From NCBI GenBank assembly GCA_020091685.1, contig CM034609.1, forward strand, positions 18,830,204 to 18,894,203: 64,000 nt of DNA, read 5' to 3'. Shown here in pieces: positions 1-64,000 of the stretch. The stretch's first letter is position 1. Each line of letters opens with the position of its first letter. The notes under the pieces were generated by a model that worked only from the letters and a program-made list of their open reading frames with translations, was not told where the DNA came from and did no database searches. Source of the DNA: Lutjanus erythropterus. Taxonomy: Eukaryota; Chordata; Actinopteri; Lutjaniformes; Lutjanidae. A program made the translations under genes and the position numbers.

Positions 1-1711
1 AACAAAACCACATAGTAAATAAAGCTGATGAGTCATTGTGGATCAGTGTGGGTGTGGTGTCTGCGCTTGAACTCTCCCCTACTTTCCTTCTAGTCTATTC
101 ACCAACTGTAGCTTTTGATTCTGCACTTGCAACATCGCTGACTCACTGTCTACACCATCTATTTACTCAGCGTCACACACACACACACCTGCTGCATTCC
201 ACTCTGATTAAATGACGGAGGCTGTAAACAGTGGCATGTCCTCTGACCCACATCGCTGCTGCAGAACATAGTCATCTGCTGGTTTAAAGAATAGTCTGAA
301 TAACAGCAACCGGTCTGACAACTAGACGTGCTTTTCCATATCTGCATCACTATTGATTATTTTGACATCTTAATGCATTATATAGCACATATACCTATCA
401 TACCCTATCATTTATTATTCCAATAATGAAATTGTAGTTGAAAAATATTGTTAAAATAATATCTGATTTGATAGATTGTGTTGAAACATTTAATTTGAAT
501 TCTTTGGCAAAATGTTTGATAACAGAAAAGGATTTTTTTTAATGAACTTTACTAAATTAAGTAAACATTTTAAGAGTCAAAACTGCTTTTTGTTTTTGTT
601 GTAATAGTGATGTCAGTTAAATTTGGTTTGTCAGAGCTATTAAATATTGAATTATACACCTTTGCTCACTACATCTTACCGTTTCGTACTCTCAGGTGTG
701 TATAAGCTACATGTTACATGAACTTCTCTTTGAAATACAAAAATGTGCAATTATTTGTGATCTAATCAGTATAGGCCATAAGAAGCAGGTAATTATTTTA
801 AAATATTTCTTTCAATTAATTGTTACCTTTACATGGACAATCACGCTTTCCTCCTATTCCCATTTTTGTCTTGATTTCATTGCATATGTGTATTTTATTA
901 ACTGATTATTAATGCTTTTTATTCTATGTATCTCATTTTGTTCTGCTGTTCATATCACATATTGTTGTTGTCATACTCAATTTTCTACATTTGTGTTTCT
1001 CTTCTTTTTCCTGCTCAAATTAATTTCCTCATCTACCCAGCAGAGGTTGCTGTTGTACTTTTGTTGTGCTTTCTTGCGTTTTCCACACACGAATGAAGCT
1101 TCAGTCATTAACAGATTACTGTTCCTCCATATATACTGAGGAAACATAGAAATGCAACACTTTTTTTTTTGTTTTTGCTCCCATTTTAATGAGTTGAAAG
1201 AAATAAAATATATAAGATTTCCTCTTTTTCACCATATGCACACAAAAAGCTGAGTTAGTGAGCACTTCTCCTTCTCCAGATGTTGATTAAATAGCATGAT
1301 AATTGCACAGGTGTGTCTTGGACTACACATGATAAAAAAACTGTAAAAAGTGCAATTTTATCGTGAGTATTGTGACTTAATTAAACGTGTGATATGTGAC
1401 ATTTTATGTTTTTGTCCTTCATATGGGGTTTACTTACCATAATTGGACTTCTTGTGCCTGGACAATTAGTCTTACTGGCTGATTTTATTTTTTTCTTAAA
1501 CTGACATCTTCTATTATTAGAATGTTCCTCAACTACCCTCAGTAAGAAATAATGTGGTTTTCAAATGTTTTTGTGTTTTGTATGATTATTATAGCTGCAG
1601 GTAACATTAAAAATGATTTAAGAGGTGCTGAATTTAGCTTTCTAACAATTGCAGACATGCTGTTGTATTTATGCAAGCCAGTAATTGTTCTTCCTGTGTC
1701 CCTCTGTCCAG
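1..1711. other. Intron of cpt1 upstream of the first visible exon
   Basis: I searched for the preceding CPT1 exon (GVYPASP-like) and the initiator exon and found neither, so both lie upstream of the window. The stretch is AT-rich with a short CA run near 175-190 and nothing else recognised. Confidence 0.6.
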
Positions 1712-1889
1712 TCTCCACGTGTCGCTCAGTGCTCAGGGTCAGACCATGGTGTCGGCGCTGGTCTTCAGCACTCTGCTTTGGCTCTCCCTCATCCTCGCGC
1801 TCAGATTCTGTCTCAAACTGCTGCTCTCCTACCACCGATGGATGTTTGAGCAGCACGGCCGAGTTTCCAACGTCACCAAAGTCTGGGTG
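1712..1889 (+). CDS. cpt1: cpt1 exon: second transmembrane helix
   Basis: The acceptor ends in CCAG and the donor is GTAAGC. The exon enters in phase 2 (its first base completes a codon) and encodes 59 residues. A hydrophobic run ([18 protein letters not shown]) is followed by [13 protein letters not shown], matching the second outer-membrane helix and the start of the cytosolic domain of CPT1. An in-frame ATG sits inside the exon, but CPT1 homology continues upstream of it, so it is not the start. Confidence 0.92.
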
Positions 1890-4800
1890 GTAAGCCGTGC
1901 CTTTACTTGGGATCACAGCGCCCTCCAGTGGCTGCTTGGCAGAGGTTGCTTGGGGTCATGGACAAATATTTGTGTGTATTGGTAGTTGTAACAGCATGGT
2001 ATTAAGTCCAACACCGTGCAAAGGATGATTTAAGAAGGCAAAATGTGTTAAGTTTGAAATAGCATCTGAACAAACTTTCCTGTTCCATTTCTCTTAGACT
2101 CTTCTGAGGTTGTTATCAAGCAGGAAGCCTCTGCTGTACAGTTATCAAACCTCTTTACCTCACCTTCCTGTTCCTGCCATCAAAGACACACTCAGCAGGG
2201 TGAGTGGACACACATTATCTTCACATACAGACAGCATCTGTGTATATATATATAGTGATCTAAATGAAGGCGTGAAGTAGCAGAACAGAAATTAGTTACT
2301 GTTTAATAATGACAGCAGCAGATTTGGACTGACGCTCTGTTTTCTCTTTGCCTCAGTACCTGCAGTCAGTGCGCCCTCTGTTGTCCGATCCAGACTTTAA
2401 ACGAATGACCGAACTGGCCAATCACTTTGAGTCTAACCTGGGAAACCGCCTGCAACGCTACCTGAAGCTCAAAGCTCTGTGGGCCACCAACTATGTAAGT
2501 GGACTCAGTCTCATGCTGCTGAGCCGAAATGATAAGTCAAACGATCTGTTAGTTGAATTTAGTCTATGATTTGTTTTGACTTTCAGTTTCGTTTGATTGG
2601 ATTTGATTTTTCGATTTAAACATCCTTTTGTTGCACTGATGATTATGCCGTTGCGACAGATTACTAGTTTTATACCCTAACAACTGTCATTTTACACTTT
2701 CAAATTCTTCTTCAAAAGAGAGTCTGTAGTGTATCAAGTGTGATATAACGGCTGGAAACGTTTGCTGTGTCGTCTCTGAAGTATTGTTTTTTTTCTCTGA
2801 ACACACCGGACGCTGCAAGTCGGTGGGGGTGTAGAGAAAAACGAAAATCGCCAATTTTGGCTTTGATTTTGATTATTTAAATTGAAAGCTCATTTCAATC
2901 GATTTCCGATTCAATATTGAACTTGACTTATTTAATATTGCGACACCCCTACTGTTTGGAACTGTCATGTTGTCCATCTTTACAGTATATACAGTCAGTG
3001 GTCCAAACCGTCAGCTTGCTCCATTATCAGTCTATAAAATACTGTAGCAAATCCACCCAGTCTCTTGTCCCGCCTGACTCCTCACAAAGGTTTTAATCTT
3101 TTTGAGCTTGAAAAATTAGCAACTAACAGTCCCAGAGGTTTAAACTAAAGTTAGAAGTCACAGCTGGATGATCAAACTCTATAATGAAAATAACTTTTCA
3201 GTCAGAGTCATACTCAAATGTCTTTTTTTTAGAGCAGAAAAGAAACCAGAAAATATTCACATTTAAGAGAATTTTGACTTTTTTCCTTAACAGTTACTCC
3301 AAATGATCAATTGATTGTCAAAATAGTTGATTAATTTAGTAATCGATTAATCAAATAGTAGATTATTAATCTCTAGATCCAACATGAGTGCATCAGCCAG
3401 GTCTTTCATTACTCTTTGCATTAGAACACACATTGCTGGTGTGTTTAAACAGTGTCATGAAGCTGGCGTGCTCACTGGGTGGTGCATTAAATCACTGATT
3501 GATTAGGTAAAGGTAAACACAACCTTTTATATGCCGTAAGTTTAATAACACAATCTGCAGTCAGAGAGCGCAGACCTCCGCCAAGGCCAAATACTGTGTC
3601 TCGCATTGTTAACCAAAGTGGAAAATAATTTATGTATCCGCATTAAAGTTTAACGGGTTCGTCCTTGTTCAGTGCTACAAGTTTCCAAGTTTCATGAAAA
3701 TTGGGCCAGTAGTTTTGTATATAATCCTGGTGACAAACAAACAAACAAACAAGCAAACAACAAACTGAAATAACCTCATTGGTGGAGGTAAAAAAAAAAA
3801 GAGGAGAGCTTTTTATACTGTTAAGTGTTATTGTTATCCACAGATGAAGCTATTTCTAACACAAGGCTTACACTGGCTCTGGACTGCAACATGTTTTGGC
3901 TAGTTTTTTTGCATTTAATGGATTCCTTTCTTTTTTTTCTTTGAACCAGAACCTTTGATGTAGTCCTGTAGTCCTGTCCTGTAGTCACAGTGTTGTTGCA
4001 CATTCTTCGTAATGATCACAGACTTTGAACAGAGTCCCACATACGACGCATTGCCAACATCTCAGAGCTTCAAAGGAGAAGTTTGTAATAATATGACCCT
4101 AACACATCATCAGAGATAAAGGAAACATTTTGTGTTGAAATACTTGCTTCTTGGACATCAAGCTGCACCAGTGATGTCCTTTTTTTGAAATTGTTGTTCC
4201 GGGCGGCAGTGACCTTTTGTTTAATCATTTCACGTTAATTAGAGTTCATATTAATTTCAAATGTTCATCAAATAAGTTTATGCAAAACTCATTTTTGCAC
4301 GCACAGGTGCTACATATTGCTCCTTTAAAAGAAAGTGATCATTTAAAGCAACAAGCTGTGGCATTATAATAAATTAAATCACTTTTTTTCTGCTCTGTTG
4401 GTGACTGAAATACAAAAAAAGTGATAAGGAGGCAAATATATTACCTTTTTGCTGTTTGTTTCATATGAACAGAAGTAAAACTTTGGTTTTGGTTGCAGGT
4501 GAGCGACTGGTGGGAGGAATACATCTACCTGAGGAGCCGAAGTCCCATAATGGTCAACAGTAACTACTATGGCATGGTAACTAACAAAAATCGAAATCTT
4601 TATCTTTTTGCAGCTTTTGCAATAAAGTTAATGGAAGCTTCTCGCCTTATTTTTCTTTACATCAGTTGCATCTTGCATTTGTTTGTTCTTATGTCTTCAA
4701 AAGTACAAATCATAAGAGGCTATTTTCGTTTTCTCGCTGATCCTGTCCTGTGTGCTTGCTTTCCAGGATTTCCTGTACGTGACTCCCACTCCGGTGCAGG

Positions 4801-7800
4801 CGGCCAGGGCCGGCAACACCATCACTGCCCTGCTGCTGTACCGACGCAAGGTCAACCGAGAGGAACTCAAACCGGTAAGACCACATACACTTCTGTTGAG
4901 CAGAGATTTATGAATAGGAAGGCATGTTGTCAAGGGGTCAGACATGAGACGGTGAAGAGATAAAATCTCTGCTACCCAAACAATACTACTATCAGTTGAT
5001 GTCTGTAGTGAAAATGTTTTTGGAGCGTGTGAAGGAGGACAATAGGTGAAATCAATCAGTAAGGAGTTACACGCTTCACAGAGCGAGGAGAAAATATTTT
5101 TATGCCTGTATAAAATATCTTGGTTGCTGCACATCTTGAAAATAGGATACAACACGCTCAAATTTCTGTTAAAGCTTAGTGACTGGGGGCCAAATCTTTA
5201 CTGTTGATCACCTCAAAAAAAAAAAAAACACTAGGACAGCTGTCCCATTTTAACTGTTTAATGTCACACAGATGTTTTGGGCCAGACACACTTCTTCAGC
5301 GTGTGTAATGACAATTTCAAAATAATGTACACAGGAAAGAGTTAATTATAGATGACCTCAGCCAGCACAATAAATACATCGCAACAGGGGGAGCCACAAT
5401 CGTTCAGGCACAGAATCATGCACCATGTATTTAGCAGTGTACCTGTCCTTAAGTTCGCACTACTGATCTGAGATAGACAAACCAGACAAACATATTGCCA
5501 ATTAACTAGGGATGCCGCGATTTTTGAAAAAATCGATTTAAATCGATTTTTTTAAATACGATTCGAATCGATTTAATTAAACCATGAATCGCGATGTGGC
5601 CTCCAGGCCAGCAGAGGGCGCACTCGAGTTAAACTACGTTCTTGTTCAACGTCACTATATGCGGCGCTACGTGTGACGTATTAGCGCCGCTCCAGCTACA
5701 ACAGGAAGTCGGGGTGCGCAGCGTGCCTATGCAGGTCACAAACAAACAGTGCAGCAGCCAGTGAGCAGAGAGCTCCGCAGAGAATACGCAGCGAGTCTAT
5801 TTTCAAAATAAAACACCCCGTGCAGACTCGCGATCATAAAGACAGACAGAAAATAAACAATTTAACTACGTGTCTGCTTATCCATGGTAGAAGCACAAAG
5901 AGCAAGCAAAGAGGACTTAATCAACAAAATCAGAGCAAGTAAACATAATCAGATGGGCAAAACGCTCCGCTGCTGAAACGCTTCTGAAACGCTGCTGGTG
6001 TAAATTGAAGTCGTGTGCATGACGGAGCAAAACCGCGGCGCAGCCGTTCCGCGGCGCAGGCGCACCTGGTGTAAATCCCATGGCGGGGGTCAAACTCGAA
6101 AGCGAGGTTGAAATTGCGGAGGCACCGAGCAATTTCAAGTCCGAGGTGTGGAAACATTTTGGCTTCCCAAAGACAGTAAATGAAAAAGGAGAAAAGATAA
6201 TAGACAAGACAAACACAATATGCAAACTATGTATTGAAAAGAGCATAAGAGAAAACACTACAGTATTGTTAAAAAGGAAAAGGCTGGAGAAATAAGAGAG
6301 AAATGTAAGAGAAATAATAAAGATAAGAAAATCAGTCATTTGCCTGTAAATTAATTTTGTGTTGTACATGATTCGAATCGTGATTCGAATTGTATCGTGA
6401 ACCCTGAATCGTGATTCGAATTGTATCGTGAGTTGAGTGAATCGTGGCATGCCTACAATTAACACTTGTCAGCTTCTGCAGTTTGCCATGTGGTAATCAA
6501 CAAAGTGAAAAATGTTAGAAAACAAAATATAAATTGAGAACGCAGTTACATTTTCATGTAATCTCTCGTTTCAACATGCAAAAATGTCAGAAAGTTTACC
6601 TTAGCATCCACGAAAAACAAATAATATAGATTCTTTTTATTTTTTTAAAGGACCAGTGTGTAGGATTTAATTCCATCTAGCCGTGACCTTGCACTATGCA
6701 ACCACCTCGTGTCACTCTCAGCTTGTAGGAAAACCTATGGTGGCTGCGAGACACACTCACCGCATTATCTGACCTCTACATTTTTACAGATTTTTAAATA
6801 TAATGTTGACACCAAACATATGGCCAATGGATTAGAGAGGTTATGTGTCATATCCATCTTGAAAAAATTAGATATACTATTAGGAGGTCTACCAGTAAAT
6901 TTTATGTTACCTGGCGGCCATTTATTTCCTTTGTAGAAGATATGGCAGCTGCCAATATCTCCATGTAACCCAACTGTATGTGTACCTGTTATTTTTATTT
7001 ATTAATTAATTTCACTTCTTTTCCTTCTTTGACAGTTGGTCTTTATTTATGCATATTTGAAACTATAAACACGTATGTTCACTTAATTTCCTTGGAAAGG
7101 AAGGAACTTGTTTAACTGTTCTGTATTCAAATTGTTGAAAATTGTTTTTTTCTTATACATTTGAAAATAAAAAAAGACCTTGATCAAAAAAAAGACACAT
7201 TCACCAGTGTTTGGTTTGTCCGTGGGCTACTATAGAAACAAACAAACTCCAAGGAAGATATCTTGCCCTCTGTGGATATAAAGCACTCTTGATGATTATA
7301 CACCAATAAAATATACTCCTATTATATTCAGTTTTTGCCATTTTCTGCAAATAAACCCCTGTAAGTCTTACACACTGGAGCTGGACAGTATAAGAAACAA
7401 AAACAAAATACATGTTAAATAGGTCATGCATAGTACAACTGTCTGTATTCTAGTTCATAAAAGAATACTGGCAGAATGAAATCATTAAATTGAGAGAATA
7501 CAATATTGTTGTTTACAATAAACAATAAATATTAATAATCGGTGTATGTGTCTCTGTGTCAGAGTCGTGTTCCAGGTACTGTCATCCCTCTGTGTGCCGC
7601 TCAGTGTGAGAGGATGTTCAACACAACACGCACACCAGGAGCAGAGACCGGTAACACACACACACACGCACACACACACTTCATTTGGAGACATTACAGC
7701 TGTGCGTCTTGAGTCTGAAATGTAGCTCCGGTAAAAGCCATCCACACAGCAGCTGCACAGAGTTATACAAGGATACATAGATGATAGATCGTTTTATTAA

Positions 7801-10800
7801 GTGTAAGCTTGGCACGCTGGTCTAAAATAATCCTCTGTTCTCCACAGATGTGCTCCAGCACTGGCAGGATAGTGAGTTTGTGGCAGTCTACCACAAGGGC
7901 CGGTATTTCCGTCTGTGGGTGTACCGGGCAGGCCGCCTGCTGTCTCCCAGGGAGATTGAGTATCAGATCCAGAGGATCCTGGATGACCCGTCACCTCCAC
8001 AACCTGGAGAGGAGAAACTGGGAGCTCTCACTGCTGGAGACAGGTCAGTACAACATGCCGTGGCTATGCTCTGGTGTCATGCTTACTAGGATCTTTTTGT
8101 TCATTTTGTTTGTAGTCACATTGTCTCTCTTTGCATTTTGCACTCTTTATTCAGTAGTAACAGCTGAGTGTATGTCTCGCTCTTGGGTTAGTTTAACATT
8201 ATTGGTCCTTATCAAATGTTAACAAACAGCTTCCTCAGGAGTCCCAGCATGGAAACTAAGTAATGTACTATCATGGGCCACTGTAGACAGCATCAGCAGC
8301 AGCAAAACATATTTTAGCCACTCAAACCAATATTACTTTTTTTTAGATGGTGCTCTTTTGTGTTCATAATATTTTCACAGCTTTACTTTGCCATGACTTT
8401 GTGAGCAACTTATCCAACAGGTAGTTAGTAGGAGTGGTTTGTCTGGCTGGTACAAAGAGGAAAGGATAGGAAAGAGAGGAAAAAATGCCAACACTTTTCA
8501 GCGAAGGCCACTGAGCCTTAAGAAAACCACTTTTCAGTGAGGCTTATTGAAAAAAGGCTTTAATTTTCTTGGTCAGGCAGTGTAGAATTGGTATTTTTTT
8601 TTGCAAAACACAAAAGGAAAACAGATGTGCATATGTTTTTTTTAAGTTTTAAGTTAAGCAAAAAAGGGATTTTTCTTCTACTTAAGGCATTTTGGATGAA
8701 AGAGAAAGAGATTGGATCTGTACTGTCAGTTATGTTCAAACCTTCTGTGCTCCATCATCTTCTGATCTCTAGTTTCTCTCTTTTGCTGACACTTTTATTG
8801 CCTTGTCAGAAACCACATAAAACTCACCAAAACTGTTCTGAAAAATGACTGAACATATTCAGAAAAAACGCGTGTTTTCTCCAGCCGTTGTTAAGAAACA
8901 AGCCAAAGAAGACTGGCTGGCTGGTGTCAGCTTTGAATTGTACAGAACATTTAGCAATAGAAATGGGGTCTGTTTTAATTTAATTCGCACTAGTTTCTGC
9001 TCTGTGAAGTGATCCAGTTTCTTTCATTTTTGATTTTTAATTGTGGACACAAACACAGTCCACCAACATCAACTGACACAGACAAACTTCTTACCACTAA
9101 ACTGAAGTTCAGCTGCATGTGACCTTACACATAATACCAACAACAATGATAATGATAATAATGATAAAGAAAGTTCTGGTGTCGGCATAGTATCTGTATC
9201 ACAGATATTTTTTTTATTTGATTTAATTATCTGAAAAGAAAAGCAGAAAAGCTTCTCATTTGCCAAGTTGGAATCACTAAATGTTTTTGCAAGAAAAATG
9301 GAAATTATCAAACTAGTTTTGATCCAGCCTCTTAGAGAATTGTAATTTGCTAAAATCCAAATGATATCCAACCTTACTCAGTCTGATGTGTAAGCTGGAG
9401 TTTGTGCCTGTCTCAGGGGAGCTTAAGGCCAAACGCTTGAATATTTTATGAAGTTGGGATGTTGTTTGTGCTCCACTTCTACATTATGACTTTCTCTAAT
9501 CTCCATCATCACTTTATATAAGATCGCATTACGCAAAAGCTAATTACAAAAATGGAGGCCTATCTCACTGGCTACAGTTACGCTGTATGTGCATTATGTT
9601 CCACTTGCTGGTATAGGTTACCAAATTGTGGTGATATCGGCTGTTGAGATGTGTGCCTTCTCTCAGATGCTGGACTGACTGCACTCGGTTTATGCCTGAT
9701 TGAATGTAAGAAGAGGGCGTGAAAAGTGAAATTTGCACTTTAAATCTTAAGTTTTTGGCTTTTTTTTTTGGAAGAGTAGCTAAAAAATAAAGCCACATCT
9801 ATGGTTCTTAGTTTAAGGCCAAGTTCTTGACATCACTGACCTTCTCCACTTTCCCACAAAGAGAGACCCCCCTGGGGAATGTGGGCTGAAACTTTTTCAT
9901 TTATGAAAGGGGGCCTTCCAGAACAAGATTGCGAACCACTGACATATTTCAACTTTGTACGCCAATTTTCATTATTAAATATTCCCACACACCAAGTTGT
10001 TAATGCCTGGAGGGAAGATATACAGGAGGACTTGCCCTCCGAGGACTGGGAAGAAGTGTGTGCTGAAGCACAAACACAAACTACCAAACTTAAGCCTTAA
10101 AGTACTTCAATATACCTGGCTAATGAGGACACATGTGACGCCAGAAAAGCTTAATAAGTATAATGGTGCCATCCCAGACTTGTGTATCAGGTGTGGAGAG
10201 GAGAAGGGGACGTTCTTCCATTGTGTCTGGAAATACAATAAAGTTTTCTCTTTTCTCTTATACTCTGTACTTTCAACTAAGTGCTGCTCTAAGTTATCTC
10301 ATAAATACCTGACTTGCAAGGAAAGACAAGTTGAATGCCAGACAATAATTTAGTTGCCCTTGACGTTTCCTTTGATGTGAGAGCACTCTTATTTCTGTAC
10401 ATCATTGGAAGCATTTTTGAAAACCCAATAAAGATAATGTTGGGGAAAAAAAAGATACATGCGTATGAGCAGTATTTAAGTCTCCTCAAGTTGCTAGTCA
10501 AACTTTGTCCTTTGTGCTGCTGAAATGGAAGTAAGAGGTCAGAAGAAAAGACACAAACAGGAAGGTGACGTAGTAAGAAACAGAGAAAATTAAGCCAAAG
10601 GCCTGAAGGAGAACTGCACTCAGAAAACAAATGAGTGAAAAGTTTCTGTGACTGGAAGCCTAGAACAAGAAAATGACACCGTGTGTGTGTTTGGAGGCTA
10701 AGTGTGTTTGTGCAGTTGGACAGGGTAGATAAGAAAGCAGTTACACTGTTTGCCTGAGCATTCTGAAAGTTCATTTGAAACTAATTGCATAAATGTATTT

Positions 10801-13800
10801 GATACTTAAATTTATGTCTTTACTTACTGACACACCACATCCTGTTACTTTGAAGTTCTGTGTGTCTTGATAATGAAAAATTTCTCAGCAGGAACCAGTG
10901 AACTTGAGAAAGTGTGGTGCCATGTGTGAAATACAAGCAGAACATTTCTGTTTTTAAATCTCAGTATTGCATTTTCAAAGTCACGACTTAACTAGTTTAT
11001 AAAGTAAAAACCGGCTAACGTTTGCTGCGTCCAGCATCCCAAATGGGAGAATTTACATTTTCAAACAGTTTGAAGTCTTGGGCAGTGGGAAGTTGTGATG
11101 TTGTGTAATCACTGTTTTATTTCACATTTTATAGAACAATGTAAAAGAGATTCATGCAGATTTGTTGCTTGCATAATAAGAAATAAGAAAGAAATAGATA
11201 TTGGTCAGCTTAACCACCAGGCTTTCATGTCTGTTCTGCTCACTTATATATTTTTAATCTTAAATTAACAAGACTGCGGTTCCTATCTTATGCCCAGTGC
11301 AAAGTAGCGCACAGCGTCACTGTCGTGGCTTGTTTCCAACTGACGCAGTTGTCATTTTCATGCCCAGCACCCACAGTGTGTAAGTAGCAAATGTACTTGC
11401 GCCCATCCGCGCGGCCATGAGTGTGTCGGTCATAAAATCAGTTGTTGTCTGGCACATTGTTGGCGCATTGCTATCTCAAGTCATCAGAAAGTGATTGTGC
11501 CGTTGACCCAAAAACACCTGGTCTGAAGTCAGTAGTGGAGTATTTTCCTGCTATTTAAATGATGCATTGTATTTAAGGAAAGCTGAGCCGCCCCAGCATA
11601 CACAAGCACGTACACCAAAGGAATATGTGACTCATTACAAAGCTTTATTGTCTAAAATAAACATCAGTGAAATTGTTTCCACTCTTCGAAACTTTGGTAA
11701 AGGTCTTTTTGTTTTCATCTTTTTTATAGCATCAGCTTATTTTTTTTTCCTTTTAATGACCTAGATTTATACACACTCCCCTCAGGGGGCACCAGAGGGG
11801 ACTGAAAGCATCCTCTCTAATCATGAAATTATCTTCCAAATAATGATGAGCAACGTGAGGTGATTTCTTTATCGTGTGTTATATTTATTTTTGAATGTTT
11901 TCTGTAACACTGTACCTTAATGAGCATGCAGATCGGCACCAAAACATATTCATTAAATGTCATAAGTTTTGCAGATATTTAGTCTGCATTTGAATGGTTT
12001 GACTCAGAATGTTTTAAAAAGAACTTGACTGTGTTTCCCTCCGAGAGTTTCAGTGCAGATGTTCTTGTGTGCTTAAAAGCTTACGTCTTTTTTGGACTTT
12101 TCATGACAGTTTGCAGGCGTCACTGCAGTTGATTAAAGCGTCGTGTTAGTTTAGATTTGTAACATTTCAAGGGCTCTTAGATTGTCTTGCCAGTTGGATT
12201 GGAACATTGTTAATGAAAGTGTGACAAAGGGAGGATGCAGTGTTGTTACCAGTTATGCCAAATAAATGGACTGATGTTCAGTTGAATGTATCATCTTGAC
12301 GTTAAAAGGCCATCTGCTGTTTCCTTTTACGAACTCTCTGTGCTTGTGAGACTCCTTTTGCATCCTGTGCTGTTTTGGGAAGTGAAGACATTTATTTCTT
12401 ATGAACACAGGGGCCTGAGCAATGGAACAAGTGATGCAGCAGAATATCACAATATATTTGAGCAAATAACTTAATATTGCAACAGTATTTTAGGGATGAC
12501 TATTGGTTCTTTCACAAAATATTAACCCAATGATATTTTTTGGTAAATAATCACCAGTAATGTGGATATATGAGTAAAGGTCAATAATGGAACTGCAAAA
12601 ACAGTCTGAAAATTACATCACTTCTCTGAAATGCATCCTTTAAAACCAGGAAAAGTAACATTAATGCCATATCACAATATATTGTTATCCAAAATCTAGT
12701 ATCTGGTCTTATATCACGATACAGTATAATGTTGATATATTTTCCAGTCCTAATTTGAGCTAGACCAGGGCAAAATTTTTGCTGCACACACATGATAGAT
12801 AGTGATTTGTTATGAGTTGTTGTTTAATTTGGTGTGTATCTGACCCACCATCATCATTCCCATCATCTTCTCCCACTAAAATGGTGCAGTTGACCAACAG
12901 GGGCTGGTAGTGAGATGAGGCAACAAAATCCAAAATGTTTGTACAGAAATGCATTTTATCTTTATGGATTGTGTTGATGCCAAATTGACAAGAATACTGT
13001 CAACATATGATGCCTTTTATTTTGTGTTTCTAGAATAATGTGCTTTTACAGACTCCAGAGACATTGTTAATATTTCATATTTTTTAAATGGAGTTTGGTG
13101 TAATTATTTCCCTTGGAGACTGCAGGGGGGTTTAGTTCATTTCAAGCCGCTAATATGTTTATTTTTTAACATTTTGTCACAACTACAGAAACACCAGGTA
13201 ACTGCTAAAATATTATAAGTTTGTCTGAAATTGACTGCTGTTAGGTATTGATTTGAGTAATGGTGTAATTATGTTTGTATTGATTACTGACAGCGGCTCT
13301 CTCGATGGTACTTAGTTTCTAATGACAGTAAATTATTATCCTTTTTGTGCATTTATCTGCCACTCACTGCTGAAAGTACAGAATACAGTGGGAAAACTAA
13401 GATTTTTATATATTATAGTACAATATAAACTGAGCGTTAAAGTGAAAGAGCAGCTTTATTGATGATTGAAGGCTCTACTTTGCCAGAAGTGGCAGATCCA
13501 GGTGTTGAAATTTTATAATAATGTCATACTCGATTTGTGATCGATTACACATTCGTGTGTGCAACGTATATGGAACAATGATTATATTATATATTTATCA
13601 TGAGTCTGAAGTGTTTCTCTGTTTGTGTGTGTCACCCCCTCCCAGGATTCCTTGGTCTCAGGTGAGGAAGCAGTACTTCAGCTCTGGCGTCAACAAGCGG
13701 TCACTAGATGCCATCGAGAGGGCGGCCTTCTTCGTAACCTTGGACGATGAAGAGCAAGGCATGAGGGGGGAGGACCCGGTGGGAAACTTGGATCGCTACG

Positions 13801-16800
13801 CTAAGTCCCTTCTCCATGGGAAGTGTTACGATAGGTGAGGAGGACACAGAGGACAGAAATCAGATGAACATTGAGAAATCGTTTGGGATCCTCACCGGTG
13901 ATCCATTATGTCGTTCTGAACTCTATGCTTTTGAATCAAAATAAGCCCTGATGAAATTATACTTTGTAAATCTTCAAAATTGTGAAACACCCTACAAAGC
14001 AGTGTAACACTTATTTCAAAAAGATCCAGATTACTAAATAACTGATGCATAACTCTTTTATATGCCAAATTTATATAGGCAACATATTATCCTATATTGT
14101 ACTTAGAGAATGCTCTTAAAACCGTCACAGACAATGAAAAATGTAATGGTACCCACACTGGCAGAATCATTCCTCAAGGAAATATTAGAGCAGAATTTAA
14201 ATTCCCAGAGGGGGCAATTTGCTTTACAGACAGTTGTACGACACAATTAGATACAATCAGTCACGCACAAACACAGCACAAGATCCATATCTCCTACACT
14301 GTCGCCATGAATCAAGGAAAAGATAATGATATCCAGGGTTATGGCTTGTTTAAAACATCAATATCAGATGATATAAAGGACAATCTGTATCTCTTTTGAG
14401 GGTCTAAAACTATAGACGGTGTCTTGAGATGACCCTCACTTCATACAGGTGCTGAAGACAATTAAAGGTAGCAACGGTAATCTTATAAAACAGCAGAAGC
14501 ACATGCACACAACATAGACAACATAGGCTCGAACTGATGACAACTCACATAATACCTAAAGAATGTGGCACCTCGAGATCCACTGGCTCGCTGAAACAAC
14601 TCCTGCTTCCTCAAGCCTGGTGCCATCCTGAAATAAATAAACTCACCAAGTCCTCCTCTCTTTCTCTATATTGTGTGTATGTTGTTTTTTTCTATTATGA
14701 TTCCAAAGATAGAAAAAAAAACCTCTTTGTCATCCCTGCTGCTGCTGCTGCTTGAGAGGACCGTAGTTTTGTGATTTATGTTTTTTCATTTAATTCCCAG
14801 TGTGAAAAAGCCTTCCGACTGACATAGAAAGAGACAGACTCAATAAAAGAGGACAATTTTGTGAAATATTCTTCTCAGCTCCTATATAAGTGCACATTTC
14901 ATAATTTCATAATTTTTAAAATTCTCATCTGTTTTTCTTTACCTTTCTTTTCTCGCCCCTCAGGTGGTTTGATAAATCCTTCTCCATTGTGATCTACAAG
15001 AATGGGAAGAGTGGACTGAATGCAGAGCACTCCTGGGCTGACGCACCGACAGTGGCTCACCTTTGGGAGGTGTGTGTGTTTGTTTGCCTAACAAATATGA
15101 ATTTTTGCTCACCAATAGCATTTATCCACCACTGTTTCTTGTAAGTCAACGAACCCTTTTCCGAGAATCAACCGAGTATAGAGAAAGAGAACATGGAGTG
15201 AGTCTGCTGCATGTATTTGTGAAGAGAAAGAGCCTCACAGCTGTACTGAGAAGACTGGCATAAGGTAGAAATCTCAAAACAAGGTTCTTCTTGTGCCTGG
15301 GACGCTAATGGTTCCAGTGTAAACAAGCCAACGTGCTTGTCTAGTTGCATCCTGTACTTAGGTCCACCCAAGACATTTGTGAGTACTTTAAAGGAGTCTT
15401 TCTCCAAGGCTGAGCACTGTGGAAAGAGGTCTGACTATCAGAGCCTAAATGCATTACCAACATTTAAATGAATGAGTGAACTGGCGCTTTTGCCACAGTG
15501 CCTGATTTGGTATGAAAACCGGCTAACAGTGGCCTTGCATTATCACAGTCAGTGACATATCAGTTATATGTTAGTTCTACCATTGAAGTCCAATCCATGC
15601 TTTGTGGTACTTTCAGATCTTTGTAGCTGAAAGGGAACAAAAACGTGGTTCATATAAAATGCCCACCATGACCTTTTGGCATGTCAGAATAAATAAGAGA
15701 CCTAAAAATGAATGTTTTGACTATTTCAGTCTGTATTTGTGTTGTGCACTAGTTTCTGTGTAAATATGAGCCCATCTGTTCCCTCTTCCAGTACACCCTG
15801 GCTACAGATGCCTTCCAGCTGGGCTACACTGAGGATGGACACTGCAAAGGAGAGGTGGACCGCTCACTGCCCCCACCACAGAAGCTTGTCTGGGACATTC
15901 CCTCTGAGGTACTTACAACCTCCAAGATGTGTCTGTTGTAACATTGTGACCCTCATTTGCTAGTTTTCCCTGGAGACAGAGGTGGGAAAGGCCAGAGCGT
16001 GCACAGTTTTGGTGTGCACCTTTGGATTGACCTGCACATAAGTGAAAGAACTCATGATTACACTTTTTGCTTAACATCTTCAGGGCAGACAAATCAACTG
16101 GAGAGAAAAGATGTGTGAGAGCCTGATACTGAAATAAAATCATTAATTTTTCATTAGTATGTTAATATAAAAACGGAGCACTAAAATGCAATAATTGTGT
16201 AGAGTAATAATATAATTCAGTATTGATTTGGAGTCACTGGGCCACATGCCAAGGAAACTTCTGAAAAAACTATTTTCTAATCACATAATTATGTAAAAAT
16301 AATTATACATTGGCAAACAGAATAGGTGAACCACATGAAAAAACACAATACATCATTTTTTAATCTTAATTTTCACAAAGTCATTATGAAGATTTTCAAA
16401 ATAAAATACGATAACTTACTGATGGTCCCTAAGTGAACTGACAGAAGTTAATGCAGCACTTGTTGCTTCTGATCAGGGAGAGACAGGATGGTATAAATGC
16501 ACCAAAGCAGTTCCTGATGAAAGGAACTATAGTAGTTTGGCCAAAAGAGAGCTTCAGAATTTTCAACAAAGGCAGCAGTCCCTTGGGCCGCCTGGGTAGC
16601 TCAGTTAGTAGAGCGTGCGCCCCATGTATGGAGGCTGTCACACCTTCAAAACAACAACAAAAAAAAACAGCTCCCCTTTGAGTTACTTATGCAGGCCCAG
16701 ACAGACCCCTTATGATCATATCGTACAGTGTTATGCACACGCCTGAATGCTTTCATTCACTACCTGCTTGTTCAAGCAGGCACAATAATTCAATAGTCAG

Positions 16801-19800
16801 ATTCTTTCCGCTGTTATTTTCATTAGTTCAGGAGCATGTCTTCTTTGGACCATGCTGGCAGATTTCTGGCTTTCTCATGAACCATTTAAATTTGTCTGAA
16901 CTTGCATCATGTCAGAGTGGCAGTAGTGATTAAAACTGTACATTTTTTAGCTTTGTGGTGAGAAGATAAAAGACTTTTTGCTCAGAGCAATGGCTAATTT
17001 CCTCTTGTCATTCTCTTTCTAAGAATACTGCACATACAGTCCCCTACTGTCAAACTTTCCTGACAATCCCTGAATACAAATTCTTAAAAAATCATCTGGG
17101 TTTAAAAATACACCTCAAAAAATCAGACAGGGATGTCTTTTTTATTTTTCATTTTATATATATGAACAGTATGTGGTGCTAAACTATACAAAACATAATG
17201 TGTGATGGTCATATCTTACCAGTACAACTTTCATAAATTAATAATTCTAATAGACTTTTTAGATGAGTATACTAGAGCAGAACCGATACTGGATTTGTCG
17301 ACTGATACTATGACAGAGTAAAAAAATGTCAGTATTGACTGTTGACATGACATTCTGCTGGTAGTTTTAGTCATTATTCATCAATCCAATTCCAATCTAC
17401 ACCACGTCTGCCATGTGTTTTGCAGGCCACAATGATTGAAGGACACACTACACAAGTTACATTGCACAAACTACACAAGCTTTTCAGCATTTCAGCAGCA
17501 GAGCATTTTGCCTGCCTGATTATGTTTACTTACTGGCTGTGGCACCTCTGGTGGAATCACAAGCATTATCTAGATCACTCCGACTGTGGCTGCAACATGG
17601 CGCATATATAAACTTGAAGAAAAAGAAACTGAAATATACGGCTGTTGTAAATGGATATATATAAAGTATACCCTGTTTATTCTTTGAAGTTTGACTTGAT
17701 ATAGAAATGCATGACTAACAAATATTATTTATCATGGCTCCTTTTCATTTATTTATGCTGTGCTGACTGGCATTGGCTACTGGCACCAGGGTCCTCCAAC
17801 TTGCACACCTTAATGGAAAAACTGATGATATCATTCATTAAACAGATCGTATCTTAAGTAGCCCTGATGATCTTTGTTGATGGGAGCAGTTCACTCACAT
17901 AACATCACATAAACTTTCATAGTCTCTCCGAAATCTGGATGCTGCAGAATCAAACCAAACAGTACTTTGGCATACAGAAAGCCCTGTGGGACAGTGAGTA
18001 AGAGTTGTAGCAGTTTTAATACTTTAAATTTTGAATTTCCTGCATTCTGTCTTACCCAAGAAAAAAATCAGAGCAACGTTTTAAAGGCCAGAACATGGTG
18101 CCAAGCTAATTTTGTTCGTCAATAAATCTCTGTCTATTAGTCGAGACCAGTTTCCTCACTTCAGTTTTCGCAGCGCGTTAAACAAGAACTCAGTTCAGCT
18201 GTGAAACAAAGCCTTGACATGACATTCCACTTGTGAAATCAGTTATGAAGCTGAATTCTCTGTGACAAAGTTGAAATGATGCTTGTTATACTGATAACTG
18301 TCTAGAGGAGGAAGGGAGGAACACAGTCCAGCTGTGATGGATCCGGGACAACAATAGCACAGCATTTAGTCCACAGCGGTCTTAGAGGTCAGTAGATTAC
18401 GTGGGCTTTCACAATACAACAACATAGTGGTTAACAACACTGTTAACTGACCGCTAAATGCTCCCATGCATTTGTCCTTGGAGATAAAGTGGAGCAGTTG
18501 AGGAGTAAAGGACTGTGACTGAGCCTTTTACATGACGTGAGGACGTTGGACTAGATCAGGGGTGCTGGATTTGATATTTTGAAAATACTTGAGGGCCTAC
18601 TGTCAGACACACTGTGTTGTACCAGTTTCATTTAGACTGCAGTAACCAGCCACTCACTGTGTAAGTCGCACAGGCGTGAACAGGTCTCAGGGCAACTTTT
18701 TTGCACTGGTGCTACAGAGGTTGAAATATTGTCTTTATTTGGTCATAATGATAAAGAGACACGTTGCACTGGAAGGGTTCAAGTTCTGTTCAGTATATTT
18801 AAAAAAAACAGAGGAATGAGTGGGCGGCAACTACTACTAAAAATGTCTCTCCATGTCCAGAAGCAGAAGAAACAATTAAAGGATCTGCGACACTCAGCTT
18901 CCTCTTTTGTTGCCAAGCTAGACCATGCTGTGCCAACAAATTCCAATGGGCAGTGCAGGCATGACTAAGTAGGTCAGCTCTGGTCAAAACAAGACCACCG
19001 ACTAAGCAGATATTGTATTCAAACCTTTGAAATGTTCTTAATCCATCCCACTTAAGGTGAATCAGAGTGATGATTTGCATGTTTTGGTATCCACAAGTTA
19101 CTGTCTAACACTATATTTGTGGGTTAAATTTACTGTAGTGCAGCATTTTGACTATGTTGTTGGGTGATATTGTAGGTGCTGTAGGTTTATGCAACTCTGT
19201 TACAGAACACGGTTGTAAATTTGAGTGCAGCACTGTTTTCAGCATCTGGTTAACAACACATCAAGTAGTTTCATTTTGAATCAGCGCATTTGGGCCAGCT
19301 TGAAGTTCTTTGTCTTTGCTCCCCAGCATTACACGCCTCCCTCTCGTATCCTGATTCAGTTAACGCCAAACATTTGTATCCGTAATGGACTGTGTTAACT
19401 GTGTTAGCAAATGCAGGAAACTGCCTCGAATTGCTGTGAGGATGAAGTTGCTGGCGGTGGCTGACTGCTGTTTGTTGAGAGGTAATGATGTATTCAATGT
19501 AAAACATATTTACAATACTGTCACCTTCGTCTGCAGTATGTAAATGAAGAATGAAGTGATAGCTGTGGCCAGAGGCATTATGTTTTTGGTCTTTTATTTC
19601 ACCAAACTTGACTCAAATGACCACTTGGACTTAAAGATATAGAATTTGAACTGTGACCTCACAAAACATGTTTTTGCCCAGAACTCAAGAATTCATATGC
19701 CAATTATGACAAAATTAACACAAATATCTAATAGGACAAAATGATGATGTGATGTTTGTGACATTTTTATATCCAAAAGGTCAAAGGTCAGCTTCACTGC

Positions 19801-22800
19801 GATATCACAATGTTCAGTCCTCTGTGCTCCTCTACAAAAATAATCTCTAAGTGAAGATAGCATGTTTTTCTCTGGAATTTAGTTTTCATATATTAGTCTT
19901 CATATATTATACAAGTCTGGACACACATGGAAGTAAACTGCAACTTGACTGGTTGTTGGAGGCAAATGACCACAAGGTGGCAGTTCTAGTTTTCCATATG
20001 GTGTCATGTATTAAAAGACCCAAAAGGAAGACTGTAAGTGGACTTAAAGGGGGGATGGGAATTGAGAACTGGTTGCAGAGTTGCACAATCCATCAGAATT
20101 GTATTTCTCAGAGCCTATCAGTTCCTTTTTTTGATGCCAGTTTTTCTGATAGTTGTGCATTACAAAACAATGACAATCAAGCTCACGTTCCTGCTACAGA
20201 TGAAATGATATCAGTTTCATGCTGATAACTGTGATCATTTTGGTCGCTATAGTTGTTATATGTAAGTTTTATACCATTACATCTGTAACGTCTACGCTGT
20301 TAGAAAAATGCAACAAGAAGAAGTTGTGGTTCAGAGGAAAAAACAGTCCAAAGTGTGGGTTTGTTTCACAAAGAAGGATGACAACAGTGCTACTTGTGGT
20401 CTGCGAAGTGGAACATGAGAAATATGCTGAACTATACATATAAAAGGAAACGTAGCTTCCCTATACTTGGCAGTGTTTGTGTTTTTTTTCTACCCACTGA
20501 ACGCAGCATGTGACCCTGAAACTTTTGAATCTTTTGCTCCATCCACGAACAGTTTTGGACCTCCAGCATGTTACACAACAACTGGGGCATCATCTGCTGT
20601 TTACTGTTTGCAGGGGTTTATATGAGTGGCTGAGTTAGAGGAGTTGCCAGGGTTTGCTGGCCATCCTTGATATCTGATTGGCCGACCTGAGTGCCACTCA
20701 AAATTAATCTAACTGGCTGATTGGATGAGTGGCCCCGCCCCTGATCTGAGAGGGAAAGTCATGAACATGAATAGTATCAGTGAAGAGGCAAAACAGGAAT
20801 CAAACAGAACAAACGGTCCTGGGTCCAGGGACATACAAAAACAAAGTAAATTAGTTACAATTAAAATTAAAGCAGCATTTTGTGCACTGCTATCCAAAAG
20901 CTGTTTTACCTTTTACTCTTTTCCTTCCTTCACTTCCTTTTATTGTTGATGTCGGATGGATTGTTGATTGAATGTTTGGTTGTTGCAGGCAGTACATGAG
21001 TTTCTTAAACCACTCAACTTCTTGTCTTCCTTTCGTGAAAAAAATCCTTCTTTCTTTTCTTTTGTTCTCATACTTTTTCCCTCTCATAATTACGTCAGCA
21101 TTATGAGATACTAGTTCAGTACAGTGAGAGAAGTCACAATTGGAAAAAAAAAAACTATAATCACCATTTTTCCTGCTACACCTGACAAAACAACTTTGGA
21201 AGGTAGAGCTCTTGGTGGTCAGCCAAGGGTTGGGGGAACTTGTCCGAGTGCTGAAAGGCTGAGGAAGCAAGAGTCGCCTATTGTCACGTAACCGAAATAG
21301 AAAAGTGAAAGCATGTAAAAAGAAGGAGGAAATTGCTGATGAGATGGGATAAGATGAGATTAAACGCAAACGTACTGTAAAGTTTTAGTGCAGCTATGGA
21401 ACAGATAATTAAAAGGTGTTTGAGCAACTTTAACTCTCAAGAGAACCATTTGGAACAATGGAATAGCATCATCCATGTTACCGAAAGTGTTTTGACCAGG
21501 ATGTTGTTGTTGGAGGAGAATGCAAGGTATTTTTCACAGTGCACGACGAGTTTATGCAGAACCCTCTTCTCCTCCAACCAGCTCTAATGACTCCAGCGTA
21601 GTTCCCAGAGGAGAGCTGTTCAATCAGTTTGTTCAGTTTCATTTGGTTGCTGTCTCTGATGCCGCTGCGCCAGCACGTTGCAGTAAGTATGGGTTCACAG
21701 ATTGCTAGTTAAAAGGCAGTTTCGTAGAATCACTGTAACAGGGAGTGGCTGAAGACATTTGTTACGTTTATGACTCCACGCAAGCAAACGTGGCCAGAGG
21801 CATTGTATTTTTGGGCTGTCTATTTTTGTCGATCCCATTCTTGAGAAGGTGATAACTCAAAATCTCCTTGAAGAAATCTCTTCAAACTTGGCACAAATGT
21901 CCACTCAGACTCAAGAATGAATTGATTAGTTTCTGGTGATATTGATATTTGGCATCTGTTGATATTTTGGGGACACTTTCCCCAAAAAGGGGGGGACTTT
22001 CTTCAACTTCAACTTAACACCTTGTATTAAACTCCTTCAGTGTTTTCATGGCATCTAATGCATGAGTCTTGACAGACATGAATGTAAACCGCAACTTGAC
22101 TGGCTGGCTGAGGTATGCAACCGTGAGGTGGTAATTCCAGTTTCACTCATAATCTAAGGAATACACCCTAGCTTGGCACTAACAAACTAGTCTATCTCAC
22201 CCTCCCTGCCCTGGTATGATTTGTCTGGTTAAATCCTTTGAACACCCACACAGGTCTTATCAGTTAATCTAGCTACAATCTCTTCTCAGATTTGTGTGGG
22301 TGTGTATAGATTGTAAATAAATGACATCCTCCTGAGTCTTGTGTTTGCTTTTCAAGACCTGTTAGAAGTGGACAAATTATATCTATCATTCTTATTGGTA
22401 GATAGGATTTGTGACTTAAAAACTTCCTGTCAAGGCTCCAGCTCACCTTCAACTTGAGCAGAGGTTTTATTAGACGGAATGACTAAAAAAAAACCTGTGT
22501 GGGTGGTCAGACCTGATGAATGACCAAAGTCTTGTGTGAGTGAGTGGGTGGGTGAGTGTGTGAGTGAGTGTGTGAGTGAGTGTGTGAGTGAGTGTGTGAG
22601 TGAGTGAGTGAGTGAGTGAGTGAGTGAGTGAGTGAGTGAGTGAGTGAGTGAGTGAGTTTTTTAAGGGCTTGACTGATACTGATACTACTTTTGGGGCCAA
22701 TAGCATTATTAGTGAGTAAAAAATTCTAATATCTATATATATTTTTGCAATGATCCCTGAAAGGTGCTTATCAAACAGATGTAATGGAGGCAGGATATTT

Positions 22801-25800
22801 TACAAGTTAACAACAAACATTATTGTCCAAAATGATATCAGAACACTGAAACACTGAAACGTTTACTAGTATTTTATTAATGATAGAAAACTATAAATAA
22901 AAAACACAAATACAACAAAAAAAAAAATGTAAAGCCTGAATTAAGAAGGATTACATACTCATAAAGTACTGCCTATAAAGCTAAAAAAAAACACAAACAA
23001 TCTGCAATTCTTGCATCATTATTGCGAGAAGAAAATTGAAAATGCCCCACAGAGTGATGTAAGCTTAAAGCTCTTCCCTGTGTGAAGCGTAAAGGTTTTC
23101 ATTTTTCAATTGAAAAAAGAAAGTAGTCTGACAGTGAGGAGAGTGATTTCACTGTTCAGTGAGATATCAGCCAGAGGAAACACCAATCAGTGGTCTAACT
23201 GAGTCGTCTGACTGGGACTTTTGCCACTGGAAACCACCTCACAGTTTAGATTGCAGAGTTCTCATTGCTTCAGTAGTAAGCTATTCGATCTTCAGCTGCT
23301 GAAGAGAGAGTCTCGGATTTTCCCCCTGCGTGCTTTCCCCCCCCCCCCCGACAGTTAAGTTTATGTCTCAAAACACGTACTGAAAAAAGAAACGGAAAAA
23401 GGAAGCAGGTGGGAGCAACCCTGGAAACCTGTATTTCAAGACTAGTTTCATGCTGATTCATAGTCCATTCATGTACTGCACATGAATGGACTATGAATCA
23501 ACATTTGTAACCATATACTCATCTTTTTCCTTTTTATTCTTTGTCATAAACCTGAGAAAGTGTAGATGTGTCAGAGGATTGTGTGGCTCCATGTGTTTAT
23601 TATTAAGTATTTTTGGTTTTTTATTATATAGAGACAGACGAACATAGGCAGGAAAGGGGGTAGAGTGAGGGGGTGACATGAAGCGAAGGGCTGCAAGCTT
23701 CAATGTAAACCGCTGCAGAAGACTGACAGCCTCCGCAAATGTGGCGAATGCTCTACCAAATGGCCTGACCCGTGTTATTTCCATGTGGGGACTCTCTGGA
23801 AATTGCGTGGTCCAGTTAGGCTAAAGGTTGTATATTCATTTTGTGGCGACTCTCATCATTTCATCACTGCCCACTTATCAGAGGGTTCATTAATGTTTTC
23901 CACAGTCAACACCCACAATCACCTAGCATGTTAGTCAACCACAGAAGTAGTTTTGACATGTCTGTGGAAGCAAAGTGCCATTTTCCTATGGTGCATTGAG
24001 GTCCTTTCCTCACCTGCAGTGGTTTAGTATACTTTAGACAGGGTGTCATAGTTTTCGAGATACATCACTAGAAATGCACTGCCAGCAAAATCGTTATATG
24101 TTCTTAATGTACGGTGCACTTTGTTTCTCTTTTGTGTCATGTTTCTCTGTTGTTTTTTGCGTAAAACAGTAAAATATTCAACTTTTTAGCACAAGGCGTG
24201 GAGTTGCACCACAGGTCAATGTCACATGTGCCCCAGCCAGCCAATCAAATCAAGCAAGAGGCAGGCTATACTACTTTACTACTTCCTTTTTCATTTATGA
24301 TGCCAGTAGTAGATGTGATCTAGCTACCTAGTTAGCTGCTGGACAAAGGATTATGTCAGATGTAAAGGGGGAATTAATAGCTCACCTGATCGTTTCACAT
24401 GTAGACTCTAAAACTAGTATTATCCTCTCTGTGTCCGACATCCTACAGATGGCAATCTAATAAGCATGTGTGGAGCGCTTCCTCCAATCAGACTCCAGAA
24501 AGAGGCATAAACAGATCTAACAGGTGCCTGTCTTCCGTTGTCCATGTATGCACCTATTTGATTTTATAATACAGGCCTTATCTTGTCAGTTGCATGAGTC
24601 ATTCAGTGTTTACAAGAGAAAGTCAAAACAGGAAGGAGAGTGATGAACAGAGAAGAATGAAAATTAAATTGATGCCTTTCTGTTTTGTTTCTTTTCTCCG
24701 CTCACGTTTAATGGGCGTTTTTAAATGCTTCAAACCGCTAAATGTAAAGTCTGTTAAAGACCCTGCCATCATGACTGCAGGTTGGTATCCACCTGCCTGG
24801 GGAGTGATCTTAAGACTGCATTGTATGTGGCAGATAGATTGTGTCTTAGAGATCCTCCTCTGTTGATGGATGGCCACTCCAGGTTAACAAAAATAGCCTC
24901 TGTCACTCCTCTTTCAAACCATCTGTCTTCCCTGGCCAATACGCAAACTGGTATATTGGTCTGTGTGTGGGGGGTTTCCTGTAAACATCGATGTCTTTTA
25001 TGTGCACAGCACAGTCCAAAAAGGCCAGGACCCTGTTTACATACAATACAAATAAGTTGTATTTTCCCAGAAACAACCCGTAAGCTTAAGGGAGACCTTA
25101 AAATACAACTTACGATACACGTAGCGTCATGAAGTCTCTGGGAAACGGGGCCTAGACTGTTCCCTCAGACATCCTCTTGGGTGAAATTGATGTTTTTGTG
25201 GAAAAACTAAGGATTTTTAACAGACGTCACGTCACATTTCTGTGCTTTTCAAGCCCAGCAACACCCTGAGGCAAAAGCTTGTCCACCCCAAGGGCGGAAC
25301 GCGCAGACACAAGCTGGCCTGCGTGCTTCCCCAGCAGTTGGACACCATCTTACAGTCAAGTGACTCTAATGACTCACATGATGCCAGAGTCCTTAACTAC
25401 TCTCATTCACACTTCCCCCCAGGTGACCCTAACGTAACCCAAGCTGATAATAGAAGCACACCCTGTGTTTAGCAGGATGTTGCGCCAGCTTTAATAGGTC
25501 GGGTTTGTTTCGTTGTATTAACAATGAGTCATTTTCTGTATCATTGAGCCGCTTCATTCCCAAAAATAGTCTGTACAGGATATGTAGATGATGAGATATC
25601 AAAACCGAATGCCCAAGTGTATCAGAGAAGGTTCACAGATGAGCTTTGAAGGGGCAGATTTGGTTCAGACTTTACTGTGGATGTGTGTTTGATATAATGT
25701 GTCATCATATTTCCTTAAATTTTGTGTATGCTGTGTTACACACACACGTGCATGTGGACTTGACATCAGATGGAGACGGTAATTTCAGAGCGACTGCACT

Positions 25801-28800
25801 CGTGAACAATGGGCTCCCTTCCTCTGCACTGTTTACGCTGGCCGCCCACTCCTCACTTATCTAAAATCCAGCTCCGGAAACATAATTGTGTTCAGATCCA
25901 GCATTTTTCATGCATTCAGAATGCAACATTTAACTCATCAGATCTCATTCCTGAGTGTGTGCAGTATACATGACCAATCACAAAGAGCTGAGGGCACTTT
26001 TTTTAAACATCATTTTCTGTTTTTACTATTTCTTGGCTACATTTTTGATAACCGCTTAATTTTTGCCAATCTTTCAATCTGAAAAGGAAAAAGGAGAAAG
26101 ATCAATTTCTTCTTTATACTACAGATTAAATGTAGGGTACGTAAATGTTAAGTTTCATTTCAGTTTATTGATAACTGTTGATAATGATTTTAATGACCTA
26201 ATTCTGATAAAGACCTGGAGTGAGTTGCACCAGCTGGTCTGTACTAAACCTGATCCGAGCTGCTAAATTGGTCTTAGTTAAGACTGGTCTTTATAATGGA
26301 CATTACATTGGTTACAATATTTCCCTGTCTTGCTGATTTGTAGTTAATTATCCCTGGTTTACAGCAAGATTGTGGCTGATCAAAGATAAAGAAAGCAATT
26401 ACATTTCATACTGAGGTAAGAAAATTACTAGAGCTGTACAGCCAGCACGGGAAAACGCAGTGTAATAGACAAGAAGCAGCTGACTTGAAAAGGAATAACA
26501 GAGAACATAAATTGTTGTTCAGATAAAATACATGGTTGATGTTTCAACTGATTTCACCAGTTTACTGGTAACTGCAATATCCTCAGTCTCCCTTAAAAAA
26601 GATCAGCTGTTGGTGCAACCGGCCCTTGGAGACAAAAGTTTGAATTTACCCACTTTTTAAAAACTTTTATCCGCCTTACCTTTACTTTAACTACTCTTTA
26701 TTCATCATGGCACAATTTAGACAGAAAAAAACAAAACAATTTCTACACAGTCATTCCACGCTGTTTCTCTTGTTGTGTCACATTTCAGTGGTGCAACTGG
26801 CCAATATACATCACTAGCTGTTTGCGTGTCACTTGTAGCACACTCCATTATCATGGGATATGAGTCGGGGCATATTGCTTATGTGCTTTCAATGTGGCTT
26901 GTATGTGAATGAGACTATTTAATATTACATTGAACAATTTTCTTATTGCTATTGATGAAGTTTGCAGTCAGATTAGACATACAGCAGAGAAAGCACAGTA
27001 TTATCTTCTGTGTACTTCATGGTTTTGCTGGTAAATTTTAAACATGTGTCAGCGTGCCTTGTTTGTGTAATTAGCTGGCATCTCATAAAGATCGTGCTGA
27101 TGCAGCCGCTGAGACATCCTCCATGGAAAATTACATATTTCTTACGTTTCTCAGTTCTGCCTGAAATCATGAGAGGTATTCAACATGCCCAACGACCTGG
27201 GTGTCAGAGTTGCCTGCCGTTAGTCACACTTTGTATATCAGCAGTGACTTGTGTTGTCTTACTGCATATGCATTTAAGAAAGAAACATCACACAAATATT
27301 GTATTCTGTTCAGCACTTAAGTCAAGTTTGGTTGTTTCATCAGTTATCAAAAATGAAAAATAAGGAATAAAGGATAAATTCACTTATTATAGAGAAATCC
27401 CAGTGATAATAGACAAGGTGTAGACATCTCTCTGGATTAGTTCATTCTTAAAAAAGACTAAGAGGCACAACCATGCTTATAGTTTAATGCTAACATCAGC
27501 ATACTAACACGCTCATAAAGGTTTCACTTCTTTGCAGTTTATATCATCCCCCCATCACAACACTGCTCTGGCCTTTAAGGGGAATCCCACCATTATTGTT
27601 TTTGGGATGATTCATCCAGTGTGGGTCTTTTGCTAAAATGTTGCATTCTATATTTAACTTAATTTAATTTAATTTGTTGTTTTCTGACTTGTTTTATGGG
27701 CTTAAACAGCTGTCTGTTGCATCAGGCTTGTAAAAGAGTTATAGATAGATTTCTGGGAAATTTTGATCATTACAAGAAAAGCACAACTCAGTATTTCACG
27801 GTGTTTAACAAATTTTGGAGGCTGATGCAGTTGAAATGTCAGCTTCATGAAAAGTCAGGGGATCACCAAAATAATTTGGATTCAACATCTGGAGACGATG
27901 AATGTATGTACAAAATAATGAGGCAATATTAGTGGAGATATTTCCATTTGCACCACAGTGGCTAAAAATACATTACCAAAAACTGATTCTTGCAAAGAAG
28001 AAGAGAGCAGTAATAATAAATTAGCACAATATCAACAATAGAGTTTTGCGGTTATGTATATTAAACTTAAATTTTAACATTTTAATGATTCTTACATTGT
28101 GCTTACATTTACCTCAGTGTTCCGGTCAGACATCTGCTGCATCGACAGCATCTTTTTTCACTTGTGTTGTATCTTCTTTTGTGAATCATGTCATTTTGTC
28201 TTTTTTCCTTTTCATTTAGAGTTCTTGAGTTGACTCTTGTATTTAAAGCATTCCTGTGTTGATCACCACTGAACTTCAGAGCATATGAGGAAACAGACCC
28301 AGATGCTGACTCTTAAATGAACCGCTGTAGTAAATCAGACGCTAAATTCACAGATTCCAAAGGCATGATCACTGAAAGGAATGTTAATTTGCCCTGTGCC
28401 TTTCGAGGAAACAAAAATGTTTCTCAGATGGGGTAAATGTTGCAGTAGTTCTGACACACACACAAATGATAAAATGGGGTCATGGTTAGGTTGAAAATGA
28501 AAATTGGGGAAAATTGTCATCATGCTTCTTGTGAAACTCAAGAACATTTACTCTTTTTGTGCGGTTGAGGATGCTAGCAAGCAGAGTTGGATCTTGCTGA
28601 CAGTTCTCAGCCTTGAAAAGTCTAATTAACCCCTTTGTTCCAGTTTTTAAGTATCTTTTTCTCTGTCTGTCCATCAGGTTCAGGCCCAGGTGTGCCGCTC
28701 CCTGGCTGTTGCCCAGGTGGTGGCAGATGATGTGGACTGCCACGTATTTCCCTTCAGAGACTTTGGAAAAGGACGGATTAAGAAGCTGCGCATCAGCCCC

Positions 28801-31800
28801 GACGCATTCATACAGATCAGCTTACAGCTGGCATACTACAGGGTAACACTTTGACAGGCACGCACACAAAATACACACATTGTATTTGGAGAGATGGAGG
28901 TGGTATATGGCAGAAATGTACATTTAATGTGCAGCATTGCAATCAATCAGATGCCCAGTTAGTCGTGAAACACCAGTCACAGTGAAAATTAAACGACTTG
29001 GTTCTTGTTCTGCACCAGACAACAGTTTGGTCAATTTCATTCATTTGTATTTAACTATAATGTGTGTTGGGCATTTGTATTTATATAAAAGTAAATATAC
29101 ACTCATTCTGATTTTGATGCCTCCAACATGTTCCAAAAAAGTTAGAACCTGAAATTATTTGGAATTAGTGCATCATTCTTAGATGACAGTTACAGTTGCA
29201 TCATGTCAGCTGGACATGGACATTCAGATATGTCCTGAGTCTCTTTTTGACAGATGCTTCTTCAGTCTGCGCAGAACAGTTCGAGCAGGCAGGAAGACAC
29301 AAACAGAAAAAGCAGAGAGAATCCGGTCAGTTTTTAAAATTGACCATGAATACAGACAGAAAAGAAAGTATTCACCTATGAAGCCTACATATCCCTGGTA
29401 GAAGCACGAAAAGCAAGTAGCAGTCAGTCGGACATTTGTGTCCTCTGCATTGTTCTTTCTTTCTATCTGCATTGGTTTTAGAAGCTCATGGTCATACGCT
29501 AACTTGTGTCCACAAGCTGGAGAAATATTTTTATATTTGTGTGCACTACCAGCCCGATTTGACCTTTAACTTGACATTAAACAAGCCAAGCAAACGCAGA
29601 CATGACACTGATAGTTTTAGCATCCTCTTAACAATGATGAATGAATGCATTCAACCTTCTTTCTCTCTTTAAAAGGATGACTCATTAATGTTACCATTAT
29701 AACAACAACTTTGATTTGAAGCTTCGGTAGCAGAATTGAAAATGTTCTTATGACTAGACATCCTTATTTATCATTTTGTGGATTTGATGCAGTCATACCC
29801 ATCTTATGTATGTCGGTGCAAGAGAATGCCTCATCGTGCGTGTGTATTCACTTACTGCAGCAGTAAATTTCTACTCTCCAAATACAGCTCGATGATACAA
29901 CCAAAGATATGTATTTTTTTAAATGTTTGTCTTGGTTATTAAAACCATACCAAGCAGCTGCAACCATGACTCAGTGTCCAAGTTCTTCTGTTGGCTGCTC
30001 AGAGAGCTCGGACTGTGTTAAGGTCAACTGAAAAATCTCTCGCCAGGAAATAGATGTTTTTGCACAAGATGCTGTGTCTAAATTGTTTATTTTAGATATT
30101 TTTAGTAATAAAGAAGGATACTGGGCCACTGTACTGACTATTTTGATGTCAGACTGTGTTGTCAGGACAAATGAATGCTAACTACAGTAGAGTAGTAGAA
30201 AGTTAGATATTTTTTTAAGATGCACAAAAGTAAATTTTAGTCATAATCACCCCCTGGCTCCATGATTCTGCATTATTTTTAGTTGGTTAGATTATATGCC
30301 TGGAAGTATGTATTTAAACCTCCTATCTGTGTTGTTCTTGCCTTTCCTGTTTATTTTATTCTTCATATCAGTCAGCTTTGTATTCCCTTCCTATGGGATC
30401 CCCCCCCCCCTCTCTCTTATCTCTTTTTCTGTTGCCTGAGTTTGTTGGCCCTCACTGCAGCATACCATTATGTGGGACTAAGTGGCTAATGTTTTGGTTT
30501 TATTATTTATTTGGAGTACCATTAGCTAATTAGCTTCCATAACATTCCTACTGCCAAATACAGTATATTTATTTTTGTTGACGTTAGTGCTAATCTGAAC
30601 ATTTTCACCCAATTAATAATGGTTTGTAACTCTAATTGTAGATTCTCTCCCAACTCCAGTAAGTAAATATCAGAATTTCTAATAGCATATAGCAAATAAT
30701 TTTTGTTGTCAGGAAAACTGCCATTGAAAAACACTTGCTGTGTTCTACCAGAGGTAACTTTTCATCTACGGTTCTAGCATTGTTTCTATTACTTTTGTGT
30801 GTGTATTTCACAATGACCGCATGTTTGCACCACTTTCATTTTCCCCTGTCTTCCTCTCAAACCTCTTCCTCCTTCTTTTCTTCCTCCAGGATCGTGGTGG
30901 TTTCTGCCTGACTTACGAGGCATCGATGACCCGTCTGTTCAGGGAGGGCCGGACAGAGACCGTGCGATCCTGCTCCAACGAGAGCTCTGCATTCGTCAAA
31001 GCTCTAGAGAACGGAGAGGTACTGATACACGCCTTGATTAAGCTGTCTTTTAAGAATTTATTGCAAAAACTGACATGAATTTTTAAAATCCTGCTGATCC
31101 CACTGTCCATCAAGTCTAAAATCACCATATTGTCACAGTAAAATGGCTGTTTTGTGCTGTATTTCCCATGAATTTGAAGGTTATACATGTTTTATAGGTG
31201 TTTTTAAAAAAAAATAGATGCCAGTGTAAGTGTGATTTGGTTTGACAGGCAGAGGAGCAATGCAGGCGCCTCTTCCGACTGGCTTCAGAGAGGCACCAGA
31301 ACCTTTATCGGATGGCTATGACTGGCGCTGGAATTGACAGACACCTCTTTTGCCTTTATGTGGTCTCCAAATACCTGGGGGTGGAGTCACCTTTCCTCAA
31401 AGAGGTAAACTTTTAGTTTGTTTCAATGTTACTTTGCTGTTTTAGTCTTTTCTCAGTAATATACACAGAATATGAAAAGTGATAACGGTTTCAAAGCAAC
31501 ACTTAAATATTGACTTAAATTATTCAGATATATGTGTGTGTGTTTACTTTTGTCTTCCCTGTTGTCTGTCCTTTGTTGCTGAGATTCAGTTTCTCCCCTG
31601 GGGGACTGATAAAGTATCTTGTATTGTATCGTACACCATTAAAAATGCCCAAAGTCACAGCACGGATTCCACTCAAAGGAGGTGAATGCCCCACAGCACT
31701 TCAAAATAAAGCACAGCAAACATCTGTCTTGTATTTTTACTGCCACTCTGCATCGAAATTTAGAGAATTATAACTTCGAAAGTAACAGTGGCAGTAAAAC

Positions 31801-34800
31801 TGGTGGTGCTATATGAATGTCCCCAAAATCATTTTGATTCGTTCTCTTGGCCACCATGAATGCATCGAATTTGATGGCAATCCATCCAGTAATTGTTGAT
31901 ATATTTCTGCAACTGACCAATGTTGCCTTAGGAACAGAAGAGCCTCACTTACTTGTTGGCAGTTGTAGTATTTATGTTTCCATTTCTGTAAAGCACCTTG
32001 TAAACTTGTGAAGAGAAGTGCTATATATTTGAAGTTCGTCATTACTACTTTGTACTTTGTCCTTGTTTCTGGCAAAACCAGGAAATCCAGTCATCAGTCA
32101 GCACGGGAGTCACAAAACAAAAGGACGGTGATATAATCAGTCCTTGAGTGAACTGTAATTGAGTGCAAATGCAGTTGTAACCTGAACACCAAATAGATAG
32201 TGACAGCATGTTGATTTAGTCTAATCTAGGGATTCATGTTTCTCCCGAACATAAGGCATTTTCTATCCAGGGAACAGAAGCACATTATCCCAAGAATCCT
32301 AGGAAATGCTCTTGTTTTTCAAGGTATAATTTCAGCTAATGCCAAAATATATGGGTCACATTCCAGGCAATGTTGTATGTAACAAGGAGAAATGTGAGCA
32401 CTTCAGTCTATTATCTGATGGTGTCTATAATTATTGGGGCAGAAGAACGGCTTTTCAACACTCATCATCATAATTAACATAATATAAACTGTGTAACAGT
32501 AGCCTCAGTTGTTCACAGAGTGCAGCACTTTGCATCTTCATCGTTTAATCTTTTGAAGTAGTTCTGCTGGCAGAAATTGTGTTGTGTTAAGCTGATTTAG
32601 ATGCTAGAGCCACAAATCACTGTACTAACTGAAGGTAAAGTCAGAAGGATTTGTCTGAGCTGTTCATACATGCACCAGATAGATAACTGATTGTTGAGTG
32701 TCATTCCCCACACATCAAATACTGATGTTTTTAGGTTGGTAAAGAGTCCTGAGCACAGAAAAATAATGAGAAAATGAGGAGAAACAGGCAAGGATCTGAT
32801 CTGATGCAAGACAGGATCTCAGACACAACCACACACTTCTATTTCCTGGGAAATGGAAAATAGTTTGGATAAGCATTCCTATGAGTCCTGTCTCCTGGGA
32901 GTAATACACTGTCTGGTCTTTCCAAAAACATATCAGCTGCAAACTGTTTTACACGTACGCCTCAGAGAGCCTCTGTTGTAAATCCATCATCAGTAAAGAT
33001 GAAAAAACAAAATCCACAAGCACACTGTTTGTGATTTATTATTTGCTTTCATCGTAATTTCTACCTGCAGGGCAGATGCTTCACCACCCTTCCTTTCTTC
33101 CCACTCACACTCCAGGTTTTGTCAGAGCCATGGCGTCTCTCCACCAGTCAGACCCCAGTGCAGCAGATGGAGCTGTTTGACCTGAAGAACCACCCCGACT
33201 TCATATCGCTGGGCGGAGGGTTCGGACCTGTGAGTGACCCACACTTTCCTCTTGTTTTTATTTGCAAATATGGATGACGAGGACATACCAGGTGCATGTT
33301 TTTGTAGTCAGAAGCTGGTGTATGGATGCAAACGTGCACAGGTATACTTGTGCAATGGATGGTCTGTGAGGTATTAACTCTGTGCTCGTGTCAGGTTGCT
33401 GACGATGGATACGGGGTTTCATACATCATCGTGGGTGAGGATATGATCAACTTCCACGTGTCGTCCAAACACTCCTGCAGTGAGACAGTAAGTGAAGCCT
33501 TTGCCACTTTCATCAGTGTTCATGTTGCGCTGATGTTTAAAAGTTTGAATTACAGAGAATGTTTGAAGGTTTTTGTGTCAAACTGCGATGAAAAAGAGTT
33601 AATATTTTGCACAAAATTTATTGGCATTTTGTACAATATCAGTATCAAACAGGAAAGAAACCTTTGCAGAAAAAGCAGAGGGATCATATTCTGTGTATTT
33701 AAGTTTAGCGGTACATTTGTGCATGATGCATCATCCTGCTTATAGGGACATGCAGGCCAATTGTGACAGTAGAGAAACCAATCATTAAAAATGAAATTAC
33801 TGTTTATGCATTTAGGAATATAAAATATATCATTTTAATTGTTGGGGACAAACTGTACGCCGGAATGCAGGAATGCTCATTTACTACGTTTTATGGAGAA
33901 TGAAAAAAAATAAAAAATACACTTCAATGTGGGACAGTGGTTGTTAAGACCGGGACAGTTCAAAGTAAGATTTGGGACAGTTGCAGAACAATGAGGGGAG
34001 AAAAAATTTACTTGGAGCCCTGCCAATGCATTCGGCTGAATAATTATTCATGCAGACATCTCAATGAATAATTATTCAGTAACAGTTCTGATGCTGCAAT
34101 CAACTTCCTGCAAACTGGTTAATCACAAGGCCGTTAAAGACTGATTCATGGCTTTCCCCGCCGAAGGCTGGGTTGCATCATCATCAGGCCGGGTTGCATC
34201 ATCATCAGGCCATTCTTAGAACAAAGCACATGACAGGACTGACAAACTGTTGATTGCTTCACTGGCCATTTTCAGTTCCCTTTTCACAATGTCACTTTTA
34301 CATAGAATCTTGTGTTCATGAATTGACATGAATAGAACCAGACCCATAAAATAGTGAGGTTGATATAACTGCTTGCATATATAGCTGTCTTAGTGTAGAT
34401 GCCAGCTGATAAGTAACAAAAAAAAAATAAAATTAAAATTAAAATAGTTATGCACTATAAAACCAAATGTTCAGATGAATGAATTATACTAGCAGTGAGA
34501 ACTTTAAATTTCTTCAGAGGTTCTACAAACTTAAAAATGTTGAGTGTCAGTAGATTTTTTTTCTTTTGTGTTTCTTTACAAATCCTTCTACTAATCCTGA
34601 GATGTATTTATTGAAAATAGTTATATTTAATTAACTGTAATCAAAGAGTACATGTAACACAATCTCCAAATAATAGAGTTCAATAACCCCCCCCAAAAAA
34701 TTGTGGGAACTGAATTGCCTCAATTTTTTGACTACTGCTAACTTGTTTGGGTTTATAGTGTGAGCAGATTTATTTCTACACAGTAAAAACTAAAAAGTGG

Positions 34801-35082
34801 AGATTTTTTGAGTTTTGAAATACAGTTTTTGTGGGGTTTCTGACACTCACAGACAAGTTTATCTGGAGAAGAAAAGTTGTCTGAACAAAAGATTTTTTTT
34901 TACTTTATTTCAAAACGAGTTTGAGTTTGATTCAAAATTCTAGTCAAGGCAATTGCCTTTAAATTATGAGTTTCTAAACTTTAATTTTTACAAACATCTA
35001 TTTCAGTATCAGTCTTAAAAATATCCGCAGTACTTAATTTATGTAACTCGCTTCTCCTCCCTCCTGTCATCTCGTCCTCCCT

Positions 35083-35122
<40 letters not shown>

Positions 35123-35320
35123 TCTTCCTGCAATTGTTTGTCTCTTTTCTTTTCCTTCCCTCTTTTTAATACTCAATGTTCTCCGTTTTAGGACTCCCAC
35201 AGGTTCGGAGCTCAGATAAGTAAGGCTCTTCAAGACATCATGACTCTCCTCTCTGCTGACACCAAAACCTCCTCGTCCTCCAAAGGCACATGCCAGCCTC
35301 AGCCCAAAAAGCTCCTCTGA
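1712..35320 (+). CDS. cpt1: Carnitine O-palmitoyltransferase 1 (CPT1 family, CPT1C/CPT1A-like), 16 coding exons, 5' end outside window
   Basis: The enzyme transfers long-chain acyl groups from CoA to carnitine at the mitochondrial outer membrane (or ER for CPT1C), the gate to beta-oxidation. Sixteen exons join in frame: 1712-1889, 2098-2199, 2357-2494, 4499-4576, 4767-4874, 7563-7650, 7848-8043, 13646-13834, 14964-15069, 15792-15908, 28678-28842, 30890-31018, 31249-31404, 33116-33229, 33395-33487, 35192-35320. They give 694 residues plus stop; vertebrate CPT1 is about 770-800, so only the N-terminal regulatory segment and first membrane helix are missing upstream. Visible signatures are the second membrane helix, [20 protein letters not shown] (catalytic His), [10 protein letters not shown] (malonyl-CoA-related Met), LSTSQTP and GGGFGP. 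All splice phases agree and there are no internal stops, so the gene looks functional. Exons 5 and 11 ([17 protein letters not shown]) match my memory of human CPT1C better than CPT1A. Paralogue assignment is uncertain; the family is certain. Confidence 0.96.
2098..2199 (+). CDS. cpt1: cpt1 exon: start of the cytosolic domain
   Basis: Thirty-four codons in phase 0-0 encode [20 protein letters not shown] and then KDTLSR, closely matching the CPT1 segment after the second membrane helix. The donor is GTGAGT. Confidence 0.94.
2357..2494 (+). CDS. cpt1: cpt1 exon: YLQSVRPLL to WATNY
   Basis: Forty-six codons in phase 0-0 begin [17 protein letters not shown] and end [12 protein letters not shown], typical of the vertebrate CPT1 acyltransferase N-lobe. 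Confidence 0.95.
2495..4498. other. cpt1 intron
   Basis: It holds the MITE at 3574-3789. AT-rich tracts ending in ATTGCGACACCCCT near 2930-2952 and ATCGATTAATC near 3340-3360 look like eroded ends of hAT-type elements. No coding exon is seen. Confidence 0.5.
3574..3789. repeat. Short MITE with CCTCCGCC-type inverted ends
   Basis: The left end ACCTCCGCCAAG and the right end TTGGTGGAGGT are imperfect inverted repeats 216 bp apart. Inside are a CAAA-type simple repeat and a segment reading TTCATGAAAATTGGGCCAG that I recognise from dispersed copies in fish genomes. It is non-coding. Confidence 0.65.
4499..4576 (+). CDS. cpt1: cpt1 exon: [12 protein letters not shown]
   Basis: Twenty-six codons carry the near-invariant [16 protein letters not shown] and MVNSNYY motifs. 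LRSR is the form I recall in CPT1C, where CPT1A has LRGR. The donor GTAACT is a weaker variant but keeps phase 0 into the next exon. Confidence 0.95.
4767..4874 (+). CDS. cpt1: cpt1 exon: [17 protein letters not shown]
   Basis: Thirty-six codons in phase 0-0. DFLYVTPTP and [10 protein letters not shown] resemble human CPT1C (DFLYVTPTP) more than CPT1A (DLLYILPTH), which is one reason for suspecting CPT1C orthology. Confidence 0.95.
5507..6455 (+). mobile_element. Complete non-autonomous hAT-type DNA transposon (949 bp)
   Basis: The terminal inverted repeats match (TAGGGATGCCGCGATT at the left; TAGGCATGCCACGATT as reverse complement of the right). The element is flanked by a perfect 8 bp target duplication CAATTAAC at 5499-5506 and 6456-6463, the hallmark of hAT transposition. 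The subterminal regions are rich in ATCGAT/GATTCGAA motifs. The only coding content is a truncated BED-finger ORF (6080-6295); no DDE/dimerisation domain is present, so it needs a transposase in trans. It lies in a cpt1 intron. Confidence 0.9.
6080..6295 (+). pseudogene. Truncated BED-type zinc-finger ORF of a hAT transposase
   Basis: This 71-residue ORF begins at ATG and shows the N-terminal BED pattern: SEVWKHFGF (aromatic W..F), ICKLC (first Cys pair) and NTTVLLKR before a stop. The distal His pair and all catalytic regions are absent. It is best read as the remains of a ZBED/hAT transposase N-terminus carried inside the 949 bp element. Whether it is transcribed cannot be told. Confidence 0.75.
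6646..6960. repeat. Dispersed teleost repeat (GTGTAGGATTTA family)
   Basis: The segment opens AAGGACCAGTGTGTAGGATTTA and contains TAGGAAAACCTATGGTGGC, phrases I recognise from a common fish interspersed repeat. The boundaries are approximate. No TIR or TSD was resolved. Confidence 0.5.
7563..7650 (+). CDS. cpt1: cpt1 exon: [19 protein letters not shown]
   Basis: An 88 nt exon, phase 0 to 1, encodes [23 protein letters not shown], a conserved CPT1 block. The donor GTAACA opens directly into a short CA-rich microsatellite (about 7651-7680). Confidence 0.94.
7651..7680. repeat. CA microsatellite
   Basis: Imperfect (CA)n with one G interruption starts immediately at the donor of a cpt1 exon. 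Confidence 0.85.
7848..8043 (+). CDS. cpt1: cpt1 exon: [15 protein letters not shown] to ALTAGDR
   Basis: A 196 nt exon, phase 1 to 2, reads [11 protein letters not shown]-like sequence, then [17 protein letters not shown] and ALTAGDR, all conserved in CPT1. The final Arg codon is split with the next exon (donor GTCAGT). Confidence 0.95.
9879..10260 (+). pseudogene. L1-type LINE ORF2 C-terminal fragment, frameshifted
   Basis: Two overlapping frames make a decayed reverse-transcriptase-encoding ORF end. The first reads [20 protein letters not shown]. After a frameshift around 10080 the second reads [20 protein letters not shown] and [20 protein letters not shown], the Cys/His pattern (CxxC...HC) found near the C-terminus of fish L1-like ORF2 proteins. 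The upstream RT and endonuclease regions are missing, as expected of a 5'-truncated dead copy. Confidence 0.75.
11278..11530. repeat. Dispersed teleost repeat, GC-rich
   Basis: A stretch containing GCCCAGTGCAAAGTAGCGC, AACTGACGCAGTTGTCATTT, CGCCCATCCGCGCGGCCATG and TTGGCGCATTGCTAT is unlike its AT-rich surroundings. It resembles a repeat I recognise from many fish genomes. Its class was not determined. Confidence 0.5.
12440..12760. repeat. AT-rich MITE-like repeat with ATATCACAATATAT motifs
   Basis: The motif ATATCACAATATAT occurs near 12444 and again near 12670, followed by ATATCACGATACAGTAT near 12713. These resemble ends of fish hAT-type MITEs. Ends are not precisely defined. Confidence 0.35.
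13646..13834 (+). CDS. cpt1: cpt1 exon: [11 protein letters not shown] to LLHGKCYDR
   Basis: A 189 nt exon between a pyrimidine-rich CCCAG acceptor and a GTGAGG donor encodes [26 protein letters not shown] and [14 protein letters not shown] 5.6 kb intron precedes it. Confidence 0.95.
14964..15069 (+). CDS. cpt1: cpt1 exon with catalytic histidine
   Basis: Thirty-five codons contain RWFDKSF and [12 protein letters not shown]. The His codon at 15028-15030 corresponds to the catalytic His473 of mammalian CPT1A. The canonical AEHSWADAP is kept, whereas mammalian CPT1C (from memory) has VEHSWADCP. Confidence 0.96.
15792..15908 (+). CDS. cpt1: cpt1 exon: [18 protein letters not shown]
   Basis: Thirty-nine codons in phase 0-0. 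[10 protein letters not shown] and DGHCKG followed by LVWDIPSE are CPT1 hallmarks. A very long intron (12.8 kb) follows. Confidence 0.95.
16586..16645 (+). repeat. tRNA-derived SINE head fragment
   Basis: GCCTGGGTAGCTCAGTTAGT followed by AGAGCGTGCGCCCCATG has a tRNA D-arm/A-box layout, but no acceptor pairing, anticodon stem or B box follows. It matches the head of a common fish tRNA-derived SINE; only about 60 bp remain. Confidence 0.6.
17265..17650 (-). mobile_element. Degenerate hAT-related element
   Basis: CAGAACCGATACTGG near 17278 looks like a hAT end. A block near 17495-17545 (GCAGCAGAGCATTTTGCCTG then TGATTATGTTTACTTAC) matches the reverse complement of about 5930-5985 inside the intact hAT element. 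This is therefore an older, inverted relative of that element. Confidence 0.5.
19564..20003 (+). repeat. Dispersed repeat, copy A
   Basis: It begins TGTGGCCAGAGGCATTATGT and includes GTGACCTCACAAAACATG, GGTCAAAGGTCAGCTTCACT and, distally, CTGCAACTTGACTGG with CAAGGTGGCAGTTC. The same start and end blocks recur in copy B 2.2 kb downstream in the same orientation. The family is familiar from teleost genomes. Confidence 0.7.
21789..22144 (+). repeat. Dispersed repeat, copy B
   Basis: It starts ACGTGGCCAGAGGCATTGTA and shares with copy A the CTTCAAACTTGG/GGCACAAATGTCCACT region and the distal CGCAACTTGACTGGCTGG block. It has an internal deletion relative to copy A. Confidence 0.7.
22535..22657. 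repeat. (GTGA)n/(GAGT)n microsatellite
   Basis: About 120 bp of GTGA/GTGT tetranucleotide repeats, becoming pure GAGT over the last 60 bp. The run is long and likely length-polymorphic. The antisense (THSL)n reading frame is an artefact of this repeat. Confidence 0.95.
23454..23500. repeat. Perfect 21 bp inverted repeat with 5 nt loop
   Basis: Arms 23454-23474 and 23480-23500 are exact reverse complements separated by ACTGC. It lies in the large cpt1 intron. Confidence 0.9.
23628..23769 (-). repeat. tRNA-derived SINE, minus strand
   Basis: On the minus strand it reads GCCATTTGGTAGAGCATTCG (A-box-like), then CTGTCAGTCTTCTGC and a tail CCCTTCGCTTCATGTCACCC, leading to a pyrimidine-rich region and AT-rich 3' end. 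This is a fish tRNA-derived SINE layout, related to the fragment at 16.6 kb. Confidence 0.6.
25050..25155. repeat. Short inverted repeat in a MITE end
   Basis: AATAAGTTGTATTTT and AAAATACAACTTA face each other about 35 bp apart, followed by GGGAAACGGGGCC, a phrase typical of a fish MITE end. Confidence 0.45.
26222..26622. repeat. Candidate MITE with GTTGCACCA ends
   Basis: GAGTTGCACCAGCTGGTCTG on the left and the inverse complement of TGTTGGTGCAACCGGCCC on the right form weak inverted termini about 400 bp apart. No target duplication was resolved. Confidence 0.3.
28678..28842 (+). CDS. cpt1: cpt1 exon: [21 protein letters not shown]
   Basis: Fifty-five codons in phase 0-0 contain [21 protein letters not shown] and [24 protein letters not shown] and FIQI again recall CPT1C. 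The exon sits alone between introns of 12.8 and 2.0 kb. Confidence 0.95.
28843..30889. other. 2 kb cpt1 intron
   Basis: Near 29395 a short block (CTGGTAGAAGCACGAAAAGC) resembles one inside the hAT element near 5886, perhaps another eroded relative. Otherwise no coding or structured feature is recognised. Confidence 0.4.
30890..31018 (+). CDS. cpt1: cpt1 exon: [20 protein letters not shown]
   Basis: Forty-three codons include [20 protein letters not shown] and VRSC, one of the most conserved carnitine acyltransferase blocks. It is preceded by a strong polypyrimidine tract. Confidence 0.96.
31249..31404 (+). CDS. cpt1: cpt1 exon: [15 protein letters not shown]
   Basis: Fifty-two codons include [20 protein letters not shown]. 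The Met before TG corresponds to the residue linked to malonyl-CoA sensitivity in CPT1A (Met593). Human CPT1C has AMSGQGVDRH from memory, so this copy keeps the enzymatically active form. Confidence 0.96.
31565..32050. repeat. LINE-like 3' tail fragments
   Basis: CTGGGGGACTGATAAAGTAT near 31600 and AAGCACCTTGTAAACTTGTG with AGTGCTATATATTTG near 31990-32025 resemble 3' ends of teleost L2-type LINEs. They are fragments in the intron before the [10 protein letters not shown] exon. Confidence 0.45.
32640..32790. repeat. Dispersed repeat, copy 1 (pairs with 61.2 kb)
   Basis: TTTGTCTGAGCTGTTCATAC, CACATCAAATACTGATG and GGTTGGTAAAGAGTCCTGAG have close counterparts at 61195-61322 in the same orientation, with the same order and spacing. 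Confidence 0.6.
33116..33229 (+). CDS. cpt1: cpt1 exon: STS motif and GGGFGP
   Basis: Thirty-eight codons carry [14 protein letters not shown] (STS motif of the carnitine site) and LGGGFGP. The donor GTGAGT directly follows the Pro codon. Confidence 0.96.
33395..33487 (+). CDS. cpt1: cpt1 exon: [13 protein letters not shown]
   Basis: Thirty-one codons, [20 protein letters not shown] and [11 protein letters not shown], match the C-terminal lobe of CPT1. Confidence 0.96.
34036..34079. repeat. Two copies of a 14 bp palindrome as inverted arms
   Basis: CTGAATAATTATTCA (34036-34050) and its exact reverse complement (34065-34079) flank a 14 nt spacer. Each arm also contains the self-complementary TGAATAATTATTCA. 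Confidence 0.85.
34165..34206. repeat. 21 bp tandem duplication
   Basis: Two adjacent 21 bp units containing GGGTTGCATCATCATC differ by one base. Confidence 0.9.
35072..35120. repeat. (CT)n microsatellite upstream of the last cpt1 exon
   Basis: CTCC repeats merge into about 30 bp of pure (CT)n. It ends about 70 nt before the acceptor at 35190-35191, so it may act as a long polypyrimidine element. Confidence 0.9.
35192..35320 (+). CDS. cpt1: cpt1 last coding exon with stop
   Basis: Forty-two codons plus TGA encode [20 protein letters not shown] and then a Ser-rich tail ending in KKLL. The tail is somewhat longer than that of human CPT1A and unlike the long extension of mammalian CPT1C. A (CT)n tract lies about 70 nt upstream of the acceptor. 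Confidence 0.95.
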   Translation, partial: DSHRFGAQISKALQDIMTLLSADTKTSSSSKGTCQPQPKKLL

Positions 35321-37019
35321 ATATGTCAAGAAGTGTCTCACCGTGGTTGACCAATATTTCCCTCAAGATGTCTAAACAAAGTGTAGAAACTATGAAGAGC
35401 CCTTTGTATAGAACCCGTAAATATTAAAAGCACATCCTATCCCAGCTCCCAGCCTTATACAGTAGGCTTTTAGACCCTGATCAGACAGAAATCTGTTCAG
35501 ACAGAAAAATCAAAGGCAAACTGAAGACACCAGGAGCCCTTTGATGTTAGACAGGTGATCTGCGGCACCATTTTCATCCTTCATGTTTTGCATTCTTCCA
35601 TTTAAGAAAGTTCAAAAGCGTTTGTGTGAATGGGCATTAACATATTTGACAGCTATTCAGAGTTAACGTGTGTGTACGCTTTTGTTTATTTTCGTAATTT
35701 CATGACAGATTTTACAGAAGAGTATTGGGGCCAGCCATAAGGAAAGAATACAGTTGAGGAGGAATGTTTTTTTGTTGTTATTGTTTTTTGTTTTCATTTT
35801 TAGAACAAAATCAAAATGATGAGAAGAAAGTCAGAATGTTGAGATTAAAGTTAAAATAAATACTCAAAATGGTATTTCAACTCTAAATACAATTTTTATT
35901 CTCAAAATACAAAGAAAAATTCTTCCACTTACTATACCTATTTTTTCCCCTTATATGTGGCGCTAGTCTGACTCACTGGATGCACTTTGCAGGAATAAGT
36001 CCTGCTATATTGTGGCATCCTCAGGAAACAGCAAAAATCCTCCCAGCTGCAACCTACACTGAAATCGGCAAATTTGGACACTAATAGTACGATCATAAAC
36101 AGGCTAACAGCTGTTACCAGTGATACATCCATGTTAATTCCAGACTTCGCCTGCCAACACGCTAATGTTCCACTGAGACAATTTCCCCCTCTGCAATATT
36201 GCGCAGCAACACCATCACTGCATCCTGGAATTAGTGCCGTCCAAGACATTTGTGACTTGTTTTCTGTGAGGATTCTGTGGGCGATTTTCAAGAAAGAGGG
36301 AGCCAAGGTCATCACTTAAGAAAGAAGTGTTTAGTCACTAAGTAACAAACAGAAAGTGACAAATATCCACAGCCTTAAGAGACACGGAAAGCATTATTAG
36401 GCCCTAAATCTCAATAAAAGTGAAAGGAAAATGTTTTTTAGTTCGTCCCTAGTCTGAAATGATGCTTTGCAGTTCAGCCAAGTGACACGGTTGATAACAC
36501 GTCAAGGTCGTCGAGTGCATGTTGTAGGTCATTGCTTAAAATCAGGATGTCTTGAGGATAAAAGGAGGTGTCACGAGTCAGATAAGACTGGAGCAGATAG
36601 ATCTCAATGAAGGAAAACAGCTTTCAGATTTGGAGACATTTTTTTTGTTGTTGTTGTAATTTAATTTAATGCATAAAATGGGACGCGAAGTTTATAAAAT
36701 AGACAATGAAAGTTCCAGTCTAATCTTTAGGAATGGCTACTATAAAAGTGTTTCAGTTGATTTTCATGGCTGCTTTTAGCCATCACCTGATCTCTGGACA
36801 AGCCAGGTACCACAGCCTGAATCAACATTTAACTATCTGATGTCTTAAATAAATCATCTGTAACAGGAAGTATGTGCTGTCTTCAGACATCACCTGTAAT
36901 CACAGTAAAATGCACCCTACAGGGTACTGTGCAGTTTATACAACACCTATAAAAATAAATGTGTTGCATATTTTCCTCAAATTATCACACCCTCTAAGTG
37001 GTTGGTAGTTTTCGCAGTG

Positions 37020-37235
37020 ACAATTAAAGGTGCTCTGTGGAGTTTTTTGGTAAACTAACAAAACTTCTGTTTACATTCAGTGTCTCACCAAAATGCCTTG
37101 AGACTGTCTTTGAGGGTCTAACGTTGTTGTTGATGTGAAAGCAGAGAACAACCACGCCATAATCTCAAGAAAACAAGCTTTGTTGTCTCAATACAACAAC
37201 ATGATGAACCCATTATAAGAAAATTATGTAAGTTT
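37020..37235. repeat. Dispersed teleost repeat (GGTGCTCTGTGGAG family)
   Basis: AAAGGTGCTCTGTGGAGTTT followed by CTTCTGTTTACATTCAGTGT and AAGCAGAGAACAACCACGCC are phrases I recognise from a common fish repeat. The ends are approximate. Confidence 0.5.
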
Positions 37236-38589
37236 TTGAGCTTAACCTCGTTAGTGATCAGACAAGGGGAACCAGGTTATCATTGAAGGATGAAATAGAG
37301 GTGCGGATTAGCTGGACTGTTTGTTGCTGTGGAGTTTGTTTTCTTAGGTTCAGTCATTTTCTTGTAATAAATTATCTCAGTCTCTCTTGAAACATGGTGT
37401 TTAATGACCTGGCCTGTGGCCACGGCTGTTGCCAGTACGAAGCCATAAGAAAGCCTTTAAGGCTTTGGACCCACTTACAAAAACATTGCAGCGAGTTGCT
37501 GTTATTAAACACTCCAAAGGGCACATTTAAAGGAAACTGCTGGCATGATTAGAGTATTTGACCAGCATAGATTGCTCTGATGAAAACAGTTGAAGAGATT
37601 ACGTGGGTGAAACCAGTAGTACCACAGTGTAAAAATAGTTCAAAATACTCCAAATAGATGTCCTGCATTCAAAATATTGAAATACAAAAATATTATTAGC
37701 AAATGCTAATAGCGAAATATCTACTTATATTGTCATATATTATGTTTTATCAGTAATGGTTAACATGTAAGCAGGATTTCATGTTGAAAAGTGCTTATCT
37801 TCACAGTAACAAATAGCTTCGTTAATTCAAGTTGCATAAAAAGTACAATAAAATATATATATATATAGAAATAAGGTAGCAAAAAACACTCAACTATCTC
37901 AAACTGGTACCTTGGATTAATACTTGTCATGTTTTGCCACTGGCTGAATTGAGAAACCAATGTTTCTCTTGTCAGGTTCTTTCTGAACTTGAATGCAGTG
38001 GTTTGAAACAGGATGTGGTACTATTACTCATATGTAGGTTATAGACTGTGATTCAGGGTTGTCATGTTCCAGTTGGAAGGCTGCCAATGCGTTGTAGTTT
38101 TCCATTGTTGTGCTGTGCTCATAATAGAGCCGCTGGATCCTCAATCGCAAAAAAGCCATCACATTACGTTCAAATTCAGTGGTTCCAGTTCAAATTTACA
38201 CGATTCAGGTAAATTCTCTGATTACAGTAATTGTTTTCAATATTAAACGACCCCATAAAAGTGACAGCGTCAGGCTGCATTTTGTCCGAGATCAGGTGTA
38301 ACTGGAGGATTAATTTATAGCCATGGAAGGGAGAACTGGAGAAGAAGAGAGGCGCAAAAGACTTTTTCTTCTTTTTTTTGTTGTCAGTTTAGTGGATAGG
38401 TTAAATAAGCTATAGATGTTTTAAGTTGAACAATTTAGATAACTACATAATACGCCTCAGCTCATCTGTCACAGCTGTGTTTTACTGCTGTTAAATGAAA
38501 TGCACCTCACCTGTTTTAGATGTCAGAAGTGGACTGTTGCTGTGCTTCATACAGTTGCTTTGCCTCGTCATCAAACATCCAAGAAAGGG

Positions 38590-38600
38590 GAAAGTGAAAG
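38590..38600 (+). promoter_or_regulatory. ISRE-like motif in intergenic DNA
   Basis: GAAAGTGAAAG fits GAAANNGAAA, the IRF/ISRE core. It repeats the same 11-mer found near the gene 2 first exon, 4.2 kb away. It may be chance. Confidence 0.25.
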
Positions 38601-38926
38601 TGGTAAGAGGTTCCAGCCAGCTCAGACTTCCCTTTTAAAGTAAGCACATTTATTAGGGGAAAGACAAAGAACAGTGAGTATTTTATTTGAAGGGTAAAGC
38701 CGTGATCAGCATTTAAATTCACAAATGGTGCAAGATAAATACACTTCAGAACCAGTGGTTCTTTTGCCCCCCCTTCACCCATCCTTGGTTTTAAAGCTAT
38801 GGCATTTAAGAAACACATTTGTGCCTGAACTCAAGTATTCATTCAGTAAAACGGTTTCAATGCAATTTTTTAATCAATGCAATTCCTAAGGGAAATCTTG
38901 TAACATTTCTTGTTTAACTGTCTTCT

Positions 38927-38944
38927 GTGTGTGTGTGTGTGTGT
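38927..38944. repeat. (GT)n microsatellite
   Basis: A short pure GT run. Confidence 0.9.
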
Positions 38945-39051
38945 TAATAAGAATGTACTACAGTTGCTCAGTTAGTCGCTGTTAGCGTTGTCCTGTTCTC
39001 ATGTGCAGCGATGTGGTGGTGAAACAAAAAGCCTAAGAGAACTATTGACTA

Positions 39052-39654
39052 GCCGTGTTTCCATTAACATATTTTACGTGCAATTTGACGCATCACATTA
39101 GAAAAAGTGGAAAATTCTTAAAAATTAAAAATGTCCTCAGGTTCACAAAAAGGGTCAAGATTTGCGAAAGTCACAAGATTTGTACGCATTGTTATTTTTA
39201 ATTAAGCTAATTGTGTTTTATAATGTGACAATGCTGTGGTTACGCTCTGGGTAGGTCAAACTACTAATTATCTTTTGTGGGTCTGGGGTTTCCTTTTACA
39301 CAACTGTAAAAAAGTTGTGCAAAAACTCTGTGGGAGGTAACGCAATGGAAGATGGAAACCCCTTTTGTGAATAATAATAGAGGAAAAACTTTACCAGGGT
39401 TGCTCAACTGTTATTGGAGCCTAGAGTGAACCCACTGTTTATTTCAATTAACCAACTCCTGATAATCATGTAACAGTAGCGAATGGCAACAAGCATTCAT
39501 TCGCATTTTCTTTTGCTGATTTACTCTTGATATGGTTCAAGTTTGCGATATAGTTGGATGTAAATGCAGCTACTGTTAACGGATATATTTAAGAGTCATT
39601 CCTGTTTTCACTAAAATTACCAAAATATGCACAGACTAATAGAAATGGAAACAC
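39052..39654. repeat. Candidate DNA element with GTGTTTCCATT termini
   Basis: GTGTTTCCATT at 39055-39065 and its inverse complement AATGGAAACAC at 39644-39654 bound about 600 bp. The direct repeat TGACTA occurs just outside both ends (39046-39051 and 39655-39660). An internal ATGGAAACC copy is also present. It is non-coding. Confidence 0.5.
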
Positions 39655-41006
39655 TGACTAAGAAGTGTCTGCTTTTGTTAAGGTAGTGTTAACCTCCCAC
39701 TACATCTCTGTTCATCTTTTCTAACTTTATCTCTTTTTAGAGAGATCGTTTGCTCAATATTTTGGTAACATCGGACCGCAGTGGCTTCAGACTCTCTCTC
39801 TCTCTCTCAGGTTCGACAGTTTTAGCGGCTCAGTTTCCAAACTGTTGACTGCCAGAGTGGCCATTTGTTTTATATAATCTCTCTGTTACACAGCCTCCAG
39901 ACACCTATCTCAGTTTTGTAAAATATTTCTAAAGGCAATTTCTACAGCTGCAGCAATGTACACTAACAGCTTTTCTACTTCTCTTAACTCATGACTTTCC
40001 TAACAGTTTGTATATGAAAAAAGCTGCTTGGCATTACTACTGTTTCCCCTTTCCTTTCACTACAGTAGTTTGCTTACACAATATACTTTCTGAAATAACA
40101 CAGCTTTGTTTTCCCAGTAATCACAAGAAAAAAGATTCATTCATGATGAAGTGTTCAAACAATTGCTGACTTGACAAACCAGTATAGCCAGTATGTCACA
40201 ATCAGAGGATCGAGGTCATGAGGAACAGCCAAATATTGTACTGTGATCACAAAAATCAAGCGTATCATAAATTAATTTTAATTACCTCTTTAATGTCCTC
40301 TCCTGCCTACTGTACTTAGGTGATATATATTTTTGTAAATCTTTTAGAGAATACTACAGAGTCCGTTCGCCTCTTGATCAAGGGCTTGTTATAATGTTGT
40401 TGCAGTTCAGACAGGAGCTTCAGTTAACTGCATCAAATGTGATTCAGATTTATGTAATTCTCTTTACTGTCTTCTTCTTCTTCTTCACTTCATGCCTCAG
40501 CCTGCCTACATAAGCCTGTCAAACCAATGATGTGCCTCAGTCTACTCCAGCGTGCCACGAATGATTATTGAGTAATGTGTGTTCAAATCGTAAATCGTCC
40601 TCAGGCTGTCAACAGTTTGGACAGTGAGCCTCTCACAGAAATGCAGCACAACTAGCATTTAGCAGCAGGTTTACCATTCGCCTTGTGTTAGAACTACAGA
40701 GATTAAACTTAGCACTGTCCTCTTTTTTTGATTTTGGGATACATTTTTACTGTTTATTTCCGTGTAACCTGTACAACTACTGTTTTTTTTCTCTTGGTTA
40801 ATAGTGATGCTTGAACATTTTTAATGAATTTGTGGGTATTGTAGTTTTGAATTACATGATATCCCATGTTTACTGATTTTACACTCCAAAAGATGCTTCT
40901 TATTGCTGTGTTTTTGTCAGTGGTTTTCAGTCTAAAACTTATTTAAATGTCAGTTGTGGACTTTGTGAAGAAGGTCTTTTACAGATGGTGATGGTGTGTC
41001 ATGTGA

Positions 41007-41012
41007 AATAAA
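41007..41012 (+). terminator. Candidate distal polyadenylation signal of cpt1
   Basis: AATAAA is followed within 25 nt by a TG/T-rich stretch (CTGTATTTGGTCT), a typical cleavage context. Using it would imply a 5.7 kb 3'UTR. The hexamer at 36413 is the alternative. Confidence 0.35.
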
Positions 41013-41389
41013 ATACTGACCGGGCATCTGTATTTGGTCTCTTCCTTATTAGTGAATTGATTTACTGGTTATATCAAGGTCAAGCAGCCCGACAGTCTGT
41101 TTGTAATTATGTCTCAATAGAGAAAAATATCAGTTAAAACAAAATCCTAAATTCTGGTAAAGTGTAGTACATCAGCATGTTTTCTTTTTAGTATGCAGAT
41201 TATATATGAATCATGCTCTCTTTGCCCCCTCCACACCACAACAGTGAGAGTCATAACTAAAAACAACACTGGAAAAAACTTACACTGTTTAAAAAACTAC
41301 AACCTACAACTCACAACGGCAGCCTATTCCTGCCTCGCCACAAAAATGATCAGTATCTTGGTACAATATGCAAAGTTTATAGTTATTAC

Positions 41390-41730
41390 AAGTTGTTTTC
41401 GTGTCATAACAATTAATTTCACATTGTTATGATATACAAACTTATCTTATTGTAACAAATATTTCATGTTATAACATGATAACTTGGTGTTATAACAGCA
41501 GTTTTCACAGTGTAATAGGATAACTTATATTGTTATGTGATGAGACATTTTATGTCACATTATAACATAAGTCATCATTTTATAACGCAAAACATTTTGT
41601 TATAACAAGATATTTGGTTTATTGTAATGACAAAAAGTTTCTTGTTATGTTATAACCATTATCACAATTAACAATGAAGTTATCACAACAAAATAGACAG
41701 TATGTTGTAATAACAAGTGAAATTAACTCT
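41390..41730. repeat. Degenerate GTTATAAC-rich repeat block
   Basis: TGTTATAACA-type palindromes and TTATAAC/GTTATAA units recur at irregular spacing on both strands across about 340 bp. It looks like an eroded satellite or palindromic MITE cluster. Confidence 0.6.
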
Positions 41731-41925
41731 TACAACGTGAAAAACATAGATCAAAGACATTCAAAAACATAGTTATCAATAAACTTTTCATAATGTAATG
41801 CAATACTGATCTGTTCCTCTTTTTCTGGCATGGCAGCACACTTCTGAAAAAAAAAGAAAAACATCAGAACACAACAAAATTTTCAAAAATTGTTGTTCTC
41901 TGCAGTTTAAGTTTTGTTTTCCATT

Positions 41926-42125
41926 TATGTATGTATGTATTTATTTATTTATTTGGTTGGTTGTTTATTTCTCTATCTATCTAGTTTTTTTTTTATTTAT
42001 TTCATTAGACCGTCTTCTGGATCCATACGTGATATTTAGTAGTAATAGTAATAATAATAATAACTTTATTTATATAGCACAATTCATGCATAAAATGCAA
42101 CACAAAGTGCTGAGCCTAAGAGGGA
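41926..42125. repeat. TATG/TTAT simple repeat and L2-like tail
   Basis: TATGTATG and TTATTTATT runs lead to (AATA)n and then ACTTTATTTATATAGCACAA with CACAAAGTGCTGAG, the reverse complement of a common L2-type LINE 3' end. Confidence 0.5.
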
Positions 42126-42636
42126 GAGAGGAAAGAAAATTGAAACATTTCAACAATAAAGGCAGAAAAAATAAAAATAAAATGAAAGTTAGAATTGGTA
42201 AAACCAGGTAAAATACCCATTAGATAAAAACACTTCAGGAGAAAGTAATGGTTAAAAAAAAAAAAAAACATATGTCTTAAGATTTTGTTTGAAACTTTCA
42301 GCAGACTTGGACCCTCTCTGGCAGAGCCACAATTTTGGTGAAAATGTGACTTAGACTTGACTTGACTACAGGCGATAATAAATATGGCCTGAATGACGAA
42401 TGGAGAAGTGATGCTGCAGGGGACGTTATCGATCAAACTTCAGGCCAGTTGGCCCAGTTCAAGCCGACAACACATGTCCCTGATTAAAGACGGGTGGAGG
42501 CCATGTTTTTTGAAACATCTAAAATCTTGGAACCAGCACAGTAGGACTTGAAGTGGTCTGTCATTAGTGAGAAGTTTCTACACGTCAGTGTCTGAGGTGA
42601 GAGTTAGTTTAGGCTTTCAGCCAAATGACGCGCGCG

Positions 42637-42730
42637 CACGTGCACATCCCCGTGCACATGTTGGTGGGTCCAAGTACCCAAACTTTCCAGCCGGACCCTA
42701 TATAAAGGGTCTGAGGTTATTGTTGTTTGA
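42637..42730 (+). promoter_or_regulatory. Predicted promoter of gene 2
   Basis: TATATAAA lies at 42699-42706, about 30 nt before a plausible start near 42730. Upstream are an E-box CACGTG (42637-42642) and two direct copies of CGTGCACAT 12 bp apart. The surroundings are CpG-richer than the rest of the window. The TSS itself is not observable. Confidence 0.55.
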
Positions 42731-42895
42731 TTCTTAGCCCCGAGCTCGCTTGGAAACTCCAGTGAGGTCACTTGTTAAGCGCCGGGGAGGAGGGACGGTG
42801 TGCTCGTGAAAAGAAGAAAGTGAAAGTAAAGCTGTCAAAAAGAGTATGACTGCCGCTGTGGTGCAGAGCTGACAAGACACCGCCAACATCTCACG
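42730..42895 (+). other. Predicted non-coding first exon of gene 2
   Basis: It runs from the inferred TSS downstream of the TATA box to the donor CACG|GTAGGC. It contains no in-frame start continuous with the downstream signal peptide, so it would be 5'UTR spliced to the exon at 48450. It holds the ISRE-like site and a kappaB-like TGGAAACTCC near 42750. The assignment rests on position and splice signals only. Confidence 0.4.
42816..42828 (+). promoter_or_regulatory. ISRE/IRF-type element
   Basis: GAAAGTGAAAGTA matches the interferon-stimulated response core GAAANNGAAA exactly. It lies about 90 nt downstream of the predicted start site. It suggests interferon or IRF control if the first exon is real. 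Confidence 0.45.
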
Positions 42896-44500
42896 GTAGG
42901 CGCAATGCAGACTCACTGTTAAGGGTTTTTATTCAGCGTGTTACTGGGCTGTTTCTTGTTCCTTTGAGACACGTGCAACAATGTCCGGACAATCGAGGAG
43001 ATAAGGACGAGGCCACACCTAGCTGAAGAGGAGCGCTTCACAGTGGCACCGGCTGCGTGGGGATTATGTGCAGAGCTGTGAGGGTGATCTGTGCAGGAGG
43101 CACGCGGGCTGGACATGACCGGGTTACAGAAATAAATAGGTGACATGTTGGAGGAGGAGATGTCTCAAACAGAAATGCTGTCTCAGTTGCCTGAAAAACA
43201 TTGCTTGGATGAAAATCTTACATGCTGGACCTTTAGATGGGCTTTATTATTTTTTTTTTTTCATTAATTGGTTGATAAACACACTGGTAGGAACTTGCTA
43301 GCCAAGCAACATTGAAGGTACATGCAACCCATAATTCAACACTCTTTCAGTAACAAGCTCAGAGTGCCTGGGAATGTTTAATTCCAGCCAGGCACTACTG
43401 TTGCATGTCGTACCTCTGTCTTTGTGTCTTTTGTCTGTCTGTTTGTATCAAAGAAAAAATCCTGGCAGAAAGCCTGTGTTGCTGTGTTACACAACCGCTG
43501 GCTACTTGCCCCTTTAACTTACCTGAATTATATTATAAAAATATAAATTGGGGTTTAAGACTGGCCCGTGGACTGAATAAGACGTGATGATGTCAGCTTG
43601 TTTTGTAGGATTTTTTCTGCTGTTTTCTGATGTTTTGGAGACCAAAAGATGAATCGATTAACTAAGAAAGTAATTGGTACTTTCATCAGTGATAAAAAAA
43701 AATAATAATAATTTGTAGCCCTTGTTTAGTCGTCTACTAGAATATGACATTCTCTTTTTTCAAGTATAATTTTCCATTTTGCTCGCACTTAAACCTTTCT
43801 GGCATGAAAACAAAAACTCTTAACAGATTCTTAGTATGTTAGATGAGATGTCTCCGAGTTTTCTAACTTAAATTGCGTTTTCCATGCATTGTGTAACGCA
43901 CTAGGCTCTGTGGTATCCCAGCATGGGTGGAGTGAGGTGAATTGTGTCTTGTCCTGTCTTGTGCACTTATGTGGGAATATGACAGCGGCTAAGCACAGAT
44001 ACAGTAGCTTGCGTGTCCAAGCAGTGCATCAGATCAGGGTGAAGTGACGGTATGAAGTAGTTGTGTGTGTTAGGGACTTCATATAAACAGCGGTGGAATG
44101 TTAAACTCTTGTTCTCCTCCCTTCTTTGTCCTCAGTGTTATGTTTGGCATTGAATAAATTAAAGGGGAAGTAAATGAAGAATGCTGCTGATTAGGCACCG
44201 TGTGAGGCTGTTGTTTGTATGCCTTGTCAGGCTTTGAGCACATATGAGTGAAATATCCAAAGACTTTTTTCAACTGCATGTCAGTGATTGTGATAGATTT
44301 TTTAGAGCCGTTTGCGTCCTCACTGTCTCTAGAATTGATTCTGTAAAATGTTCGCTTCAATTTATTTGTAAAGTTTGCCCCAAGCTGTACTTTGGGGATT
44401 TTTTTCCAACTACATTTCACAATTTAATTTAAGCATTTAAAGGAGCAAAATGTAACAATAGCACATCCAAAAGCGACTATGACAGTCTATGGTTGAAGTT

Positions 44501-44541
44501 TTTACCCCTCCTCCCCAAGGAGTCTGGGGAGGAGGGGTAAA
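44501..44541. repeat. Perfect 17 bp inverted repeat with 7 nt loop
   Basis: Arms 44501-44517 (TTTACCCCTCCTCCCCA) and 44525-44541 are exact reverse complements. The purine/pyrimidine asymmetry of each arm is extreme. Confidence 0.9.
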
Positions 44542-45479
44542 GTACATAAATGTGCTCTCAACATCATGGAAAAATTAGCAGTTTCCTCTGCTCTTAAATG
44601 CTGCGGTGTCCACCCCGCTGCCTCAGTGTCGAACACCACCACGTGAAAACAACCTGAAACATGGGCGCTCTGTCTAGCAGCTTTATTGGACATGTTTGAG
44701 CCACCAGAGTCAGAGGACGGTGACAGGATGGTGTTTTCTTTTCTTCTGTATCAGGTTGTTGGAACTGAAGTGAGCTGAAGTGAACTGCTGGGCTGATTTG
44801 GACTGAGAGAGTCACTGAAGGTATGTTTGTAATTGACTGTTAGGTAAGGTGAGGGGAGGGGGAGATGATGTCATCTGTGTGTCTGTCTAAATAAACATGT
44901 AGTTAAGTGATTTCCTTTTGCAAAGACCAATTGTGTTGTTATTTCTAAGAGGTGGCCTAACAGTACTAACTTAACAAACATGCTCGGACAAAATGAGCAC
45001 AATGATTTCTGCACAAATAAATAAATAACTTAATGTAGAACATTTGCCGAATTTACAAGTAAATATTTAAGAATTTGTTGAATTGTTGAATGATCAGAAG
45101 ATTGTGCTGGAAAAAGGAACACTTGACCAAACATTAGCATGATTAGAACAACTTAAAATGGCATAAAACATGGTAGACACACAAATTGCATTACATTCAA
45201 CTGAATGGTGCACCCACAGGACGTCAGTCGGTCCATCAGTGTGGCCCAAGACACACTGCTAAGAGAATGTGGCCGTAAGCAGCCCAGACCACCTCTGAAT
45301 GTGGTCTGAGTCCTCAGTGCATTTTGGGTGCATTCACACATGTACTGAATGTAGGGTTCGCTACCGAGCTCTGCACTTTTAAGGGTACCAACCAAATATC
45401 ATTGGTACTAACAAGTACCGATTCACATTAAACCAATCTCTGCCAAATTGCGGTATGGGAGCGCAGTCGTTCCTGCAAG

Positions 45480-45600
45480 ATTGGTTAAACTTTTCAAAAG
45501 CTGATGCAGACAACACTCTCTGTGATGTTTGTAATGTGAAATGCTAAGCTGGCGAGTGCAACACGTCTAACAAACACAAAATATTGTATATATATATATA
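45480..45600 (+). pseudogene. BED zinc-finger relic of a second hAT element
   Basis: One frame reads TLCDVCNVKC, an in-frame stop, then CNTSNKHK, i.e. the CxxC...NTSN...H pattern of a BED finger. It is followed by a short (TA)n run. No further transposase homology is legible. Confidence 0.45.
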
Positions 45601-46168
45601 TATCTAAAAACAGCAGCTGCAGCTGTCGTTTGCATGCCTGGACAACTGGACTTCAGCTGAGGTACTGAAAACGTCATTGACATCTTCAGTTTTTTAGCTA
45701 TTTGGCTGAATTGTTGTTGGAAATAACTGGGCTTTTTTCCACTCTGTCACAGACTTAAGGTTTTGTCTAGTCACTCCCTGTTATATTGTGGTATAACCTT
45801 CCCTCATGCGTCTTTATTATCTTTACTGCTACTTTACTGCTTTGTCTGTTTTCACCTGCCCCTCAGCAGCCTCCCAGTCTGTAGTTTTATGTCTGCTGCC
45901 TTAGATGGCAGTTCATCTCATCTGTATCTGTCAGACCTCCTGGTATTTCCTCATGGATTTTTGCATGAAGATTTTCCCCTCCATGTCTCTTAATGATTGA
46001 CTGTATTCGACTTTGCCTCCTCTTTTGGTTTTATTGTGTGCTTTTTGTTCTTTTCTCTGGTTTTGAACTCTTCGTGCCTGATCTATGAGAGAGCCTTTTT
46101 TGTTTTAGTCTTGAGTTTATGAAACATTTTGCACAAACATTCGCTGCTCTGCATTTTTGGGTCCATTT

Positions 46169-46522
46169 TAGGGCTGAATGATTAATTGAACTTTTATCAA
46201 AATCACAATATGGTGCACTCTATTTTCAAATTGCAAATTGAAATATTTGTTAAAGGTGGAATTTGTGCAAAATACAATTTTAAATGAAATGTTGTGGTGC
46301 TGCAGTGGTGTCCTGTTCAACACATCATTCTCTAGACTTCAGAAAACATCTTTGTTTAGTATAGATCCCTGAAAAATAATCCCTGTTTAATGTGTTTTTC
46401 AATGAAAATAAGAATAATCATGTAAAAATGATCCTTTCCTCTAATATTGCAAATCATATAGCAATTGCAGTATCAGTCAAAATAATTGCAACTAGATATT
46501 TCTTCACAATTGTTCAGCTCTA
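46169..46522. mobile_element. 354 bp hAT-type MITE
   Basis: The left end TAGGGCTGAATGATT and the right end (reverse complement TAGAGCTGAACAATT) match at 12 of 15 bases. Imperfect 8 bp flanks GTCCATTT and ATCCATTG share TCCATT, consistent with an aged target duplication. The interior is AT-rich and non-coding. Confidence 0.65.
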
Positions 46523-47072
46523 ATCCATTGTCTTGTTTTTGCTCCTCTTGACACCCTGACACTGTCTTATCTAACACTCAGCAACTGGTCACGTCTAAAA
46601 TTCCTTACCGACATTACAGCATTTAGATTTATCAGTCATTTATCTATCAATTTTGTGCATTTTCCTTAAATGATAGTTGAAAATGCTAACAACCAATTAA
46701 TCAATTTGTCATAAATAATATGCAAAACACATTTTTTTTTTCTAAATTTCCTTTTTTTTAATTTTACGTGTCCTTAACCCTCAAATGCCTCTCCTGGAAA
46801 AAGACATTGTCAAATGAGATGAAATTACTGCCATTTCTAGACTATCAATTAATTATCAATTAATACATGTTTAATTGGTTAAATCCTTAATGGCAATTAA
46901 TTAGTTGATGACTAAACATTATCATCCCCAATGAATTCAATATTTGTGAATTGCATTCTATTTTCAGGGAAATATTATATTACTACTATGGTAGCAACAA
47001 TAACAACATGACACAAAGAATATCACATGTGTTTCCTCTGAGACTCACACAGTAGTATCACATGGGTGACAG

Positions 47073-48096
47073 TAGGGGTGCAGCGATTAACCGATGTTAC
47101 TATTAACCGCGCTTTAAAACGTCACGGTTAATTAATCCCAAAGGCTCTGCTACACCGAGTTTTTCTGTTCTCACTCCCAGAAAACGGACACTGTGCTGGT
47201 ACAATATTATAAAATAAAAGTGCTCCTCTCAAGGACTTCAGTCAGTGACCATTTAACATTACAGGTTGCTTCTTCCTGTCTGTGTTGAGTAAACTCGAGG
47301 CATTGTGGGTTCATATACCAGGTGTAAAACACTAGCATAACATCAACTTCCAGCACTATACTATGGTATCTAACTAATTGCATTTCAGTTATGATTAACA
47401 CAGCATAAGAGATGTTTTCAATGTATTTTTTATTATTTTTACTAAAACTTGTGAAGCACTTTGAGTGTCTATGATAAAGCGCTATATAAATGTAATCCAT
47501 TATTATTATTACTATTATAAAACTTCAAACAAACAAAAAACAATAAACAGAATTTAATCAGGCCACATGTAAAATTTGATTAATTATTGAAAATAGATGA
47601 TTAAAAATGAATTTAAAAAACAGACATGGATGACAATAACACTTAAGTTTATTACCCACATGAGTAACATTTTCCCATATAGCTAGCTTGTATTTAATTC
47701 CAGAGATGTGGACCTTGTTTCTTTTTATTTATTTTCAATGTTAGAGTGTTATTTATGTTTTTTTTTAAAAAAGCAGCTATACTGTTTAAGTCAAAAGCCA
47801 AATAGATATTTTTGTTCCACCATGTTTGCAAGTTCTCTACTCAGGTCACTTTTATTTTATTGCAAAGGGAGAGATAGACTTTTTGTTTATCTTTGTTTAT
47901 TATTTTGTACTGTATTATTTTATTAGTGTTATTTCTGACATTAAAATCTCTAAAGAATGCTCATGTGATTTTATGCATTAGTTCATTAGTAGTGTTGGGA
48001 AATTAATTAATGCATAATAATCGTGATAATCGTGAAACCGTGATTATTCCTCAGACTATAATCGTACAATCAAAATCTATAATCGTTGCATCCCTA
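47073..48096. mobile_element. hAT-like element, about 1.0 kb
   Basis: The left end TAGGGGTGCAGCGATTA and the right end (reverse complement TAGGGATGCAACGATTA) are clear inverted termini. The right subterminal region repeats AATCGTGATAATCGTG. No intact target duplication is seen. An L2-like tail (AGCGCTATATAAATGTAA, near 47480) is nested inside. No transposase ORF survives. Confidence 0.65.
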
Positions 48097-48473
48097 CTGC
48101 TAACAGACGCACAGGTTAAACAAGTTAAAGGAGACAATTGTTGGCGAAATTGTGGTTGGATATGCTCTTACTTGCATTTGTTTCTGTGTCTGTTTCTCCC
48201 CCTTTCACTTTAATAAATGTGTATGTACAGACACATGATAAATTGAAGGGAGATAACAAGATTAGTGATGAAACAAAATGGATTGCCTGGCGTGGTTTGG
48301 GCGCGTTCTCCATTTAGATCCATCGGTGAATAATTTCTACGCTCATAATGGTGGAATCTTCCTGGAAGAGAGTGTTCCAGACCAGCGACACACCCAAGTG
48401 TCTTTACCATGACATAACTTTCTCCTGTTCTCTGCTTCTTCTTCCATAGTGTGAGTCTGGTGAGTCTGGCAGC

Positions 48474-48512
48474 ATGATGTCATGGAATCATGCGATCCTC
48501 TTGTTTCTCATC
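48474..48512 (+). CDS. Gene 2 exon: start and signal peptide, part 1
   Basis: The exon starts at 48450 after CCATAG and carries two adjacent ATGs (48474 and 48477). Thirteen codons (MMSWNHAILLFLI) start a hydrophobic signal sequence and end in phase 0 at GTAAGT. The first ATG is chosen; either would work. Confidence 0.7.
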
Positions 48513-51500
48513 GTAAGTGTCACTCGTGCAGCATTCACCACATAATGGCACAGCGGCCATTTTCCTCTGATGGTCCATTCTCCTTCCAGGTTTTCGCTAT
48601 CCGTTGTCTTTTCAGTTGCTGGTCAATTAGGAGGTGGCGAAACAATAACAACTTGTCAGATTCTCTCTGTTTATACAACTTGCAACCTGGAACTCAGCAG
48701 TACAACACTGAGTGTGACGTCAGAGGAAAATGGCAGCTGTGTAAATATTATGAATTCCTAGTAAACAGAGTGTTGTATCGCAGCCGATAGTAAGAAAATA
48801 TGTCTCTGGTGAAAAATGACAGAGGATGACTTGCCACAACAATACGCCTTCTTTATTCGGAGCAGGTAAAATAGCATCTGCTCTTGAGCAGCTCATGGTG
48901 TACAGCACTGAAAAAGCCCTCTAGTGCCTCCTATTGGCAGCAACAAATAACAACCCTAGCGCCCCAACTCAGTACAAGCTTTTTATCTTAAGCATTTTTA
49001 CACATTTTTATTTCAGTCTCTGCACACAGCATCTAGTAACGCTGACATGGTAGCTCGGAGTTATGAGTTCTAACTTAAAATGATAAGATCCGGAGGACAG
49101 AGGACATGTATAATGTACAATTTAATACAAACAAGAGTTAGGAAATACTGTGCATTCAATTCATTCGACCAGGGTTAAGGAAGTATGAGCTGACTGCACA
49201 GCTTGGTTATATGTGTTTGCACTATTTGATACTTTATGATATAAGATTTTATAGCATTCTATCTCCCAAACTATTGAAAAGCAGACCTTTAATGCTGCTG
49301 TTTTTTTTTTTTGTCTGCAAGGTGTTCCTGAGCATGATCAACATGTCAAAAGGAAACTGTATCGACTATTTCACCATGGACGAATTGGTAAGTTCATCAT
49401 TTTTAGGTGTGACCAGCATAGCAGTGGAGTGGCCTGTAAGAAAAAGGTGCATAGCTTTATAATGGATTGATGTAACATGACCAAACTAATGAACCATTTG
49501 TCAGACTCATCATTGCGCTCAGCAGATTTCCTTTTTTCATTAGTGACTTATGACCCGCCCCCTACGTTTAGCCACACCGCCACCATTTGACTCTTCTGTG
49601 AGTGTGAGTTAGAGTTCTGCTTTATATATATCTGAATAACTTTTATCTGCTGTGTGCCATTGAGGGTGCCAAAGCAAAAACCTGTCCAATTCTGTACATA
49701 CTGGCTTTTAAAAAAATGGACAAAGTGCTATATTATCAAAATTTGTGACAGTTAAAAGTAGCTCACATTCTGTATCTATACTGTATCTTCAAAGTGGACA
49801 AAGACCTGTGGCAAACAACATATATTATATAGTCAACCTGGACCAGGTTGACTATTTGTCACTGGATAAGTGGTTGAACAGGATTTCAAATCTGCTCCCA
49901 CAGACACAGAGTCCATGTGCCACACTCCTAACACTATGTCAGAAACAGAAGAGTCTCTTCAAGTTACAAAGATAAAGGTTTAAAAATTACAAGTACAAAG
50001 TACAAACATCTGCCAAGTGTGACAAATTAGAGGAAACACCGTCCCAGAAAAAAACAACAGAACACAGATGGCTCTTCAGGTTACAGTGGTAAACACACAA
50101 AAAGTGCAAGTACAAACAGCTATCGAGTGTAGCAAATAAGAGGAAACATTAACAGTTTGTTTATACCAAAGGGCAAACGCCATGTCAGAAACAAAAAAAC
50201 TTAAAGAACACAGACGTCGCTTCAAGTTACAAAGATAAAAGTACAAAAAGTCAAGTTTGACAAATTAGAGGACACATGAAAAATTCAATTCTTTATTTAG
50301 GCTGGACATTTCAGCATAAAGACAACACGTGTGCTGCTGCTCTATAAAGGATTTAATGTAGTATTTTTTTTTGTTTACCAGTATGTGGATGTGTGACGTG
50401 TCTGACAGTGACTACAGCAGAAAAATCCTGTAGGTTGTCTGGCTAGAGAGAGATTTATGTTCATTAAGTGTTGAGAACCACTGGATTAGACAGCCAGGGA
50501 ACAGCGTTAGGTGGTTTTCTACATCTGGTACCCACAAAATGCATTGTTAACTGTTAATAAGTGCATAATAAAGGATTTAATAAGCCTTCTTCACACTTTA
50601 TATTCAGTACTCCCAAAAAGTCTAGTTAAATGTTAATAAACCCATAGTTAACTACAAATACATTCATTATAAAATATGTAGAAATCTTAATAAAGCATTA
50701 ACAAAAGCTGAGTAAAAGTTTACCAATGACATAATATGTAAGTCAGTTAAACTCAAAAAATGTATTTGTAATGCAATTATTAATAACTATAAGAAACTCA
50801 AGGCTTGTGTTACATTCTTCATCAGTCTACACACTGTTCAAAAGTCTCTTCAATGCTTATAAATGTCTTTTAATCTTCCAATAAACATATTTGGTATGCT
50901 ATTATTAGCACTTATATCTTCTTATTAGTAACACATATTAACAAGCACGTTAATATAAAGTGTAAGAAAGAACTATTCATTGCACAGTTAACAACCCTCT
51001 GCGGACCTCTGGCAAACTATATCAGGAACACAAGAATGAAAGCAGTGATAATCATGAAGTGATAATTAATAGTTGAAATCTTCTCTCTGCTTCTCTGTTC
51101 CACTTTCTAGAAAAAAAATCTCACAGACACCATCTCCATTGTGAAAACAAACGATCTCAAGGTAATTTACTGAGATTCCATGTGAATGCATTTTGTTCAA
51201 AAGGGACTGTGCTCAGCTGTATCTGACTCAGTGTGCTCTCCCAATGCAGGACGCTATAGAGTGTACTCTAGAGAGGGAGATCTTGCATAATCAAGAAGAA
51301 AGAAAACACCTTTTGATGTGCTTTCTGGGTCCAGTGAGTGAACAATACAGACTTTTTAACTGTCCTTCTCTTCAACTTGGTGGCATGTTTGTTTGTTTGT
51401 TTGTTTTTTGTTAAACTTAAGTTAATGAATCTTTGTGTCTGATTTTTTTTCCATCATAGGGACAAAACAAGCCAAACAACATCAGTGTCAAGTGTAATGG

Positions 51501-53800
51501 AGAGCCTACTCTGAAAGTTACGTTATACCACTTCAAGTGTTTGATGGCCAAAGCTTTACAGTTGAATTCTGAAGCCATCGGTCATACAGGTACTACAGAT
51601 ACTCATGTAAAGCAATCAGCTACAACAGTCTGTCTATAAATTCTGACTGTAATTGTCCACAACTGCGGTAAAATCATCACCAAATATGAATATTAACGTG
51701 TTAAAGTTGCAAAATTCCTAATTTGCTTTTCTCTCTTTCTTGCATCACAGGCTGTGAATACGGTGAGTATACATGCTGCATTGTGAATGTGGTTTGTGGT
51801 ACTGTATGTGATGCACATGGAGAAAAGTGTCTGCATGTGTGTGTGTGTGCGTGCGTGTGTTTGTGTGTATTGTATCTACCCATGCAAGTGTTGGCACCAA
51901 AAACACACAGTCAGTGTTATCAGCTGTATCAACTGTTCACTCTTATTGAATCATGTGTCCATATACATTTGCGTTAATTTACAATATATCTTTTTTTTCC
52001 TTTTCAGACACTGTATTAAAGATCTATTCTAGCATATATAAAGGTAAGTCACGTCATGTATTTAGTGCATGTTAATGCTGTGCTCTTGAATTCCCAGGAA
52101 TCATGCTTGCTGCTGCTTAAACTTGCAGTTCTCCATCTCAATTCTCCACATCATTTACAAATTGCACATGTACAGAGATGTAGTCTTATCACTCAGGGAA
52201 CCATGGATACATATGTAACCTTAATTATTACCTTAATTCAATCTGCATATCTATTTATGTGCAAACCATAGGAAGTTACAGTGAATATAAAATACTAAAA
52301 GTCTACAGCCATGCTAGTGGCTCTGCTAATATGCTCACAATAATAATTATAACATGCTGACTTTGAACATGTACAGTTATATACAGTTATATTTCTCTGG
52401 CAATCCATCTAACAGTTGTTTCACTGAAAACTACAAATATCAACCCTATGTCAACACTAGAGGAAAAATCAGAGAATCACCAAAATCACCAAAATCATGA
52501 ATGTCTGTACAACACTTCATGCCACTCCAGCTGTTTTTGAGCTGTTTTAGTCTGGAATGAAGTGGTGGACTGATCATGTGACAGAGATATCTGTAAAGCC
52601 ACCCTGCTAGTATTCCTAAATCAGGATCAAAAATACTTTTATTGATCCCCAGGGAAGGCAAGAAAATATACAACATAGAGAAATTAAGAAAATAGAAAAT
52701 CAGTGTATGAAAAAAATATGTCAATTCTACCACAATATCTAACAAAAACAGCATAACAATAACATAACAGAAACATATACACAAGTATGTAAAAAAGACG
52801 AGTGCCTTGTTTTCTAATCTGTGGCAGCAAATATGTGTGTATATGCATATACAGTAGAATACTACATATCTTGGAAAAATAGAATAAATAGAAAATAATC
52901 AATGTTAAGAATTATGTAAACTAATGTGCATCAGAGTAGAATATACAACAGTCTAAATAAATAATACTCTTCTATGTAGCGGACATTGAATTATTAAATT
53001 ACTGCATAGAATATGACTGTTGAATAATTGCACATTTTTGTCATTTTTGCACATTTTATTGCAGAGTATTGCAATTGTATAGGAACTGTATTGTCAGACA
53101 AAAGTGCACCATTATATTTAAATTGTGAATAAGTTTACTTTGACTTTTTTTCATGGCAGTCCAGATGTCGACATGGCATGGACATTTCAATTACATGCAA
53201 ATATAAATAAATAATAAATAGAAAGATAATCACTCTTCTAGTTTAATGTGTGCTGCTTAGCTTCACAAGATGTCTCCTGCAGCTTACTATATTGTTCTAG
53301 CTAAATTTATTGTTGCAAACACAAATCTGCTCTTTCTTTGTCATTTGGAAGTAGTTCTTTAAATGTTTTAAATATAAAGTTCAGTTAAATGGACATCTTT
53401 ATTAACATAACCGCTGTTGCATTTTTAAACAACAACTCTAACAGAGGTTGACATGTCAGTATTCTCTCAGCACTTTAACGACTGTCAGCCAGATGTCAAA
53501 GGAGCCACCCTGGGGATGAAACACTGCCTAGTTTATTTAAAAAAAAAAAAAAAAGTGTTGAAACCAGGAAAAGAAGATTTTATTTTATTTTAAGTAAAAG
53601 AAATATGAAATTTCCAAGAACTGATGGTTAGAGCACGCATAGTAGCAAATTAAACATTTTTTGATTCCCTAACCTTTAATTTTACCACATCTGCTACTAT
53701 TACTGATTACATTAGTGTTTCTTCTACAGTTCATATGGTAAGATTTTATTACTGACTGCCTGCCTGCAGGTTTTGGTCAGACAACAACATTGTTACCACC

Positions 53801-53843
<43 letters not shown>

Positions 53844-54117
53844 GCACCACCACCACCAACAACAACAACAACAACAACAACAACAGCACCAACAACAACA
53901 ACAACAACAACAACAACACTGCCAGAAAGAACAACAGCAGCAACAACAGCAGCAACAACAACAACAACAGTATTGTCACCAACACCGACAGCAGTTAGTG
54001 GAGTCACTGGTAAGCTATGTAAATGGTACTCTATATGGTCATTGAAAATACTGATTTATACACACACATATATATACACATAAATTTATATGTACATACA
54101 CACACACGTACACTCAC

Positions 54118-54184
<67 letters not shown>

Positions 54185-57100
54185 CATATATATGTGTGTA
54201 TGTGTTTATAATGCTTTAAAATGTTAAATTAGTGCTGAAAGTACATTAAATAGCAGGTGACTATTATCAATAATTTTACCACCATTTTGGCACATTTGGC
54301 TCTTCATATAAATTAGAAGCTTAAGGAAGCAGCTCTTCATTACAAGTGAGAACACTAATCAGACAAGTGGACCAACCTCTAGAAACATACAGTTAGAAAG
54401 CACTTCAGATAAAGTATAAAGCGTATCTTTGTGCCTCTTCCCCAAGTAACCCAGACCATTGTATTGAAGTGATGGTACACTCTGTGGCTTGATTTGAAAG
54501 GAGTTTAAAAAGTTTTTTAAGAAACAGATTTGACCCTGTAAAGTTTCCCTTCTGTTGCCTTGTGGTAACAAACAAAATAAAGACAAAACCATAAACATTA
54601 ATTTACTCACTATTCTATGTGCATGTCCTGCATGTAAAGCTGCAAGTATATATTCATATAAGTGTATATGAATCCATGGCTTTCCAGTGCTCAAAGCAAG
54701 ATTTTTCACCTGCAACTGCATGGGCCCTGCTCTTTTCAGTACCGTGGGTTCTGCATGCAGCAAATGAAATACAACTTTTGGTTAGATTGATCCATGGATG
54801 TACTGAGGAGAACTGGATACAGCATTGCTGCTCAGTCTTGCTTCTACATTTTCCTTGTGGCCACTTGCAAAATTGCACTTGAAAAATTCTTCTGTTGGCT
54901 AAAAACATTTTCTCCATAGACCACCGTTGTGAAAGAGATGTCTGCATAACTGTTGATGGACAATCTCAAAACTGCGATCATTGTCAATCATGACTCTGGT
55001 GTGAGTTTTTTGAACCATGGAGGTTTTATATTTGCAAAAGTTTCCTCTAGCTGAAAAAGTGGGGAAAAAAATCTTTGACATCATCGCAGTGTAAGGTCTA
55101 TGAACTGAGCAGAAACTCGCCGGCGGGACCGCATTCTTTGGCTGGCTGCACCCAGAAGCTACAATCTACTGTGGTCTCACAGAGCCACTTTTCTGCAACT
55201 ATATATGGCACACTCCTCAGATCTTTTCCAGTGGATTTGGTGCCTAACCTAATTGTTTCTAGACGTGTATCATGTAGTAGACCTGTCCTGTAGATACTGT
55301 GAATCCTCACATAGACCAACTAGAATTTTTTGGCATATGTGCCAGTAAGCAATTGTCATTGAACTGAATAGGTGCTATCTTGTTCTTAATACATCCATGG
55401 AATGCCCTAACATTTCACTAAACAAGATTGCTTGCCTCTTGGGATTTTTAAATTCATAATAAGATTTCAAGAGTGAAAAATATTGTTGTCTTGCATCACT
55501 TTTTTTCAAGAGGAACACCCAAGACGTCCCTCACTTTGATCATTTATTTTTAAATAATACCGAGGAGATCTCAGACAGACATCCTTAGGTATAAGTTAGC
55601 ATAAAGTAACATGTTAGCATTGTCTTTATTTTCTGTCGTCACACAGTAGTTTGTTTTACACTGTACATTTACAAATGTAATAATAAGTTGTTTTTGTTTC
55701 ATGATTGCAAAGGTCAGTCTTCACACCTTAAAGGTAAGTTTTTTTTTTCTTATTTGAAATTTGTATTTTTGTCTTTTGTATGACATCTTCAAACTGCATG
55801 TTTTATCTGACCAAAGACCCTCACATTTCAGGTTTGCGGGATTTGGTTTAGAGATTCTTGTTATCACTGTTGGGAATTTTTTTCTGTTGTTGTTCTTTTT
55901 GCGGAATTATTTTGGAGATGATAGAAAGTTAAGACTGTTGTTTTAATTGTTCTCAGTCCACTGCTTTACTAGAACACCCACACTCATATTTAGATAAAAG
56001 TGATTTTTACTGCCTTTCTAAATGTTTATTTGCTGAAATAAATAAATAAATAAAAAAAAGCAGCCATCCCTTGATGGAAATGGTCCATACTGGTTATGAT
56101 GAAAATATTTAACATAACATCTGTCTCTGCTGTGTAAAAACAGGCAGGATGTTGAAAGAAATACACTGTAAGTTTACAATTGTGCTGATATGTTTTTTTT
56201 GTATCTTTCCACAGAGAAACATGAAACCTCCAACACAGGTAAGTTTTTTTCACTTAAATTTTGCACATTTGGGTTGATATGAATATTTCAGAACAGCTCT
56301 GGAAGCAAGTTAATCAGTAATCACAATAACAACAATAAATCCGATTTAGCATGTTCTTTGTACTGCCAAAATATTTATTTGCTCTTTAGTGAATAAAAAT
56401 CCACCAGCATTTGGCATCAATTTGAAATGAATGGAGATTCATATGCACATGCAAGTTACACTTGACCCTCACACTGGCTCATTCAGTTAACAGCCAGTTT
56501 TAACAGTGAGTGTTATTTGCAAAATTCAACTTTTGTTTTGGCCTGTGGCAGAGTTTTGTTAGCTTCGCAATGTAAAAACAGTGATCAGGGAGAGGAAGTT
56601 GCGTTATTGCTGGACTCAGAGGGAGGCTGGGTGTGCAGAAAGTAGTGTTTACTGCAGCACTGTACAAGAGCCAGATGTGGAAAGCACAGAACAAAGATAA
56701 ATTTTTGACATTGGATCACATTACAGTTCCTCCCATTCTAGCATAGTTTTATATATAAGCATAGAGAAAGTAAAAGAAAATTAAACTATAACAAAAAAAT
56801 AACAATAATAATATAATTATACTACAATATATAACACAAACATGTGTGTGAATCATAGCACAATGTTAAACAACAATGTAAATAATAATTATGAGGGAGT
56901 GGATCTATAAATGTGTTAAGATACAAGAATAGTATAGATAAGAATATAAACTGAAATGTATGAATACCAGAGAATACCAGAGTATACTGCACAGCTGAAT
57001 TATTGCACAAGCATATTGTAATGTTAAGTCAGTAGTGCTCAATTGAAAATATAAATAATAAATAGATTATGGACTATAACAGCTGACAGGGATTAAATAA

Positions 57101-60100
57101 GTCTGGAAAGATTGATGACCACCAACAGGAAAAGCCTCGTGTGGTGCTTTGTGGTGCATCTCAGTGGAAAGAGTCTTTGACTCCTGTGCTGTATTATTTC
57201 TTAACTCACTCAAGCACAGTGGCTCAAAAGTGTTAGAAATTACAATCACAATAATGACCTGCTCACTGTACACTATCCCGCTTATTCCAGAGTCTGTGAT
57301 CAGAACTGCACGCATAGCAATGGTCTGTTCTTCATAGCAGAGGTCTGCTACACAGATGGTGTGTTCAAATGGGGTCGTGTTTACTGTGTTTATGACATTG
57401 TGAACTGAAAGTTTTCTGATAGCTCTGTGCTCACAACATGACTTCTGCATCGTAATGAGGAGTTCATGAGTTCCATTTGCCTTAGAATGCTGAAACTGAC
57501 CAATCAGAATCGAGTATTTAACAAAGCTGTGTACTAAATCCTGATTGATGCCTGTCCTGTAATTTTGTTGTCACATTAACGGAAGCCATCTCTGATCTTT
57601 CCTCAACCAGACATATCAAAGGTATTAATAGTATCAATGATCCTCAATGTGCTTCTGCCGCTGGGTGTTTACCTGTACATGCGCAGCAAGAGGAGTCAAG
57701 ACTACAGACCGCCGGTGAGTGTGAGCAAAATCCTGTTTGTCGTTTGATTGTAAAGCTCCATTTAGGCAACCAACCAGTTTAACAGTCTTGCTTAAGGAGT
57801 GGAGGCCCAAGAATATGTAGACAGATATACAGTGAGTATATCAGGAGCAATATAACAGTAACATTCATTGTGGTTTGTTTGAGGGATCATAGTGTGCATT
57901 TGTCACATTTTCCCACTGGAAATCTGACCTGAAAGTCTTATCTTTGCTTACCTCCAGTGGTTTAACTTCTCACGTTGATGCATTGAGGGACATGCAGTGT
58001 TGGGGAGTAGAGACGTACATGTAATTAAACTGGCAGTATAACTACATTTTTGCATTAGCTTGCTGGTAGTTCATATTTGCATACTGATTTTCAGTAGTGA
58101 AATACTTTTTGTCATTTTTTATGTAGTTAGCCACTGAAACTACAAACAATTTCGGAACAGAAAAGCAAAAGAATGATTTTAAATTTACAATTTTTTCTCT
58201 ACTGTAAAAGAACTAGCTTTGAGCTTCCTGACCCCCCGCTTCCTTTTTCATCGTGACTGTGTGAAAGCAGCATGTCCAGGCAGCCACTACCTCTGCCAAA
58301 AATGCAAAGAGTCAAAAGTTCAACACTGGTGTCCCAGCCATGCTGCATGTGACCATTGTGTTTCAGTGCTCAGTGGAACTGCCAGTTGGATAAGAGCTGC
58401 AAGACTGCCAACAAAAGATCATTAGCAGATCGTCCCGCAGTTTAGACCAGAGTTCAAGCTGTTTATTCTGTCTTAAAAGATAAGCAATGCCAAACAGTTT
58501 AAGAACAATATTTCTCACCTCAAAACTGCAAAGAATTCATTGATTTCACCATCTACAGTGTATAATATTATTAGAAGATTCAACAAAAGTGTGCTGGGGA
58601 TTTGATGAATCCACATTTCAAATAAGTTTTGGAAATCATGGGTGTCATGACCTTCATGCTGAAAGGTACATACAAGTTTTGGAGCAACATATGCTAGCAT
58701 CCAGATGACATCTTTTTCATAGATGCCCCTGCTAATTTCAGCAAAACAATGCCAAGACACATTCGACATGTTTTTCAGCCGTGCGGCTTCACAGTAAGAG
58801 AGTTCAGCTACTGGACTGCCTTGTCTGCAGACAAGGATCTGAGCATCTGAAGCCAGACAAGAGTGAGAGATAATTTCACTTTCAAAACTTGAAAAGGAAG
58901 GAAAAGGTGACATGTCACAGGAGTAAGCACGCCCGTCGCAACTTTTTTGAAACGTGTTGCAGGCATCAGATTGAGAATGAGTGTATCTTTACAAAAAACA
59001 ATAACGTTCGAACCATTTTGAAAATAAAATATTTTTTTTCTTTTGACTATATTCAGTTGAATATAGTTAGAATTTTGTTTTGTTTTTATTTATGTTTTAC
59101 ACAGCATCCCACCTGTTTGGAATTGGGGTTGTCTGTAGCTTTAGTGTGAAGTAATTAGGATACGATACAATGCAACTTTATTGTCAGTATAAACTGAAAT
59201 TCATTTAACATTAGATCAAACATATTTACACAGTAGTACAGGTTGGTAGTTTGCAAAACTAAGCTTTCAAAGTAGTTTCCCCAACACTGTTTACAAATAT
59301 ACTCCATGACCCAGTGACATCACTGCTCTTCAGGAATGATTTTTTAAAACTCATCAGTACCAAAACCCTCAAATGATTATGAATAAATGAACAGTTGTCA
59401 TTTCTTTTTCAGACTGAGCTGAATGGAGCCTCACCAGATGATCTGCCAGCAGCAGAGATGGAGGTACTTTTGTAGATATTTTTCAGTTGTGGCAGAAATA
59501 ACTGCATAGGTGCTTTTTCAGCTTGACTCACAATCTGCTCACCTCCTATTAGGAGTCCAAGACTGCCTCCAGTGTTGATTTTAGAATCACTTTAGCTCAG
59601 TCATCATGCTGTTTCAAGTGATTAATCTAAATGCAGAGGGTAAAGCTGAAACTAACTCGAGGTAATGTTTAACTACCTCTCCGCCAGCTCAAAAACATGA
59701 TAACAGACAAGTGAAACTCGCATTAACTGCAATGAATTATTAACAGGCAGGAAGATAGGAGGCGTAGAAACCGGTCTTTCCCATGATCACAGAATATACA
59801 GCTCCACGTGTCAGGAAAATCAGAGGACTTCATTATTTTAGTTTATACAACACTGATTTTGTTTGCACTCAGTGGCTACATATCCCATGAATATTATATC
59901 CCATTTAAAAACACTGTCAGTTACAAATCTCTGTAATGAATCAAGTGAATTTCAAGTTTCTGCAAGCTAATTTTCACCATGTAATGAAATAATTAATGGT
60001 AAAACAATGGCTGTCTTGAAGGTAGTGTATTAAAGCACACATTGTGATATGAAAAATGATCAGCAATGTATACAAACTGCAGAAAATAGGAACTTAAACT

Positions 60101-61512
60101 GGAGTCATAACCATTTGTGAGTAATTCTTAACCACTGCAGGGAATTATCATTGTGTTTGAGGGCTGAAGCAGAAAAGTTAATCTGTCAGCCATTATCAAG
60201 ATGTTAAAGTAACGTGGTGGTCATATTTAAGTGATTAAAATAAATCCAAATCAATTTTTCAACCCACAACCCTTTGATGTGCGTGTTCAATATTTGTCCT
60301 TCTTTAAACTCACAGCTGACACCTGTAAACAGGGACAAAGAAGAGGCCTCACGTTTAATGCAGGTAATTACAATATGAGTGGACAATGTATAAAGTACCC
60401 TGCAAAGACTTTCTAACTCAAAATGTTTTCACACACAGACACGCAATGTTATGACACAGTGCCAAGTCATAATAGAAGTTATCTCAGTGTACTTTTCATA
60501 TAGAACAGGTCTAAACTGTGCTCTTTAAAATATTATTTACAGAGCTCCAACAATCCCCACCATGAGCAAGCACTAGGCAACAGTGGTAAGGAAAAACTCC
60601 CTTTTTAACAGACAGGAACCTCAAGCATAGCCAGACTTTGGGTACTTTGGGCAGCCATCTGCCTCATCCAGTTTATCTCTAGTTTGGTCCAACAATAGCT
60701 GCTGGACTTATCTCTCAGCTGGGTATTTAGCGTACGGTTGTCTTGTCTGAGCTTGTTTGGATGTTATTTTGAGGGGTTGAAGACAGTTTGATTTTGCAGC
60801 ATATTTACGTCTGTAGACTTGGATATTTAATCTCAGTGACTTTGGAACCAAGAGCAACCTTTTCACCTCAATTATCAAATGCTAATAATCTCAAAAATGG
60901 TAATGTTTTATTTAGTCTTTATTGTGCATTTTTATTGAGAGCCATCATTGCAAACTTAAGATTTTAAAGAACAACTAAAAAAAACACAATTATATATAAA
61001 CCAGTTGAGCAGTAACAATTACTCTTGGTAATGATGCATAATTGTATGCATCTGCTGCTCCTCCCAGTCACTGTTGGTATTTTCATCCTCTGGATGAGTT
61101 GGCTCAAGATGTGGTAGAACTTTGTTGTGTGTCCGTGTTGTTGAATGGTGTGCTTGCTAGTTATGCTATGCTTATGATAAGTGGTGACATAATTTGTCCA
61201 AGCTGTTCGTAAATGCACCAGAAAGATAGATGATCTTTAGTCTCATTTCTAGGATGTCAAATACCAACTTTTTGGTTTGGTAAAGTGCCTCAAGCACAGC
61301 AAAATAATAAAAAAAAAATGAGGAAATGCAATCCTTACTTCATATTAGTTTGTTAACATTGACATTGTGAACATGTTAGCATTAAGCTCAAAGCTCTGTT
61401 GTGCCTAAGTACAGCTTCACAGAGCTGCGAGCATGACTGTAGACTCTTGTTAATGGATAAACACTCATCTCTCTCTCTCCCTCTTTGTTATACAGACCTA
61501 TGAGTGTGACTC
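48474..61512 (+). CDS. Type I membrane protein with six-Cys helical domain and poly-Thr stalk; candidate FLT3LG/CSF1/KITLG-like cytokine
   Basis: I assemble 15 coding exons: 48474-48512, 49322-49387, 51111-51161, 51250-51333, 51460-51589, 51751-51762, 52008-52043, 53770-54009, 55713-55733, 56215-56238, 57611-57714, 59413-59463, 60316-60363, 60543-60585, 61496-61503 or beyond. All junction phases agree. The product is about 318 residues: signal peptide (1-24), a domain with Cys 26, 57, 76, 92, 107 and 125 and N-glycosylation sites at Asn38 and Asn87, a Thr stalk (about 143-215), a membrane helix (about 239-258), RSKR stop-transfer and a short tail. Small helical exons in phase 0, a phase-1 switch into a mucin-like stalk, and a membrane anchor recall FLT3LG, CSF1 and KITLG. 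FLT3LG is near CPT1C in mammals. No sequence match strong enough to name it was found. A simple mucin-like receptor is the alternative. Confidence 0.7.
49322..49387 (+). CDS. Gene 2 exon: signal peptide end and mature N-terminus
   Basis: Twenty-two codons continue the hydrophobic core (VFLSMINMSKG) and enter the mature chain NCIDYFTMDEL, with likely cleavage just before NC. A T-rich tract precedes the acceptor. Confidence 0.72.
49829..49855. repeat. 13 bp perfect inverted repeat, 1 nt centre
   Basis: ATAGTCAACCTGG and its exact reverse complement are separated by a single A. Confidence 0.9.
49935..50277. repeat. Three imperfect tandem units of about 110 bp
   Basis: Each unit carries a CAGAAACA/ACAGA stretch, then CTTCAAGTTACAAAGATAAA or a variant, AAGTACAAACA, and CAAATTAGAGGAAACA or a variant. 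Starts are near 49935, 50042 and 50181. Confidence 0.75.
50587..50968. mobile_element. 382 bp MITE with TTCTTCACACTTTATATT ends
   Basis: The left terminus TTCTTCACACTTTATATT and the inverse complement of the right terminus (TTCTTACACTTTATATTA) match almost fully. The interior is AT-rich with repeated TTAATAA and non-coding. Confidence 0.65.
51111..51161 (+). CDS. Gene 2 exon: helix A region
   Basis: Seventeen codons in phase 0-0, KKNLTDTISIVKTNDLK, include an N-glycosylation sequon NLT. Flanked by TTCTAG and GTAATT. Confidence 0.7.
51250..51333 (+). CDS. Gene 2 exon: long amphipathic helix with two Cys
   Basis: Twenty-eight codons, DAIECTLEREILHNQEERKH then LLMCFLGP, form a charged helix-like segment with Cys57 and Cys76. 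The exon begins right at the donor-matched phase 0. Confidence 0.72.
51460..51589 (+). CDS. Gene 2 exon: NNIS sequon, two Cys
   Basis: A 130 nt exon, phase 0 to 1, encodes GQNKPNNISVKCNGEPTLKV and TLYHFKCLMAKALQL. It holds the NIS sequon and Cys92 and Cys107. It switches the reading phase to 1, as at the helical-domain/stalk boundary in membrane cytokines. Confidence 0.75.
51751..51762 (+). CDS. Gene 2 12-nt micro-exon (GCEY)
   Basis: A strong acceptor (CATCACAG) and donor (GTGAGT) bracket only 12 nt. It is in phase 1-1 and supplies the sixth Cys. Frame is kept whether or not it is included. Confidence 0.6.
52008..52043 (+). CDS. Gene 2 36-nt exon (DTVLKIYSSIYK)
   Basis: A phase 1-1 exon between TTTTCAG and GTAAGT encodes a short helix-like segment just before the stalk. 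Confidence 0.65.
52615..53140. repeat. LINE-associated AT-rich repeat
   Basis: ACTTTTATTGATCCCCAGGG near 52635 is a common fish LINE-tail phrase in reverse. It is followed by a long AT-rich stretch with AATAAATAGAAAATAATC and TTGCACATTTT units. A related stretch lies near 56820-57070. Confidence 0.45.
53770..54009 (+). CDS. Gene 2 poly-threonine stalk exon
   Basis: A 240 nt phase 1-1 exon lies between CCTGCAG and GTAAGC. The frame set by the preceding exon reads ACA codons, giving Thr runs of 14, 9 and 9 broken by APPPP, AP and LPER, then TTAATTAATTTTT and SPTPTAVSG. This is a mucin-like O-glycosylation stalk made from a trinucleotide microsatellite. The other frames read poly-Gln or poly-Asn and are not used. 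Confidence 0.78.
54123..54180. repeat. (TG)n microsatellite
   Basis: About 58 bp of pure TG starts 113 bp after the poly-Thr exon donor. CA/TA-rich DNA precedes it. Confidence 0.95.
54183..55712. other. Gene 2 intron
   Basis: No exon or defined element is seen. Sequences near 54700-54870 and 55130-55300 have a repeat-like texture, but I could not classify them. Confidence 0.35.
55713..55733 (+). CDS. Gene 2 21-nt exon (GQSSHLK)
   Basis: Phase 1-1, between TGCAAAG and GTAAGT. It is juxtamembrane, and a likely optional cassette. Confidence 0.55.
56215..56238 (+). CDS. Gene 2 24-nt exon (EKHETSNT)
   Basis: Phase 1-1, between TTCCACAG and GTAAGT. Juxtamembrane, polar. Confidence 0.6.
56820..57480. 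repeat. Repeat-derived DNA, LINE/MITE-like
   Basis: TGAATTATTGCACAAGCATA, ATAAATAATAAATAG and AAGTCTGGAAAGATTGATGA give the texture of the LINE-associated repeat at 52.6-53.1 kb. The class is uncertain. Confidence 0.35.
57611..57714 (+). CDS. Gene 2 transmembrane exon
   Basis: A 104 nt exon, phase 1 to 0, encodes DISK, a 20-residue hydrophobic helix from VLIVSMILNV to GVYLYM, then RSKRSQDYRPP, a basic stop-transfer sequence that predicts a type I orientation. Confidence 0.78.
58200..59140 (+). mobile_element. Decayed Tc1/mariner-type transposon
   Basis: Around 58650-58800 the sequence reads GCTGAAAGGTACATACAAGT, TGGAGCAACATATGCTAGCA and CAGCAAAACAATGCCAAGAC, encoding a frameshifted AERYIQVLEQHM and FQQNNAK, the transposase DDE-domain block where an active copy has FQQDNAKPH. 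The 3' part ends CACCTGTTTGGAATTGGGGT, typical of the inverted terminus of this fish family. Stops and frameshifts show it is dead. Left boundary uncertain. Confidence 0.65.
59413..59463 (+). CDS. Gene 2 cytoplasmic-tail exon 1
   Basis: Seventeen codons, TELNGASPDDLPAAEME, acidic, phase 0-0. Acceptor TTTTTCAG. Confidence 0.65.
59464..60315. other. Gene 2 intron
   Basis: Nothing recognisable beyond AT-rich sequence. Confidence 0.5.
60316..60363 (+). CDS. Gene 2 cytoplasmic-tail exon 2
   Basis: Sixteen codons, LTPVNRDKEEASRLMQ, phase 0-0, flanked by CACAG and GTAATT. Confidence 0.6.
60543..60585 (+). CDS. Gene 2 cytoplasmic-tail exon 3 (optional)
   Basis: A 43 nt exon encodes SSNNPHHEQALGNS and ends in phase 1. 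Its inclusion makes the next exon read D-L-stop, whereas skipping it opens a different 36-residue tail. Confidence 0.5.
60586..61495. other. Gene 2 last intron
   Basis: It holds the repeat copy at 61195-61322 and a CT-rich tract just before the final acceptor. Confidence 0.55.
61195..61322. repeat. Dispersed repeat, copy 2 (pairs with 32.6 kb)
   Basis: TTGTCCAAGCTGTTCGTAAA, GGATGTCAAATACCAAC and GGTTTGGTAAAGTGCCTC have counterparts at 32655-32750 in the same order and strand. Confidence 0.6.
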
Positions 61513-61606
61513 TGTCGTTGCACATTCAGCTCCCCCAAGGAATGACTGTGAAGTTGGAATTGAAATGGCACAAGGATGCTGCTCACATCATTCTATATTC
61601 TTAATG
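61496..61606 (+). CDS. Gene 2 last coding exon, two possible readings
   Basis: After the 43 nt exon, the frame stops almost at once (TGA at 61501-61503). If spliced directly from the exon ending at 60363, the exon reads TYECDSVVAHSAPPRNDCEV to SHHSIFL and stops at 61604-61606. Both readings have valid splice phases. The longer frame may simply be 3'UTR. Confidence 0.5.
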
Positions 61607-64000
61607 CATCACACATAACAAAGCGTCAGGTTGCCAAGAGGGACAGGAGACCTGATTGACTGTGGTTTGCAAATACCACAGTCGGGAAATCTTGAGGTGA
61701 AGATTTGCTTCAGATGTCAAGAGGAGTGAGCGTGAACGAGCTGCAGCTTGCCGGTTCACTCTGCCACACTGAAGTCTCTCATCAAGATTGTTGCGTTGCC
61801 CGGCCCCAGCATTACGTCAAAGGGACATGAAGTGCAACATCATGCCACTGCTTCAAGGACCAACCCATTTGTCTCCCGTGACTAGTTTGTTTCGTTCCTA
61901 CACTGGCCAAGCAAAAATACACCGGGAAAATGTTGGTTGGTGCGTTGGTTTCCAGACTATGAGCCAGGAGTTTGTTTTTCCACAGATTACAGAGAGGGAA
62001 ATAGGGTAAAATACGTGAATGAAATTATTCATCTATCAGGCCCAAATTGCTTTTATAATCACAAGAAAGACACTGGTACAAATCTTATCAGTTTGTCTTT
62101 CTGTTGAGCTTAAGCTTAAAGAGACACTTCACCTGTATTGCTATTTATCTGTCTATATTGTTTTGGTGTGTGTTGTTTTTAAGATATCGTTCGTAGAGAT
62201 GTCTGCCTTGTCTTGTAGTAGAACTACATGGGACTCTTTTTGCTCTTGGAAGATCCAGTGATCACTAAGGGTATTATCCCATTCAGACAGAGTGCAGGTT
62301 TTGCAGTGAGAGGTGCTTTTTCCCAGTTCAGTAGTCCAAATGGATGAAAAAAAAACTGCTTGAAAAAAAAGGAAGAAAATGATGCTTAAGGCATTTTTAG
62401 CTTTATAGATATAGTTTTCATTTTCCCCTCATAAGTTTTCTCAGTGAGGCATTTATGGTGTCTTTTTTTCTCTCTCTCTCTCTTTTTTTTGAAACAACTG
62501 TATGACTCCAGGTTTCTTTCCTGTTGCAGTGCAGCTTTTTTTTCACTGCATGCACTGACGTTGATGAAGATAAAGTTGAAATGCTACACAATTAAGATAC
62601 TACGATTTTTCCGACTTTTTCCTTCCTGACTTTGTTTATCGGCCAATACCAAGGAACAGTGTGATACCAGTTAGTTATGCCAGTATTGTTGGCGCAAAAG
62701 CCCTTCTAGTCATACACCAACAGAACAAAATTTGAAATGCATCTTCAGTTTAGTTGCCCAGAGACATTATATTTAACTGTATTATAGTATGAATATGAGC
62801 CTTTGGGAGTTAGCTATCTTGATATGCTGAGCTATTTCTAGTACTGAACTCATTCTGCAATGTTATAACCAGTTTTTCATAAGCTGTAAAATTTTACTGA
62901 AGTTAATGTGAAAAGGTATGTAAAACTTAGTCTGGTTAGATTCCCCCTCAGAAATGCTTCATAAATATACCGTTCTTTGTGTTTTATATTGTATATACAG
63001 GATCAAATAATATATATGCATTCTTTGAACACAATCTAACACAAACTATATACGTAACTGCATTTTCGTCATCTTATCAGCCTGTTGCCACAAGTTGATA
63101 ATAGCATGTAATCATGAAAAACATTTCATTTTGTGGTACATCTCATCTGCAAAGTCTGACTTTCAGTCCTGTCCTGCTTGTCTTGTGCTCTGTGTGGTGT
63201 TCAGATTCATTCAATTTGTATTATACTGTGCTTTTATATTTTTTATGTTAGTAGGTTTATTTATGGTGTTTTTAACAGAGTAGGATGGTGTGTGTGTGTG
63301 TGTGTGCGTGTGTGTGTGCGTGTGTGTGCGCAGAGGTGTAATGTAATGTACTTGTATATAAATAGACACATGAATGATAACATACAGACTGAAGTATGCG
63401 AAAGCTTCCCTGGTGGCAGCAACAACCTCATTGGCTGAGATGAATCTCAATGGGTGGAGCCTATAGAGAAGTAGTAGTAAGGTCACATACTATTGAAAGA
63501 TTCTCTAAATTACTTAGGCACTTCAATTAAAATTGGCCAGTTAGGTACCTTCCACTCTGAGCCACCGTCCACTGAGGTTTAATTCATCACTCCTTGCGGA
63601 GCCTTCCTAAGTCCCACCCCTTTTGGCACCTTGGCCTCCTTTCCTGCTTCCTGTGCATAGATATGCTGTGTTAGGCTCGTCAATGTTGAAAAGAAAACCC
63701 AAATTTGAAAATTGAGTTGCTGGGAAACGTGTAAAAGTGACATATCACATCTGAAGTTGGCTAATGTTGCAAAACACTAGCTAATTAGCTAGCTGCAGCT
63801 AGCACAGAGCAGAAATGGGTGGGACAAGGGTCAATAGTTCCATGACACCAGTTCTGCATGCCAGGAGAAATTGCACAGACCTGTGAAAGTCCATATGTTT
63901 TTCCTGCTGATAAAAATTGACTTTGGGAAAGAACATTATTCTGTATGCATAATTTTGGCAGCATATTTCAGAGCTAAAATGAATGGTGCGTCATCATGTT
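61607..64000. other. Gene 2 3'UTR and downstream flank
   Basis: The 3'UTR probably begins at 61504 or 61607. A 9 bp stem-loop lies at 61658-61683. TTATC-GGCCAATACC near 62637-62650 looks like a hAT remnant, and a (TG)n microsatellite lies at 63287-63330. I did not find a clear AATAAA. No third gene is seen. Confidence 0.5.
63287..63330. repeat. (TG)n microsatellite with CG interruptions
   Basis: An imperfect TG run of about 44 bp. The antisense frame reads poly-(TH), an artefact. Confidence 0.9.

Follow-up and report, generated by a model that had tools for sequence, protein, structure and literature searches.

FLT3LG, CSF1 and KITLG share a common plan, both in their intron phases and in their type I membrane layout. 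A review calls flt3l potentially missing in teleosts/zebrafish, yet Flt3 is expressed in zebrafish (PMC6306437), and zebrafish cells that express flt3 and are cDC1-like have been described (PMC12698085). Among the literature matches listed, none was conspicuously about an FLT3 ligand of teleosts, and passages on FLT3 or FLT3LG in fish and zebrafish papers describe no such ligand. The locus studied here raises the question whether a membrane protein gene next to a CPT1 gene in Lutjanus erythropterus is this ligand, as the initial annotation of the DNA had hypothesised. We analysed a stretch of 64,000 nucleotides (C19:18830204-18894203 in a 938-Mb genome), hereafter the window. Since flt3l is potentially missing while Flt3 is expressed, the locus allows this open question to be put to a direct test: the interval between Cpt1c and Pih1d1 is a named place at which the FLT3 ligand question becomes directly testable in any teleost. 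In our estimate, it is slightly more likely than not that the candidate gene represents the positional counterpart of FLT3LG in teleosts, after strong divergence and a shortening of its helical domain.

By direct reading and exon joining, the candidate gene was assembled as 12-13 exons on the + strand, spanning 48474-59475 (or -61618), with AG/GT borders on every internal exon. The exon lengths are, in order, 39, 66, 51, 84, 130, 12, 36, 240, 21, 24, 104 and 51 nt, plus the last exon, and the exons are as follows:

48474..48512, + strand, coding part of exon 1, MMSWNHAILLFLI, start of the signal peptide; donor in the top 3.2%
49322..49387, + strand, exon 2, phase 0-0, remaining signal peptide, Cys 1 and start of helix A (splice scoring, exon filter)
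51111..51161, + strand, exon 3, phase 0-0, end of helix A / AB loop, with sequon NLT (splice scoring, exon filter)
51250..51333, + strand, exon 4, phase 0-0, 28 codons, Cys 2 and Cys 3, apparently a single long helix
51460..51589, + strand, exon 5, 130 nt, phase 0-1, sequon NIS, Cys 4 and Cys 5, helix
51751..51762, + strand, micro-exon 6, 12 nt, phase 1-1, Cys 6 (splice scoring, exon filter)
52008..52043, + strand, exon 7, phase 1-1, short amphipathic segment preceding the stalk (hydropathy, splice scoring, exon filter)
53770..54009, + strand, exon 8, phase 1-1, Thr/Pro stalk from ACA/CAA repeats (splice scoring, exon filter)
55713..55733, + strand, exon 9, 21 nt, phase 1-1, optional, with a weak acceptor
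56215..56238, + strand, exon 10, 24 nt, phase 1-1 (splice scoring, exon filter)
57611..57714, + strand, exon 11, phase 1-0, transmembrane segment and basic stop-transfer (hydropathy, splice scoring)
59413..59475, + strand, exon 12, encoding the cytoplasmic tail; spliced at 59463, or else the terminal exon with a TAG stop at 59473-59475
61496..61618, + strand, possible exon 13 with a stop, doubtful, its codon usage resembling non-coding DNA

Introns 1-4 are all in phase 0, the 130-nt exon 5 switches from phase 0 to phase 1, and phase 1 is kept after it until the transmembrane (TM) exon, which restores phase 0; the four phase-0 junctions followed by a 130-nt exon leading into phase 1, which the initial annotation had read, are the same in the assembled model. 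The 3' end of the gene is uncertain, its stop lying at 59475 or at 61618. With exon 12 as the terminal exon, the protein ends in ...AEMEVLL*, and the end previously given for the last exon, 61606, was wrong: that exon ends at 61618 and is itself doubtful by its codon usage.

Is such a chain of short exons a real gene? A fixed exon filter based on splice-site tables, which asks for an acceptor ≥6, a donor ≥5.5, a length of 9-240 nt that is a multiple of 3 and an open frame in phase 0 or 1, yields eight distinct exons in the 9.2 kb of 48513-57720, seven of which belong to the model, and at most 11 in five control stretches amounting to 57.0 kb altogether; the candidate zone has a far higher density of exons with strong sites than these controls. 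Applied to the introns of the model with 60-base margins left, the filter gives only two overlapping extra exons, and in the introns of the domain, with the same margins, it gives no additional exon; the short domain is therefore not an obvious modelling gap. The splice sites of the candidate are comparable in strength to the best CPT1-exon sites in the window, with three weak exceptions, namely the exon 5 donor (top 11%, the acceptor of this exon being in the top 0.2%), the exon 9 acceptor and the exon 12 donor. The codon usage of exons 1-5 amounts to -0.18 bits per codon, which is not clearly coding, and 16% of 280 non-coding open stretches reach this score. The weak codon usage, the non-coding-like exon 13 and the three weak splice sites would suit a model that is partly wrong or a gene in decay, that is, either a shortened FLT3LG that is dying or exons strung together by chance. 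We regard this as highly improbable, as the density of strong-splice exons is far above that of the five controls, and the joined frame is open and holds six Cys as well as signal and TM segments. The observation of the gene is confirmed.

The predicted protein is read as a signal peptide of about 23-24 residues, a helix-rich six-Cys domain and a Thr/Pro stalk, followed by a TM segment and then a tail. The domain has its Cys at full-length residues 26, 57, 76, 92, 107 and 125, the sixth being encoded past the phase switch, in exon 6, and carries two sequons, N38-L-T and N87-I-S. The best 19-residue hydropathy, 2.19, falls at residues 239-257, and RSKR follows this TM segment. The type I membrane layout with six Cys, two sequons, a Thr stalk and a tail, as first noted, is borne out by sequence and hydropathy. 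FLT3LG resembles the candidate in its type I membrane layout, in the number of its Cys (six, though otherwise spaced) and in the phases 0-0-0-0-1, and also in its locus with ALDH16A1 and PIH1D1 in the CPT1C block.

The locus was surveyed over the window and 100 kb on either side, 264 kb of one chromosome, in which the gene order is DUSP3, prolactin-like, CPT1, candidate, PIH1D1, TNNT1, SYT5-like, ferritin, ALDH16A1 and KAT7. The neighbour genes were spotted by reading open frames and then matched with human proteins; because the probes were picked after this reading, the synteny is to be taken as confirmation and not as a blind screen. Eight of the ten neighbour fragments reach the expected Pfam family above cut-off, a second ALDH16A1 fragment having no Pfam family and the prolactin-like fragment falling below cut-off. 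The first matched exons of PIH1D1 and ALDH16A1 lie 11.6-13.7 kb and 62.6-64.7 kb downstream of the candidate, respectively, depending on its 3' end. In human, PIH1D1 and ALDH16A1 are neighbours of FLT3LG, ALDH16A1 adjoining it directly, and RPL13A lies on its other side; CPT1C is a few hundred kb away from FLT3LG in mammals (19q13.33 in human). Human probes for RPL13A, RPS11, PRMT1, RRAS and AP2A1 (part) found no match in the window and 100 kb on either side, CPT1C alone matching among the six human probes. RPL13A sits on another chromosome, C15 (about 15.29-15.30 Mb), and its 5-kb upstream flank matches neither the candidate nor human FLT3LG. In published work, one human CpG is annotated jointly to FLT3LG and ALDH16A1 (PMC10163801), human FLT3LG, PIH1D1, ALDH16A1, RPL13A and RPS11 stand in a single table of commonly deleted genes (PMC2859053), and PIH1D1 and ALDH16A1 occur together in the Kiss3 block of coelacanth and Xenopus (PMC4015844). 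The locus speaks for FLT3LG, with ALDH16A1 and PIH1D1 kept in the CPT1C block and the RPL13A side not kept.

Two other identities were considered from the neighbourhood and rejected, Kisspeptin 3 (of the same block in coelacanth) and IL11 (near SYT5/TNNT1 in human), as neither is known to be a six-Cys membrane protein. The prolactin-like exon (L012:9707-10000) precedes the first matched CPT1 exon by about 67 kb and matches Hormone_1 at E 0.0006, under the curated cut-off. On C15, a coiled-coil exon upstream of RPL13A was considered as ATP5IF1 by its likeness, which Pfam does not confirm.

The CPT1 gene beside the candidate is as follows:

1725..33502, + strand, body exons of the CPT1 gene (Cpt1c/Cpt1a2-like), last coding exon not located

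Two 5' exons of this gene fall just beyond the window. In a tree of the genome's paralogues it pairs with a copy on C20 (support 100/100), apart from the CPT1A-like gene (82/74), which lies on C12 as does a third CPT1 gene; human CPT1C itself is placed without support. A further CPT1 match on C7 is 39% identical, and the genome contig set searched with a CPT1 exon gave no match. In a quartet with the three human paralogues, CPT1C is favoured by 3.7 log units, which is not significant. Over 639 sites, identity is highest to CPT1A, with 431 identical sites where B reaches 401 and C 358, a preference that we ascribe to the fast evolution of mammalian CPT1C; 46 sites are common to A only, 31 to B only and another 31 to C only. 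Motifs, among them one of 16 residues and TLAT, are common to the window CPT1 and human CPT1C, and are not found in A or B. According to Lopes-Marques et al. (PMC4589379), teleost Cpt1a2 is most likely Cpt1c, duplicated in teleosts, and Tnnt1 and Dnaaf3 are among the genes of the Cpt1c locus; Tnnt1 is present near the window CPT1 too. From the motifs, the tree with the genome paralogues and the synteny, the window CPT1 is most likely Cpt1c (teleost Cpt1a2), so that the neighbour first described as CPT1C-like is best read as such, its overall identity being higher to CPT1A.

Whether the duplicated Cpt1c is accompanied by a second candidate was examined on C20, where the 10 kb read downstream of the Cpt1c copy hold no copy of the candidate. 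This stretch contains the following instead, with transposase-like frames between the two exons (by reading):

L043:55-462 and 2489-2854 (C20:14507501-14517500), strand opposite to the Cpt1c copy, two C-type lectin exons (Pfam Lectin_C)

At the level of the protein sequence, the candidate matches no Pfam family and, by phmmer, no PDB entry, both up to E 10; a profile search with the FLT3LG family, put forward in the initial annotation as a check, came out negative, Flt3_lig (PF02947) not being among the matches at E≤10. Similarity was further assessed by local alignment with a panel of 17 cytokine sequences under six scoring schemes. In the first scheme, CSF1, KITLG and FLT3LG are the top three of the 17 (p 0.056-0.093 each), human FLT3LG being 3rd (p 0.09). 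In the five further schemes KITLG and CSF1 stay high in four, but human FLT3LG does not, ranking 15th, 16th, 5th, 8th and 2nd; KITLG has the best panel score in three of the six schemes. As the top ranking of the three is lost under other matrices, it was not used as proof.

Both KITLG and CSF1 outrank human FLT3LG in five of the six schemes, and their membrane plan and phases are alike, which would be expected if the gene were a teleost membrane cytokine of the class III receptor-ligand group, either a CSF1-/KITLG-type copy or an unnamed cytokine that landed here, and not FLT3LG by descent. CSF1 is a membrane cytokine with a stalk, switches phase where its helical domain ends, and aligns weakly in register with the candidate across the AB loop and helix B; however, it has a longer domain, lies at another locus in human and its score is not significant. 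KITLG is likewise a membrane cytokine, but its alignment is out of register and its locus is another one. We hold this origin to be quite unlikely, and return to the positional counterpart of FLT3LG as the preferred reading.

An exon-anchored alignment covering seven cytokine sequences gave no significant match, p being 0.15 for human FLT3LG, 0.11 for mouse FLT3LG, 0.09 for IL4 and 0.11 for IL15, and in single-sequence hhalign the probability did not exceed 1% with any of 16 single sequences or with the FLT3LG pair. The short-chain cytokines with type I receptors IL2, IL4, IL7, IL15 and TSLP share with the candidate the phase 0 introns in the helical domain, but are secreted, without a TM exon, and score without significance. 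In the first local alignment, which was unconstrained, the exon 2/3 border of FLT3LG falls on the same residue as that of the candidate, and the exon 3/4 border is one residue off (single scoring scheme); this coincidence of exon borders is suggestive. The candidate differs from FLT3LG in having a long Thr stalk, micro-exons and no adjacent RPL13A, in being without significant similarity and in its Cys spacing, 31/19/16/15/18 against 40/41/8/34/5 in human FLT3LG, which has the disulfide pairing C4-C85, C44-C127 and C93-C132. Furthermore, exon 4, with 28 codons, is about 20 codons shorter than its FLT3LG counterpart, which has 48 codons and carries helices B and C; 28 codons are hard to reconcile with two helices. 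The shorter helical domain and the different Cys spacing reported at the outset are thereby found again. Taken on its own, the sequence neither favours nor excludes FLT3LG identity.

A mucin-like type I membrane protein peculiar to the lineage, whose small helical domain is rich in Cys but not that of a cytokine, would account for the lack of significant similarity to any cytokine tried, for an exon 4 that is seemingly one helix and for the long Thr stalk. It is at odds with the locus and the intron phases, which fit FLT3LG, and with the small six-Cys helical domain on a stalk, which is the plan of a cytokine; we find it unlikely.

A separate flt3lg elsewhere in the genome, named in the initial annotation as a finding that would refute the hypothesis, was searched for and none was found, in a search of poor sensitivity. 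The domain matched its own locus and two weak sites (E 0.73 and 3.75), judged from their translations to be chance matches, and the near-full protein found no match in the whole genome beyond its own locus. The Flt3_lig profile gave one match in the genome, on C4, at E 8.7 and below cut-off. The SCF profile found no match in the genome, though teleosts have kit ligands (PMC6306437); negatives from such family searches therefore carry little weight. Phage records scanned with the domain gave no match. On the receptor side, a human FLT3 kinase stretch gave 72 matches in the genome, spread over many kinase loci, with a best single-exon identity of 82%, on C21, and no locus could be singled out as Flt3.

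Taken together, position, membrane plan and intron phases point most likely to a counterpart of FLT3LG. The hypothesis of an FLT3LG orthologue is partly supported, by the locus, the phases and the type I plan, and not by sequence similarity, Cys spacing or the length of exon 4; as the profile is unmatched and the Cys pattern different, the gene is not filed as a proven FLT3LG. We see an even chance that teleosts kept FLT3LG at its ancestral place, with a smaller helical domain, rearranged disulfides and a long mucin stalk, a reduced and rearranged form that sequence searches would for that reason have missed. The candidate would then be made as a type I membrane protein with a heavily O-glycosylated Thr stalk, on which the helical domain may be displayed or from which it may be shed; the domain would dimerise and activate the fish Flt3 receptor, presumably on blood progenitor and dendritic-type cells. 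The ligand fold, the shedding, the receptor and the function are what we infer for the candidate from its plan. The gene may already be named in public gene catalogues.

A PDB chain named ribosomal protein L13a, 7qwq_O, matches human FLT3LG over 133 residues; it is possibly a gene-prediction fusion of the neighbours FLT3LG and L13a. Within the candidate gene, intron 1 contains two dispersed repeat families (48570-48759 and 48771-49013), and of the 43 genome matches listed for this stretch, 42 are further copies with 70-85% identity. At 58250-58900, in the intron that precedes exon 12, there are open-frame pieces that by reading resemble a decayed DNA-transposon transposase. The ACA/CAA repeat that encodes the Thr stalk occupies 53790-53985, a long GT repeat lies shortly downstream at 54120-54182, and the length of the stalk may differ among individuals.
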